Assembly: GCA_009829735.1 (NCBI GenBank)
Contig: CM020620.1
Coordinates: 23,348,020-23,412,019, forward strand
Length of the DNA stretch: 64,000 bases
Source of the DNA: Pyropia yezoensis
Lineage: Eukaryota; Rhodophyta; Bangiophyceae; Bangiales; Bangiaceae
Direction: 5' to 3'
Under the pieces are notes generated by a model. The model was not told where the DNA came from, searched no databases, and saw only the letters and a list, made by a program, of their open reading frames with translations. The translations under genes were made by a program, and so were the position numbers. Below, piece by piece: positions 1 to 64,000 of this stretch. Positions within the stretch are counted from its first letter, which is position 1, and every line of letters starts with the position of its first letter.

Positions 1-378
1 NNNNNNNNNNNNNNNNNNNNNNNNNNNNNNNNNNNNNNNNNNNNNNNNNNNNNNNNNNNNNNNNNNNNNNNNNNNNNNNNNNNNNNNNNNNNNNNNNNNN
101 NNNNNNNNNNNNNNNNNNNNNNNNNNNNNNNNNNNNNNNNNNNNNNNNNNNNNNNNNNNNNNNNNNNNNNNNNNNNNNNNNNNNNNNNNNNNNNNNNNNN
201 NNNNNNNNNNNNNNNNNNNNNNNNNNNNNNNNNNNNNNNNNNNNNNNNNNNNNNNNNNNNNNNNNNNNNNNNNNNNNNNNNNNNNNNNNNNNNNNNNNNN
301 NNNNNNNNNNNNNNNNNNNNNNNNNNNNNNNNNNNNNNNNNNNNNNNNNNNNNNNNNNNNNNNNNNNNNNNNNNNNNN
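1..378. other. Assembly gap (N run)
   Basis: All bases are N. The minus-strand Ty3 polyprotein to its right is still open where the gap begins, so the rest of its RNase H, integrase and 3' LTR are hidden here or outside the window. Confidence 0.99.
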
Positions 379-2713
379 ACATTCGGGAGGATGAAGCAAG
401 GTATTTCCTCCGGGATAGGACCGGTATCGGCTGCAGGAGTCTCCAGCCTGGACATGGTGTCGGCGCAGTGGTGCTCCCTCCCTGCTCTGGTGCACACCTT
501 GTACTTGAACTCCGAAAGGCGTAGGCGCCACCGGGCGACCCTTCCTTGACTGCTGTCCATGCATAGCAGCCACCTTAGACTGGCGTGGTCCGTCCGGATG
601 AGGAACTCTTGTCCTTCAAGATATGGACGTAACAGGAAGCAAGCCCAGACGACCGCCAAGCACTCGCGCTCGGTCGTGGAATAGTTCTTCTCGGCTGGAG
701 TCAAGACGCGACTGTAGTAGCCTATCGGGAGGAAGTGCCCATCAGGTTGTTGCTGGAGTAGTGAGCACCCCACCTGGACGCCACAGGCGTCAGTCTCCAG
801 AACAACCTGACCCTCCCGCTTGGGTAACGCCAGTACTGGAGTGGTGGTCAGGCGCTTCTTGAGCTCTTCGAAGGCTGCTGTCTGCTTCTCGTCGAACACC
901 GGGAGTTGTGCTGGAAGCTTCTTGCTAGTAAGCTTGGTCAAGGGCCGGGCAATCAGAGCGTAGTCCCGTACGAACCGGCGGTAGACGTTGCACATACCCA
1001 GGAAGCTCTTGAGTTCCGTCTGGGTTTTAGGTTGCCGTGCATGCCGGAGGGCCTTGATGTTCTTCTCGTTGACTCGGAGCTCCCCCGGACTCAGCACGTG
1101 CCCCAGGTACTCCACCTCAGTCTCAAACAGGTGGCACTTCTCGGCCTTGAGGGTAACTCCAGCCTTGGACAGGAGGGCCAGGACCTCTCGAAGGTGCTCC
1201 AGGTGTTCCGCTGGGGTCTTGGAGAAAACAATGATGTCGTCCAGGTAGACCAAACATGTTCTCCACCTTAGCCCCGACAGGATGATGTCGATGGCTCTCT
1301 GGAAGGTTGCCGGAGCATTAGTGAGACCAAAAGGGAGACGCTTGCACCGGAACAGTCCCATGTGGCACGTGAAGGTAGTCTTGTCCTTGTCCTCGTCAGC
1401 CAGAGGGATCTGCCAGTAACCGGCATTACAATCCAGCGTCGAGAAGAGGGTGGCATCACCAAGAAAGTCGAGGCAATCATCCATCCGGGTATCGGGTATA
1501 CATCCTTGACTGTCATCTCGTTCAGGCGTCTGTAGTCAACGCAGAAACGGAAGTGACCGCCAGGTTTCGGGACGACTACCACCGGGAAAGCCCACTCGCC
1601 ATCAGACGGCTCGATAACATCCATCTTGAGCATCTTGTTAACCTGCTTCTCAATCTCATCCCGGCGATGAGGTCCAGCCCGGTATGGGTGCATGTGCACT
1701 GGTTTGGCATCTGGCTTGAGTTGAATCCGGTGTAGGGTGGCGTCCATCTTGCCCAGCTCTCCAGACCACAGATGCCGATGTTCCTGGAGAAGCTTCTCCA
1801 GTGCCTCCTTCAAGTCGGGAGGGACGTTTTCTTGGTTGACCTTCGGCATCCCGGGCGGTGCTTGTTCCGGCTTCGGAGTAGTACGGCCAGCCTGCTCTTG
1901 TTCCGGAGATACGTCTAAGGCCGTCAAGTTGGATGCCAGCTCTTGTTGCAGGTTGAAGAGGTCTTCCTTGCTCATAGCGCGGGCGGACCCCCGGTAAGGC
2001 TCTGCTGTACCAACTCGAGTGCCCTTGGCGAGGGTTATTGGCTTCCGGCTCACGTTGACGATCAGCACCGAGAACGGGGTGTGCCTCTCCACCTTCTTGT
2101 GGTGTCCGTGGGCTAGGTATAATCGGTGTTTCGCCAGAAATTCCTTGCGTCCGTAGATCAGGCATTGACCTGCAGTCCGGGTCGTGACTTGAACCTTGGT
2201 CTCCGAGCGAGGAGGTAGGAGCACCGGTTTGATGAGGGTCAAGGTGGAGGGTGGGATGCGTTCCTTCTGGTTCTTGGCCACACGAACCTTGGTGTCCAGG
2301 TGCTCCAGCACTGGTGACACAACCCCATGGTTGAACTGCACCTTTCCTTCTCCGGGTAGGATGCTCTTGACATGCTGCTTCTGGAAGTCCCAGCCTAGGA
2401 TGAGGGGGACTGATAAGGTCTTGACTACTAGAAAGGGAAAAAGCATTGGTTCATTGTTGACATAGATGGCGACGGGAAGACGGCCAAGCGGTCGTAGGGT
2501 TTGACCTGATGCGTCTACAATCCGGGTCTTGGTAGGCGCTCTCCAGGCATGTCGACGCCAGCCCGGAGGTAACAGGTTCTCAGTGATGACGCTTGGTCCG
2601 GCTCCCGTGTCGACCACCGGCGTAACAGCTTGGGGGAGGCTATCCCCCACATGCATACGAGCATTAATCTTGAGGTTTTCCTTACGCAGGACGAGCAAGG
2701 TCCCCTTGAACAA
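379..2713 (-). pseudogene. pol: Ty3/gypsy protease-RT-RNase H polyprotein (frameshifted, open at gap)
   Basis: The aspartic protease active site reads VVDTGAGPSVI, about 35 residues from the first Met at 2713. The RT begins near 1760 with FRFCVDYRRLNEMTVKD. The frame breaks near 1480-1490, where one base is gained or lost. The other frame then continues to the gap with the rest of the RT (YWQIPLADED, LPFGLTNAPATFQ, YLDDIIVFSK) and RNase H (ETDACGVQVG, TTERECLAVVW, RTDHASLRWLL). The product would process the polyprotein and copy the element RNA. Integrase is not visible because it would lie in or beyond the gap. The frameshift may be a sequencing error, because the frames on both sides are otherwise open and well conserved. 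Confidence 0.85.
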
Positions 2714-2841
2714 ACAGGGTGTCCAGGCGGCTACCGGTTGAGCAGGTAACTGCCGTCCTTTCTCCCGGCACGCAAGGGGAGAACAGGTAGAAGTACCCTG
2801 CCGTTGGAGATTCGGGAAGACACTTGGGGAGAGCGCCTGCC

Positions 2842-4601
2842 CTACTCGTTTCCCGGCTCCGAGGAGTCCTTAGAGGTTTCGGTCTCCAGGTCAAAGTCCG
2901 TAGGAGCTTCCCTTGCCAGAGCCTCCGTGATGCTCTGTAAGGTTGCCACTCGGATGGCATGTACCTGTGCCTTGTCCATCTTGGAGGGTGCCCGCCGGTC
3001 AGCCCAGTTGACCGCCTTTGCAAACACCAGTCCTTGACGCTTGAGTTTCTCCTGGAGATCCTCGGGAATGGTCGGGCACTGGTAGGACATATGATCCTCC
3101 TTCTGGCACAGCCAGCAAGACCGGAACCGCTGGTTCCTGATCTGCTTGGGGGCGACCAGGGAAGGTTGCTCCTTAGAAACGAAGCCGCCCCACTTGTCCC
3201 TTGACTCCATGGGTGAGGCCTCGCCAACTGCGAGTACCGGTACAGGGTTATCACCTCCCTTATACTTGTCGGGTCCGGGACGAACTCGCGACAACGGCTT
3301 GGGGGTTGATACCATAGGAGCCTGGAGGGCCTTGGCTTGCCGGTGCTTGCCCTGGGTGTAGGCCATCAACTGCTGGAAGGTATGTTCTTGATGTTCCTGG
3401 TTGTAGTTCTCCGCATCCACTTGAAGATATTCAGGAAGCCCCTCCGAGAAGATCATCTTGAGCCTGTCCTCAGGGTAAACGTTGCCACAAGCATCGCTCA
3501 TCTCCCGGACACGACGGGCGAACGCCTCTGGAGTCTCTTGTCTCTCCATGGTTGCCCGGTTCAGCCTACCGACTGCCTTACGCAGGGAGTCCGCGTCTGC
3601 GTAGTTGGACAGGAGCCAGTTGACCGCCTCCGGATAACTCGCGACGGTACGTCCAACAATGTGCCCGGCAGAGTCTGGTAGAACCTGTGCAAACCGCTGT
3701 TCCGCTTCTCCGGTCATGAAGTTAACCAGGAGATAGAGAGCCTTGCCCTCGGACACATCGTTGTCATTGCATGCCTTGACAAACCGGCGCAGGAAGGCAA
3801 AGATAAGCGCCGGTCTCTTCCCGGAAAACTTAGGATGCCCCCAAAGCTCGGCTGCATTCGCCGGTTCAGGGATGCCATCTTCTTGGCCATCTTCCGGGTG
3901 TAACCTTGGTCTTGGTTCTCCAGCCGGTAGTTACCCCAATACGTGACCTTGTTCAGGGTGGCATCTCCCACTTGGTGGGCAGGAAAGTCGAACTCGACTA
4001 GCCTGCGCCGGGTAGGACCGGGAGATGCATCCCAGTCATATCCCTCCTCAGAGCTGGAGGAACTGGTCTCGCTGGTGCTAGAGCGGCGGCGACGACGCCG
4101 ACGCCTACGGCTGCTCCGGTCACCGGTCTTGGAGCTCCCCGCCCCATAGGACGCAAGGGGAGGAAAAGCTTGGCCGGTCCCAGGAGTTGAAGTCTCAGGA
4201 AGACCCGTAGAACCAGTCATAGCGGTGCCTCTGGCACTGCTAGTGCCCACAGGAAGAGGTGTATACACCCAGCTGCCATGTGTGGGTCCAGGAGTAAACA
4301 CACCAGGGGCTATCCCTGGAGGTTGAAGAGTAGAACCGACAGGAGGGAGACGTCTGCTGCGAGCGGACTCAAACGCCGTTGACCCCGGGGTGGCTCCCAC
4401 AGGAGGAACAGCCGGAGGAACGGGAGCAGGGGGTACTTGGCCGCCTGTAGACTCCAGTCCACTACCGGATGTCCCGCCCAGGTCTGCTTCACCCGTAGGG
4501 AGAACGCCGGGTTGGGCACCGTCCCCCGCGGTGACCAGGGATGCGTCAAGGGACGCGGGGTCTACCCCTTCGGGCACCGTCGTGCCAGGGAGGGTAGCCA
4601 T
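2842..4601 (-). pseudogene. gag: Ty3/gypsy Gag, frameshifted
   Basis: The first Met is at 4601. The N-terminal third is rich in Pro, Gly, Ser and Thr and holds a run of Arg followed by Ser (about residues 165-190). The frame changes near 3830: the first frame runs to 3714, while the downstream frame is open from above 3756 to the stop at 2842. That frame carries a capsid-like region and one zinc knuckle, CWLCQKEDHMSYQC (C-x2-C-x4-H-x4-C). Gag would form the particle and bind RNA. The 129-base gap to the protease ORF means pol is probably made by frameshifting or reinitiation. The break may be an assembly error. Confidence 0.75.
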
Positions 4602-4790
4602 GTTGGTCTCTTGACAGCCACAGTCCAGTTACCTGCGTGTCCAAAGATCGCAAGACCACAAGAGAGGGGTTGGGGAGCCAGGAATGGGGTTCCCGTGAAC
4701 GGGTGCAAATAATTCCCAAACCACAGAAAAAGACAGAATAGGAACAACGCAACCGCTGCTCCCAAATGTCTCTTCTCAAACACTCCAATC

Positions 4791-4806
4791 CCCTGCTGCT
4801 CCACCA
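4791..4806 (-). other. Primer-binding site of minus-strand Ty3 element
   Basis: On the minus strand this reads TGGTGGAGCAGCAGGG, four bases inside the LTR edge. The same 16 bases occur two bases after the LTR end of the plus-strand element at 47585-47600. A PBS starts with TGG because it pairs with the CCA end of a tRNA. I could not name the tRNA. Confidence 0.75.
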
Positions 4807-4810
4807 AATA

Positions 4811-5265
4811 TGTGGTATAAAACTCGATCCTCTCAGACACGTGTCAATATCCCTCGGGGGAAAGGGACAGGTAACGCAGAAAGGGGAACTACGAGAATGG
4901 TATGCCTGTTGCCTCACGTGCCTGCTCGCAGGGCAAACAGATACGCACGGTAGTGCACACGGGGAAGAGGAAAGCAAACGCGCAGTTGTCTTTTTCCCTG
5001 AGGGCGCGGGCCGAGGGCGCCTCGCTGTCCCTCTTAACGTGCATCTGGGGGAACCCCGGCACGTTGGCCCGGTAGCCCCCCCCATAACCCCGAGTGGCCC
5101 CGACCCGAGTCTAACCTCGTCAGGTCGGGGGCCACTATCACTACTAATTCTATTCCCACTCACTAATCTCACACTCAAATTCTCTCAAATCAAGTCCCTC
5201 ACAAATATGCAAAAACACATCAGAAATCCCTCTCTCGCGTGTGGATAGCGTAGTCCACCGCATCC
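4811..5265 (-). repeat. LTR of minus-strand Ty3 element (outer edge uncertain)
   Basis: The inner edge is TGTGGTATAA on the plus strand, next to the primer-binding site. The outer edge is placed near 5265 because an ACCGCA end is compatible with a TG..CA terminus and the neighbouring integrase sequence resumes there. No second LTR is visible to confirm it. Confidence 0.5.
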
Positions 5266-5313
5266 CAGTGCCGGGCACGGGCCACGGCCGCCAACCATCG
5301 CCACACGGCGGGC

Positions 5314-6738
5314 GTGTTCTGGCACCTGGTGCCCTCTGGTTGCAGTCCCGGGTCGGCGCCAAGTCGGGGCCAGGGATGCTACAGGACCGAACAACTTGTC
5401 GTCCCCGCATCCCTCAAGGACAGTATCCTTGAGAGGGAGCACAACGCTCCCACGGGTGGACACCTGGGGTCTAGTAAACTGTACCAGACCCTGAGGACCA
5501 GGTACTACTGGCCGTCCATGGTGGTGGACATCTACAGTTGGGTGGCTGCCTGCACAAGTTGTGCACAGAATCGTCTGATGTAACGGCGGCCTAGTACGGC
5601 TATGCTATTGTTCCCGGCCAAGGAGCCCTTCGCCGCGTTGGCGATGGACATCCTTGGGCCACTGCCCGTGACCGAGGAGGGCAACCAGTACCTCCTGGTC
5701 ATCTGTGACCGCTTCACGAAACTTACGCGAGCGATCCCACTGGCAGAGATCACGGCCATGTCGGTCGTGTCAGCCTTCCTAGATCACTGGGTTGCCGCGT
5801 ATGGCATCCCAGATAGTACACTATCGGACAATGGACCGCAATTTGCGTCTGTACTGTTTCAGGGAGTGCTGGATATGTTGGGGGTTAAGGCAAACTATGC
5901 CACCCCCTACCACCCACAAACTAATGGGCAGGTGGAGCGCTTCAACAAAACTATTGTTAGGCAGCTGCGCCACTATGTGAGTGAGCACGTGAAGACGTGG
6001 GACCAATACATTTCTATCCTTACTACTGCCTACAATTCGCAGGTTCACTCATCTACAGGGGAAGTACCCCTCGCTTTTGTGACCCCCCGTCGCGTGCGGT
6101 CTATTGCCGTGCGGCGGTCGCTCCCAACTAGGGAGGATGGTGGCAGTACGCCTACTCCTACTGAGAGTAAGGCGGAGTTCGCCGCTAGGCTTGAAAACCT
6201 CATCCCTAAAGTCAGGGCTGAGATGGACAAAGCACAAAAGCGCTACAAGCGTACCTTTGACAAAAAGGTGCGCAATGCTAAACATGTCCCCGAGCAGGGT
6301 GACTGGGTGCTGGTACACTCGCACACCCCAACTGGGGGTAAGCTGGTGTTCCAGACGAAGGGACCGTACCAGGTCCTTCGTACTGATGGGCGGCGCTTCA
6401 CCATCGAAAGTGACGATGGGGTCCGCACAGTGAACGGACAGGACGTGGTCAAAGTTGCACCACCGCCTGCAGGCGACCCAGCTTGGGCGCGTGCTTTGGA
6501 AGCGCGGCGCCTCCCCTCACTGCCTGCGGCCAAACAGGGCCCGCAGGAGTACGTGTTCGATAAGTTCATCGACCACGGATGGGATGAAGACACTGACCGC
6601 CTCATGTTGAGGGTGCGTTGGTTTGGCTACAAAGCCAAGGATGATACGTGGGAGTATGTGGAGGACCTTCCCGCTGAGAAGGTCCGGGCGTACTGTGCCC
6701 GGAATGAGATAGACCCTACCAGCCCTCCCTCAACGTGA
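5314..6738 (+). pseudogene. pol: Ty3/gypsy integrase with C-terminal chromodomain, one in-frame stop
   Basis: A zinc-binding HHCC module (REHNAPTGGHLG ... CTSCAQNR) occupies about 5435-5575. The catalytic core follows with ALAMDILGPLP, LSDNGPQF and PQTNGQVERF, which carry the D, D and E residues. The last 50 residues form a chromodomain (LRVRWFGYKAKDDTWEYVEDLP). A TAA at 5581-5583 splits the HHCC module from the core, but the same frame continues on both sides, so this is a nonsense change in one gene. The first bases are arbitrary: the upstream RT is missing. Integrase would insert the cDNA, and the chromodomain would steer it to particular chromatin. The stop at 6738 lies about 125 bases from the end of the converging antisense gene. 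Confidence 0.9.
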
Positions 6739-6862
6739 GGGAAGGCCGAGCAACAGTGCCAAGAGAGTGCTTCAAGTCGAAGTGGTACGCAGAGTGGCTT
6801 TTAACGACAGCCCTAACCCTCACACTCTCACAACAAAGGCAGCTACCAACTAGGCACGCATG

Positions 6863-8794
6863 CTAGACTCTCCCACTCCACGGCCCTTGCCCGCACGTGG
6901 AGGCGAGCGGCGAGACCCACGCCGATAACGGTCTCCACTTGTTGGAGGGGGGCGGCGGCTCCAAGTCGGAACCGTCGCGTCCCTCACGGTCGCGCAAGTG
7001 GCGCCGACCGTGGCTACTCTTCTGCCTGGTCTTGCGCGCAAGTTTGCGACGCAGACGCTGGACAGACTCCGTCTCCGACGGGGTAGAGGACTCCGAAACG
7101 GAGTAAGACAACTCGTCTTCCGATACGGAAGGAGAGCGCCGCGAGTGTCGGCGACGACGGCGAGGAGGCGAGTATGCCCGGCTCGCGCGACGTTTGCCAC
7201 GCCCAAGTGGGGCTGGCTGGGGCATAATAGCCCCAATGCGAGCCAACTCGGCTGTCATAAACTCCGCCACCGACTCGCAACTCGCGGTCGCCACTGCAGT
7301 ACGAACGCGCTCCTCAAGTTCAGGAGTCTCGGAACTCTGTAGGGTTGCGGTCGACGCGGCCAACCAGGAAATGGTGCGCACCAACGTGGTGATCATCATC
7401 TCTGAGGTTAGAGGCGTGGGCGGCAACACCAACTTGGGGTATACCGTCAGGAGGGTGGCCCCCAAGTTGGGGGACACCGGGGTGGAAGACTCCACGGCCA
7501 CGCTGATCGGGATGTTCCCGTGAGGTTGGAAAGGAACAGGAGGAAGCGGAGGGGCCCGCCGAGGTGGCGGTACCCGGGTGTAACTGCGACCCCGACTTGG
7601 GGCCCCCGCAGTAGGTTGAGTCATATGGTCATCATATGAGGGCACAGCCATAACTATGGGCTTGTCCGGGGGTGGCGCAGTGTGGCGATCCACCCCCGGG
7701 GCATACGGGTAGTCCCCGATGCCCAACCCCTCTCGTAGGACCACACGGCCGTCGTGAAGTTCACGAGCGACCCACACGAACTGGCGAAGTGCGCCATCGT
7801 CCTTGGGCCCACGAGTGGGGCGGCGCAACTTGTGCTCAATGCTCTCCCACTCGATAAACTTATGGAGCCGGAGCACCTCCTCAAGTAGAGTGAGTTGTCC
7901 TGATGAGCATCCCTCAGCAACTAGCTGAGGGGTGAGCTGTTCCAAACCTTGGATGAGCCGGAGGGGGAGATGCCAGAGCATCCCCCGCCGCTGAACACAG
8001 GACACCCAGGTCGACATGACCTCGAGGAGCCACTGGGTGGCCAACATGGCCCACACCAGGTGATCAGGGGCAGCCGTCAACATGACGGAGCCGAAGTGGT
8101 CAAGCAACCGTGGCAACAACGCCGGGAACCCGTAGGGGACCTCAACTTGAGGCCACCACTCGGGCTTCTTCGGATAGTACTGCTCCTTACTGGCAGCAGA
8201 CTGTTGAGGAAACTCAAGTTGAGCCGAGGTCACCAAGTAGGGACCTCGCCGGAAGTCTTTCTCCATCCGCACATCAAAGTGATGAGTGTGCGGATCGGCC
8301 TCGTGGAGGTACGGTGGGCGAGTTGCCACAGCGTCCCACGTGAAGGTCGGCAAGTCGCCGGGACCCGGGATAGTTCCCCCGCGGTCCACCATGGCCTTGG
8401 CACGCTGAACGTCCTCAACTTCCTCATCGTCCAGGAAGTCAAACTGGTCCGTCCTGAAGCCGGCAGGGAACCCGACCCTACGGGGATACTTCTCCCGTAG
8501 GCGGTCCCATACCCGGCCCATCGCTGCGCCAAGTCGGCCACAGCGAAGAACAGTCAGCCCCTCCTCATAGAGAGGCCAAGCGGGGTAAAACCACCGCCCC
8601 AAGGCCTCACGCGGGACAACTTGTCCCGCCTCCGGGGGAGACCCCGCCGTCAACCCAAAGCCGGGTGACGCGGGAGTCCCGTCCCCCGGAGCGATCGCGG
8701 AGCCCCCGCCGGAAGTCCCGGCGGGTGCTGCCCCGTAGGAGGTGTCCTCCATGCGCTCGTCAAGAGAGTCCGTCACCACTCCCGGAGTCGCCAT
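6863..8794 (-). CDS. Antisense accessory protein of Ty3 element, family A copy 1 (novel)
   Basis: This is an open frame of about 643 codons, convergent with the integrase and internal to the element (left of the PPT). I recognise no known domain. The N-terminus is Gly/Ala/Pro-rich. The middle holds conserved blocks such as LGRWFYPAWPLYEEG, LLDHFGSVML and GMLWHLPLRLIQGLEQL. The C-terminal 120 residues are basic and Arg/Ser-rich (SPPRRRRRHSRRSPSVSED), like a nuclear or RNA-binding tail. The Met at 8794 is chosen because the copy at 45311 starts at the same place and both have a perfect hairpin two bases upstream. Relative to that copy the last 30 residues are in another frame, so a one-base indel near 6960 is likely and the true end may be about 6850. 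It resembles the 54735-56100 gene in its middle part. Confidence 0.75.
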   Translation of the reverse strand: MATPGVVTDSLDERMEDTSYGAAPAGTSGGGSAIAPGDGTPASPGFGLTAGSPPEAGQVVPREALGRWFYPAWPLYEEGLTVLRCGRLGAAMGRVWDRLREKYPRRVGFPAGFRTDQFDFLDDEEVEDVQRAKAMVDRGGTIPGPGDLPTFTWDAVATRPPYLHEADPHTHHFDVRMEKDFRRGPYLVTSAQLEFPQQSAASKEQYYPKKPEWWPQVEVPYGFPALLPRLLDHFGSVMLTAAPDHLVWAMLATQWLLEVMSTWVSCVQRRGMLWHLPLRLIQGLEQLTPQLVAEGCSSGQLTLLEEVLRLHKFIEWESIEHKLRRPTRGPKDDGALRQFVWVARELHDGRVVLREGLGIGDYPYAPGVDRHTAPPPDKPIVMAVPSYDDHMTQPTAGAPSRGRSYTRVPPPRRAPPLPPVPFQPHGNIPISVAVESSTPVSPNLGATLLTVYPKLVLPPTPLTSEMMITTLVRTISWLAASTATLQSSETPELEERVRTAVATASCESVAEFMTAELARIGAIMPQPAPLGRGKRRASRAYSPPRRRRRHSRRSPSVSEDELSYSVSESSTPSETESVQRLRRKLARKTRQKSSHGRRHLRDREGRDGSDLEPPPPSNKWRPLSAWVSPLASTCGQGPWSGRV

Positions 8795-8796
8795 GG

Positions 8797-8817
8797 CTCT
8801 CCCCAAGTTGGGGAGAG
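8797..8817 (-). promoter_or_regulatory. Perfect hairpin directly upstream of the antisense gene start
   Basis: Ten-base arms CTCTCCCCAA and TTGGGGAGAG flank a single base. The hairpin ends two bases before the ATG. It is identical in sequence and spacing in the second copy (45288-45308). A role in start control is an inference. Confidence 0.6.
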
Positions 8818-9118
8818 ACGCTCTGGCTATCGCAGCACGAGACCCGCCTCGAGTTGAGGGGGACTCGGATCGTGGGTATACGGGTGGCCTCCCCAGCGTG
8901 GGGCGGCCCAGTGGAAGGTGAAGGGGAGGTGGTGGTGATGGTGAAGTGTGAACTGAGGAGAGCAAGCTGCCGAGTGGGAAAGCTTGAGGAGAGGGGCGGT
9001 CAACGTGACCGCCTCCACATCCGTGTTACGTACTCGATGGGGGACAGCAAGTCGCGCCCCCAACGCCGAGACGTGCGTTTACGCACCCCCTCACAGGGCC
9101 GACCGGGTCGGTCGGAAC

Positions 9119-9132
9119 TGAGGAGAGGGGAG
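9119..9132 (+). other. Polypurine tract
   Basis: The purine run GAGGAGAGGGGAG lies immediately before the LTR start TGTGGCA. Ty3 elements prime plus-strand DNA synthesis there. It gives the orientation of the element as plus and confirms that the accessory gene is antisense. Confidence 0.8.
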
Positions 9133-9602
9133 TGTGGCAGTATTGACCCCCAGGTAGGGGGGCAACACGTGCCATGCAAGGGGCGGCAGGCCACTAGCCT
9201 GATCCGTTCCTCCCCCTGCATTTGGGTCCATATTCCCTAAGTTTGGGATAGTTAGCTTAGTAGTAAATCCAACTTGGATTTGAGGGTTTTCTGCATTTAT
9301 CGTCTTGAATTTTCGTGTGGCCCGGTGGGCAGGTGCTGGGGTGGGAGATTCTGAGTGGCGAGATTCTGAGTGGACCCTGGGGGGATAAGGGGAGGGACAG
9401 CGGGGCTTGGCCCTGCGTCCCCGTCCCGACCAAGAAACTGTTGGACCACACACCATCCTCTTGTTTGTCCGTGGGGGGTTTGCCCCACAACAGGGACAGA
9501 GTGTGTGCGACTTGCACTTCTTCCGGTTCTCCCCGACACGGGAGGCAGCCCTAGCACACCGCCCCAACTTGGGTGCCGTGGGTGCTTGTGGTTTTTGCCA
9601 CA
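9133..9602 (+). repeat. 3' LTR, family A copy 1
   Basis: 470 bases with seven-base inverted ends TGTGGCA and TGCCACA, directly after a polypurine tract. It matches 44504-44972 with about ten differences, most of them in the last 60 bases. It contains GAGATTCTGAGTGG twice in a row (near 9349-9375) and the palindrome AAATCCAACTTGGATTT (9265-9281). An antisense frame through it encodes a Cys-rich stretch, frameshifted here. Confidence 0.85.
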
Positions 9603-9980
9603 CTCAGAAAATAAAAAACATCCTCTTACTCCCCTCGGCCTCCTCTACAAGCAGGTATGTCGTGCATGTCTTGAAGTACACGAGCACCTTGAATGTCATC
9701 GAGAATGGTCGACATTTGGCCCAGACTAGCTATGTGGTCAATCCGCGTGGCCTGCAGCGGATGCTTGCCTCATGTCGCACATCCGCGGCCCAGGTGTGTA
9801 CTCAAGCCGCAGACAATGTTGCCAGGTTGCGCGCTGGCTTGGGTGCATGTCATTGCACGATTCGTGCTTCAATTTCGCGAGCTCACTCCTGTTCTGCGCG
9901 AGACATGTCCACGTCTTGCGGCGTTTTTGCGTCGAAACTGTTTAATGAATGTGGGCCTCCATGCGCGTTGTAAGGAGGTA
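9603..9980. other. Intergenic, no gene seen
   Basis: AT-richer sequence between the LTR and a MITE-like element. I see no supported coding region. Confidence 0.6.
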
Positions 9981-10185
9981 CAGTCTGTATCCGGTTATAT
10001 GCGCCCCAGTTGTATGACAGGGGGTCATATAACTGGGAGATTTCCCTCGCACGAGGGAGCAGGACGCTCTCTGAGAGCCCGACTCGTTCCAAGAAGGCAC
10101 CTCATTGGTGGAAGTGTTAAAAAGGGGTAAAAGTGGGGGTGGGCTACAATGTGCGCAAGGGGGTCATACAACTGGATACAGACTG
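9981..10185. mobile_element. MITE-like element with TA target duplication
   Basis: Terminal inverted repeats CAGTCTGTATCCGGTTATATG (left) and CAGTCTGTATCCAGTTGTATG (right, read inward) match at 19 of 21 bases. TA flanks both sides (9979-9980, 10186-10187). CAGT ends with TA duplications are typical of Tc1/mariner-pogo derivatives. A second hairpin with 14-base arms (CCCAGTTGTATGAC and its partner) lies just inside the left repeat at about 10005-10037. It is non-coding and 205 bases long. Confidence 0.7.
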
Positions 10186-10603
10186 TATGACGCATGAAAT
10201 GTGTTGTCATCCTGCCAAACGTGAGACGATCCTGCGGTTTTTCGACGATTTCCGCAGGCTTTTCTGCAGGTGCGGGGCCCTGCGAACAGCTGTTTCGGGT
10301 TCTGCGAGGCGTTTTAAGGTACCCGGTGATAAACCCACTGCGCAGTCGCTACGGGGCAGCCGCCACCACCGCAAACGGGTCAGTCAGCTGCCCTCCCCCA
10401 CCGTCCACACGGCGCGGCCGCCTACCGCGTGCGCCCCGGTCCTAGTAGCACCAGCGCCAGAGGGGTAGCTGCGCCCCCGCCGCCGACGCCGCCACCACCG
10501 CCACCACCACCACTGCCGCCGCTGCCGCAGCAACCACCTGGCAGACGCGCCGCTGTGCGGGTCGGACGGAGGCACGGGGGGAAACAACGCGGAGCAACAG
10601 CCG

Positions 10604-11359
10604 TCAGCACGCCGCCCCCTCCTTCCCCCCCCTCACAACGGTACGCCCCCCCCCGCCCCCCTCCCCCGCCCGCCGCCGCTGCCACCGCGCCACCTCTGCG
10701 TCGTACGATAGGGTCGGGGGCAGGGCCGGTGGGGTGCCCCCCACCTCCGTCACCCCCACCGTGAGCCTCAGGTGGACCTCACCAAACGCCGCGACGGGCC
10801 GCTCATGCCCAAAGCCGAGGCGCCGAAACAGCGCCAGCGACGGCGCATTGTCGGCGAGCACTTTAGCCACAAAGACGCGGACGCCCACGACGGCGGCGGC
10901 GTAGGCCATGGCCGCCCGCACCGCCGTGGTCGCCACCCCCCGCCGCCGCGCCGACGGCTCGGCCACCATCACCTCGATTTCCGCCGTCAGCGGCGGAGGG
11001 AGCCGCGCGCCCCCTTCCCCTCCTTCCCCTTCCCCTTCCCCCTCTGAAGAGGAAGACCCCCCGCCCCCCCCACCAGCGGGTAGCAGATAAAAGTTGACGT
11101 CCCCCACCATGGGCGGCGCGGCCGCCGCGTAGCTGCCGTCCCGCCCCCCTTCGAGGATGATAAACGTGCCTTTGGAAGCGTCGGCCGCCCACGATGCCTG
11201 GTTGGCCGCCTCTTCCGCCGCGTCGAGGCGCTCCGAGGCGGTCAGCCGGAGGAGCTCCGCGTCTTGCATCCACCCGTGGTAGGTGGCCACGTGCTCTGGC
11301 CGGTATGGCACGAGGCGCACGTCGGGGGTGACGAGGACCGTATCGGCGTTGCAGCGCAT
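10604..11359 (-). CDS. NAT9: N-acetyltransferase 9-like protein (GNAT fold)
   Basis: The 251-residue product starts MRCNADTVLVTPDVRLVPY, followed by HVATYHGWMQDAELLRLTAS. This is the signature N-terminus of the NAT9 family, which is linked to microtubule stability in animals. The acetyl-CoA-binding region reads EIEVMVAEPSARRRGVAT (about residues 140-158), followed by FRRLGFGHERPVAAFGEVHL. Compared with animal proteins it has an insert of Gly, Ser and Glu repeats (about residues 110-135) and a Gly/Arg-rich tail after LRLTV. The Met at 11359 fits the conserved start; the frame is open upstream to 11650 but low in quality. It appears to be a single exon. Together with cofactor D at 18335 it is one of two microtubule-related host genes here. 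Confidence 0.9.
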   Translation of the reverse strand: MRCNADTVLVTPDVRLVPYRPEHVATYHGWMQDAELLRLTASERLDAAEEAANQASWAADASKGTFIILEGGRDGSYAAAAPPMVGDVNFYLLPAGGGGGGSSSSEGEGEGEGGEGGARLPPPLTAEIEVMVAEPSARRRGVATTAVRAAMAYAAAVVGVRVFVAKVLADNAPSLALFRRLGFGHERPVAAFGEVHLRLTVGVTEVGGTPPALPPTLSYDAEVARWQRRRAGEGGGGGRTVVRGGKEGAAC

Positions 11360-11620
11360 GGTGCCGTGAGCGGGGGGTGGGTGGGAAGGGTGGGGAAGGG
11401 AGGGGAAGGGGGGGGGGGCGGGCGCAATGGGGGGAGGGGGGATGTGCAGAGCCTCCCGACTCCGTGGAGAGGGGTCCGCGATGTTGATGGATGGGTTTCC
11501 AGGATGGGGTCGCGTCGCGCGACCCATCGCCGCGATGCAGGAAAATCTCCAAATCTCCTGCCGAGGCCAGCTGTAAATCTTTTTTTTGTGAGAATTCAAC
11601 GTCGCAGTGGCCGGCGGGTA

Positions 11621-11739
11621 TAGTGCGTCCCGTAAAAAGAGGACGTGCACATGTCGTGATCATGTCAAATATCGGCCACTGGACCAATCAAACCCACACT
11701 GCACGACCTGCGCACGTCCACATTTTACGGGACGCACAA
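11621..11739. mobile_element. MITE-like element with TA target duplication
   Basis: Perfect internal inverted repeat GTGCGTCCCGTAAAA / TTTTACGGGACGCAC, extended imperfectly to about 30 bases (both arms continue with GGACGTGC). TA lies on both sides (11619-11620, 11740-11741). It is 119 bases long and non-coding. A 25-base internal piece recurs at 37418-37442. Confidence 0.7.
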
Positions 11740-13435
11740 TAGCTTCCGCGGTGCTCCACGGTGCACGTCCAGCTATTGATTACCAGCATCCCTCGCAGTA
11801 CCCACCACTCTACCCTCTAGCATGCAGATGAGAGCTACAAGCACGGGAATGCAAAGCATTAGAAGACAAGATACGGTACATGAAGCATGCATCACAGAAT
11901 AGGCGAGGATGCACGCGACGATGATCACGCTAGTGTGCCCAGAGCGCGAGCGTGATCGCTCACACCCACGATGACAATCAAAGCAACCAAACATGTCTGC
12001 GGCGGCAACAAGCACACAAGAGTGAAACACAGACGTCGTATGTACGAAAAGAATAGCACAACCCACCGGACAACGTACCAGGTCAGTAAAATGCTCCGCC
12101 CCGCGTGCACAAAGAGTCGAAGCCTAATGCGCCAAGACAATAGCATCAAAAGCAACGCAACAGCATGTCCAGATCGTGGCGGTGATGACGCCTCACGCGC
12201 ACTCAGCAATGACACACGGATCCCCCCGCACACGGCCAAGACCGACACAAAAAGAACGATCACGCACGGCCAAGAGAAACCAAGGATCACACCCCACCAA
12301 GATGGCTACCACAAGCAAGGTCACACTCACACAGGCAAAGCTCATAAAGTAATAAAGAGAGAAAGTGTACACAAAGAAAAGAGACGCATCTGGTAGCAAT
12401 CCACGCATAGGATCACGACGTCGTCCAACGTAGACAGCCGCACCCAACGTATGCGTGACGGATCACACTCTCGGAAGCACGCGCGAAGACAAAACAACAC
12501 CACCAGCACACCCAGCAAAACATCGAACACACGACCATGGACGTGCGACAGAGAGTGCGCACTCCATCAAGCGCCAGGGCGCGCGCCAAGTGGCCATGTG
12601 AGCGCCGCACCCCCTTGTTGCGCGAAGTGCGCGCGAAGTGCGCGCGCAAAACGCGCGCCTCCCGCGCTCCATTTGTCGAAAAAGCGACGCCAAGAAGTGT
12701 GCACGCTTTTTTCGTTCCGTACCAGAGGCCGACAGTCAAATTGCACCAATGAGAGGTCCGAACGGACGTCGCTGGACTCGACGCACGAAAATCTGCTTGC
12801 GGTGTGACGCTCCAGACACGCGTTCGCGCAGGTCGTGCCGGTCGCAGAGGGTCATCGCGGCAGGGCCGCGATGAGGCCGCGATGACCCGAAACGCGGCCT
12901 CATCGTGAGGCCTCGAGGTACATCGAGAGGGCGCGATGGGCCGCGATGAGGCCGCGATGCAAAAACAGGACCTTCTGACGATGGGCCCGCCTGTATCAGA
13001 CACCAGCGCCCGTGTCTTTCTTTGTTGCCCTCTTCCCTCCTCGTCACGGCGTTGCACCCTGGACCGCGACGGTGCTCCCATAACATTGGTACGAAAGCAC
13101 ACAGAGGGACGTCAGACAAGCTGGGGACAACAACCCTTGTAGCAAAGACACCGCACAGTTTGCATTCCCAAAGCATACACACCCCCAACAAATAGCATGC
13201 GCCACAAAGTCAGCAAGCGCAGGAAAAGCGCCCCCTGCGTCACAAGAACGAAGGACGCAAGTCGACATTCCCCTCGACAAAACCGCGCACCGCAGACCCT
13301 CACAATAAAATCACTTGCCGCCACTACCCAGCCCCCACCCTCCGACATCCCTCTCCCCGTCCCCCCCCCCTTCCCCGTCCCCCGCCCCCCCATCTGTCCA
13401 CCTCCCTGTCCCCCTCAACAGTCCAGCTCGCTCTG
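11740..13435. other. Intergenic, no gene seen; short direct repeats
   Basis: No frame here looks coding. A 22-base unit starting GGGCCGCGATGAGG occurs twice (12863-12884 and 12938-12959). 12610-12660 is rich in GCGCGAAGTGCGC repeats. 13320-13500 is C-rich. Confidence 0.5.
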
Positions 13436-14143
13436 CTACGCGCTGAGCCCCACCCACCCCGCCCATCCCCCCCCCCCCCCCTTCACCCCCCGGCCGCCCA
13501 ACCCCACCACCCGTGCGGCGCACGCATGGTCCCGCGTCACCGCAGCGGCCGCCTGCCGCCGCACCGCCCACCGGCGGCATGCATACGCTTCCGGGTAGGC
13601 GGCGGTGAGCGCAGTGCGGAGCTCGGGCGCCGGCACCCCCGTCCGCGCCGCCCGCGGCGTGCGGCACAGCGCGCAGCGGTCGTCGCCCGCCGCCAGCTGT
13701 GACGCGTTGTGCGACGCACAAAAGACGAGGCCGCAGTGCAGCCGACGGGGGGACACGAGGAGCTCGAGGCATACTACACAGGCGGCGTCATGCGCCACGG
13801 CGGGCCCGTCGACGTCCATGTGGGGGGGCGAGGGCGGCCACGTAGCGTCGCCCGCCGTTGCCGCCGTTACCGCCGCCGCTACCGTCACCACCGTCGCCGT
13901 CGATGCCGCGCCGTTGGTCATTGCGGTCATGGGAGCCACTGTCGCTGCCCTAGAGGACCCAACGGTCACTGCTGACGCTACCGTCGCTGGCCTCGGCCGC
14001 TCCACTCCCCCCCATACGACATGTAAGAGGAGGTGGCCCCAGACCCACCGGCGACCCGCCCCCCTTCCAAGGAAGACGACCACCCACGCGTTGCCGGCGG
14101 TAGCGCGCGTGTGCGCTGCTTCTTCAGCGCAAGTCCGGCACAT
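13436..14143 (-). CDS. RING-finger-like protein
   Basis: A cysteine cluster reads CVVCLELLVSPRRLHCGLVF, then CASHNASQL, then CALCRTP. The spacing is that of a C3HC4 RING, the E2-binding domain of ubiquitin ligases. The usual His of CGHxFC is Leu here (CGLVFC), and the sixth ligand position is His (ASH), so the metal site is altered or swapped. The N-terminal part is Ala/Thr/Val-rich low complexity, so the start is uncertain: 14143 is the longest option, and a Met at about 13820 (MDVDGPAVAHDAACVVC) would give a compact protein. The C-terminus is Gly-rich. It lies downstream of the NTPase pseudogene on the same strand. Confidence 0.6.
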   Translation of the reverse strand: MCRTCAEEAAHTRATAGNAWVVVFLGRGAGRRWVWGHLLLHVVWGGVERPRPATVASAVTVGSSRAATVAPMTAMTNGAASTATVVTVAAAVTAATAGDATWPPSPPHMDVDGPAVAHDAACVVCLELLVSPRRLHCGLVFCASHNASQLAAGDDRCALCRTPRAARTGVPAPELRTALTAAYPEAYACRRWAVRRQAAAAVTRDHACAARVVGLGGRGVKGGGGGWAGWVGLSA

Positions 14144-14339
14144 ATCCGAGCGTCAGATGGTGAGCACAAAAGGCGGCCGCGTCCGCGGGGTTGTCGCGCG
14201 CCAGGGCCCCGGCCTCGGCGCCTCGACTAAATCTGGCACAGACACAGTCTCAAACACAAACAGCCTTACCACGAGTCCGACCGTCATGTGGGCCCCCGTG
14301 CCCGCCTCGATCAGGTCCCACAGGCCTCACAAGATCACA

Positions 14340-17003
14340 TCAGGCACCTGCCGCCGTCCTAGGAGGTGGAGGTCTGGACGAACGGGTCGGGCCTTGTGGG
14401 TGCAACAGGTAAAGAGCCCGGGCGAGGTAGAAGAGAGTTCCCCCCAGCAGCCTCTCTAGATCCTCTTCGCCGAGGACAACGGTCTGGGCAGCCAAAGGGC
14501 CAGCCAACTCACTCGTCGAGGGCGAGACCTTGCACATGCACGCGGAAAGAAACACCGACCGCCGTTGCCACTCGGCCATAATCGTCTCGTTGCCAAACAG
14601 GGCCGTCGGTGGTTGGTCAGCATCCCTGTCTACCAAGGATATTACGCTCAAGGGTTCCTCCACGTCCTTCTTCCCGACAGAGGTTGTAGCAGTAGGAATG
14701 GAGTGCTTGGCCTGAATGAAGACAGCGACCAGCTCGCCGCACGTCGCAACACCTGGCACGTCGTTCAACGCCCGGTAGAAGCAAACGCCGTCCACCGACG
14801 CGGCGCCTTTTCGCAGCTTGTAGACAGTCCACAGCATCTCGTCCTCGTCCGCGTGCCCAGCAAGAAGATCGTCGAGAGTGATCGACAACGGGTCTTGTTC
14901 CTTCTCACCAGCTCCAGCCAGGAACACCACACCAGAGCTCGCCACAGTGGCGTCCACCAACACCTTGTGCAGCAGCGGGCTCCGTCCCTGGAAGCAAGGG
15001 GACTGAGGCGGGCGCCCGTATAATGCCCCTACGGTAATGGACCGCCACCCCGCGGGCCGCAAAGCCCGCGCGCAAGATATCAGGTGCTCCCAGCGGAGAA
15101 AAAACAGCTCCCATCCACACCAATCGTACTTCACGGTTGCTCGGAGTTTGTTGCCCTGGTTGTCCTTCTCGCCCTCTGCCGACACAGTGGCTGAGCGGGT
15201 GAGGGCCCGGAGGGCACTCCATAGGCAGGAAGGTGATGACACGACCTCGTCGTTCAGCGCGCGTAGGACCAGCGGGATCATGACCGGAGTGAATTTCGAC
15301 GCACGTCCACGCGAAAGGAAGCCCAAGAAAGACAGCATTGCCCCACGTGAGCCCGTCCAGGGCGGGATTCTTAAACTGCTTCCAGACCTCAGTAGCCGCC
15401 TTATCACGTCGGGCCAGCACCTCCATCCTCGTCAGCTTCATCTTGTCCAGGTCCGACGGATCAGCCTTGTCCTTGTTCTTGACAGGGAGCTCATCACTGT
15501 CCTCCACATCGACCACGAGGGAGCTCTCAGACACGTCCTCGGCCAAAAACGTGGCAGCAAGCACATGGTCTCGGACGACAGCGTTCTCCTTGGACCACAG
15601 GGACGTAAATCCCAGGTCTTTGCCATTCGAGTCGACCACGAGCTTACGCTCCACGCGGTCAAGCATTTTCTGCACAGACCCGTGCATACTCTGCTGAAGC
15701 TCAATCGCCAGGAGCTCCGCGGAGCGCCAAACGACGCCGCCCATCATGACCAAGGCAATGGCCATAAAATCTGCATCAGGGCGCACGACATCACGCCAAG
15801 CCCCAGTCTGCTGCCAGTTGACCCCAGAGTCCCCGCCAGCACTGAGGCGCATGGCGTCGAGCAAACGGAGCGTCTGCGCCTGTACAGAGCCAGGGGGGAT
15901 GCGATCCAGGGGCTCAGCTGGCCGTCCGGATGCCGAGCGCTCCGCAAGCATTAGGGAAGACTCCATAGCTGTGCAGCAAGTGAGACCGAGCCTCGAGCCC
16001 GCGTCCGACAAAGTGCAGCACTCAGACCTAATGCAGCTGTTGATGTCCAAGCCCAGAACCTCGCACAGGTCGTCGGCGACACCGGTACGAAGCTTGGCAA
16101 TCTCGTCCACCAGCAGCACGACAACGTCCCTCCTCGTGCCGCGGTTAGCGCGGGCTACCGTCAGCCTCCGCGTCTCAGCATAGACGTCGCTGACGCTGAA
16201 ACGCTTGAGCTTGTAGTCGGCGTAGAAGTGCTCTAGAAAGAGGGTGAAGTTCTCGGCCGGGTCGTCATCTTCGCCAGCTCGTAATATATATATATATATG
16301 GGATGCGCACGTACAGCAGCAGGTAGAGGTTGTTTTGAAGCTCGTCAGTGCGGCTTGCCAGACCCACCTTCTCCTGGAGCTGGACGCGAAAGCTGCCATT
16401 GAAGTTGACACCCAGGACGACCACGCCACGACCACGCACAGTGCGGCTCGCTTTCGTCGTCTTCTCATGATCACCCGCAGTGTGCAGGTGCTGAGCAGCT
16501 TCACGTAGGAAGAGCGTCTTGCCGCGACCAAAGGATGACATCAGGTACAGAAGCGGCAGGCGCCCAGGCGAAACCGCGTCCTCACCATCATCCGAGTCAA
16601 AACCACCATCCGGGTCGGGGACAGGTAGGCTGCTGGTCACATGCCATACCAATTCATCCCAAAAAAAGGAAAGGGCGTCTCCAAGGTCCACACGGGGCCG
16701 CCACAGGTGCGGGCGGAAGATGCGGCGGAAATCAGGCGGTGATCGGTCTTGCTGCACGTCGGGATCTCGAAGTAGCTTCAGCTTCCGCAGCGTGCGACAA
16801 ACAGGTCCTTGGGTTCTTGCAACTGCAGACCGCTCCCGCAGCTCCGTGGCCTGACCTATAAGCTGGGCGGCCGCCAAAGCAAGAGCTCTGCTCTCCGCAG
16901 GGTCAGTCGTCGCCTTGGAGAGGCTCATCAAGTCGTCGGCCGACCTCATGCGCTCGTCAGCTTGGCGATCAAGCGCGGCTGGGTCATCTCCTACTTGAGG
17001 CAT
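14340..17003 (-). pseudogene. Crinkler/RHS-like P-loop NTPase with nuclease-like C-terminus (frameshifted)
   Basis: The first frame (from Met 17003) holds a Walker A motif, LMSSFGRGKTLFLREAAQHL, then VVVLGVNFNGSF. After a TA microsatellite (about 16281-16300) the frame shifts and continues with DDDPAENFTLFLEHFYADYK and the Walker B-like VVVLLVDEIAKL (near 16110). Another shift near 15330 leads to the last part, which ends in a PD-(D/E)xK-like stretch, GELVAVFIQAKHS (about 14690). A P-loop NTPase followed by a restriction-like nuclease is the layout described for Crinkler and retrotransposon-hot-spot proteins, which are linked to transposons and effectors. Both breaks are single-base or microsatellite changes, so decay and sequencing error cannot be told apart. 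A Pro-rich minisatellite frame lies directly upstream and could be part of the same gene. Confidence 0.55.
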
Positions 17004-17019
17004 GAAAAAAGGGGTGCAG

Positions 17020-17640
17020 ACATAGACGGCGGGGCGGGTGAAGACGTAGACGGAGACATGGGCGCAGGCGTAGACGGCGGCGTGGGCGCAGGCGTAGACG
17101 GCGGCGTGGGCGCCGGCGTAGACGGCGGCGTAGGCCCAGGCGCAGACGGCGGCGTGGGCACAGGCGTAGACGGCGGCGTGGGCCCAGGCGAGGACGGCGG
17201 CGTGGGCCCAGGCGTAGACGGCGGCATGGGCGCAGACGTAGACAAGGGTGCGAGCTCAGGTGAAGACGGGGGCCCGGGCGCAGGCGTAGACAGAGGTGAG
17301 GGTGCAGGCGTTGACGGAGACATGGGCGCAACCGTAGACAAGGGTGCGGGCTCAGGTGAAGACGGGGGCCCGGGCGCAGGCGTAGACAAGGGTGAGGGTG
17401 AGGCGAAGAAGGCGGCGTGGGCGCAGCCGTAGACAAGGGTGCGGGCTCAGGTGAAGACGGGGGCCCGGGCGCAGGCGTAGACAGGGGTGAGGGTGCAGGC
17501 GTAGACGGAGGGGCGGGCGCAGGCGTAGACGGGGGAGCGGGAGCAGGTGAAGACGGAGGCGTGGGTGTAGACAGGGGTGAGGGTGCAGGCGTAGACGGAG
17601 GCGCGCGTGCAGGTGTAGACGGGGGCGCGGGCGTGTTCAG
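17020..17640. repeat. Coding-phase minisatellite (Pro/Ser/Thr/Ala-rich)
   Basis: Degenerate repeats of GTAGACGGCGGCGTGGGC-type units in multiples of six bases. Read on the minus strand the units give repeats like PAPTPPSTPAP; the frame is open from 17775 to 16984. The plus strand is also open (GVDGGVGAG). It stands immediately before the NTPase frame, so it may encode a Pro-rich linker or N-terminus of that protein. Confidence 0.7.
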
Positions 17641-18334
17641 GGGCACAGACGTGAACGGTCCGACTTCAGCACAATCTCCATCAGGACGCTCACCGCAGGC
17701 ACTGAAGTCTGCCTGCATGCGACGTGAGACACCCCTTGGTTGCAGCACATTGGGAGGAGGCAGTCTCGGGCGCAAGTCGCGTTGGTGCCGGACACGACAT
17801 GCCGTCTTCTCTTGTCCGTATCCGCGGGAAGCGGAGGTCTCGCCACGGTCAGGGAGCCGTGACCCGCACCAGGCCGCCCACCACCGATGCCAAGGATGCT
17901 ACCGGCCTGCACAACCTGCGGCGTGGCCCCGGTCACAAAGCAAACGGCCCCCCGGCGACTCATGGTGCTTGGCGCACGTGGGCGGGAGCGCGGCGTACGT
18001 GGGAGGGATAGATCGGGGAAGGGATGGCGTACCTATCACTGCCTTGCGACATTGATCCCGGCACTGTCCCGCGCGCTGTCATGCTGGCATTGGCCGTCCC
18101 AGTCCCCCTCCGTAGGGCCCTACCGCCGCTGCTCCCTCGTACGATCGTGGACTCCCGCGTGTGGGTTGTCCCACCTCCGTCCCCCCCTCTCCCTCCCCTT
18201 CCCATCCTCCCCGCCTCCCGCCCACTCCCTGCCGACCACACCCCTCCGCTCCCCTCGCCCGCTCCCCCTCACTCCTCCCTGTCTATATCCACGGCCGCCG
18301 TGCAACTTTCCCCCCTCGACCCGTCGCCGCACGC
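17641..18334. other. Divergent intergenic region between NTPase pseudogene and cofactor D gene
   Basis: A minus-strand frame, 17963-17637 (MSRRGAVCFVTGATPQVVQ), could be an N-terminal exon of the NTPase gene but has no recognisable domain. The right part is C-rich and probably serves as the promoter and 5' UTR of the plus-strand gene. Confidence 0.4.
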
Positions 18335-21300
18335 ATGGCATGCCCGACGGTGCAGCGCGACTATATGACCGCCCGCGCGGCGGTCATCCCAGGACTGGTC
18401 GCCGATGTAGCCGCCGCCGCTGAGGCGACCGCCGCCGCGCACCTTGGCGCGACGGCTGCCAGGGACGCCACGGGGGGTGCGCCGCCCCCACCCGCTGCCG
18501 ACCCTGCCTCTGGCGGCGGTGCCGGTGGCGTCGGTGGTGGCGGCGGTGGCGCCACCACCGCCGCCGCCCGCGTGGAAGCCATCCTGGGCTGGTACCAAGA
18601 GGTGCCGACGCTGCTCGACGGCTTGCTACCCGCGGCGGTGGGGCGGCTCGCCGCCGCGGCCGCGGCGGGGCTCCTCCCCCGCGCGACCGCCGCGGCGGAG
18701 GGGCGGCTGCCATCAGCGCCACAGGGGCCCCCGCTCGACGAGGCGCCCTTTCGCTTGCTGTACGTTATCAGCAAGGTGCGGGGCGTCAAGGCTGTCCGCC
18801 AGTGGCTCCCGGCAGGCGTTCCTGACCTCCGCTCCGTTGTGACGATGCTCCTCGCTGTGGCCCCACCGCCGCCGCCGCCGACGACGACGACGACAACGGC
18901 GGCGACGGCAGTGGGGGATGCCTCCCCCCCGCCGGGGTCCCCCCCCCTGGCGGTGCGCTGGGAGACCCACTATGTACTGCTCCTCTGGGCGGCCGCGGTA
19001 GCGGATGTGCCCTTCCCCCTCCCACGGATGTTGCCGCCCGAGGCGGTGACGGCTCTCGTCGGCTCGCTCGTCGCCACCGCCGCGGGGCGGGACGTGCGGG
19101 CGGGCGCGGCCGTCACCGCCGCGGCACGGCTGCTCGTCCGTGCCGACGGGCGGACGGCGCTGGTGGCCGCAGCCACCACCGCGGCCGACGCGGTCGTGGC
19201 GGCCGCCCGCGGCCGGCCCACCGATGGTGACGGCGGCGGCAGCGGCCGTACCGACGCGGCGACCGCGGCGGCGGGGCGGGGCGGCCTGGCAGTGCTGGTG
19301 GCGGTGCTCAAGGCGGGCCGCCGTGCGGAGCTCCGCGCCCTCGTCGCGCCGCTGCTGCCCCGCGTCGCGGCGGCGCTGTCGCCCGCAGCCGCTGCGGCGG
19401 CGCGGTACCCCTCCGCTGCGGATGGCGACGGTGGCCTGGTGCCGGCAGGGGTGCCGTTTCGGGGGACCTCCGCGCCGGGAGGTGGGGGTGGGGGGTTTGG
19501 CTCCACAACGGGCGAGCGGCTGCTGCGCGTCAAGTTTGCGGCCCGCCTGGCGGGGGTGCTCCTGCCGCCCCCGCCGCCGCAGCCGTCGACCGTGGCGGGG
19601 GGGGTGCTGCATTTGGGCGGGATGGGCAAGGGGGGGACCACGGCGGTGGCGGGCTACGGCGCCGAGGGGCGGGTGGGTGGCACCAGCGCCATGGACGGCG
19701 GGGGGGTACTGCCCGCGGCGGTGGCCCCGGCGGCGGTGCCAGCCAAGCCGACAGGGCCATCAGCGACGTCACCGGTGCGGCCTGCCGGGGGGGGGGGGGC
19801 GGTGGCCACGCCCCCCTCTGGGGCACCCCCCCCGCCCCCGCCCCTCACCGACGCGGAGCGGGTGCAGGTGCGCGCGGCAACGGCGGCGGTGCTCGCCGCG
19901 CTGGCCGACGCGGACACTGTCGTTCGGTGGGCGGGCGCCAAGGGCGTTGCGCGCACCGCCGCGCGGCTGCCCCCCGCCGCCCGCGCGGCGGTCGTTGCGG
20001 CTGTGGTGCGGCTGCTCGACGTGCCCGACGCGCCGCGCGCCGAGCGCGCGTGGCACGGGGGGGTGCTGGCGGTGGCGGAGCTGGCGCGCCGGCGGCTGCT
20101 CGTGCCGCAGGGAGGAGGGGGGGATACCCCCCCCGCCGACGGCCCCGATGGGGGCGCCGCCGCCGCGGCGCGGGCGGCGTCGCTCGAGACGGTCTGCGCG
20201 GCCATCACCGGCGCCCTCACCTTTGACGTCCGCCGCGGCGCCGCGGGCGTCGGCGACGCCGTCCGCGACGCCGCCTGCTACGCCGCTTGGGCGGTGGCGC
20301 GCGCGTACGGCGGCGACGCGACGGGGCTGTACCCGCCCCCCCCCGGGGTGCCGCGGCCTGGCCCCGCGGCGCTCGCGGCGGCCGCGGCGGGTCGGTCCGC
20401 GGCTGCCGCCCTCCTCCCTGCCCTCCTGCCCGTGGCCACCCTCGACAGGGAGGTGCACTGCCGCCGCGCGGCGGCGGCGGCGGTGCAAGAGGCGGTCGGC
20501 CGCCTGCCCGCCGGCGCGGTGGCGGGGGGGATCCCGCTTGCCGCTGCCGCCGACTACTTTGCCGTTGGCGACCGCGTGACGGCCGCGACGGTCGTCGCGC
20601 CGGCGGTGGCGGTGCTGGGGGCGGGGGGGGGGGGGGGGGGTCGGCGGGGCCCTACCTGCGGCCGCTGTTCGACCGCCTCGTCGGTGGCAGCCTCTGCCAC
20701 TGGGACGCCGACGTGCGGGGGGTGGGCGCGCTCGCGTTGGGCCGTCTCCTTTGTGGGGGTGGGGCGGCCGCTGCCGCCGCCGCAGACCCGGTGGCGGTGC
20801 GAGAGACCGCCGCGGCGGCGCGTCGGGTGGTGGTGGCACAGCTGGTGCCGCGCCTGCTCGCGGCGGCCACCGACCGGCGGGACGCGGGCGGCCGCCACGG
20901 GGCGCTCCTCGGGCTGGCCGCCGTCATCCCAGTGGTGGGGTGGGCGCCGGAGGTCGGCGGCGGCGCTCGCGGCGACGGTGGCGTGCTCGACGGCGACGGC
21001 GCCCCCCTCCCCCCACAAGTCGTGTCCCCCGCGACGCTCGCCGCGATTGCCGCCCTCCCCGTCACTTCCGCGGCGCGAGGCTGGTTTGGCGGCGCTGCTG
21101 GCGGCGCGACGCGTGGCGCCGCCGCGGCCGTCGCCGCGGCGGTCGCGGCGCTGGGCACCCCGCCGGGGGCGGTGCTTGGCGCCGCGGGCGTGCCGCCCGC
21201 GGCCGCGCTGATTGCCGTCTTGGCCGCCGCCACCCGCCGCTCGACGCGGGATGAGCACGAGACGGCCGCCGCGTGGGCGTCAGGGGGGGTGGTGGCGGCA

Positions 21301-23193
21301 GCCGCCGCAGCGGCGGCCGCGACCGGCGGGGAGAAGGAGGGGAGGGGCGCCGACGCTGCTTTGCAAGTGGCCGCCGCTCCTACCACATCTCGAAACGCTG
21401 GTGACGGTCACGGCGACGGCGACACGGCCGACGCGGTGCTCCGCCTGGCGTTGCGGTCGCCCCTCGAGGCGACCGCCGCGGCGTTGGCCACCCTCTACGC
21501 CGCCGCCCCTCGCGGTGTGGTGGCCGCCGCGACCGCTGCGCTGGCGGGCGCCATCGACGGCGCGCCCCTCCCCCCCCCCCCTGTGGGCGCCATCCCTGCT
21601 GCCACTGCTGCTGCCGCTGCCACCGCCGCCGCGGCCGTTGCCGACGAAGACACGCCCGCGCGCCGCCGCGCGGCGGCTGTCACCGCGGCGGTGCTGGCGC
21701 CGCACCTGGCGCCCGGCGGGGACGTGCCGCCCGCCGTCCGGGCGGTGGTCCTGAGCGCCCTCTGCCGAGCCGCGACGGGCGCCGACACGGCCGCCGGGGC
21801 GGATGCGCACCTGCGGCGGCTGGCGTGCCGGGCGCTCGGCGCCTGCTTTGGCCCACTCCCCGCCACCGCCGTCACGGTCGCCGCCGGCACGGCCGCCGCC
21901 ACCTCCGCCGCGGTCGCGGCCGACGACCGCACCGAGCTGCTGCCCGCGCTCTCCGCCCTCACCTCCGCCGCCGCCGACGCGGCGGTCGACGCGCGGGGGG
22001 ATGTGGGCTCGTGGGTGCGGGAGGCGGCGCTGCTCGCCGCCGCCGCGGCGGTTGCTGCCCGCGGCGCGGCCGCGGCGGCAGGTGGTGGGGTGCTAGCCAC
22101 CCCCGCCGCCGCCGACGCGGTCGCCGCCATTGTCGCGGCGGTCGCCCGGCAGGCCGCCGAGCGCATTGACCGCACCCGAGCGGTGGCGGGGGTGGCGGTG
22201 GGGGCGCTGTCGGCGGCGACGCTGCCGGCTGGGTCGGCCGCCGCGGCGGTGGTGGCGGCGCTGGCCGCCGCGCTGCCGCCGCCAGTGGCGGGGCGGCTGG
22301 CCGAGCCCGACGTGGCCTACCCCGCCGCCGCCGCGCTGGTCTTCCGCTCCCTGGGCGCGCCCGCCGACGGTGGTGTCAATGGCGGTGGTGGTGGTGGGGA
22401 TGACGGCGAAGGTGGCGGTGACGGCGACGGCGGCGACGGCGGGCCGCCCCCGCTGCCGCCGGCCGTCGGGCGGGCGGCGCTGCGGGGCCTCGCCGCCTCG
22501 GCTGCCGTCACCCGCTGCGCGACCGCCGCGCCCGTCATGCGGGCGCTGACTGCCGCCGCGGTGGCGGCTCCGCCCGCCGCGGTCTCGGCCATGGCAGACG
22601 CGCTGGTGGCCGACGCGTGCGGCGGCGCCGGCAAAGACGGCGCCGCCGCCGCCGCCGCTGCCGCAGCTTTGTTGGGCACCCTCCTCGCACGGGGGGCCCT
22701 CGACGTGGCGCTTGCAACGGGGCCCCCCTGGGCCCCCGCCGCGGTGGGGGTACTGGCGCGCCGCCGCGGCACCGCGGGGGGCGTCGCGGCGCTTGCCGCG
22801 GCGGGCGCCGACGTTCGGGCGCGGGCGCTGGGCGCGCTGGTGGCGCGCCTGGGCGCCCCACGGGGCGGGGGGGGGGACCGCGCCGACGTGGCACGCGCGC
22901 TGTACCTGCGGCTGCTTGCCGAGGGCGCCCTGGGCGGTGGCGGCGGTGACGACGACGAGGAGGAGGAGGAAGAGGAGGAGGAAGAGGAGGAAGATGAAGA
23001 GGACGATGGGGAGGCCGCCGGGGGGGCCGCCCGCGCCGCCACGCTGCTCGCCGATACGCCGTGGGAGGTGCTGGATGCGGCAGCCGCGGCGGCCGCGGCG
23101 GCGCGCGTGCGCGAGGCGCTCGAGTTGCCGCTGCCGCCGCCGCCGCCGCGACGGCGGCCGGCGCCGCCCGTGACCACGTCAGCGGGGCACTGA
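18335..23193 (+). CDS. TBCD: Tubulin-folding cofactor D (TBCD), one frameshift at an 18-G run
   Basis: Cofactor D is the HEAT/ARM-repeat chaperone that holds beta-tubulin and joins it to alpha-tubulin. Diagnostic blocks are LGWYQEVPTLLDGLLPA, LLYVISKVRGVKAVRQWLP (about residue 138) and RWETHYVLLLWAAAVADVPF (about residue 207). Past the break, PYLRPLFDRLVGGSLCHWDA matches the family's C-terminal repeats. The first frame runs to 20622. After a run of 18 G (20623-20640) the homology continues one frame over to 23193, so a homopolymer miscount is the simplest explanation. At roughly 1,600 residues it is longer than the animal protein (about 1,190) because of Ala/Gly/Pro expansions and an acidic tract (about 22948-23012). 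The Met at 18335 is preferred over upstream Mets, which encode only Pro/Ser. No introns are evident. Confidence 0.9.
20623..20640 (+). repeat. 18-base G homopolymer inside TBCD
   Basis: The reading frame of the homologous protein changes exactly here. It is a likely length-miscall or polymorphic site. Confidence 0.9.
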
Positions 23194-24448
23194 GCGGGGC
23201 AGACCGGGGGCCGCGCGGCGTGCTGCCGTCTCGTGGCACGGCTGGCCGCTCCTTGCGGGGCGGGGTGGTGAGGCGGGGGGCGCGAGTTTGTCACGGCGGC
23301 CGGTGGGCGGCGCCAGGATGACCGGCCGCCCGCGTAGACGTACAGAATATAGGCGCAAGAGGCAGAGCAAACTGTGGGTAACGCGACGTGAGAGTGACTC
23401 AAGGCGCCGAGCAGCGCGCCGAAGAGTCAACATGCGCATCATCCGAGAGGACGACGGCCAGGCCCTACGGCTTGACGGACAGCCACAAACACAGGCGGAG
23501 AAAAGAAGAACAGACGGCAACACCTCACGTGGATGGGAAAAACAGAGAAGACGAACCTGGACGCGGCGTGCCGCTGAGAGCGACTGGCCCCTCCCCGGGC
23601 GCCCCCCCCGCATGTGCGCCGCCGCCCGCTGTGACGTGCCCGCCGAATGCCGCTGTGGCGCCCGCAATCGGCCGCGAGGGAGGGGGAGCCGCCGGCCCGC
23701 GACTTACTCTGGCCGCTCGCACCTCGCCCCCCCCCGGCACTTCTCTCTCTCCATAAGTCATTTATGATGTTTTTGTTGACCGAGAAGTCAACGCCCCCCT
23801 GCTCCCCTCCCACCATCGCCGCATGCCGCGGACGGTGCCGTCCGCACCGACACGAACGACGGCTGCTGCAACTGCCGCGGGGACCTGCGTCAGTAGGCAG
23901 CGGGGGGTCAAAGCGCCAGCAGTGCGCCGATTGGACGTGGGACCTCCGCCAGAGGCAGCGCCACGGCCAACGGGGCGGCCGCCGGCGACCGCCGGGCGCG
24001 CCGGCCAGCGATGGGGCGGCCACCGGGGGTGAACCGAGGGCGGCACTCACGCCCAGTACCGCGCCGTCAATCAGTGGAGGCCATTACGGATGCCGCGAGA
24101 CGGGCCGCGCCCCACGGGTGCGCAGACGTCCCTTCCCCACAGCGGCTGCCGCCGCCACGCCACAACGCAGGTCGCGGCCGTCACTTCCCCCGACCGCCGC
24201 CACGGCCCCTCTAGCACGCTCGCCGCTGCGGTTGGTGACGGCAGCGCGTGGCCGCCGAAGGCGTGTACATCCCGCCAGCGGGCCAGGAGAAGTCCAACAG
24301 CTAACCGGGGACAGCCCCTCCCGATCGCACACCCGCCCAAACCCCAGGCCAGGCTGTGGCGCTGTCGGTGGCGGCGCGGCACGGCGCGGCGGCCACGTCC
24401 GCTCCTCCTCCCCGCCCCCCCACCCCCCCCAGGCCCCGCGTCGAGTGC
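23194..24448. other. Convergent 3' intergenic region
   Basis: The region lies between the stops of TBCD (plus) and the lipase (minus). Several long open frames exist on both strands, but they encode Arg/Pro-rich low-complexity sequence typical of GC-rich non-coding DNA. I see no supported gene. Confidence 0.6.
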
Positions 24449-27400
24449 TCACCCCTGCTCTCCATGCTTGCCCGCCATGGCCGCCGCCACCGCCGGACAC
24501 GGCCCCACCCCCCCCCGGGCGGTCAGGGCGCGCTCAAACGCCGACACGGGCACGTCCACGGGGGACGCATCTGCCTCGCCCCCGTTTGGGCTGGCCGCGC
24601 CCGCCGCCTCCCCTGCCGCCGCCGGCCGCTTGCTGCCCGGCCGGTGGAGGCGGGCGGCGAGGCGGGCGGCGCGGCGGCCAGCACGCCCACTCCCCCGCGC
24701 GGCCGCCGCGGCGGCCGCCTCCTCATACGCCGCCCGCCGCAGGAGGAGGACAACCAGGCGCGCCCACCGACCCCGCTGCGTCGGGCAGTAGGAGCGCGTT
24801 GGGAGGGCGGCGGCCCGCCAGGGCGGCGACGGCAGATGGTCGGCAACGGCCGACACGCCCGGCAGGTCGCGCACCGACCGGATGACGCCGCCCACGGCGG
24901 CGGCAACGCCACTGCCAGCGTCGCCCAGCCCCGCGCCAAGGTCCCCGACGGGAAGGTCGACGGTGACGAGGGCGAGGTTCAGCCGCCGCCGCGCGGGCAC
25001 AAACCGGCGGGTGGTCGCCGGCGGCAGGGGCCAGTCCCAAAACACGCGCGCAGACAGCGCCTCGGCGGGGGTGGCGTGCACGCGGGACCGCCAGGTGTGG
25101 GCAAACGTGGCCCGCGCGGCGGCGGCGAGGCACAGCAGGTAGGCGCCCTTGTGGTGCATGCCCAGCGACGACGCGTCGCGGTGGAAGAAGCGCTTGATCG
25201 TCCGGAGGGGCTCGATGAACAGGTTGCCCGACCGGTCGACCAGCACCGGCGTGCCCGTGTGGGTGTACCAACGCATGGGGGGGGACTTGGTGATCACGTC
25301 GTTGGCCGCGAAGATCCGCCAGTGTTCGGGCAGCCAGCGGGTGGCTAGCGCGGCGTATGCGGCGTTGCCCCCTTTGGGCGAACCAAAGGTCGTCACCGAC
25401 AGCCGAAAGGAGGTCGGCGGCCGCGACGGGGCGTTGCTGCCATCGCCGGCACCGCCGTCCCCACCGCCACCACCCTCACTAGCGTCGTTGGAATTGCTCC
25501 CAGGACGGGGTCTCGCCCGTGCCGCCTCGGCTGCCGCTTCAGCCTCTGCCGCCGATGCATCCCGCGCCTTTTCCACCCCCGCCTCCCCCGCAACGGCCGT
25601 CCTCTCCCCATAAACGACCTGCAGGTGGAGCGCACAGAGGACGGCCAAGGCGCCGCCGAGGCTGTGGCCGACAATAAACCACGGGCGCAGGGGGTCGGCG
25701 GCGCGAAACGCGCGGAACTGGGACTCTACATCCCCACGGACGGCGGCGTAGGCGCGGGCAAAGCCGGCGTGGATGCGCGCCTGCCGCCACAGGGCCCCCT
25801 CCTCGACGCCCTCGGCCGAGGCGCCGTCGACGTCGGCGTCGTCCACCCGATACGCACCGCCGCCGCCGCCCTCACGGACGCCCGTCGGCACAGGCGACGT
25901 GTCAGCGGCAGTGTGCACCCGCGGGTCCCTCCCGGGCGCCTCCCCCGAGGCGTCCGCCCCCCCTTTGCCCGCCCGCAGGCGCACAGCCATGGCGACCACC
26001 TCCTCACCGAGGGCTTCCCCCACCGGCAGCACCCGCACGGCAGCGTCCGTCCGAAGGTTTTGCCTGCTGCTCGTCCCCCGAAAGGCAATAACAAAGCGGT
26101 CGTCGAGCGCAGCCATGACGGCGTGCGTGTCGGTCGCGGCATCATAGATGCGATGCGTCGCGTCGATTCGGTCGTGGGCGCCCCACGTGACCGTCGGGCA
26201 CGGGCAGATGGCGGGCGGGGGGGGCACCATGTACGCCATCCACGCCAGGTTGAGCATCCGCGCTTGCGTTTCAAGTACAAACGTGCGGGGCTGGGAGAGG
26301 AGGAATCGGCGGCCACGGCCGCTGCGGCTGACTTGGCGAGCCATGCCACTGCCGCCGCTACTGCCATCACCGCTGCCCCCCCTGATCGGGAAACCCTCCC
26401 CCGCCGGTAGCCGCGCATGGCGCTCCCGCAGGCGCGTACGCATCATCGTCGCGCACGTGTGAGCCTCAACCGGCATGCGGTGGATGAGCCCCCGCCAGCC
26501 AACCACATCGGGCGGTAGGTTGACCACACCCTCCACAATGGCGTAGACGAGCACGAGCACCTTGGCGGGGATGACCATCCCGAGCGGTTCCGCCAGCCAC
26601 AGCGCCGCCCCCGTGCGCGCAGCGAGCGTCGGCAGCCCGTCCGGGGCGAGCGCCGCTGCCGCAGCTGTCGCAGCCGTCACCGACAGCACCACAAGGTTGA
26701 CGTGGTGTCGGAAGGAGCGCCACCCTACGTGTTTGGTCCGCATGAGCGCGTAGGGCACCCCCGCGAGAGCGCCCGTGGTGCAATACGCCTCAAATAGGAT
26801 CCATGCGAACAGCGCCACCTCGACGGTAATGACCACACACGCGCCCGCAAGGTTGATGGGGAGTTTGGTCAGGCTCGGCGCGGGCGGGGAAGCCGCCCGG
26901 GCCTCACGGTACAGGTATGCGACCGGGGCAACGGGAAACACAGAGAGCGCCAGCCGCGGGCGCGGGCGTGCCGTCGACAGCCCCACCCGCAGGGCGGTGT
27001 GAGCGGTGAGCACCGCCAAGCGGGGCCCGTAAAACCGCAGCCGCCGGCCTTGACCCGGGAGCACCCGGAACGAGGCAGTGCTGGTGCCAACGTACCAAAA
27101 CATGAACGCCGCCCACCCATTGCTTGTCATGGACGCAGACCACGCCCCCAGTCGATGGACGGCAGAGGTGGCGGCCGCCGCGTCGGCGGCGGCAAAGCCC
27201 CCCGGCGACCCGTCCAGCACTCGCTGCAGAGCCCCGAGCACCAGGTACGCATCCACTTCATGGGTGGGCGCGAGGAAGAGCGTGGCCGCCCACAGCAGCG
27301 CCGCCGCCCACAGCTGCTCGTCTGTGCGGGCCGAGCACGGCAGGCCCGCGACGCGGACAGTAAACCAGGCGGCCGCGACCGCAGCAGCGGCCGTCATGAC

Positions 27401-28483
27401 CGCCGCCGCCGCAATGTGGCAGACGAGAAGACCAGCAGGAAAGACGCCGACGGACACCACAACCGGGTCGGCTGCACTGGCGCCCTCGACGGGGACAAAC
27501 GCGCCAGCGGCGCCAACGTCGGGAAAGAACGACAGGCGCGCCGCGTACCGCCCGCTGGCGAGCACCCCCAGCGCCACCGCGTACGCGACGGCGGCCAGGT
27601 GCGTCACCAGCGCACCCCGCTCTATGTGGATGAGGGCGCGCGCCGAAAAGACCTCGAGCTTGGTCCTCGGCATCGCCTCGTCGCCGTACCGCACGTCCAG
27701 GTCGCCGCGTGCGGCGCGGCCCGATGGGCTGTTGTCCCGGCCGCCCCAGCGGGGACGGTGCGGGCGCCAGTCGCGCCGGGGACGGCGGCGGCGGCGGGCG
27801 CCGCCACTGCTACCGACGCCATCGGGACTGCCGCTGTCCCCGGGGTGTGTGGTAGGGCTAAGCGCGGCGTGGCCGCTCGACGCCGTCGCCAAAGGCGGCC
27901 GCGGCCTCAACGTTGATGATTTCGCTGCGCCAGCTGGCGGCACGCCGGTCTGTGACGCCCGCGGCTGGTCCCCCCCTGCCGGCAACGCCGCTTCAAGGTC
28001 GGCATCGGAGCCGCCCTCCCTCGACGAGTCGCCCTTGTCGAGGCTCCGCTCGTCCGCTGCACCCTCCTCCTGCCCCCCTCCAGAATCCCCCCCCGAGGAG
28101 CTGCTGCCGCTACTCCAGCTGCCCTCCTCCTCCCCCCAGTCCGAGTCAGTGTCGACCGTCTCGGATTCATAGCCCGGGTCGTGCTCTCGTTCCACGACCG
28201 ACCCGTCGGCGTCGGGCACCCCAAAGTGGCCAGCCAGGGTGTGTGCCACCCGGCAGGTGGCCATCCACCGCGCCGCCCGCGGGTTGAGGGCACCACCATC
28301 CCCGCCGCTGCCCCCCCCGTCGATGCCGTCCCCGCCTTCTGACGGGTGGTGCATCGGCGGGCCGCCCGCGTCTCCCGCCCCGTCGCCGCCGTCACCGTTG
28401 GGGCCGCCATGAAGGCTGTCGCCCGCATCTTGTGGCGCGGGTTCCCGTCGCACCAGCCGTTGTAGGGTAGCCAGGACGTTCAT
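24449..28483 (-). CDS. Multi-pass membrane class 3 lipase, diacylglycerol lipase-like
   Basis: The product of about 1,344 residues begins MNVLATLQRLVRREPAPQD. The first 300 residues are Gly/Ser/Asp-rich and probably disordered. Several hydrophobic segments follow (for example GLLVCHIAAAAVMTAAAAV, LWAAALLWAATLFLAP and VVITVEVALFAWILF). The C-terminal half is an alpha/beta-hydrolase: FVIAFRGTSS, then the nucleophile elbow FIVGHSLGGALAVL (Ser about 941), FGSPKGGNAAYAAL, the Asp in ANDVITKSPP (about 1060) and the His in MHHKGAY (about 1109). Membrane spans followed by a class 3 lipase is the layout of sn-1 diacylglycerol lipases. The frame is open upstream to 29056, but that stretch is AT-richer and non-conserved in feel, so the Met at 28483 is preferred. 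It is a single exon. Confidence 0.85.
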   Translation of the reverse strand: MNVLATLQRLVRREPAPQDAGDSLHGGPNGDGGDGAGDAGGPPMHHPSEGGDGIDGGGSGGDGGALNPRAARWMATCRVAHTLAGHFGVPDADGSVVEREHDPGYESETVDTDSDWGEEEGSWSSGSSSSGGDSGGGQEEGAADERSLDKGDSSREGGSDADLEAALPAGGDQPRASQTGVPPAGAAKSSTLRPRPPLATASSGHAALSPTTHPGDSGSPDGVGSSGGARRRRRPRRDWRPHRPRWGGRDNSPSGRAARGDLDVRYGDEAMPRTKLEVFSARALIHIERGALVTHLAAVAYAVALGVLASGRYAARLSFFPDVGAAGAFVPVEGASAADPVVVSVGVFPAGLLVCHIAAAAVMTAAAAVAAAWFTVRVAGLPCSARTDEQLWAAALLWAATLFLAPTHEVDAYLVLGALQRVLDGSPGGFAAADAAAATSAVHRLGAWSASMTSNGWAAFMFWYVGTSTASFRVLPGQGRRLRFYGPRLAVLTAHTALRVGLSTARPRPRLALSVFPVAPVAYLYREARAASPPAPSLTKLPINLAGACVVITVEVALFAWILFEAYCTTGALAGVPYALMRTKHVGWRSFRHHVNLVVLSVTAATAAAAALAPDGLPTLAARTGAALWLAEPLGMVIPAKVLVLVYAIVEGVVNLPPDVVGWRGLIHRMPVEAHTCATMMRTRLRERHARLPAGEGFPIRGGSGDGSSGGSGMARQVSRSGRGRRFLLSQPRTFVLETQARMLNLAWMAYMVPPPPAICPCPTVTWGAHDRIDATHRIYDAATDTHAVMAALDDRFVIAFRGTSSRQNLRTDAAVRVLPVGEALGEEVVAMAVRLRAGKGGADASGEAPGRDPRVHTAADTSPVPTGVREGGGGGAYRVDDADVDGASAEGVEEGALWRQARIHAGFARAYAAVRGDVESQFRAFRAADPLRPWFIVGHSLGGALAVLCALHLQVVYGERTAVAGEAGVEKARDASAAEAEAAAEAARARPRPGSNSNDASEGGGGGDGGAGDGSNAPSRPPTSFRLSVTTFGSPKGGNAAYAALATRWLPEHWRIFAANDVITKSPPMRWYTHTGTPVLVDRSGNLFIEPLRTIKRFFHRDASSLGMHHKGAYLLCLAAAARATFAHTWRSRVHATPAEALSARVFWDWPLPPATTRRFVPARRRLNLALVTVDLPVGDLGAGLGDAGSGVAAAVGGVIRSVRDLPGVSAVADHLPSPPWRAAALPTRSYCPTQRGRWARLVVLLLRRAAYEEAAAAAAARGSGRAGRRAARLAARLHRPGSKRPAAAGEAAGAASPNGGEADASPVDVPVSAFERALTARGGVGPCPAVAAAMAGKHGEQG

Positions 28484-29555
28484 GTGGCCCCCGGGCTGAC
28501 CAGGGCACCGCGAATAGTGGGAGAGGCGGGGGACGAAAGAGCGACCAAGTGAGGGGTGGAGGGGGGACGGGGTGAGGTGAGCAGATAGAAGGATTACGCT
28601 AAGGATGGGAAGAGAAAGGAGCAGGCCGCTACGGGGTTGGGAACTGTAAAATGGGCGGGAGGCGTGGCACCTGCAGTGGGAACGGCGCCTGGACAAACCT
28701 CCCTGCGACGCGGAGCGCAGGAAATGGGGGGAGAGCTCGTGGTGAACGACAGCACGTGACGTGGCCCATGTAAATAGAGCACCCGAACCTCGCTTGCGCA
28801 AATGGGGACCGTTGAAAATCACGAGGCCGCATCGCTCGAAGTTTGTCACACGGTCACGAACTGTGGCTTTGCGCAGCGCTAGCGATGCGTCGAGCCTCAC
28901 TTTTGGAAACTCTACATGAACGAGAATAAAATACTTCACAGCTTTGAATATTGTACACACAAAAACTATCTTGAAGCTGATGGGCTCATACCAATGCGTA
29001 ATGTGAGCAAACTCAACTGAGGAGACGCTATTGGGCAGCCGAAACGGGATTTCCAATAAATCAGATCAGGTCTGGCCTTCGGCGACGAGCACAGTGACTT
29101 CAAATACAGCCCTGGAACAGACTTGCAACTCTAATGAACAGCCACTGTTACCACGATTACGTCGCAGAAAAGGCCGATCTGAAAATCACGAATCTGCTCA
29201 CCGGACTCCTTCCAAGATCAATGAAACAGTCGGCTTTGCGCATGGCTTAGTTGATGCACCAATCGGTTCATGGGCATACTCCGTGACTCGCAACTACCAT
29301 AACTGCCTCCTACGATAAGCGGCTTTCGGCTCGAATACACCCACGCGATTTCCAATGTGATCTTGTTGAGTTTCTATGTACGTACATGCAAATCGCCTGA
29401 GTGCTTCTACAGCCAACAGTGGGTTTTCACGATGAATTTTGCATCGAGGGGGTTCCGCGCTCAAGGCGCGAACGGTGGCAGATCATGGAAGCGCTCGCGC
29501 CTACCCTCGCGACAACAAGACGGCACCGCTCTCCCCCACCGCTGCGAAGTGGGGC
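28484..29555. other. Intergenic, lower GC, no gene seen
   Basis: This is probably the promoter and 5' region of the lipase, followed by 28850-29500 of near 50% GC sequence unlike its neighbours. The latter may be old inserted DNA. No frame or repeat is recognisable. Confidence 0.5.
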
Positions 29556-29561
29556 TCAAAC

Positions 29562-29583
29562 CAGGTACATAGTGCTATGTACC
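29562..29583. other. Perfect hairpin at a composition boundary
   Basis: The arms AGGTACATAG and CTATGTACCT, ten bases each, flank two bases. It stands exactly where lower-GC DNA gives way to extreme GC and at the 3' end of the minus-strand low-complexity frame, so it could be a transcript-end hairpin. Confidence 0.5.
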
Positions 29584-29586
29584 TTG

Positions 29587-31996
29587 GAGCCATAGGCGGC
29601 GGGGGGCTCGCCGTGGGCGGTGCTACCGCTGCGGGCGGCCGCCGCCGCCACCACCGCCGCCGCCGCCACCGCCGCCACCGCCGCTACCACCGCCACGGCC
29701 GCCACTGCCACGGCGCCGGTGCCGCCGGCGTGGCCGTCGCCCCCGCCCTTTATGGAGGGGACCGGGGGGCAAGCAGATGGAAGGAGGGGGGGGGGGGGGG
29801 GGGGGGGGGTGGACGCGGTGGGTGTCGTGCGGGGGGGGGCAGGCTGGCCGGCCGCCGCAACGCGTGGTGCCACGCCCACTGGTGGATCTGGGGGGAAAGC
29901 AGGCGTGCTTGGGGGGGTGGGGAGGGGCAGCGACAGCGGCCTTTGCGCTGATGCCGTCGGTGGCGGCGGTGGGGCCGCGCGGCGACGACGGCAGCGGCGG
30001 CGGCGGCGGCGGCGGGGCGACGGGCCAGCGGCGGGGGGGTGGGGAGGGTGTACCCCCGCTGCCCACGACGGTGCCGGCGAGGTGCCCGACGTGCCGCCGC
30101 TGGTGGGGACACGCTCGCTCGCCGCTGCCGCCCTACCACACCTCGCCGCCGCCCCTGCCGCCCGCGTACCGCCGCAGCTAAGGAGGTGCGGCCGCGTCCC
30201 CTCGTTTGCCCCACTGCTCCCTCCGCCAGGGGCAGCGCCAGCCAACCCTCCCCCCCCCGCCCCCCCACCCCCAGTCTGCCCCTGTCCACGCCCCTGTCGG
30301 CATGCCCAAGCCCCTGCCCATGACCACAGCCCTGTCCCCACCCCCCCCCCCCCCGGCAGACTCCGTCCACCCCCCCCACCCCCCCCGGCCGGCCGCCGCC
30401 GCCGCCGCCGTCGCCGCCGCCTGCTGGGCGTAGTGCATATGGGTAGAGGCGCGCCAGCTGCGCCGCATGGTCGCACGACAGGTCCACCTCTTGCCGCCGG
30501 TGCGACGCCACCTACGCTGCCGCCGCCGCCGCCGCGGCCTCCGCCGCCGCCGCCGCCGCCGTGGCCTCCGCCGCCGCCGCTACCGCCGCCGCCGCTGCCT
30601 CCGCTAGGGCCACCACCGCTGCCCGCGGCGGCGGCGCCATTCCCCCCCCCCCCCCCCCCCCCCCCCCCAGGCGGCGCACCCCTTGGCCCGCGTCCTCGCC
30701 CTCCCCCGGCGGCGGTGGCGGCCACCCCCACCCCGCGTTCTCCCCCTTCCCCGGCGGCGGTGGCGGCCACCGCCTGTGCCAGCTGGGAGGTGACCACCTC
30801 CGCCCGCTGCGCCTGCTGCGTGTGCATCAACTGCATGGCTCCGCCTGCGCCTGCGCCTGCGCCTGCGCCTGCGCCTGCGCCTGCGCCTGCGCCTGCGCCT
30901 GCGCCACGACGCTGCCTCCACCGCCCAGGTCTGCCTCGACAGCCGACGCCGGGGAGCCCGGGGGGGCTTGTCGAAGCCCCCCCCGCCGCGGCCCCGCCAC
31001 CACCGCCGCCGCCCATCGCGGCGGCGGCCGCCCCCGGCCCACCCCCCGCCGCAGCCGCAGCAGCAGCGGCAGCAGCGGCCGCCACCTCCGCCCGGCGGCT
31101 GGCAGCGCAGCCGACACCGCCGCTGCGGTGGTGGCCAGGCGCCCAGCCTGCCCCGCCGCCGCCACCGCCGCCACGCGCCACAACCTTGCGGTCCCCCGCC
31201 GCGGGCGAGGCGACCAATGATGATGACAGGGGTGGGGGTGGCGGCCGGGGTGGCGGTGGCGTCCGGGGGTGTGGAGGAGGCAGCGGCGGTGGTGGAGGTG
31301 GGGTTGCCGACACGGGGACGTGCCCGCTGCCCCCTTCACCGCCCCCCGACGCTGCGGCTGCCACCGCCGCCGCGGCTGCCGCCGGTACCGCGTGCCGAAC
31401 GGTGACGGCCGCCGCCTGCTGGTTGGCAGCCGCGGCTTGCTGCTGCTGCAGCGTGGTGGCGGCCGACGCGGGCACCAGGCGACGGGGTGCGTGGCCGTGG
31501 CCGTAGCCGCCGCCGCCGCCGCTGCCGCCGCCGCCACCGCCACCGCCACCACCTCCACAACCACTACCACCGCCACCGCCGCCGCCGCCCCGGCCAGCAG
31601 GGTCGTCGCGGTGCACCCCCGCAGCGGCGCCGCTCCTCCCCCCCCCCCGGGAGGACCCCCCCCACTCCCCCCACCACCACAACCTTCACAGCCGGCAGTG
31701 GCAGCGGAGCCCCCCCCCTCCTGCGGCTCGGGCAGCCGCAGCGCGCGGAGGCGCTCCGTCGGCCGCAGCGGCGGCGGCGGCCGCACCCCCGCAATCGCCG
31801 CGAGCAGCGACGGCGGAGGCAGGCCAATATCCGCCGCCATCAGTGGTGGCCGCAGCGGCCGGCCGCGAACACCCACACTCCCACCAGCGGCGGCGGCCGC
31901 GGCGGCGGTGGCGGCGGCGTTGCTAATGCCGGCGGTTAACACGCCGCTGCCGCCGCCGCCGCCGCCGCCGTCAGCCGCCACCCCGTGGGATAGCAA
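29587..31996 (-). CDS. Hypothetical low-complexity Gly/Ala/Gln/Pro-rich protein
   Basis: Islands that look like real protein sit among homopolymer runs on the minus strand: LMAADIGLPPPSLLAAIAGV and RLRALRLPEPQEGG near 31750-31850, ATTLQQQQAAAANQQAAAV near 31430, MQLMHTQQAQRAEVVTSQLA near 30790-30840, and DLSCDHAAQLARLYPYA near 30440-30490. The islands lie in different frames, separated by long G or C runs (29787-29810, 30644-30668, 30340-30353). Homopolymer miscounts or short introns must be assumed. Gln/Ala/Gly-rich segments are common in transcription and RNA-binding regulators, but no domain is visible and no function can be given. Confidence 0.35.
30842..30905. repeat. GCGCCT hexamer tandem repeat
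   Basis: About ten perfect copies of a six-base unit. On the minus strand it encodes an Ala-Gly dipeptide run within the low-complexity protein. Confidence 0.85.
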
Positions 31997-32798
31997 CGGT
32001 AGCGGCGGTGGTGGCGGCGGGGGCCGCAGGCCGCCCCCCCCAACCCCTGTCGTACCTTCCCCTCACCTCGCCGCCATCCTACTCATACTCGTCATAGCAC
32101 CAGCCATGAACATCAGGAAGCTCTCCGTACTGGATGCCCCGCACCTGCTCGTACAGCGCCGAGAAGCGGGGGCCCACCACGTCTGGGTCGGCGCCCACCG
32201 CCTCACCCACAATCATGACAGTGCGAGTGGGGGTAGGGCATCGCGTGAGGCGAGGCACTGTCGTGTCCCAATTGTGACCGAACATAGATCAAGAGGGATG
32301 GCGATGGGGGGGGGGGGTTCGTGCTCCTTGGTCGCCTCTGGGTGGGGGATCCGCGAAAGACTCACACTCATGCGGGGACGAGGCAGCAGCAGCGGCGGCG
32401 GGGGAGTGGGGGGAGGGAGGCCGGCAGCCCTGCCGACGTCCCGTCGAAGGGGAAGCGGGGGATCGTCGCGCCGGCGGCCACCTTGGTCGGCGACGGCGTT
32501 GTGAGAATACAAGTAGTGCGCCAAGTCGGCGACGCTCATGCTTGATTACTTCCCTCCGTGTAGCACATGTACTGTACAGAGACATAACTCACAGGCGTGC
32601 CGCCGCCGCTGCCACCGCCACCGCCACCGCCACCGCCCGCCACTGGCGACGGCGTTCCCGCTGGCAGAGGCGGGCGCAAAGCCGCCGCCGGCAGCAGCGC
32701 CCCCCCCAGCCCCCCCGCCACCGCCACCAGTGGGAGTCACCGCCGATCACCAACGCCACAGTCGGTGCGTCGCCGCCGCACGCAGCCCCCCCACGGCC
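31997..32798. other. Short unassigned minus-strand frames
   Basis: Two short frames look less random than their surroundings: 32285-32079 (ending DVHGWCYDEYE) and 32539-32213 (starting MSVADLAHYLYSHNAVADQ). They could be exons of one small gene or the tail of the glycosyltransferase-like gene to the right. I cannot assign them. Confidence 0.25.
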
Positions 32799-33746
32799 TC
32801 AGTGGTGGTCATCGGCTGGCCTCGCGTTGGCAGGGGGCCCGGCGGGGAGGGATCGCCCTCCCCGCCTAATTGACGCCCCCGCCCCCCACGCGGGCGTGCC
32901 GACGCGCCCCCCCCGCCCCGCCGCCGCCGCCGCCGCCGCCGCCGGACGCAGGTCGTCGTCGGCGCCGTTGGGAAAGGCGGCAGTGCCCATGAAGACTACC
33001 CACAGCCCCCAGAGGGCACAGGCGGAGGAGCCGTCCCGGCTTCCCGGCCCGCTGGGGAAGCCCTCGAACGCCCCACACGCCACCGCGTACCCAGCGATTT
33101 GTTCGGACCGCCGCGCAGGCAGCGGCGGGCGTAGAGGGCGACCGCCAGCAGCAGCCGCTCCACGCCCCCCTCCGTCGCCCTCCCTGGCGGCTCAACCGCC
33201 TCGCCGCCGCCGCCGCCGCCGCCGACGACGTCAATGTCACCGCCGCCGTCCCGACTGCTGCCGTCGCCGTCGCTGTCGCCGTCCCTGCCACGGAGCGGCA
33301 GGAGGGAGCCGCTGACAGCATCGTACATAAAGCCCCGGGTTGACCACCCAGTTGGGCGGCTTCCCCGCCCGCGTGTCGGACGTGATGGTCACCGCCGCAC
33401 CGCCCGCGGCGGCGGCGGCCGCCCTCAGCGCCGCCACCGCGTCGCCCACCCACCCGACGTCCTCGTCGATGAAGACAACGTTGTAGCAGGCGGTCAGGAC
33501 GGCGGCCGCGCCGCCGGCCGCCGCCCTGCGGATAGACCGCGCCACAAAGGCGGGTGTAACAAAGCAGGCACTCCCCCCGGTCGTGAGGCGTCGGGGGGGT
33601 GCGGTCCCGTCCACCGCGCCCACCACGGTTGCCGTCGCCGTCCCCGCCGCTGCCACCGCCGCATCCGCTGCTGATGCTGCTGCCGTCGCTGCCGCGGGCG
33701 CCACAGCGTCCGTGCCCGCGTCGCCGCTGCCCACCCGCACGGCCAT
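32799..33746 (-). pseudogene. Possible nucleotide-diphospho-sugar transferase (frameshifted)
   Basis: The segment near 33550-33330 reads CFVTPAFVARSIRRA, then NVVFIDEDVGWVGD and TITSDTRAGKPPNWVVNPGL. This matches the pattern of nucleotide-diphospho-sugar transferases: a hydrophobic strand, a DxD-like acidic motif, then SDTR and an N-x-G-L/F-Y strand. In two further frames follow RLLLAVALYARRCLRGGPNK and VVFMGTAAFPNGAD, which fit the C-terminal part of that family (FPNG). At least two frame changes near G/C runs are needed. Such enzymes add sugars to proteins or glycans in the Golgi. Neither the N-terminus nor the end is defined. The call is tentative. Confidence 0.4.
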
Positions 33747-34810
33747 GGACGGCGGCGGTGGCTCCGCAGCGGTCGCCCCCCCCCCTCCCCCCCCCTCGCG
33801 CAGAAAGGCCGCGACCCCCGCCGGCGGCGGCCAGCGTCAGCACCAACGGTGCGGTGCGGCGGTAACGGCGGCGGGGCGGGGCGGGCGGTCAAGGTGGCAG
33901 CGAATGTGAGGGGCGGGGCGGGGAGGGGCAGGCGGCCGGGCGCGCCCGCCCGGCACAGTCGCCGCCACAGCCGTCGCCGCCGCCGACACCGCGGCCACCG
34001 CGGCCGCCGTGGCAGCTGCCCGGCGCCGTCGCCTTCGCCACTGTCGCCGCTGCAAGGGAAGCGGACTGGACACCCCAGAACTGGTACCGGTGCTGGCGGA
34101 TGAGGGAGGCGAGGGGGACCGCCCGATGGAGCCGTGGCATGGGGGGGAGGGGGGGGGAAGGGGCGCGCCGACGCAACCGCCGCCGCCACTGCTGTCGCCG
34201 CCGGCGCCGCCGCACGCCGCCGGCGCCGTCGCCACTCGGGGGCGGCCCCCGCCGCCGCCCGCACTCGGGCCCCCGCCGCCGCTGCCACCGCCGGCAACCC
34301 GCCGCAACTCGAACAGGGGGGGGTGGGTTGGGCGGCGGGGCGGTGCGGCGCGAGCACAGGGACGAAAATGCGTAGGAAGCCTCCCCCCCACCCCCGCACG
34401 CACGCGCACGCGCGGCGCGCGGTGGCCGCCACGCCGGGTCGCGGACCGCCGAGCGCCACTCGGCCTGCGGCGGTGGCGGCGGCGGCGGGGGTGGCGGCTG
34501 TCGCGGCCGGGGGTGGGGTTGGCAGCGATTGTGGGGGTGTGGAAGCGGGGGGGGGCAGGGAGGGCAGAGGGCGGCGGACGCGTGGGCTGCACCAAGCCGG
34601 GAATCCCACGTGGTGCGCGGTCAGTCGCTGGGGGTCGCGCGGGTGCGACTCGCTCCCGCAGGTGGGTGGGTCCCCGGCGTGGTCCGCTCCAGCCGGCGCC
34701 GCCACAGTGGGGAGCGGGTTGTGCGCTGGCTGGTGAGCCGGAGGACGGTATCCGCCCCAACCCCCTGCCCACCGAGGCACGCCCGACGCGGTCGCGCGGT
34801 ACCTCATCAT
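33747..34810. other. GC-rich low-complexity region, no supported gene
   Basis: Both strands are open over long stretches but encode only Arg/Pro/Ala-rich sequence. It may contain the N-terminus of the glycosyltransferase-like gene. Confidence 0.45.
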
Positions 34811-37417
34811 GAGACCCGTTCCAGCGTCGGCGGGAAAGGAAAAAGCAAGCGAGGTCTGTAGGACAGGCGCGGCCCAAGGCTGACCTATTTTGGTGAGTAC
34901 CTACCAGTAAAAATAGAAATAGGTAAACAAGGGCATCCCGACCTAACCCGGCCGGTCGCGCTCCCAACCTTCAACGTCTCTCCGCCGCGCCTCGCCCGCG
35001 TGCGGGTAGCGGCAGACGCCACGGTGACCTCCACCGCATCCCTACGATGGCGCAACCCCGCGGACGCCCCGGGGGGAAAGCACGCGCTCATTGGGGCGGA
35101 GGAGCTCCAGCTGCTGGAGCGGCCGCGGGTGCGCCGGGCGGGCCACCGTGTGCAACGCTCGGCGGCAGATTCAGATCTTGAACGGGCCCACCCGCGGGCG
35201 CCGGGCTTGGCGGCGACGGTGGCGGGGGGCGACCGAGTGGAGGAGGGCGGGGAGGGCACCCCATCACTTGGTGCGGCGGGGGTGACGAGGGGCGGGGAGG
35301 GGGGGGGGGTAGGGGGCTTGCCATGATGCCGAGGCAGATCACCGCCGACGGTGCAGTTGACAGGTGGTGTCTGTCCTGAGCACAGATGCACAGTGCATGA
35401 CACCTTCTCGCCCTCTTCTTATAGACCGCCTCCCCTCGAGCGGGCCCGCGCGCCTCCTTCCGTCCCGTCGCGACTCGCCAAACTTATTTCAACTGCGACG
35501 GAAGCGTAGCTTCAAAATATTCAGCTTTGGATAAAACATGACATGCACACTTTGGTTGTTGAGAATGTTCGAACGAAACATGCTCAAAATAGAAAGAAGA
35601 GTTGCAAAATGTGGCTGTCGGGGTCCAGGCCTCGTGTCCTTCGAGGCAACCTGTCTTTCCCAGCAGGCTCTCCTGTAACATATTGGGTGTTTTCGTCGGT
35701 GAGGTGTGAAAGAGTCCGCCGCTTCTTCCAGTGAGGAAAACCAGCTGCATTATATTAGGAACAGACATATCCTAACTAAAGTTCCTAGACGAGGGGTCGT
35801 GTTTAAAGGGGTCGTGATCACCCACGTGCACCGGTCTGGAGTGTGATGGGCCCTCGACAGCCGCTCCGCACCTTGCGCTCATGAGTGGCTACCCGTGGCC
35901 CAGCAGTTCACGAGATTCGAGGAGTCATGTCGATCTCGGTCTCTACCCTGGGGTGTCGACCGCGCCAGGTGAGCAATCCTGCAAAGGCACGGCATGAGGA
36001 CGTCATTCATTCAGCAGTGCCAGCGATACGGCCGACGAAGCTGATTGGCGGTGATAGCACGGTCTCAAGGATGACAGCTACGGCGAAGCCTGCCTGACTG
36101 ATTCGCCAATCATGAGGACAAGACTTCATTGAACGATATCTCGAGACGGCGCTGTCTGCACTGCTTCCTGGGATAGAATGGCAGGCAACAGCGGGATAGG
36201 ACGTAAAGGAGTTCTAATTAGGGGTAGGACGCCCTGTGGGTTCCACGCGGGTATCAAACAAGGGTATTGCACGTCCGCCGAAGAGTATTGCAGTCGCCCC
36301 AATTCTGGCGGTCTGCTCAAGACAAGAGCACAAATGCGGTTGACCAATGGCGTGTCCCAGATCTTGCTGCCGCTGCCATTGGCAGCCTTGTATCGGGGTC
36401 TGCTATTGTGCAAGCAGATAGATGGGAGACCGATTTCTGAGCCGATCCGCCACAGAACCGAGAGCGGCTGAGGCTTCGCAACTGTTCCTGCCCAGGACTC
36501 GCCTGAGATCGAAGGAAAAGAGCAGAGATCGCCGGATAGAACAATAGTATGCTGACCAAGGGGCTCTCTGATCGAGAAGCCCCGGGACCTGCGGCCAATC
36601 GCGTTCTTTCGGGATCTGAGAGCCGCGGCAGTACAGCGCCGCTCTCATGCCCTTCTCGAACGTCATTGGCTGAAGTGCTGGCGGCCACCTGTTGTAGTGC
36701 AGTTGGACACATGCACAACCGGCAAAATTGATACTTCTGAAATATAGATGCGCGTGGGCGGGTCTCCGACGCGGATCGAACTCTTTCTTGATCTCGCATT
36801 CGATTCTTTGCCCAAAGAAAGGCCGAGCCAAGTGCCCCTGTAGCGGACCATGCCAGGATCTGATCGCTATCTCCATTAGTGATTCGACGATGACCTTCTG
36901 ACGGTCGTCCAGTGGACCTGCGGGCCTGCCCGTCGGAACGTACCTTCGAGAAACGCCACCAGCAGATGATCCCGTGAGCTTCACCCCTTGCCATCTCACC
37001 AATCAGAAGCACCCCTATCAGACACCACGCCCCCAAGCCCGTCCCTCACACAACACCACCCTCCAAGTTAACCCAGGAAAGGCAATAGTTTCTGAGAAGA
37101 GTACGTCTCAGTGTTGGGCCTGGCCAGCCCAATTCGAACCCCCCCCCCTGTCCAAGCCAGGATGAGGACAGGCCTCGGTGGCTTAATGCTCGAGGCGCAA
37201 TAGTTTCTGAAAATTTATCTCTCTGCTCTTGTCCTATTCACAGTGGTCCCCCCACAGGGGCGCACAGGATGATAATTGGGGTGGAGGGCCCAAACATGTA
37301 CATCGAGACTGCGACGCAGTCTGCAACACAAAGACAAGTTTCGCCTGGCCTGCCGGTTGGCAAGGCATCTAGGAAGGGAGGCTTTCCTCGTTATTCTCCG
37401 CATGTAGACTGCTTGGC
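34811..37417. other. Intergenic, lower GC, no gene seen
   Basis: 34811-35400 is GC-rich without a recognisable product. 35450-37417 is near 50% GC, unlike the flanks. An open frame at 37036-36317 (minus) has no domain and unnatural composition. The phrase GCAATAGTTTCTGA occurs twice (about 37082 and 37197). The region looks like old, decayed insertions. Confidence 0.45.
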
Positions 37418-37442
37418 GGACGTGCACGTGTCGTGATCATGT
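37418..37442 (+). repeat. 25-base piece of the 11621-11739 MITE-like element
   Basis: It matches 11641-11665 at 24 of 25 bases (core GTCGTGATCATGT). It lies exactly at the point where the family C RNase H frame is cut off. Confidence 0.6.
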
Positions 37443-38800
37443 AGGCCCCTGGGCGTCGTCCTTCTCCGTCATCTTGTTCGAGGACAGCGCCAACAGCATA
37501 CCCACTGGCATCTGTGGACACAAAGATTGGGTACCTCTTGTCGAATGGCCTCAGTACTGGTGCACTTGTCGTCAGGGTTGGTAGTTGCTCAAGAGCTCTC
37601 TGGGCGTCAGAGTTCCATTCAAAGTCGACGTTTCCAGTGAGCCTTGTGAGAGCTTATGCTCTCGCAACTTGTCCAGGGCTTGCCATAGGTGCTTAAGGTG
37701 ATCTTCGATAGCTTCACTGTAGACCAGGATGTCGTCGAGGTAGACACAGATGAACTCATAGAGATAGGGTCGGAAAACGTCATTCATTTGGTTCATGAAG
37801 ACCGCGGGGGCATTTGTTAAACCAAAGGGTAGCACAGTAAACTGGTAGAACCCGTTTTTTGTTCGGAACGCCGTCAGCGGGATAGTATCAGGGTCAAGCC
37901 GGATCTGGTGGTAGCCAGATCGGAGGTCGATCTTCGTGAAGTACTGGCCTTTCGCAGTTGGTCGAAGATGTCGTCAATTCGTGGTAAGGGATATGCGTTC
38001 TTGATAGTGGCCTTGTTCAATGCTCGATAAGCGATGCACATTCGCCAGCCACCGTCCTTCTTCGCTGCAAAGAGTACAGAGGAGCCCCACGGTGAGGCGC
38101 TTGCTTGGATGAACCCCTTCTGTAGGAGGGTTGCAAGTTGTGTCTTACGTTCATCGAGTTTCCACTCAGATAGGCGATAAATGCCACTTCGACGTGGTTG
38201 AGCGTCCTCCGTAAACTTGACGCTAAACTTGTGACTGTGTTCAGGAGGAAGTCCATCTGGAAGCTCTTCTGCGAAGACTTCGGCGTACTCCTTGAGAATC
38301 GCTTGGACGTCATTCTTATCTTCAGCTGCTCCCATTTTGATTGCATTGATGTCAAAGGTCCTGGAAGGATATTTGGATTGCAGGTAGATGGCGAAGACAG
38401 GAATTCTTTTGATAAGGTCCTTGGCGAGGGGTTGCCTACTAATCAGGCCATGGGGTTTCTTGAGGGAGGCGGTGAGGGAGATGTTCTTGTGGTTAAACTT
38501 GAAGGAGATCTTGTTCTTCTTGATGTTGATTTTGGCGTCCCTGTCGTCACGCCATTTCTTTCCGAGGATGATGTCGTACGCACTAAGGTCGCATACAGCA
38601 AACCGAACGAATTCTTGGTATGGACCAATGTGAATCTCTAAGGGTACAATGGTCTCTGCGAGGACGTGGGCGCGGCCATTGGGCATACTAGCCGCGAAGT
38701 CCGTTTATTTTGTGGTCACATTTAGGGTATTCACGAGGCGCCTTGATACGACGTTAATGGAAGATCCGTCGTCAAACAGCACCTTAACCAGATCCATTGA
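37436..38800 (-). pseudogene. pol: Family C protease-RT-RNase H remnant
   Basis: The protease motif VLFDDGSSINVVSRRLV (about 38770-38720) is followed by an in-frame TAA near 38703. A Met at 38686 then leads to [12 protein letters not shown], and the RT begins with [21 protein letters not shown] frameshift near 37950 is followed by FTVLPFGLTNAPAVFMNQM and YLDDILVYSEA. Further shifts near 37670 lead into RNase H (RYPIFVSTDASGYAVGAVLE), which stops at about 37440. The integrase is missing. At least one stop and two frameshifts make this a true pseudogene and not a single miscall. Confidence 0.8.
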
Positions 38801-38869
38801 CTGAGGCAGTAGAAAGCAGAAGCCCGAGACGCGGGCCGTCAAATGGTGACGACATGTTTTCAGGAACAG

Positions 38870-39060
38870 AAGAAGCGTCTGGCACCGGGTTTGATGACGG
38901 TTGCTGCTTCAGTTCCGCTGGCCTTTTGGGCAGTCCTTGGCCATATGTCCTTTCTCACGGCAGCGGAGGCCGAGACCTTCACACATGCAGCGCTGACGCT
39001 CTCCAGGCGTGAGTTTCTCGACTTTGATGCTGGTGATGTCCATGGGAATGACACCCGTCT
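38870..39060 (-). pseudogene. Degenerate zinc-knuckle segment of family C Gag
   Basis: On the minus strand the frame reads CEGLGLRCREKGHMAKDCPK. The C-x4-H-x4-C half of a CCHC knuckle is intact, while the first Cys is displaced. It is separated from the main gag frame by about 150 bases that look inserted. Confidence 0.5.
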
Positions 39061-39159
39061 GTAGCATAATACAGAATCACCGATCGGCTTACCTAAAAGG
39101 TAGGTACTCGTAATGAGATGGGGATAAACCCCCATATCTGGCTCGAGATGTCAGGGATT

Positions 39160-39232
39160 TCGCCCGGTTGCCTAGTGGTTTGAGCGCTCCATTCCGCTCA
39201 CTTCTCAAGGGCCCGGGTTCGTTTCCGACTCT
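39160..39232 (+). ncRNA. tRNA-like Pol III A and B boxes (SINE head or tRNA relic)
   Basis: TTGCCTAGTGG (about 39168) fits an A box, and GGTTCGTTTCC (about 39217) fits a B box, with tRNA-like spacing. The acceptor and T stems do not pair, so this is not a working tRNA. It sits in the stretch that interrupts the family C gag, which suits a tRNA-derived SINE. Confidence 0.35.
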
Positions 39233-39984
39233 CCGATATCTGCTTTTTCGTTATTCCACACCGTCGTGGACGGCTTCGCAGATGTGCCGCCGAGGTGCGT
39301 CGAGGCACCAGCCTTGGCAGCCTCCACGCGCAAAGCGTCAGTCATGAGAGACTCAAGATCTGAGTTGGTCTTGAGGCAAAGAGCCTGCCAGATGTCCCGC
39401 TTCAAGCCTCGGGTGTAGCGGTCAATCTTCTTGGCTTCCGTGATGTCAGGGATGTCCAAGAGGACGCTCAGAATTGTCCTGTTGAACAATTCGACGTCTT
39501 TGATTTGGCGCCACGAGTGCAGCTTGTCTCGTGCCGCTTGTGTCTTGTTATGTGGACTGAAGCGTCGGACTAGCGCTGAACGGAATGATTCCCAGTTCGG
39601 GACAGCTGTAGTCTGACTGTAGACCTTCCACCAGTCGAACGCTTCACCGTCGAGGAAGGTACAAGCGATACTGCACGCATCGTCGGGGTCACTGAGTCGC
39701 ACATAGAAATCCATATGCGAGCACCACGCTTCAACCGTCCCAGGTTTACCGGAGAAAGCCACGGGTTTTTTCGGCCAGGCGGACTTCATGCCACTAGTAG
39801 TGGCCCTGGCCTTGGCTTCGGACAGTCGCTGCTTAGCGTCCGCTAATTCCATCTTGTCAGCCTCGAGTTGTTCGCTCATTTGCATGACAAACGCTGTAAG
39901 CTGGGTCCAGGCTTCCGTGGTCGGTGCGTTCGAGCCCGAGCCCGGATTGGCCAGGTTGACACCGCCTGGGATTGGTGCATCCAT
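39205..39984 (-). pseudogene. gag: Family C Gag (capsid region)
   Basis: 259 residues from Met 39984. The retrotransposon gag core reads FLDGEAFDWWKVYSQ, ALVRRFSPHNKTQAARDKL and LLDIPDITEAKKIDRYTRGL, typical of Ty3 capsid proteins. A coiled-coil-like stretch (EQLEADKMELADAKQRLSEA) precedes it. The C-terminus runs into non-gag sequence, and the knuckle lies beyond. It would form the particle shell. Confidence 0.8.
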
Positions 39985-40019
39985 GGTGTCTTGGGTTCAA
40001 GTCCAGGGCAAACAAACTT

Positions 40020-40350
40020 ATAACACAGATTTCACAAGACTTGCTTCGGGAGGACGCGCAGGAAGATGTCGGAGATGTCGGATAGGAGTTTGTCTGCAGC
40101 AGTAGTGGTGTATTCGATTTGAATAAGTGCTGCGGTAGTTGCTGCAACGTTCCAAATGAAGTACAGCAGTACTTCGAGAAGCACAAGAAATTCGGTTGAA
40201 ATCACGCAAACGGATTATTCAGAAGCGTCGGTGCACGGGCCCTGCTCGACGGCCGTGGTGCACGTGCATGACCAACTCGTATCACCACAACTCGCCCGAA
40301 AGAAAAAAATACAAAAAGAAAATAGCGAGGGGAAGAAGAAGCTCATAGCA
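40020..40350. other. Non-coding stretch, possible 5' LTR of family C
   Basis: It lies just upstream of the family C gag start. No TG..CA pair or primer-binding site is convincing. Confidence 0.3.
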
Positions 40351-41002
40351 TTATGACGCATACATGATGTATGGCATGAGGATCTGGCGGGGCATTTTAT
40401 CCGTCTGTTCCCAGGTCGGCGAGTCGTACCCGACCCACGTTACCTTGACGCACCAAAGTTCTGGTAGGCCAAGGTCGGTATGTCCGACGATGCTCTCTAC
40501 CTGGTATGGGACTCCATCCGGGCCCACCGGGTCATCTGACCGGTGGGTGGTAAGAGCTTTATGTAGCAACCCATCTGGTACCGGCTGAGGCTGTTCCGGC
40601 TTCGGTGCCGGTGTGACATCATTCACAATGATGTGCTGTATCTCCGTTTTGCAGTGGAGGATGACCGAGTGGTCATCTCTGAGCAAGATCTGGTACGGTC
40701 CCTTGATAGGTTGCATGAGCTTGTTCCCTCGGAACTTCTGGTGTCGTATGTATACCCAGTCACCTGTTCCTAGGGTCGCTTTGCGTACTCGCAGTCGGGC
40801 GTCGAAGTTCTTCTTGTACCGACGCAGAGTTCGGTCAAGGGCACCCTTGAGCTTAGGGATCATCCACGATAGCTTGGCCAACCAAGCCAGGTGGATCCGT
40901 TCGGCCGGTCGCCTATTCGGTGTGTCATACCGAGTGCACCTGCCTGGTGGCAGGGTCAGGCTCCCCACGCCCAGAGGCATGACCCACTCCCGTGGGGCAT
41001 AA
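40351..41002 (-). pseudogene. pol: Ty3 pol 3' fragment (integrase tail plus chromodomain), family B relative
   Basis: Roughly 210 residues, from EWVMPLGVGSLTLPPGRC to MPYIMYAS. They align along their whole length with the last part of the pol at 58501-62280 (about 80% identity by eye), including the GPY-like stretch MQPIKGPYQILLRDDHSV and the chromodomain-like WVGYDSPTWEQ. It is truncated upstream, where it joins directly to a 28S rRNA fragment. It marks an older insertion of the same family. Confidence 0.85.
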
Positions 41003-41008
41003 CCCTTC

Positions 41009-41041
<33 letters not shown>

Positions 41042-41079
41042 TGGGAATCTCCTTAATCCATTCATGCGCGTCACTAAAT
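41003..41079 (-). rRNA. 28S (LSU) rRNA fragment, 3' exon of a group I intron
   Basis: On the minus strand the 77 bases run from ATTTAGTGACGCGCATGAAT to ACCACAGCGAAGGG. They match the near-universal eukaryotic LSU segment of the peptidyl-transferase domain with about three differences. Both sides are cut: the intron is at its 5' side, and at its 3' side the sequence passes into a pol fragment. It is therefore a relic and not a working rRNA gene. Confidence 0.85.
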
Positions 41080-41300
41080 CTGCTATATCCCCGTGATTTC
41101 CAACCCTGAGGGCCGGACTGTATCTTAAGCCTCAGGAGGGGGAATCCTTTTTTCCTCTTTTGGCCCACTCCCGTTCAGTCTCTGCGACGGAGGCCTATTG
41201 CACCGGACAAGGTCACAACTTAGCCGCTCGCCACAGGGTCACCCCTGTCGGTTGCGAGGGTTTTTACCGTCCGCTCCGGTCATTACCCGGGATCCCACCC
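41080..41300 (-). ncRNA. Group I intron (3' part of the catalytic core), LSU insertion
   Basis: On the minus strand the sequence holds GCAGAGACTGAACGGGAGTG (about 41168-41187), which fits the conserved R segment, and CTTAAGATACAGTCC (about 41115-41129), which fits the S segment. GACTG of the first can pair with CAGTC of the second to form P7. The intron ends in G at 41080, immediately before LSU sequence, as group I introns do. The insertion point corresponds to the site usually called L1949 (from memory). The 5' end of the intron and the 5' exon are not found; the true intron may reach about 41640. Confidence 0.75.
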
Positions 41301-42553
41301 ACGAATTTCCCCGTGGGGGCGGTACCACGCGCCTTTGAAAGTGGAGGGCTTTCCTGTCCAAGGAGTGTCGCACGTAAAAAGAAGCTATCATCGTGTTTTT
41401 TTTTGCTTTCTAGAAGAGGCACCACGAACCCCCCCGTGGCCGACCACGTCCCACTCCGATATCTCAGATCTCCTCCCCCCGCACGGATACCAGCCATATA
41501 TGGCCATCTTCAAAAGACCCCACAGTGACACCCACCCGTCATCGTCTGCAGATTCTCACAGCGGCGGGTGTGCTGCTGGCTGCCCCGACCAGTCGTGAGC
41601 GTCGATTCCGCAGCCAGTCACAAAGCGCCTCAGAGAAAGAGACAGTGGGCAGGTGAGGAACGCGGGGCGGTCGGGGCAGGCCGCGTGTGGAAGGGGAGCG
41701 GGGAAGACGAGGGCGGGGGTGACGAGCCTCCTGCCGGGCGGCCCCGGTGACTGGCCGATCACGTGTCTGCGAGGAGTTGTGCCAGCTGACAACCGGCCAG
41801 GTGTATGTACGTACACGCCGCGCCGGTCGACACGCCCCATTGGATCACAGCTGATTGTATACAGGGAAGGCCATGGAAGATCACCCACGGGGTCAGGGAG
41901 TGGGAAAGTTGATGAGGTACCCCTCGTCAGCCAACCACAGAGCCAGTACACCGATTATGCGGTTGTAGATGGGGGGCGGGGCGTAAAGGGGGATGTGGGG
42001 GGGGGGGGGGGGGTGCGGGGGGGGGAGGAGCGAGGATGCGGAGGGGGGGGGGGGGTGGGGGGGGTGGTGGCGGATGTCCCCGAGGCGGGCCTCTCTCCCG
42101 CTACCAACAGGGAACTGAAGGTGGATTCCATATAGCTAAAGGTATATCTCATGCTATTAGGCGCGTGATATTGTTGCTGTGCAGTAACGACAGTTTCTCG
42201 GATGGGCCTGAGACTTGACACACGGTGTCAGGATGACCCTCCTGTGGTGGCAGTATAGAAAAACCCGAGCGAGAATGATGCCGAACTCGCTGTGTTAGAG
42301 CTGTTATTGACTGCACTAATCTGACTGCAATTATCTGCTTGATATAAAGGACCACCGCACCGTGCACGGATCTCCCGGGCAGGGTGCGGCAACCTTCTTC
42401 GTCATATTCACATGGTATTATCATCACGCTGGTACTGACGGTTCACGACGCCACATCCAACGCCCTGTTCGCCTCCGACCCGACGATCCCCGCCGGTTCC
42501 AAGGCCCTCTACGCTAAGGATCCCTCCTCCTCCCCCTCCTCCACCCCCACGCC
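41301..42553. other. Non-coding region with long G runs
   Basis: The left part may be more of the group I intron. 41968-42062 is nearly pure G with few interruptions, a quadruplex-prone tract. 42300-42430 has a TATA-like stretch (TGATATAAAGG) and may be the LTR of the gag-pro element that follows, but I could not define LTR ends. Confidence 0.4.
41994..42062 (+). repeat. Poly-G tract
   Basis: Runs of 9-17 G separated by a few other bases. It is likely to be miscounted in the assembly. Confidence 0.85.
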
Positions 42554-44503
42554 ATGACCACCATCACACCCTACCCCCTCGCGGCGTTCATCGCCGCGCA
42601 CCCCAACGACCCCACCGACTTTGCGGACCTCAACCACCGCCTGGACACCGTACGCGACGCTGGCGCTCAACAGTGGGACGACGACGACACCTGCACTGCT
42701 GTTTGCTTCGCCATTGGCGACTATGACGTGACCTCCATGACCAAGATGCAGCTGCTGCGCATCTCCTACCAGATCAACAGCATCTGCGCCCCGTACCGGA
42801 TCCACCTCCCTCGTGACCACCGTAACCTCACCCGCGCCTCGGTCCTAGCCAAGTACCTAGCCGGCTACTACCTCGAGATCACGGACCTGCGCGGCCGCGA
42901 CCTGACCCTGCACGCCCACACCATCCGGGAGCAGCCACCCCGCCCCGCTGGCGACGTCCCACTCCATCGTCACACCTACAGCACCCGCCCACACCACACA
43001 CCCCATCCCCACGACGACCGTGCCCAACGCCCGCCATCCCACGACTACACCGGCACCAACGACTCCTACCGGGACTCATCCTCCAGCGTTCAAGACACCC
43101 TGCCGTTCTACTCACGCGCGTCCGCCGCACGGGCCGTCGCCGGCTACTACAACGCGCCCCACCGGCAATATGGCGGCCAGGACAACGAGTCGGTCACCAT
43201 GGCGCGCCTGACTTTCCACAAGGTGTGCGACGCCTTTGGCGTGCCCAGGGACCAGCGGGCCACCTGCGTGCAATTCGCCCCCAAGCCAACCGACCACAAC
43301 CTCCCCGCCCTCATCAGCGACAACACTGACGGCTTCACGGCGGACGACCTGTGGCGACTGATCGATCAACGAGTCAACTCAACCTCAAGGACGACACGCA
43401 TCCGCCTGGCGTGGCAACAAGCCGCCCTCGCCAAGGAGCCCACACAGCCCGGCGACACGGACGTCACACGCTTTGAGCGCCTCATCGGACGCCTCTCCCA
43501 AATGCAAACCCAGCTGCCGGGAGACTACCACACGGCCAACATGCTCACTGACAAGATCATGGACGCCGTCCACGGCGAGTGGTTTGAGGCCATGGTCACC
43601 CCCGACGCCGGGGGCGACCCGCACATCCTGGCCTCGCGCACCAAGCTGATGCTCGCCACGGGCCCCCCAAAGGTCCTCACCCGCACTGCAATTCCTGCGC
43701 CGACCACCAACCCCTCCCCAACCACGGCCCGGACCCCCGCCACCACCATCCCTTCCTTCATGACGGACAGCACGACCGACGGCGCGCCCAACTACGACCA
43801 GGAGGACGAGTCCGTCTCCGTCACCCTCACGGCGGACGACCCGGAGCAACCTAACCAAGTCTTCTACGTCCTCCGTCGCTTCCGCGGCAACTCCGCCACG
43901 CCATACCGGACGGAGCGGTCGACCGCCCGCAACCCCTCGTCTCTAAGGGGCCCCGGGCCGGCCAACCCATGCCACGTCTGCACGGGCACGGACCACTTTG
44001 CGCGGACCTGCCCCCATCGTGGCGGACAGCCGCAACGGCCCTTCAACTCACAACTGGCCGACCAAGAGCCCGCGCCCATCCCCCCTCACGGCGACGTCGC
44101 AATGGACATGGAAATGCCCCCGGCCGTGCCTCCCCAAGCGGGCTTCGGCTACCCCGCGCGCGCGTGGTTCGTCCCGGCGGCCAAGATCGACTCCATCTAC
44201 GCCGTATCTCTGCCCACCATCACGACGCCCATCCTCGATATCGGCACGCCCGGGGACCTCATCGGCGACGCGTGGCTGCAACGCAACCCACAAGACATGA
44301 CGCCCATCAAGCCATCCACGCGGCGCTACGCACTGGGCCACGACGTGCCGCCCACGATTGGCAGCACAAGCATCCGCATCCACACAACGACGACGACGGG
44401 CAGCCCCCTCATCATCTTACTGCCTGAGGTCACGATCGTCGGCCACGACACGGTCCCCTTCCTAGTCGGACTTCCATCACACGAGCAACACCGCATCGCC
44501 ATC
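42554..44503 (+). pseudogene. gag: Gag-protease fragment of another LTR element (family E), cut by an insertion
   Basis: Starts MTTITPYPLAAFIAAHPNDP. The middle has a helical capsid-like region (TRFERLIGRLSQMQTQLPGD, DKIMDAVHGEWFEAMV). A CCHC knuckle reads CHVCTGTDHFARTC. A degenerate aspartic protease follows (PILDIGTPGDLIGDAWL, with DIG in place of DTG or DSG). The frame is open until it reaches the LTR of the family A element at 44504, where host coding stops. It resembles none of the other gag genes here, and whether it is Ty3 or Ty1 type cannot be settled without its RT. Confidence 0.8.
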
Positions 44504-44972
44504 TGTGGCAAAAACCACTTGCACACACGACACCCAAGTTGGGGCGGTGTACGAGGGCTGCCTCCCGTGTCGGGGGAACCGGAAGAAGTGCAAGTCGCAC
44601 ACACTCTGTCCCTGTTGTGGGGCAAACCCCCCACGGACAAACAAGAGGATGGTGTGTGGTCCAACAGTTTCTTGGTCGGGACGGGGACGCAGGGCCAAGC
44701 CCCGCTGTCCCTCCCCTTATCCCCCCAGGGTCCACTCAGAATCTCGCCACTCAGAATCTCCCACCCCAGCACCTGCCCACCGGGCCACACGAAAATTCAA
44801 GACGATAAATGCAGAAAACCCTCAAATCCAAGTTGGATTTACTACCAAGCTAACTATCCCAAACTTAGGGAATATGGGCCCAAATGCAGGGGGAGGAACG
44901 GATCAGGCTAGTGGCCTGCCGCCCCTTGCATGGCACGTGTTGCCCCCCTACGTGGGGGTCAATACTGCCACA
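44504..44972 (-). repeat. 3' LTR, family A copy 2
   Basis: Begins TGTGGCA and ends TGCCACA on the plus strand, with a pyrimidine run (the PPT complement) directly after it at 44973-44986. Nearly identical to 9133-9602. Confidence 0.85.
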
Positions 44973-45014
44973 CTCCCCTCTCCTCAGTTCCGACCGACCC
45001 GGTCGGCCCTGTGA
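44505..45014 (+). CDS. Cys-rich open frame antisense through the LTR
   Basis: Open from the LTR end to a TGA at 45012-45014, but without an ATG before the Cys cluster. The cluster reads GCLPCRGNRKKCKSHTLCPC, then C and a later MVCG. The spacing C-x2-C-x6-C-x5-C-x2-C is that of the first five ligands of a Zn2Cys6 cluster, and a sixth Cys follows 12 residues later. It has the same orientation as the accessory gene (45311), which starts about 300 bases further on, so it might be an upstream exon of that gene. In copy 1 the same frame is shifted by one base within the cluster. Whether it is expressed is unknown. Confidence 0.3.
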   Translation: MAKTTCTHDTQVGAVYEGCLPCRGNRKKCKSHTLCPCCGANPPRTNKRMVCGPTVSWSGRGRRAKPRCPSPYPPRVHSESRHSESPTPAPAHRATRKFKTINAENPQIQVGFTTKLTIPNLGNMGPNAGGGTDQASGLPPLAWHVLPPYVGVNTATLPSPQFRPTRSAL

Positions 45015-45287
45015 GGGGGTGCGTAAACGCACGTCTCGGCGTTGGGGGCGCGACTTGCTGTCCCCCATCGAGTACGTAACGCGGATGTGGAGGCGGTCAC
45101 GTTGATCGCCCCTCTCCTCAAGCTTGCCCACTCGGCAGCTTTCTCTCCTCAGTTCACACCTCACCATCACCACCACCTCCCCTTCACCTTCCACGGGGCC
45201 GCCCCACACTGGGGAGGCCACCCGTCTACCCACGATCCGAGTCCCTCTCAACTCAAGGCCGGTCTCGTGCCGCTGTAGCGAGGGCGT

Positions 45288-45308
45288 CTCTCCCCAACTT
45301 GGGGAGAG
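45288..45308 (+). promoter_or_regulatory. Perfect hairpin directly upstream of the antisense gene start (copy 2)
   Basis: Arms CTCTCCCCAA and TTGGGGAGAG around one base, two bases before the ATG at 45311. Identical to the site in copy 1. Confidence 0.6.
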
Positions 45309-45310
45309 TC

Positions 45311-47224
45311 ATGGCGACCCCGGGAGTGGAGACAGACTCTCTTGACGAGCGTATGGAGGACACCACCTACGGTGCAGCACCCGCCGGGACTTCCGGCGGG
45401 GGCTCCGCGATTGCTCCGGGGGATGGGACTCCCGCGTCACCCGGCTTTGGGTTGACGGCGGGATCTCCCCCGGAGGCGGGACAAGTTGTCCCGCGTGAGG
45501 CCTTGGGGCGGTGGTTTTACCCCGCTTGGCCTCTATATGAGGAGGGGTTGACTGTTCTTCGCTGTGGCCGACTTGGCGCAGCGATGGGTCGGGTATGGGA
45601 CCGCCTACGGGAGAAGTATCCCCGTAGGGTCGGGTTCCCTGCCGGCTTCAGGACGGACCAGTTTGCCTTCCTGGACGACGAGGAGGTCGAAGACGTACAG
45701 CGGGCCAAGGCCATGGTGGACCGCGGGGGAACTATCCCGGGTCCCGGCGACTTGCCGACCTTTACTTGGGACGCGGTGGCAACTCGCCCCCCGTACCTTC
45801 ACGAGGCCGATCCGCACACTCATCACTTTGATGTGCGGATGGAGAAGGACTTCCGGCGAGGTCCCTACTTGGTGACCTCGGCTCAACTTGAGTTTCCTCA
45901 GCAGTCTGCTGCCAGTCAGGAGCAGTACTATCCGAAGAAGCCCGAGTGGTGGCCTCAAGTTGAGGTCCCCTACGGGTTTCCGGCGTTGCTGCCACGGTTA
46001 CTTGACCACTTCGGCTCCGTCATGTTGACGGCTGGCCCTGATCACCTGGTGTGGGCCATGTTGGCCACCCAGTGGCTCCTCGAGGTCATGTCGACCTGGG
46101 TGTCTTGTGTTCAGCGGCGGGGGATGCTCTGGCATCTCCCCCTCCGGCTTATCCAAGGTTTGGAACAGCTCACCCCTCAGCTAGTTGCTGAGGGGTGCTC
46201 ATCAGGACAACTCACTCTACTTGAGGAGATGCTCCGCCTCCACAAGTTTATCGAGTGGGAGAGCATTGAGCACAAGTTGCGCCGCCCCACTCGTGGGCCC
46301 AAGGACGATGGCGCACTTCGCCAGTTCGTGTGGGTCGCTCGTGAACTTCACGACGGCCGTGTGGTCCTACGAGAGGGGTTGGGTATCGGGGACTACCCGT
46401 ATGCCCCGGGGGTGGATCGCCACACTGCGCCACCCCCGGACAAGCCCATAGTTATGGCCGTGCCCTCATATGATGACCATATGACTCAACCCACTGCGGG
46501 GGCCCCAAGTCGGGGTCGCAGTTACACCCGGGTCCCGCCACCTCGGCGGGCCCCTCCGCTTCCTCCTGTCCCCCTCCAGCCGCACGGGAACATCCCGATT
46601 AGCGTGGCCGTTGAGTCGTCCACCCCGGTGTCCCCCAACCTGGGGGCCACCCTCCTCACGGTATACCCCAAGTTGGTGTTACCGCCCACGCCTCTAACCT
46701 CAGAGATGATGATCACCACGTTGGTGCGCACCATTTCCTGGTTGGCCGCGTCGACCGCAACCCTTCAAACTTCCGAGACTCCTCAACTTGAGGAGCGCGT
46801 TCGCACTGCAGTGGCGACCGGAAGTTGCGAGTCGGTGGCGGAGTTTATGACGGCCGAGTTGGCTCGCATTGGGGCTATTATGCCCCAGCCAGCCCCACTT
46901 GGGCGTGGCAAACGTCGTGCGAGCCGGGCATACTCGCCTCCTCGCCGTCGTCGCCGACACTCGCGGCGCTCTCCCTCCGTGTCGGAAGACGAGTTGTCTT
47001 ACTCCGTCTCGGAGTCCTCGACTCTGTCAGAGTCGGAGTCGGTCCGGCGTCTGCGTCGCAAACTTGCGCGCAAGACCAAGCAGAAGAGTAGCCACGGTCG
47101 GCGCCACTTGCGCGACCGTGGGGGGCGCGACGGTTCCGACTTGGAGCCGCCGCCCCCTCCGACTGGTGGGGAACGTTATCGCCGTGGGTCTTGCCGCTCG
47201 CCTCCACGTGGGGGGGGTATGTAG
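45311..47224 (+). CDS. Antisense accessory protein of Ty3 element, family A copy 2 (novel)
   Basis: A complete frame of 637 residues, MATPGVETDSLDERMEDTTY to its end, about 95% identical to copy 1 at the protein level. No known domain was recognised. The order is: a Gly/Pro-rich N-terminus (1-70); a conserved globular part (about 70-370) with LGRWFYPAWPLYEEG, VWDRLREKYPRR and LLDHFGSVML; a Pro-rich linker (about 370-450); a helical segment (MMITTLVRTISWLAASTATL, about 470-490); and an Arg/Ser-rich tail (about 540-620). The stop TAG is supplied by the inserted LTR at 47220, so the last few residues are not original. In the first 131 codons, 16 of 19 differences from copy 1 are synonymous. Confidence 0.75.
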   Translation: MATPGVETDSLDERMEDTTYGAAPAGTSGGGSAIAPGDGTPASPGFGLTAGSPPEAGQVVPREALGRWFYPAWPLYEEGLTVLRCGRLGAAMGRVWDRLREKYPRRVGFPAGFRTDQFAFLDDEEVEDVQRAKAMVDRGGTIPGPGDLPTFTWDAVATRPPYLHEADPHTHHFDVRMEKDFRRGPYLVTSAQLEFPQQSAASQEQYYPKKPEWWPQVEVPYGFPALLPRLLDHFGSVMLTAGPDHLVWAMLATQWLLEVMSTWVSCVQRRGMLWHLPLRLIQGLEQLTPQLVAEGCSSGQLTLLEEMLRLHKFIEWESIEHKLRRPTRGPKDDGALRQFVWVARELHDGRVVLREGLGIGDYPYAPGVDRHTAPPPDKPIVMAVPSYDDHMTQPTAGAPSRGRSYTRVPPPRRAPPLPPVPLQPHGNIPISVAVESSTPVSPNLGATLLTVYPKLVLPPTPLTSEMMITTLVRTISWLAASTATLQTSETPQLEERVRTAVATGSCESVAEFMTAELARIGAIMPQPAPLGRGKRRASRAYSPPRRRRRHSRRSPSVSEDELSYSVSESSTLSESESVRRLRRKLARKTKQKSSHGRRHLRDRGGRDGSDLEPPPPPTGGERYRRGSCRSPPRGGGM

Positions 47225-47583
47225 CAATATGGTTGTCCGTATTGTGACCCTAATATTAGGGGGGGCTACTTCTAATCCTTAACTTTCAATTTGAGAGTCC
47301 GAGCTGGTCACGGTATCTATAAGTTACGTATGACCAGAGGGACTTGCATCTTGGGGTGGAGGGTAGTTAGTAGTGTCTCCGAGGGTTTATAACGAGGGGG
47401 CCGGTGGCGAATCCACCGCCGGCCAAGGTAGAACAACAAACCCCTCCCATTTGGGCTCCCATCTTGGTCCCGTGGCTTGCGCTCCAAGGACAGCAACCTT
47501 GGCCTCCCGGTGACGTTGGTGCCGATCCCCCTTGGTGAGTGTTCCCTGAGAGTGGACGTGCGACGGATTCCTATTGTGCTACA
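47220..47583 (+). repeat. 5' LTR, family B
   Basis: 364 bases with inverted ends TGTAGCA and TGCTACA. The primer-binding site starts one base after its end. Confidence 0.85.
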
Positions 47584-47584
47584 T

Positions 47585-47600
47585 TGGTGGAGCAGCAGGG
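47585..47600 (+). other. Primer-binding site, family B
   Basis: TGGTGGAGCAGCAGGG, the same 16 bases as in the element at 4791-4806 although the LTRs differ. It implies a tRNA ending in CCCTGCTGCTCCACCA. Confidence 0.8.
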
Positions 47601-47801
47601 ACGGGTTTCCGTCACCCTTGTGGTGACGCCGTCTTCGGCCCTGGCACACGGATAGGGATCCGGTCCTTTTCTTGTACTCGTGGTGTTGCGACCTGATCGA
47701 TTGTGTTGAGCTTTTACCTGTGACTGTGACCTACTGTTACTCTCCCCAATCTACCCCCTCGCTCTCTTATTCGTGGTGGTCGTTGCGTCGGTTGACTGAT
47801 T

Positions 47802-49991
47802 GTGACTATGTCTACCCAAGAGACGGGGAACGTTCAAGATGACGGATCGGCGTCGACGCCGACTCCGGAGGTGACTACGGGAACCGGGATCGGGAACCCG
47901 ATCGATAACATTGAGACGCCAATGCTTTCCGGTGCCGGATCGACGTTTGGCACGGCTCGGACGGCAGGAGGCGGGGGCCCGCCTCAACTGTCGTCGACCG
48001 ACCTCACTCCGCCGCCTCCTTCACCAGGGGATTCCCTGATGGCATCATTGGCCCGCATCGAGGCCCGGTTTTCCGGGCTCGACGCCCGTCAAGATCGGAC
48101 GGAGGACGCAATGGCAGTGTTGATGTCAACACGGCACACGACGGGACCCCGTCGTGTTCCTCCCACACCGGTACGGTTCGAACCGGCCGGACTACTTTCG
48201 GAGTCCACCAGGGTCAATCCCGGGGTTGCTACTCCTGGACAACCCCCGGACACAATGGGGTATGGGTCCGACTCGTCGGCAGAGTTGGAACGGAGTCACA
48301 CGGAGCGATACGCTCGGAGCACCCGAAGCGGACTCCGCGGACACGACCCGGCGGATACGTACGCCGGGGGAGAGTCGGTTATTGGGGGAGGGGGTACCCT
48401 CTCGCAGTACCCCCACGACGAAGGAGGCCCGGCAACTCGGGTTCCCGAGGTGCCGACGCCTGAAGTACCATCTTCAGTGGTGGAAGCTATGACCGCGCAG
48501 GTAACTGCGAGCCTACTGAAGCGGATGGAGTCCGATGAGTTCGCTCATCAACTGGCTAAGCGACTGGATATCCAGGACGCTGACACGGAGATCGTCAACG
48601 AGGTCTTCCGGTCGGTTCTTACTCCGGAACGTTATCGTTTGGAGGACCGCTCTACCACCGTATCGGAATCGATGCGTAATACGTCGCATCGGGCGATCCG
48701 CTCTATGCAGACCCTTATGAAGGGAGTCCCTATGTTCGGGGGGCCGAACGGACGCCCGTTGGCAGTCATCGGCTTCTTGACTAGCTTCAAGGCAGCCGCA
48801 GACAAGGCGCTCGTTAACGAGGGGCTGGCCCTGGAGATCCTCCCGTTCTTTGTTGATGAACGGGTGCGAGGCATTCTTCGCCAGGCATCCCCGATGCCGG
48901 GAATGAGGGTCGCGGCCACCCCCATGGATTACCGTGGGATATTGAAGGAGCTGCTGAGCAGCTACCTCAGTGAGGACAAGTGCGAGGACCACTATCGGGC
49001 CCTTCGCACTGCCACCGCCCAGTCCTGGGAGGATGAGGAGATGTTTGGACGCCGGATCCAAGAGCTCGACTACGAGCTGGGGAAGCTCCTCGGAGAAGGG
49101 GAGCTACGGGCCATCCTGTTCGCAGGAGTACCCAACTACGTGCGGATATCCGCACGGGGCGCCAACACGGCACGGACGAACTTCAGTCGACTGATGCATA
49201 TGTGCAAGTCCCTAGGGGACGCCTACCGGGTTCTACACCCGGAGTGTGCCTTGGCCCCGAAGCCCAAGGGTGAGGGAGGCAAGCCCAGTCTTACCCCGGT
49301 ACCGAGGCAAGAGAAGGTGGAACGTAAGGCCGCACCAGTACTGGTGGCGACCGAACATACCCCTATTGGTGAGGGTGACCCTCTAGTCGACCAACAGGGC
49401 CACCTGTTGCTACCGGCGACGCCGGTGATTGATGAACATGGTACGGTAGCGTACATCGCCCCGGCTGGAACCCAGTTCCAGGTCAACGAAGGAACGGGAC
49501 GGCGCGTCCCGTATGTGCGGACTACGGGGTACTCCCCGGTGACGGGTAACCCTCACCAACCCTTGCCAACATGGGCGGTGCGCACGGAGGCACCCCCGCA
49601 GATTGCGGGCCGACCCAACCGGTTGGGGGAGTCCATGTTCCGGTTGACCCAAGGACCCAAGGCCTACCAGGGAGCAGGCACTCGGGCGCCCGAGGGAGGC
49701 AACCGTAGCTACGGGGCTACCCCGATGCGACCTCAAGGGGGGACCGGCACGTCCGGATGTATGTTGTGTGGGGATCCCCAGCACTGGGTGTCTTCCTGCC
49801 CACTCATCCCCGAGGAGTCTCGGCGGGCAGCGGCGCAACGCAAGGCATCCACCGGGGGGTATCCCGCCCGAGCACCCGGACCCGCACCGGGTAGGCAGCC
49901 AGCTCCAGGTGGAGTACTGGCCGTCGAGGGGGCACCTCCTCAGCCGGATGTCCCGGCGGACAGCACCCTACCAAGGGCGGGAAACGAGTAA
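47802..49991 (+). CDS. gag: Ty3/gypsy Gag, family B copy 1
   Basis: Intact, 729 residues, starting MSTQETGNVQDDGS at an ATG about 5 codons in; the first listed codon is also ATG. An N-terminal disordered Thr/Pro/Gly-rich part is followed by a helical capsid-like region (about 230-460: SVVEAMTAQVTASLLKRMES, LSSYLSEDKCEDHYRALRTA) and one CCHC knuckle, CMLCGDPQHWVSSC (about 650). The stop at 49989 is eight bases before the first ATG of pol. It builds the particle and packages RNA. The copy after the gap has several one-base indels in the same gene. Confidence 0.9.
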   Translation: MTMSTQETGNVQDDGSASTPTPEVTTGTGIGNPIDNIETPMLSGAGSTFGTARTAGGGGPPQLSSTDLTPPPPSPGDSLMASLARIEARFSGLDARQDRTEDAMAVLMSTRHTTGPRRVPPTPVRFEPAGLLSESTRVNPGVATPGQPPDTMGYGSDSSAELERSHTERYARSTRSGLRGHDPADTYAGGESVIGGGGTLSQYPHDEGGPATRVPEVPTPEVPSSVVEAMTAQVTASLLKRMESDEFAHQLAKRLDIQDADTEIVNEVFRSVLTPERYRLEDRSTTVSESMRNTSHRAIRSMQTLMKGVPMFGGPNGRPLAVIGFLTSFKAAADKALVNEGLALEILPFFVDERVRGILRQASPMPGMRVAATPMDYRGILKELLSSYLSEDKCEDHYRALRTATAQSWEDEEMFGRRIQELDYELGKLLGEGELRAILFAGVPNYVRISARGANTARTNFSRLMHMCKSLGDAYRVLHPECALAPKPKGEGGKPSLTPVPRQEKVERKAAPVLVATEHTPIGEGDPLVDQQGHLLLPATPVIDEHGTVAYIAPAGTQFQVNEGTGRRVPYVRTTGYSPVTGNPHQPLPTWAVRTEAPPQIAGRPNRLGESMFRLTQGPKAYQGAGTRAPEGGNRSYGATPMRPQGGTGTSGCMLCGDPQHWVSSCPLIPEESRRAAAQRKASTGGYPARAPGPAPGRQPAPGGVLAVEGAPPQPDVPADSTLPRAGNE

Positions 49992-49999
49992 GAGGAAGG

Positions 50000-52900
50000 A
50001 TGACCGGGGGGCGCTGGGGTCACCCAAGCAAGCCACCCCGGAGTACCGCGGGGAAAGCCCCACGGAGAGCGCGGTTGAGCCGACGCCGCATCAACCCCCG
50101 GGTACACCTTCCGGCCCCGACGACACGGCGTCAGGGGATTGATGACCAACCTCCGAGGTTGGGAGGAGAGGACGGGAAGCCCCTTCACGTTGAACCAGAC
50201 AAGGGCCCTGTTCAGGATGCCCGAGCTACACCGGATATCGGTGTAGGACATGTGTTGTTTACCTTGGAGAACTTCAAGGTATCAGCCACACTGGGGGTTG
50301 ACCCCCAGTCGACACGATCGTACTACCCTGTACTGGACACAGGGGCTGGACCCAACCTTATCCGGAAGGATACCCTCCCGGACAAGTGGCTTCCACGAGT
50401 CAGAGTGACTCGGGGACCCACCATCAAGGACGCGAATGGTCGACTCATTCGTACGACCGCAGCGATGTCGCTGCAGGTTACCATCGGGGATCTCACCACG
50501 GAAGTTGACTTCCTGGTATGTGAAACGCTATCGGTGCCCTGCATACTGGGGTGCACCTTCATCAACGTTCACGTTGATGCAATCCGGCCAGGCCGGAGGA
50601 CCGTCGAGCTTCAAGAAGCCGACGGGACGAAGCGAGGACACACGGCTATCGTCAGGGACCTGACGCTACAAGGAAGCCACGTTAACGTGGCTGAGGTGTA
50701 CGCAAGCGTCGAGCCGAAGACACTTCGGTTGGCCAAGCGAACTCGCTTTGAGCCGTTGTCAGAGACAGTCCTCCCGGTTAACTGCGACCTCGCAGGCATC
50801 TGCAGAGTCCAGTCCAACCTACGGACGTACAAGCGCCATGGGTTGACCATGGCCAACGGTCTCATAGACCTCCCAGCAGGAGGGTCGTCCCTCCTAGTGA
50901 TGGCGAACTACCGCCGTAAGGCAGTCACCCTCCCGAAGGAAACTATCCTCGGGATTGCCGAACTCTACGAAGGAGATATCCTTACCCCTGATAAGGAAGG
51001 TCAAGTGGAACCACTTGAAGTACTGGCGGTCGCCGAGACCACCGAGCGACAGCAACCCGATGACGGGAAGCCTAACCCATCGGCGGCTCCGGCGGACCTG
51101 CCGCCAAAGGACCAAGAGGCCTTGAAGGCACTGGCCGAGGCTGACCTCGACCACCTTCCCCCTTCGGTAGCCGAAGGGGTACGACGGATGCTAAGAAAGC
51201 ATGACGTTATGTGGACAGGCGGGGCCTTGGGGACCATTGGGGCAACCCAACATCGTATAGACCTGGTACCAGGCGCACGACCCGCCCGCTCACAACCGCA
51301 CCGAGCGGGACCTATGCAACGAGAGATCGTTGATGGAGAAGTGAAGAGGATGAGTGAAGCTAAGGTGATCCGACCTTCGATGTCGGAATGGGGTGCCCCA
51401 GTCGTTATTGTGCCGAAGAAGGATCAAACCCCTCGGTTTTGCATCGATTATCGACGCCTCAACTTGGTTACCAAGAAGGACTCATACCCTTTACCAAGGA
51501 TGGATGAATGCATCGACTCCCTGGGGGAGGCTACGGTGTTTACCACCATCGACTGCAATGCCGGATACTGGCAGATCCCGGTGGCGGACGAGGATATCCC
51601 CAAGACGGCATTCGTCTGTCACAGTGGAGTGTACGAGTTCCTAAGGATGCCCTTCGGATTGTCCAACGCCCCCGCTACATTCCAGCGGGCTATCGACATC
51701 ATACTGTCTGGGGTGAAGTGGCGTAACTGCCTAGTGTACCTCGATGACGTCATCGTCTTCTCGCGTAACATGGATGACCATGTACAACATGTTGACGAGG
51801 TACTCACCCTCTTGAGGAACGCCGGGGTAACCCTGCGTCTGAAGAAGTGCGCCTTCTTCCAACAGACGGTCGAATATCTGGGCCACCAGATAACCCCTGG
51901 TAAACTAGGGGTACTCGAAGCCAATACCCGGGCACTCCGGGATGCCCGGAGCCCTAACACCCAGACGCAGCTCAAGAGCTTCCTGGGAATGTGCAATGTA
52001 TACCGACGGTTCGTCAAGGACTTCGCTCGGATAGCTAAACCGTTAACGGTTCTTACGAGCAGTACCTTACCCAAGGTACTCCAACCCCCTTCGCCTAGCG
52101 AAGAGGAGGCATTCGAGTCGCTGAAGCGAGCCCTACTAGCCCCACCCGTCCTTGCGTTACCGCATAGACGGGGTACCTTCGTCATCGATGTCGATGCGTG
52201 TGATACACAAGTGGGATGCACCCTGTTACAGGGGAGACGTTGATCGGTACCGATAACGTTATCCCGGACCTACGTCCGGTAGGGTACTTCAGCCGGACAC
52301 TCAACCCGGCTGAGCGGAACTATAGTGCCACCGAGCGTGAATGCCTCGGAGTTATATGGGCAGTGCAACTGCTCCGTCCATACCTGGAAGGCTCCAGGTT
52401 CATCGTGAGGTCCGACCACGAACCCCTACGATGGCTCCTCAACCTTGGTGACAAGGATTCCGATAGCCATGGGAGGCTAGCCCGATGGAGGCTGAAGATG
52501 GCCGAGCACGACTACCGCACGGTGTATAAGGCTGGGTCAACCCACCACCTCGGAGACGCGTTGTCGCGACTCGACACCCCGAGCGGGGATACCCGCCCGG
52601 TGGACGAGGACATCCCGGTAGTACCGGTGTGCATGGTGGGTAATGCTACCCAGGGTATGGCTGACCATACCATGGCACACCTTGCGTGCCCATTGACCCT
52701 CGCGGACTTCCGCGAGGCACAGGCCAACGACGATGACTGTAGACGTCATCGTGCTAACCTCCTAGCCGGTACGGCCGGCATCTTCTCCGAGAACGAAGAC
52801 GGACTCATATACCGGCGGGCACCCGCCGATGGACGACATCAAGTCGTGGTTCCCGTGTCCTTACGGCAAGCCGTCATGAAACGAGAACATGAGAACCCTA

Positions 52901-54165
52901 CAGCCGGACACCCGGGGGGTTCACGTATGTTCGCAGCAATGCGAAGGTTCTTCTACTGGCCAGCAATGGCCGTCGACGTGGTCGACCACGTACGGGGATG
53001 CCACCCCTGTGCACGTAACCGCATGAGTCTACATAGGCGGGCGTCTGCCATGAAGCTATTCCCACCTGATGGGCCCAACGAGCAAGTCGCTATCGACATA
53101 CTCGGGCCACTTCCGATAACGGAAGAAGGGAACAGGTACATCCTGGTCATGTCTGACCGCTTCACTAAGCTGTCAAGAGCGGCAGCCATCCCGAATGATA
53201 CGGCATACACGATCATGAACGCAGTGGTTGACCACTGGATCAGTGCATACGGAGTCATGAAGCAACTCCTCTCCGATAACGGAGCAAACCTTACGTCGGC
53301 ATTCTGCACTAAGGTCCTGGGCATGTTCCGGTATCGAACCACGTCGGGCATCCGACTACCACCCGCAGTCCAACGGGCAGGTGGAGCGGTTCAACCGCAC
53401 CATCGTAAAGATGCTACAGTGCTACGTGGCCGAGCACACGAACACTTGGGACAGGCTTCTGTCCGTACTCACCCTGGCATACAATGCCAGGCCACATCGG
53501 AGCACAAAACATTGCTCCGCTGGAGTGGGTCATGCCACTAGGCGTCGGTAACCTGACGCTGCCACCCGGCAGGTGCACTCGGTATGATACACCGAAGGGC
53601 CGACCCGCCGAACGCATCCACCTAGCTTGGTTGGCCAAGCTATCGTGGATGATTCCTAAGCTCAAGGGTGCCCTGGACAGAACACAACTTCGGTATAAGA
53701 AGAACTTCGACGCCCGACTACGGGTGCGCAACGCAACCCTGGTAACAGGTGACTGGGTCTATATCAGACACCAGAAGTTCCGAGGGAACAAGCTTATGCA
53801 ACCGGTCAAGGGACCGTACCAGATCCTCCACAGAGATGACCACTCTGTTATCTTACACTCCGATACGGAGATCCAACGCATCAGTATGAATGATGTCACA
53901 CCTGCTCCGAAGCCGGAACAGCCTCAGCCGGTACCGGCTGGGTTGCTACATGAAGCTCTTACAACCCACCGGTCGGATGACCCGGTGGGACCGGATGGGA
54001 TTCCATACCAAGTAGAGAGCGTGGTCGGACACACCGACCCGGACATACCAGGACCCTGTACGTCAAGGTTATGTGGGTCGGATACGACTCACCCACTGGG
54101 AACAGGCGGCGAATATACCCCGCCAACTCCTCATGCCGTACATGAGGCGACGACGCCTACTGTAA
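50000..54165 (+). pseudogene. pol: Ty3/gypsy Pol, family B copy 1 (several one-base frameshifts)
   Basis: In order: protease (YPVLDTGAGPNLI, about 50330), RT (FCIDYRRLNLVTKKDSYPLP, MPFGLSNAPATFQRA, YLDD at 51737), RNase H (DVDACDTQVG, TERECLGVIW, SDHEPLRWLL), integrase HHCC (KREHENPTAGHPG ... CHPCARNR), catalytic core (DILGPLP, LSDNGANL) and a chromodomain-like tail. Compared with the copy at 58115-62280, this one lacks a G at 52231-52234, has an extra C near 53328 and an extra A near 53508, and lacks a G near 54057 and a C near 54093. Each breaks the frame. All lie in short homopolymers, so miscalls are likely. Confidence 0.9.
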
Positions 54166-54242
54166 CACCCAACCGACACCGACTTCGGCTGTTGGGGGGT
54201 GAGGCTTATACCTACTAAGTAGGGTGTGACATGGTTATGGCA

Positions 54243-54338
54243 GACTTAGGTTTCTAAGTCAAATCAGACTTAAGTTTCTAAGTCGAACCAAGCTTAGGTA
54301 ACTAAGTAGAGCTAAGCTTAGGTAACTAAGTAAAAACC
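54243..54338 (+). repeat. Four tandem 24-bp hairpin units between pol and the antisense gene
   Basis: Four adjacent 24-base units, for example GACTTAGGTTTCTAAGTC plus a six-base spacer. Each folds on itself through ACTTAG/CTAAGT-type arms (the last two AGCTTAGGTAACTAAGT are shorter). The region is AT-rich in a GC-rich element and lies where the two genes converge, so a terminator or RNA-processing role is an attractive guess. Confidence 0.75.
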
Positions 54339-54734
54339 TGAACCTTAATAAGTTAACTTAAAGGTAAAGGCTAACTCCGATAATATCGAAGTAACTAGGG
54401 AGCTTACACGGGAGGATGACCTCCCCAAGCCAAGACACAAAGTGAGGGAGGATAACCTCCCCAGCATGAACCAACCGGAAGAAGTTGGGCGGAGGCAAGG
54501 CACCACTGAGCCAGAAGGGGTACTCCCCAGGGCAGCAAACAGAGGCAAGCAATGCCCCCAGCGGGGATGAGTTTATACTCACTACTACCGCTAAGGGTTG
54601 TCGGGCCCTCTCCCTCACAAACAAATAGCACTCCTCAGTGGGTAGACCCACTGCCCGAGGAGGCCACTCACGCGTAAGCGCGTATACCTCCGTGCTCCAC
54701 CGGTCGGCAATGTCACGACGGTCGACCACCCGAG

Positions 54735-56100
54735 TTACCTCGGTGCATGGCTGGACGAGGTGCTGCGGCCAGCCTCCACGTCCTCCAGAGCTTTCTGGAG
54801 GCGGTCCAGCACGCCACCGAAGCAACGCGCTGACCCAACCAGCGCAGCACCTGGGGGGATATCCCCCCAGCTAACAGAGAGACCCCCACGCATTGCGCGG
54901 GTAACAAGGGCGTCAACGCCTTCATACCAGAGACGGGGACCCCCGTCATGTAGGACAGGGGCGGGAGGTGACACTGGCGCAGCCAGAGGAGCCACAGGAG
55001 CCGACACGGCTACCACCGGAGCCGGTGGCACCTGATACGAGGCCCGGTAGGACCCTACCGAAGGGGCTCCACCGTAACCACGGCGGTACTCCGCCCGACG
55101 ACGGGACACCTCACGCTCCCCACCCACAGAGCCCCACTCTCGGGGACGACGGCCAACCGCCGCCGGCATCGGGTTACCGAACCACGGAGCAAGGACCTGA
55201 AGAGGGTCATGGATAACCATGGGAATACCCAGGTCAGGAACGGCCTCGGTGGACGCCCACCCATGGCAACTAGGCTCACCCGGCTGAGTACGCCGGACAC
55301 GCAACGAGTGACGAGGCAAGGGGGAAGCCCCAGCCTGCGGGTCCCGGTACGGGGGAAGGGCCAACACCCCAGCCCAGTTCACGGCATCGTGAACAGCCAG
55401 CAGGGCTTCGAACTCCCGGGCCAACCCGGTCTTGGCAGCTATCAGATCCACGCCCAACTGCGCGATGTGCCGACGGACACCCGTCGGAAGATGAAACAGA
55501 CGACCCTGCCGGCGGACGGACAGCAAGAAGGATGAAGCCTGCCCGAGGGTAACCTCAAGGGTGAAGGTACCCTGCAACGGGTGGACCGGTCGCGAGGCCA
55601 ACACACTCCCGAAGTAGCGAAGACAGGAGCCGGTGTCAAACCGGAAAGCAGGGGCGGGTTCCCACCCCTCCTGCCATAGCGGCGGGCGCACGGGAGTGTA
55701 TACCGGAGCACGACCGTTGCCGGTCTGCAACGCACACGTTATATCCGTGCGGAACGCATCCGCCATGACACCATGGTTACGTCGCCAACTCGACGCCGAC
55801 TTCAACCCCGCCATGGGCGGGTAGGGAGCCGTCAACGACAGATACGGGGGTACCCCCGGGTAGTAGTCAAAGTCGGGATACCGACCGGTACGGCTCACCG
55901 TCTCCCCAAACGCAACCGGCTCCGCCGCCGCCGCAATCCCCGAGCACTAGCCGGGTAGTCAATCTCCCGCGGCAACGCGGGGGCAATCAAGTCGCAGACC
56001 CCGAAGTTGGGGTCGAGGTAGACCTCACCCCGTCCCACCCGGGTGCGCCAGAGCTGCGCATGCCGGTCGTCCGGCTGACTCAGGATCCAATGGTGTTCCA
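54735..56100 (-). CDS. Antisense accessory protein, family B copy 1 (N-terminus in gap)
   Basis: Convergent with pol, like the family A gene. The clear frame runs from 55898 (MSRTGRYPDFDYYPG context, no ATG) to 54735. Upstream of about 55950 a one-base shift leads to another open frame (LWRTRVGRGEVYLDPNFGVC, DLIAPALPREIDYPASAR) that runs into the N gap. The middle matches family A position by position (LRYFGSVLASRPVHP, LSVRRQGRLFHLPTGVR, LLAVHDAVNW). The tail has RREVSRRRAEYRRGY-type basic sequence and a Pro/Val-rich linker. The end is uncertain: relative to copy 2 a missing G near 54759 changes the last residues. Confidence 0.65.
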
Positions 56101-56600
56101 NNNNNNNNNNNNNNNNNNNNNNNNNNNNNNNNNNNNNNNNNNNNNNNNNNNNNNNNNNNNNNNNNNNNNNNNNNNNNNNNNNNNNNNNNNNNNNNNNNNN
56201 NNNNNNNNNNNNNNNNNNNNNNNNNNNNNNNNNNNNNNNNNNNNNNNNNNNNNNNNNNNNNNNNNNNNNNNNNNNNNNNNNNNNNNNNNNNNNNNNNNNN
56301 NNNNNNNNNNNNNNNNNNNNNNNNNNNNNNNNNNNNNNNNNNNNNNNNNNNNNNNNNNNNNNNNNNNNNNNNNNNNNNNNNNNNNNNNNNNNNNNNNNNN
56401 NNNNNNNNNNNNNNNNNNNNNNNNNNNNNNNNNNNNNNNNNNNNNNNNNNNNNNNNNNNNNNNNNNNNNNNNNNNNNNNNNNNNNNNNNNNNNNNNNNNN
56501 NNNNNNNNNNNNNNNNNNNNNNNNNNNNNNNNNNNNNNNNNNNNNNNNNNNNNNNNNNNNNNNNNNNNNNNNNNNNNNNNNNNNNNNNNNNNNNNNNNNN
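56101..56600. other. Scaffold gap of exactly 500 N
   Basis: The round size points to a placeholder of unknown length. It must hide the N-terminus of the antisense gene, the PPT, LTR(s), PBS and the first part of gag, if both sides are real. Confidence 0.98.
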
Positions 56601-58106
56601 TGGAAGCTATGACCGCGCAGGTAACTGCGAGCCTACTGAAGCGGATGGAGTCCGATGAGTTCGCTCATCACTGGCTAAGCGACTGGATATCCCAGGACGC
56701 TGACACGGAGATCGTCAACGAGGTCTTCCGGTCGGTTCTTACTCCGGAACGTTATCGTTTGGGACCGCTCTACCACCGTATCGGAATCGATGCGTAATAC
56801 GTCCGCATCGGGCGATCCGCTCTATGCAGACCCTTATGAAGGGAGTCCCTATGTTCGGGGGCCGAACGGACGCCCGTTGGCAGTCATCGGCTTCTTGACT
56901 AGCTTCAAGGCAGCCGCAGACAAGGCGCTCGTTAACGAGGGGCTGGCCCTGGAGATCCTCCGTTCTTTGTTGATGAACGGGTGCGAGGCATTCTTCGCCA
57001 GGCATCCCCGATGCCGGGAATGAGGGTCGCGGCCACCCCCATGGATTACCGTGGGATATTGAAGGAGCTGCTGAGCAGCTACCTCAGTGAGGACAAGTGC
57101 GAGGACCACTATCGGGCCCTTCGCACTGCCACCGCCCAGTCCTGGGAGGATGAGGAGATGTTTGGACGCCGGATCCAAGAGCTCGACTACGAGCTGGGGA
57201 AGCTCCTCGGAGAAGGGGAGCTACGGGCCATCCTGTTCGCAGGAGTACCCAACTACGTGCGGATATCCGCACGGGGCGCCAACACGGCACGGACGAACTT
57301 CAGTCGACTGATGCATATGTGCAAGTCCCTAGGGGACGCCTACCGGGTTCTACACCCGGAGTGTGCCTTGGCCCCGAAGCCCAAGGGTGAGGGAGGCAAG
57401 CCCAGTCTTACCCCGGTACCGAGGCAAGAGAAGGTGGAACGTAAGGCCGCACCAGTACTGGTGGCGACCGAACATACCCCTATTGGTGAGGGTGACCCTC
57501 TAGTCGACCAACAGGGCCACCTGTTGCTACCGGGCGACGCCGGTGATTGATGAACATGGTACGGTAGCGTACATCGCCCCGGCTGGAACCCAGTTCCAGG
57601 TCAACGAAGGAACGGGACGGCGCGTCCCGTATGTGCGGACTACGGGGTACTCCCGGTGACGGGTAACCCTCACCAACCCTTGCCAACATGGGCGGTGCGC
57701 ACGGAGGCACCCCCGCAGATTGCGGGCCGACCCAACCGGTTGGGGAGTCCATGTTCCGGTTGACCCAAGGACCCAAGGCCTACCAGGGAGCAGGCACTCG
57801 GCGCCCGAGGGAGGCAACCGTAGCTACGGGGCTACCCCGATGCGACCTCAAGGGGGGACCGGCACGTCCGGATGTATGTTGTGTGGGGATCCCCAGCACT
57901 GGGTGTCTTCCTGCCCACTCATCCCCGAGGAGTCTCGGCGGGCAGCGGCGCAACGCAAGGCATCCACCGGGGGGTATCCCGCCCGAGCACCCGGACCCGC
58001 ACCGGGTAGGCAGCCAGCTCCAGGTGGAGTACTGGCCGTCGAGGGGGCACCTCCTCAGCCGGATGTCCCGGCGGACAGCACCCTACCAAGGGCGGGAAAC
58101 GAGTAA
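56601..58106 (+). pseudogene. gag: Gag, family B copy 2 (5' cut by gap, many one-base indels)
   Basis: It corresponds to 48480-49991. Single-base gains and losses occur near 56670, 56692, 56762, 56806, 56860, 56960, 57533, 57653, 57745 and 57800, so the protein is spread over several frames. The longest clean piece, 56981-57550, covers the capsid C-terminal half, and the knuckle CMLCGDPQHWVSSC is in the next piece. The indel pattern is that of a low-quality contig end. Confidence 0.85.
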
Positions 58107-58114
58107 GAGGAAGG

Positions 58115-61100
58115 ATGACCGGGGGGCGCTGGGGTCACCCAAGCAAGCCACCCCGGAGTACCGCGGGGAAAGCCCCACGGAGAGCGCGGTTGAGCCGACG
58201 CCGCATCAACCCCCGGGTACACCTTCCGGCCCCGACGACACGGCGTCAGGGGATTGATGACCAACCTCCGAGGTTGGGAGGAGAGGACGGGAAGCCCCTT
58301 CACGTTGAACCAGACAAGGGCCCTGTTCAGGATGCCCGAGCTACACCGGATATCGGTGTAGGACATGTGTTGTTTACCTTGGAGAACTTCAAGGTATCAG
58401 CCACACTGGGGGTTGACCCCCAGTCGACACGATCGTACTACCCTGTACTGGACACAGGGGCTGGACCCAACCTTATCCGGAAGGATACCCTCCCGGACAA
58501 GTGGCTTCCACGAGTCAGAGTGACTCGGGACCCACCATCAAGGACGCGAATGGTCGACTCATTCGTACGACCGCAGCGATGTCGCTGCAGGTTACCATCG
58601 GGGATCTCACCACGGAAGTTGACTTCCTGGTATGTGAAACGCTATCGGTGCCCTGCATACTGGGGTGCACCTTCATCAACGTTCACGTTGATGCAATCCG
58701 GCCAGGCCGGAGGACCGTCGAGCTTCAAGAAGCCGACGGGACGAAGCGAGGACACACGGCTATCGTCAGGGACCTGACGCTACAAGGAAGCCACGTTAAC
58801 GTGGCTGAGGTGTACGCAAGCGTCGAGCCGAAGACACTTCGGTTGGCCAAGCGAACTCGCTTTGAGCCGTTGTCAGAGACAGTCCTCCCGGTTAACTGCG
58901 ACCTCGCAGGCATCTGCAGAGTCCAGTCCAACCTACGGACGTACAAGCGCCATGGGTTGACCATGGCCAACGGTCTCATAGACCTCCCAGCAGGAGGGTC
59001 GTCCCTCCTAGTGATGGCGAACTACCGCCGTAAGGCAGTCACCCTCCCGAAGGAAACTATCCTCGGGATTGCCGAACTCTACGAAGGAGATATCCTTACC
59101 CCTGATAAGGAAGGTCAAGTGGAACCACTTGAAGTACTGGCGGTCGCCGAGACCACCGAGCGACAGCAACCCGATGACGGGAAGCCTAACCCATCGGCGG
59201 CTCCGGCGGACCTGCCGCCAAAGGACCAAGAGGCCTTGAAGGCACTGGCCGAGGCTGACCTCGACCACCTTCCCCCTTCGGTAGCCGAAGGGGTACGACG
59301 GATGCTAAGAAAGCATGACGTTATGTGGACAGGCGGGGCCTTGGGGACCATTGGGGCAACCCAACATCGTATAGACCTGGTACCAGGCGCACGACCCGCC
59401 CGCTCACAACCGCACCGAGCGGGACCTATGCAACGAGAGATCGTTGATGGAGAAGTGAAGAGGATGAGTGAAGCTAAGGTGATCCGACCTTCGATGTCGG
59501 AATGGGGTGCCCCAGTCGTTATTGTGCCGAAGAAGGATCAAACCCCTCGGTTTTGCATCGATTATCGACGCCTCAACTTGGTTACCAAGAAGGACTCATA
59601 CCCTTTACCAAGGATGGATGAATGCATCGACTCCCTGGGGGAGGCTACGGTGTTTACCACCATCGACTGCAATGCCGGATACTGGCAGATCCCGGTGGCG
59701 GACGAGGATATCCCCAAGACGGCATTCGTCTGTCACAGTGGAGTGTACGAGTTCCTAAGGATGCCCTTCGGATTGTCCAACGCCCCCGCTACATTCCAGC
59801 GGGCTATCGACATCATACTGTCTGGGGTGAAGTGGCGTAACTGCCTAGTGTACCTCGATGACGTCATCGTCTTCTCGCGTAACATGGATGACCATGTACA
59901 ACATGTTGACGAGGTACTCACCCTCTTGAGGAACGCCGGGGTAACCCTGCGTCTGAAGAAGTGCGCCTTCTTCCAACAGACGGTCGAATATCTGGGCCAC
60001 CAGATAACCCCTGGTAAACTAGGGGTACTCGAAGCCAATACCCGGGCACTCCGGGATGCCCGGAGCCCTAACACCCAGACGCAGCTCAAGAGCTTCCTGG
60101 GAATGTGCAATGTATACCGACGGTTCGTCAAGGACTTCGCTCGGATAGCTAAACCGTTAACGGTTCTTACGAGCAGTACCTTACCCAAGGTACTCCAACC
60201 CCCTTCGCCTAGCGAAGAGGAGGCATTCGAGTCGCTGAAGCGAGCCCTACTAGCCCCACCCGTCCTTGCGTTACCGCATAGACGGGGTACCTTCGTCATC
60301 GATGTCGATGCGTGTGATACACAAGTGGGATGCACCCTGTTACAGGGGGAGACGTTGATCGGTACCGATAACGTTATCCCGGACCTACGTCCGGTAGGGT
60401 ACTTCAGCCGGACACTCAACCCGGCTGAGCGGAACTATAGTGCCACCGAGCGTGAATGCCTCGGAGTTATATGGGCAGTGCAACTGCTCCGTCCATACCT
60501 GGAAGGCTCCAGGTTCATCGTGAGGTCCGACCACGAACCCCTACGATGGCTCCTCAACCTTGGTGACAAGGATTCCGATAGCCATGGGAGGCTAGCCCGA
60601 TGGAGGCTGAAGATGGCCGAGCACGACTACCGCACGGTGTATAAGGCTGGGTCAACCCACCACCTCGGAGACGCGTTGTCGCGACTCGACACCCCGAGCG
60701 GGGATACCCGCCCGGTGGACGAGGACATCCCGGTAGTACCGGTGTGCATGGTGGGTAATGCTACCCAGGGTATGGCTGACCATACCATGGCACACCTTGC
60801 GTGCCCATTGACCCTCGCGGACTTCCGCGAGGCACAGGCCAACGACGATGACTGTAGACGTCATCGTGCTAACCTCCTAGCCGGTACGGCCGGCATCTTC
60901 TCCGAGAACGAAGACGGACTCATATACCGGCGGGCACCCGCCGATGGACGACATCAAGTCGTGGTTCCCGTGTCCTTACGGCAAGCCGTCATGAAACGAG
61001 AACATGAGAACCCTACAGCCGGACACCCGGGGGGTTCACGTATGTTCGCAGCAATGCGAAGGTTCTTCTACTGGCCAGCAATGGCCGTCGACGTGGTCGA

Positions 61101-62280
61101 CCACGTACGGGGATGCCACCCCTGTGCACGTAACCGCATGAGTCTACATAGGCGGGCGTCTGCCATGAAGCTATTCCCACCTGATGGGCCCAACGAGCAA
61201 GTCGCTATCGACATACTCGGGCCACTTCCGATAACGGAAGAAGGGAACAGGTACATCCTGGTCATGTCTGACCGCTTCACTAAGCTGTCAAGAGCGGCAG
61301 CCATCCCGAATGATACGGCATACACGATCATGAACGCAGTGGTTGACCACTGGATCAGTGCATACGGAGTCATGAAGCAACTCCTCTCCGATAACGGAGC
61401 AAACCTTACGTCGGCATTCTGCACTAAGGTCCTGGGCATGTTCGGTATCGAACCACGTCGGGCATCCGACTACCACCCGCAGTCCAACGGGCAGGTGGAG
61501 CGGTTCAACCGCACCATCGTAAAGATGCTACAGTGCTACGTGGCCGAGCACACGAACACTTGGGACAGGCTTCTGTCCGTACTCACCCTGGCATACAATG
61601 CCAGGCCACATCGGAGCACAAACATTGCTCCGCTGGAGTGGGTCATGCCACTAGGCGTCGGTAACCTGACGCTGCCACCCGGCAGGTGCACTCGGTATGA
61701 TACACCGAAGGGCCGACCCGCCGAACGCATCCACCTAGCTTGGTTGGCCAAGCTATCGTGGATGATTCCTAAGCTCAAGGGTGCCCTGGACAGAACACAA
61801 CTTCGGTATAAGAAGAACTTCGACGCCCGACTACGGGTGCGCAACGCAACCCTGGTAACAGGTGACTGGGTCTATATCAGACACCAGAAGTTCCGAGGGA
61901 ACAAGCTTATGCAACCGGTCAAGGGACCGTACCAGATCCTCCACAGAGATGACCACTCTGTTATCTTACACTCCGATACGGAGATCCAACGCATCAGTAT
62001 GAATGATGTCACACCTGCTCCGAAGCCGGAACAGCCTCAGCCGGTACCGGCTGGGTTGCTACATGAAGCTCTTACAACCCACCGGTCGGATGACCCGGTG
62101 GGACCGGATGGGATTCCATACCAAGTAGAGAGCGTGGTCGGACACACCGACCCGGACATACCAGGACCCTGGTACGTCAAGGTTATGTGGGTCGGATACG
62201 ACTCACCCACCTGGGAACAGGCGGCGAATATACCCCGCCAACTCCTCATGCCGTACATGAGGCGACGACGCCTACTGTAA
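58115..62280 (+). pseudogene. pol: Pol, family B copy 2 (nearly intact)
   Basis: One missing G near 58528 shifts the frame between the protease (DTGAGPNLI, about 58450) and the rest. From 58501 a single frame of 1,259 residues covers the RT (YLDD at 59851), RNase H, integrase with HHCC and DDE motifs (SDNGANLTSAF, QSNGQVERFNRTI) and a chromodomain-like end (WVGYDSPTWEQAANIPRQLL). This is the best pol reading in the window. The stop TAA is at 62278-62280, 78 bases before the hairpin repeats. Confidence 0.9.
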
Positions 62281-62358
62281 CAACCCAACCGACACCGACT
62301 TCGGCTGTTGGGGGGTGAGGCTTATACCTACTAAGTAGGGTGTGACATGGTTATGGCA

Positions 62359-62454
62359 GACTTAGGTTTCTAAGTCAAATCAGACTTAAGTTTCTAAGTC
62401 GAACCAAGCTTAGGTAACTAAGTAGAGCTAAGCTTAGGTAACTAAGTAAAAACC
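62359..62454 (+). repeat. Four tandem 24-bp hairpin units, copy 2
   Basis: Identical in arrangement and sequence to 54243-54338, again between the pol stop and the converging antisense gene. Confidence 0.75.
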
Positions 62455-62761
62455 TGAACCTTAATAAGTTAACTTAAAGGTAAAGGCTAACTCCGATAAT
62501 ATCGAAGTAACTAGGGAGCTTACACGGGAGGATGACCTCCCCAAGCCAAGACACAAAGTGAGGGAGGATAACCTCCCCAAGCATGAACCAACCGGAAGAA
62601 GTTGGGCGGGAGGCAAGGCACCACTGAGCCAGAAGGGGTACTCCCCAGGGCAGCAAACAGAGGCAAGCAATGCCCCCAGCGGGGGATGAGTTTATACTCA
62701 CTACTACCCGGCTACCATAAGGGTTGTCGGGGCCCTCTCCCTCACAAACAAATAGCACTCC

Positions 62762-64000
62762 TCAGTGGGTAGACCCACTGCCCGAGGGAGGCCACTCACG
62801 CGTAAGCGCGTATACCTCCGTGCTCCACCGGTCGGCAATGTCACGACGGTCGACCACCCGAGTTACCTCGGTGCATGGCTGGACGAGGGTGCTGCGGCCA
62901 GCCTCCACGTCCTCCAGAGCTTTCTGGAGGCGGTCCAGCACGCCACCAAAGCAACGCGCTGACCCAACCAGCGCAGCACCTGGGGGGATATCCCCCCAGC
63001 TAACAGAGAGACCCCCACGCATTGCGCGGGTAACAAGGGCGTCAACGCCTTCATACCAGAGACGGGGACCCCCGTCATGTAGGACAGGGGCGGGAGGTGA
63101 CACTGGCGCAGCCAGAGGAGCCACAGTAGCCGACACGGCTACCACCGGAGCCGGTGGCACCTGATACGAGGCCCGGTAGGACCCTACCGAAGGGGCTCCA
63201 CCGTAACCACGGCGGTACTCCGCCCGACGACGGGACACCTCACGCTCCCCACCCACAGAGCCCCACTCTCGGGGACGACGGCCAACCGCCGCCGGCATCG
63301 GGTTACCGAACCACGGAGCAAGGACCTGAAGAGGGTCATGGATAACCATGGGAATACCCAGGTCAGGAACGGCCTCGGTGGACGCCCACCCATGGCAACT
63401 AGGCTCACCCGGCTGAGTACGCCGGACACGCAACGAGTGACGAGGCAAGGGGGAAGCCCCAGCCTGCGGGTCCCGGTACGGGGGAAGGGCCAACACCCCA
63501 GCCCAGTTCACGGCATCGTGAACAGCCAGCAGGGCTTCGAACTCCCGGGCCAACCCGGTCTTGGCAGCTATCAGATCCACGCCCAACTGCGCGATGTGCC
63601 GACGGACACCCGTCGGAAGATGAAACAGACGACCCTGCCGGCGGACGGACAGCAAGAAGGATGAAGCCTGCCCGAGGGTAACCTCAAGGGTGAAGGTACC
63701 CTGCAACGGGTGGACCGGTCGCGAGGCCAACACACTCCCGAAGTAGCGAAGACAGGAGCCGGTGTCAAACCGGAAAGCAGGGGCGGGTTCCCACCCCTCC
63801 TGCCATAGCGGCGGGCGCACGGGAGTGTATACCGGAGCACGACCGTTGCCGGTCTGCAACGCACACGTTATATCCGTGCGGAACGCATCCGCCATGACAC
63901 CATGGTTACGTCGCCAACTCGACGCCGACTTCAACCCCGCCATGGGCGGGTAGGGAGCCGTCAACGACAGATACGGGGGTACCCCCGGGTAGTAGTCAAA
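62762..64000 (-). CDS. Antisense accessory protein, family B copy 2 (open at window end)
   Basis: Open from the window edge (FDYYPGVPPYLSL) to a stop at 62762, 400 residues from the first Met at 63964. Nearly identical to copy 1, but with a different last 40 residues because of a one-base difference near 62889. It carries the conserved block LRYFGSVLASRPVHP, then LFHLPTGVRRHIAQLGVDLI, a basic stretch (GEREVSRRRAEYRRGY) and a Pro/Val/Ala linker. The function is unknown; see family A. Confidence 0.65.
   Translation of the reverse strand, partial: FDYYPGVPPYLSLTAPYPPMAGLKSASSWRRNHGVMADAFRTDITCALQTGNGRAPVYTPVRPPLWQEGWEPAPAFRFDTGSCLRYFGSVLASRPVHPLQGTFTLEVTLGQASSFLLSVRRQGRLFHLPTGVRRHIAQLGVDLIAAKTGLAREFEALLAVHDAVNWAGVLALPPYRDPQAGASPLPRHSLRVRRTQPGEPSCHGWASTEAVPDLGIPMVIHDPLQVLAPWFGNPMPAAVGRRPREWGSVGGEREVSRRRAEYRRGYGGAPSVGSYRASYQVPPAPVVAVSATVAPLAAPVSPPAPVLHDGGPRLWYEGVDALVTRAMRGGLSVSWGDIPPGAALVGSARCFGGVLDRLQKALEDVEAGRSTLVQPCTEVTRVVDRRDIADRWSTEVYALTREWPPSGSGSTH

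Follow-up and report, generated by a model that had tools for sequence, protein, structure and literature searches.

Antisense genes and retroelements in the window

The window, by which we mean the whole 64,000-nt stretch of Pyropia (Neopyropia) yezoensis DNA analysed, is 64% GC, carries many long ORFs in all frames and is interrupted by N gaps at 1–378 and 56101–56600. A sequence-only reading had proposed that it holds four copies of a large antisense accessory ORF (aORF), which is shared by two Ty3/gypsy families, referred to here as A and B, runs convergent with pol and lies inside the element, before the polypurine tract (PPT) and LTR. All four ORFs are present in the ORF listing of the 64,000-nt window.

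In family A copy 1, the 3′ part of pol (integrase and a chromodomain-like C-terminus, assigned from ORFs and Pfam) occupies 5254..6738 of the plus strand, with one stop separating 5254–5583 from 5584–6738; the segment 5584–6735 matches rve (E=3e-12) and, under the curated cut-off, Chromo (E=2.3e-4). The aORF follows on the minus strand (6863..8794, ATG at 8794), its frame being lost at the 3′ end through an indel near 6952. The PPT and LTR that the reading had placed to the right of the family A copy are real: the PPT gaggagaggggag (9120..9132, plus strand), found at the same place in the genome copy L010, precedes the 3′ LTR (9133..9602, plus strand, TGTGGCA...TGCCACA), the repeat that stands at both ends of complete elements.

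Family A copy 2 is reversed, so that its 3′ LTR (44504..44972, minus strand) comes before the aORF in the window and adjoins a gag-like ORF of another element. This gag-like ORF (42554–44504), in which inspection by eye shows a knuckle of CCHC type and a DIGT motif resembling that of a protease and which has no Pfam match, is broken by the LTR. The aORF of copy 2 (45311..47224, 637 codons) reads on the plus strand of the window, and since its family A element runs the opposite way, the gene is antisense to pol here as well. A family B element follows immediately with its 5′ LTR: beyond 47214 the two A copies are no longer homologous, the B LTR starts at 47220, and therefore the final codons and the stop of 45311–47224 are not A sequence.

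The 5′ LTR of family B (47220..47583, plus strand, TGTAGCA...TGCTACA) matches the 3′ LTR of the genome copy L041 at 98.6% and, as in family A, is directly followed by a primer-binding-site-like sequence, TGGTGGAGCAGCAGGG (47585..47600, plus strand), recognised by eye. Family B copy 1 continues with gag and a frame-broken pol (47808..54218, plus strand) and an aORF on the minus strand (54735..56100), the 5′ part of which is lost in the N gap at 56101–56600. The pol domains are seen in copy 2 (58417..62280, plus strand), where Pfam identifies RT, RNase H and integrase; its aORF (62762..64000, minus strand) is truncated where the window ends. With 99.6% identity, a distance of about 8.1 kb and a 500-N gap between them, the two B copies (48481–64000) may be one element assembled twice. 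While the four ORFs exist as claimed, the number of copies may therefore be three.

Other retroelement remains are found in the window. At 40351–41052 the minus strand carries the 3′ end of a B-like pol (86% to B). It is followed by a gag-like ORF, judged by eye, in place of an aORF, and is a truncated or nested relative. A third Ty3 family, with gag, protease and RT-RNase H on the minus strand, occupies 1–4628 and is cut by an N gap; its RT-RNase H is 58% identical to those of both A and B. Finally, a tandem array with a 24-bp unit extends over 16994–17657.

Complete elements in the genome

We searched the genome assembly (107.48 Mb in 11 contigs, the three long ones being 43.6, 34.3 and 29.4 Mb) and for family A took 20 stretches of 10 kb, selected by aORF. 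In 12 of the 20, full-length LTRs of like orientation could be aligned as a pair, with 93.4–99.8% identity between the LTRs of an element; eleven of these elements span 9.37–9.38 kb and one (L026) spans 5.0 kb. The complete element of ~9.4 kb has the order LTR, gag, pol, aORF (reversed), LTR. Its LTR of ~470 bp is followed by TT-TGGTGGAGCAGCAGGG and then by gag; in L010 the gag frame has 678 codons and the pol frame 1380, the latter comprising RT, RNase H, both the zinc finger and the core of integrase and, under the cut-off (20.6–21.5 bits for Chromo in family A, against 25.1), a chromodomain-like end. A protease gave no Pfam match in L010, where a DTGS motif is seen. The stop codons of pol and aORF are 111 bp apart, a full-length aORF measures 724 codons from stop to stop and about 647 from the ATG, and about 340 bp separate it from the PPT, after which comes the LTR.

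Outer ends were read by exact motif, and eight family A copies were readable at both. Identical 5-bp target duplications flank five of them (L009, L015, L021, L024 and L025), L023 shows a one-base difference, and L016 and L017 show no match. The last two (C1:39.94–39.96 Mb) lie about 10 kb from each other, point in opposite directions, share the 3′ flank CACAT and have nearly identical aORFs, perhaps through a local inverted duplication.

For family B, the 3′ LTR, which is absent from the window, is seen in L041. There, about 480 bp lie between pol and an antisense frame that is 990 codons long, or 815 if counted from the first Met, and beyond this frame stands the 3′ LTR. Complete A elements and L041 thus agree with the layout proposed from the window, and we confirm that in these elements aORF sits antisense between pol and the PPT and 3′ LTR. 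Both families are Ty3/gypsy: LTRs, primer-binding site, PPT and 5-bp duplications are found, and the order RT, RNase H, integrase holds in A (L010) as well as in B. The pol proteins of the two are 41% identical and the gag proteins 25% identical over 220 residues. Judging from the copies seen, A and B have many members, some of them young; the genome is described as 48% repeats, mostly LTR elements (PMC7423979).

A separate arrangement was observed at C2:9880067–9892399, where four B-type aORF copies stand in direct tandem at a spacing of exactly 3489 bp. Their open frames are 916–917 codons long, three with one TAG; the spacing is too small for pol, and the tandem may therefore be an amplified aORF–LTR unit.

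The antisense frame is maintained and under protein-level constraint

Loci chosen by aORF could overstate its constancy, and selection with integrase DNA avoids this. Of the 40 integrase matches listed we fetched 12, one being the window copy, and in all 12 aORF directly follows pol; relatives without the gene, which the sequence-only reading had named as a refutation of its proposal, thus number zero among these 12. As the listed matches are the best-scoring ones, the result speaks for young copies. The frame is free of stops in 69 of the 70 top-scored protein matches listed for the A aORF (42 of which share the score 1411.9) and in 127 of the 130 top-scored B-type matches listed for a 303-residue query, both lists holding the best-scored candidates only and hence being biased toward good copies. 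When the best-scoring copy at each of the 20 fetched A loci is compared over 635 codons, 12 keep the frame, seven have a stop or a frame-breaking indel and one is without the 5′ part.

Substitutions are distributed as in a coding gene. The two A aORFs of the window differ at 9/9/56 sites in codon positions 1/2/3; summed over the 20 genome loci, differences from window copy 2 number 301/246/648 in aORF, a pattern similar in shape to that of integrase (162/119/476, 20 loci). Among family B subfamilies (L041, L042, L044, L045 and the window copy), dN/dS is 0.22–0.36 in nine of ten pairs, at dS of 0.12–1.5; the remaining pair, whose members are nearly identical (dS 0.034), gives 0.54. As had been claimed, A and B share an aORF core: BLASTP aligns 199 residues of the two proteins (E=1e-9), of which 25% are identical. 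This divergence is about that of gag, as expected if the gene has been carried with gag and pol since the A/B split; aORF would accordingly have been inherited with gag-pol from the common ancestor of the two families.

We conclude that aORF is protein-coding and under constraint at the protein level. A long ORF arising by chance might be suspected in DNA of 64% GC with so many long ORFs in every frame, yet the codon-position skew, dN/dS well under 1, the A–B homology and the relatives in a second species (see below) refute this reading, to which we assign a negligible probability. It is also improbable that the functional product is the antisense transcript, regulating the element by pairing with genomic RNA, with the ORF being secondary. 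The convergent layout would be expected to yield double-stranded RNA, an idea discussed for plant elements (PMC7264820), but the strong protein-level constraint and a homology between A and B that has been kept at 25% identity point to the protein.

Relatives and features of the aORF protein

A search with the A aORF gave one Logan protein (P0001) among the matches listed, and the B core gave 10 proteins, six of them annotated as hypothetical proteins of Pyropia vietnamensis. With a profile, 18 relatives were found among the matches listed, seven from P. vietnamensis and the other 11 bearing no name; P0001, itself a row of the profile query alignment, is not among these 18. All named relatives among the matches listed are from P. 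vietnamensis, and protein similarity thus shows that B-type aORF relatives occur in a second Pyropia species.

The absence of a recognisable family, noted earlier from the letters, is borne out, and a clear match to a known host gene, which would likewise have refuted the proposal, did not emerge: no known protein family matches aORF significantly, and in particular neither the window proteins nor 12 aORF proteins contain a significant Pfam domain. The nearest candidate, DUF6214 (E 0.042 with the window B protein and 0.014 with one of the 12 members), falls under its cut-off and was rejected. The best hit in a sequence search of the PDB has an E-value of 0.26 and is not credible. We also dropped a by-eye likeness to Transposase_28 in the CLRYFGSVL...F region, for which there is no profile match: PF04195 finds nothing in the genome at E<=1 (the control genomes matched only in E. 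coli, under the cut-off, and so supplied no true positive) and nothing in the 12 aORF proteins, with filters that remove most matches weaker than E 0.1. A very distant relation to Transposase_28 is possible.

Two AlphaFold runs, with 12 and 13 alignment rows, gave a mean pLDDT of 32.5 and 36.8, and given these low values we assign no fold; the better run hints at helices over the conserved core (about residues 231–320 of the construct) and the C-terminal 90 residues. The highest 19-residue hydropathy in the protein is 1.37. A bipartite NLS-like motif, KRRASRAYSPPRRRRR, lies at residue 534 of the A aORF, in an Arg/Ser-rich tail. Both the motif and a clearly basic tail are confined to family A, and the earlier statement that both families end in basic or Arg/Ser-rich tails is therefore supported for A.

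These features make it very improbable that aORF is an env-like protein or a captured host gene. Env or transduced genes do sit after pol, but an env-like gene is in sense orientation and encodes transmembrane segments, whereas aORF is antisense and its hydropathy maximum does not indicate a strongly hydrophobic segment. Capture of a host gene is countered by the lack of a significant Pfam family and by the presence of the gene in both families and in all 12 integrase-selected loci that were fetched, although the match lists fill with element copies, among which a host homologue outside elements could be missed.

Comparison with known antisense genes

The layout is known from the aORF-3R class of plant Ty3/gypsy elements, represented by gene23 of Grande, RIRE2, ORF4 of Retand and PvRetro13, and by the fungal element Boty (PMC7264820). 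As described there, these genes share with aORF the place between pol and the 3′ LTR, the antisense direction and the presence in most copies of a family; in aORF, we further find selection similar to that on integrase. The Grande antisense protein is described as nuclear and as having its own promoter (PMC7264820). The red-algal gene differs from the plant ones in its host, in having no Transposase_28 (PF04195) match and in the chromodomain-like pol end of family A; the proteins of Grande, RIRE2, PvRetro13 and Boty were compared with aORF by description alone. Retand belongs to a non-chromovirus lineage and its antisense product, TRP28, is said to occur only in flowering plants (PMC11963269), which sets it apart from a gene with a red-algal host, a chromodomain-like A pol end (under the cut-off) and no PF04195. 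The HBZ/APH-2 genes of HTLV, with a nuclear product (PMC11963269), resemble aORF, by description alone, in being antisense genes of a retroelement.

Judged by these searches and comparisons, aORF is a new protein family of a known structural kind, the antisense accessory ORFs. In the open-access literature on antisense ORFs of Ty3 elements, on red algae and on Bangiales, we found no red-algal case of such a gene in titles or abstract openings. Red algae repeat the plant antisense layout with a protein that has no detectable relation to the TRP28 domain. What such accessory ORFs do in plant Ty3/gypsy elements is treated as an open question (PMC7264820, PMC11963269), on which this recurrence bears.

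Short elements retain the antisense gene

Family A includes short non-autonomous elements in which aORF is retained while most of gag is absent, together with RT, RNase H and the core of integrase. They are made up of the LTR, the leader, a gag remnant (to L010 position 1084), 334 bp of pol and then everything from inside integrase through aORF to the LTR. As they retain pol residues 333–444 and from 1113 onward, with 1–332 and 445–1112 absent, they have no RT, RNase H, integrase zinc finger or integrase core. L020 and L026 have common junctions, and all 40 matches listed for a 601-base junction query cover it (39 fully, one to base 600). The LTRs of L026 are 99.15% identical, and locus L020 holds two aORF copies. 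Among seven short aORFs, those of L020, L026 and L050 are open over the compared length, that of L046 is half covered and open, and those of L047, L048 and L049 are broken, by one stop and two frame-breaking indels.

Four short copies for which both regions were fetched (L020, L026, L047 and L049) allow aORF to be compared with the integrase remnant. Counted by codon position, the remnant has 14/13/18 variable sites and aORF 24/13/73 (Fisher p=0.0038), or 11/11/10 and 15/8/47 without CpG sites (p=0.0011). L020 and L026 taken alone give little contrast (18/11/37 in aORF, 9/6/15 in integrase), and between the integrase remnant of short copies and the integrase of autonomous copies there is no significant difference (p=0.23). 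Between short-copy aORFs, dN/dS is 0.21–0.39 in five of six pairs, and 0.76 in the pair L026–L050 (dS 0.019). That aORF is constrained in the short derivatives while the integrase remnant shows no codon bias is a good lead, though not proof.

The short elements depend on borrowed gag and pol and yet retain aORF; its product therefore probably benefits the copy that encodes it, a cis preference. We accordingly propose, at what we regard as roughly even chances, that aORF is an element-borne accessory gene of red-algal Ty3/gypsy elements with such a benefit. Its transcription would start at a promoter on the minus strand, within or next to the 3′ LTR, and its product would be a soluble, partly disordered protein, which in family A may be nuclear, as suggested by the NLS-like motif in the Arg/Ser-rich tail. 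The protein might, for example, bind the chromatin or RNA of its own element, which would then be expressed, unsilenced or exported; a cis-acting role, in anti-silencing or in the handling of RNA, would be consistent with the observations. A model for such a function is VANC of the VANDAL transposons, an anti-silencing protein regarded as shielding its own family from silencing; VANDALs are DNA transposons and VANC is a different protein, so that the analogy is functional only.

Alternatively, aORF could encode a shared factor acting in trans, and the short elements could hold the gene only for cis signals in that DNA (an antisense promoter, the PPT, or sequences for packaging or reverse transcription) or through its renewal by recombination with autonomous copies. 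We consider this doubtful, if clearly the strongest of the competing explanations. The aORF of the autonomous L027 groups within the short-copy clade, and recombination could thus import aORFs that were selected in autonomous elements; moreover, the leader, the LTRs and the whole 3′ region are also retained in the short elements. However, the constraint on aORF is codon-periodic, which is not the effect expected of a signal in DNA or RNA, and no codon periodicity is seen in the integrase remnant that these copies carry about 0.1 kb away. A shared trans-acting protein could decay in non-autonomous copies, as the integrase remnant appears to, and aORF overall has not, a step towards cis benefit that is based on four short copies. 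The short elements thus constitute a natural experiment on the role of aORF that argues for a benefit to the carrier copy and is testable by sequence alone.

More tentatively, and with the balance somewhat against it, the proposal of cis benefit can be extended: the red-algal aORF family would act in cis, stripped-down elements would be selected to keep it, and together with TRP28 it would represent a recurrent third gene of Ty3 elements. If so, carrying aORF would in effect decide which copies get expressed or transposed, and, taken with TRP28 in defective Retand elements, an antisense copy-protecting gene would have become a third Ty3 gene recurrently, from more than one origin. In Retand, the TRP28 antisense ORF is reported for 61 of 63 tabulated clusters, including every tabulated cluster that is without a gag, AP, RH or INT domain (in one of these, TRP28 lies in a short ORF); as in the short family A elements, the antisense ORF is kept where replication domains are lost (PMC11963269).
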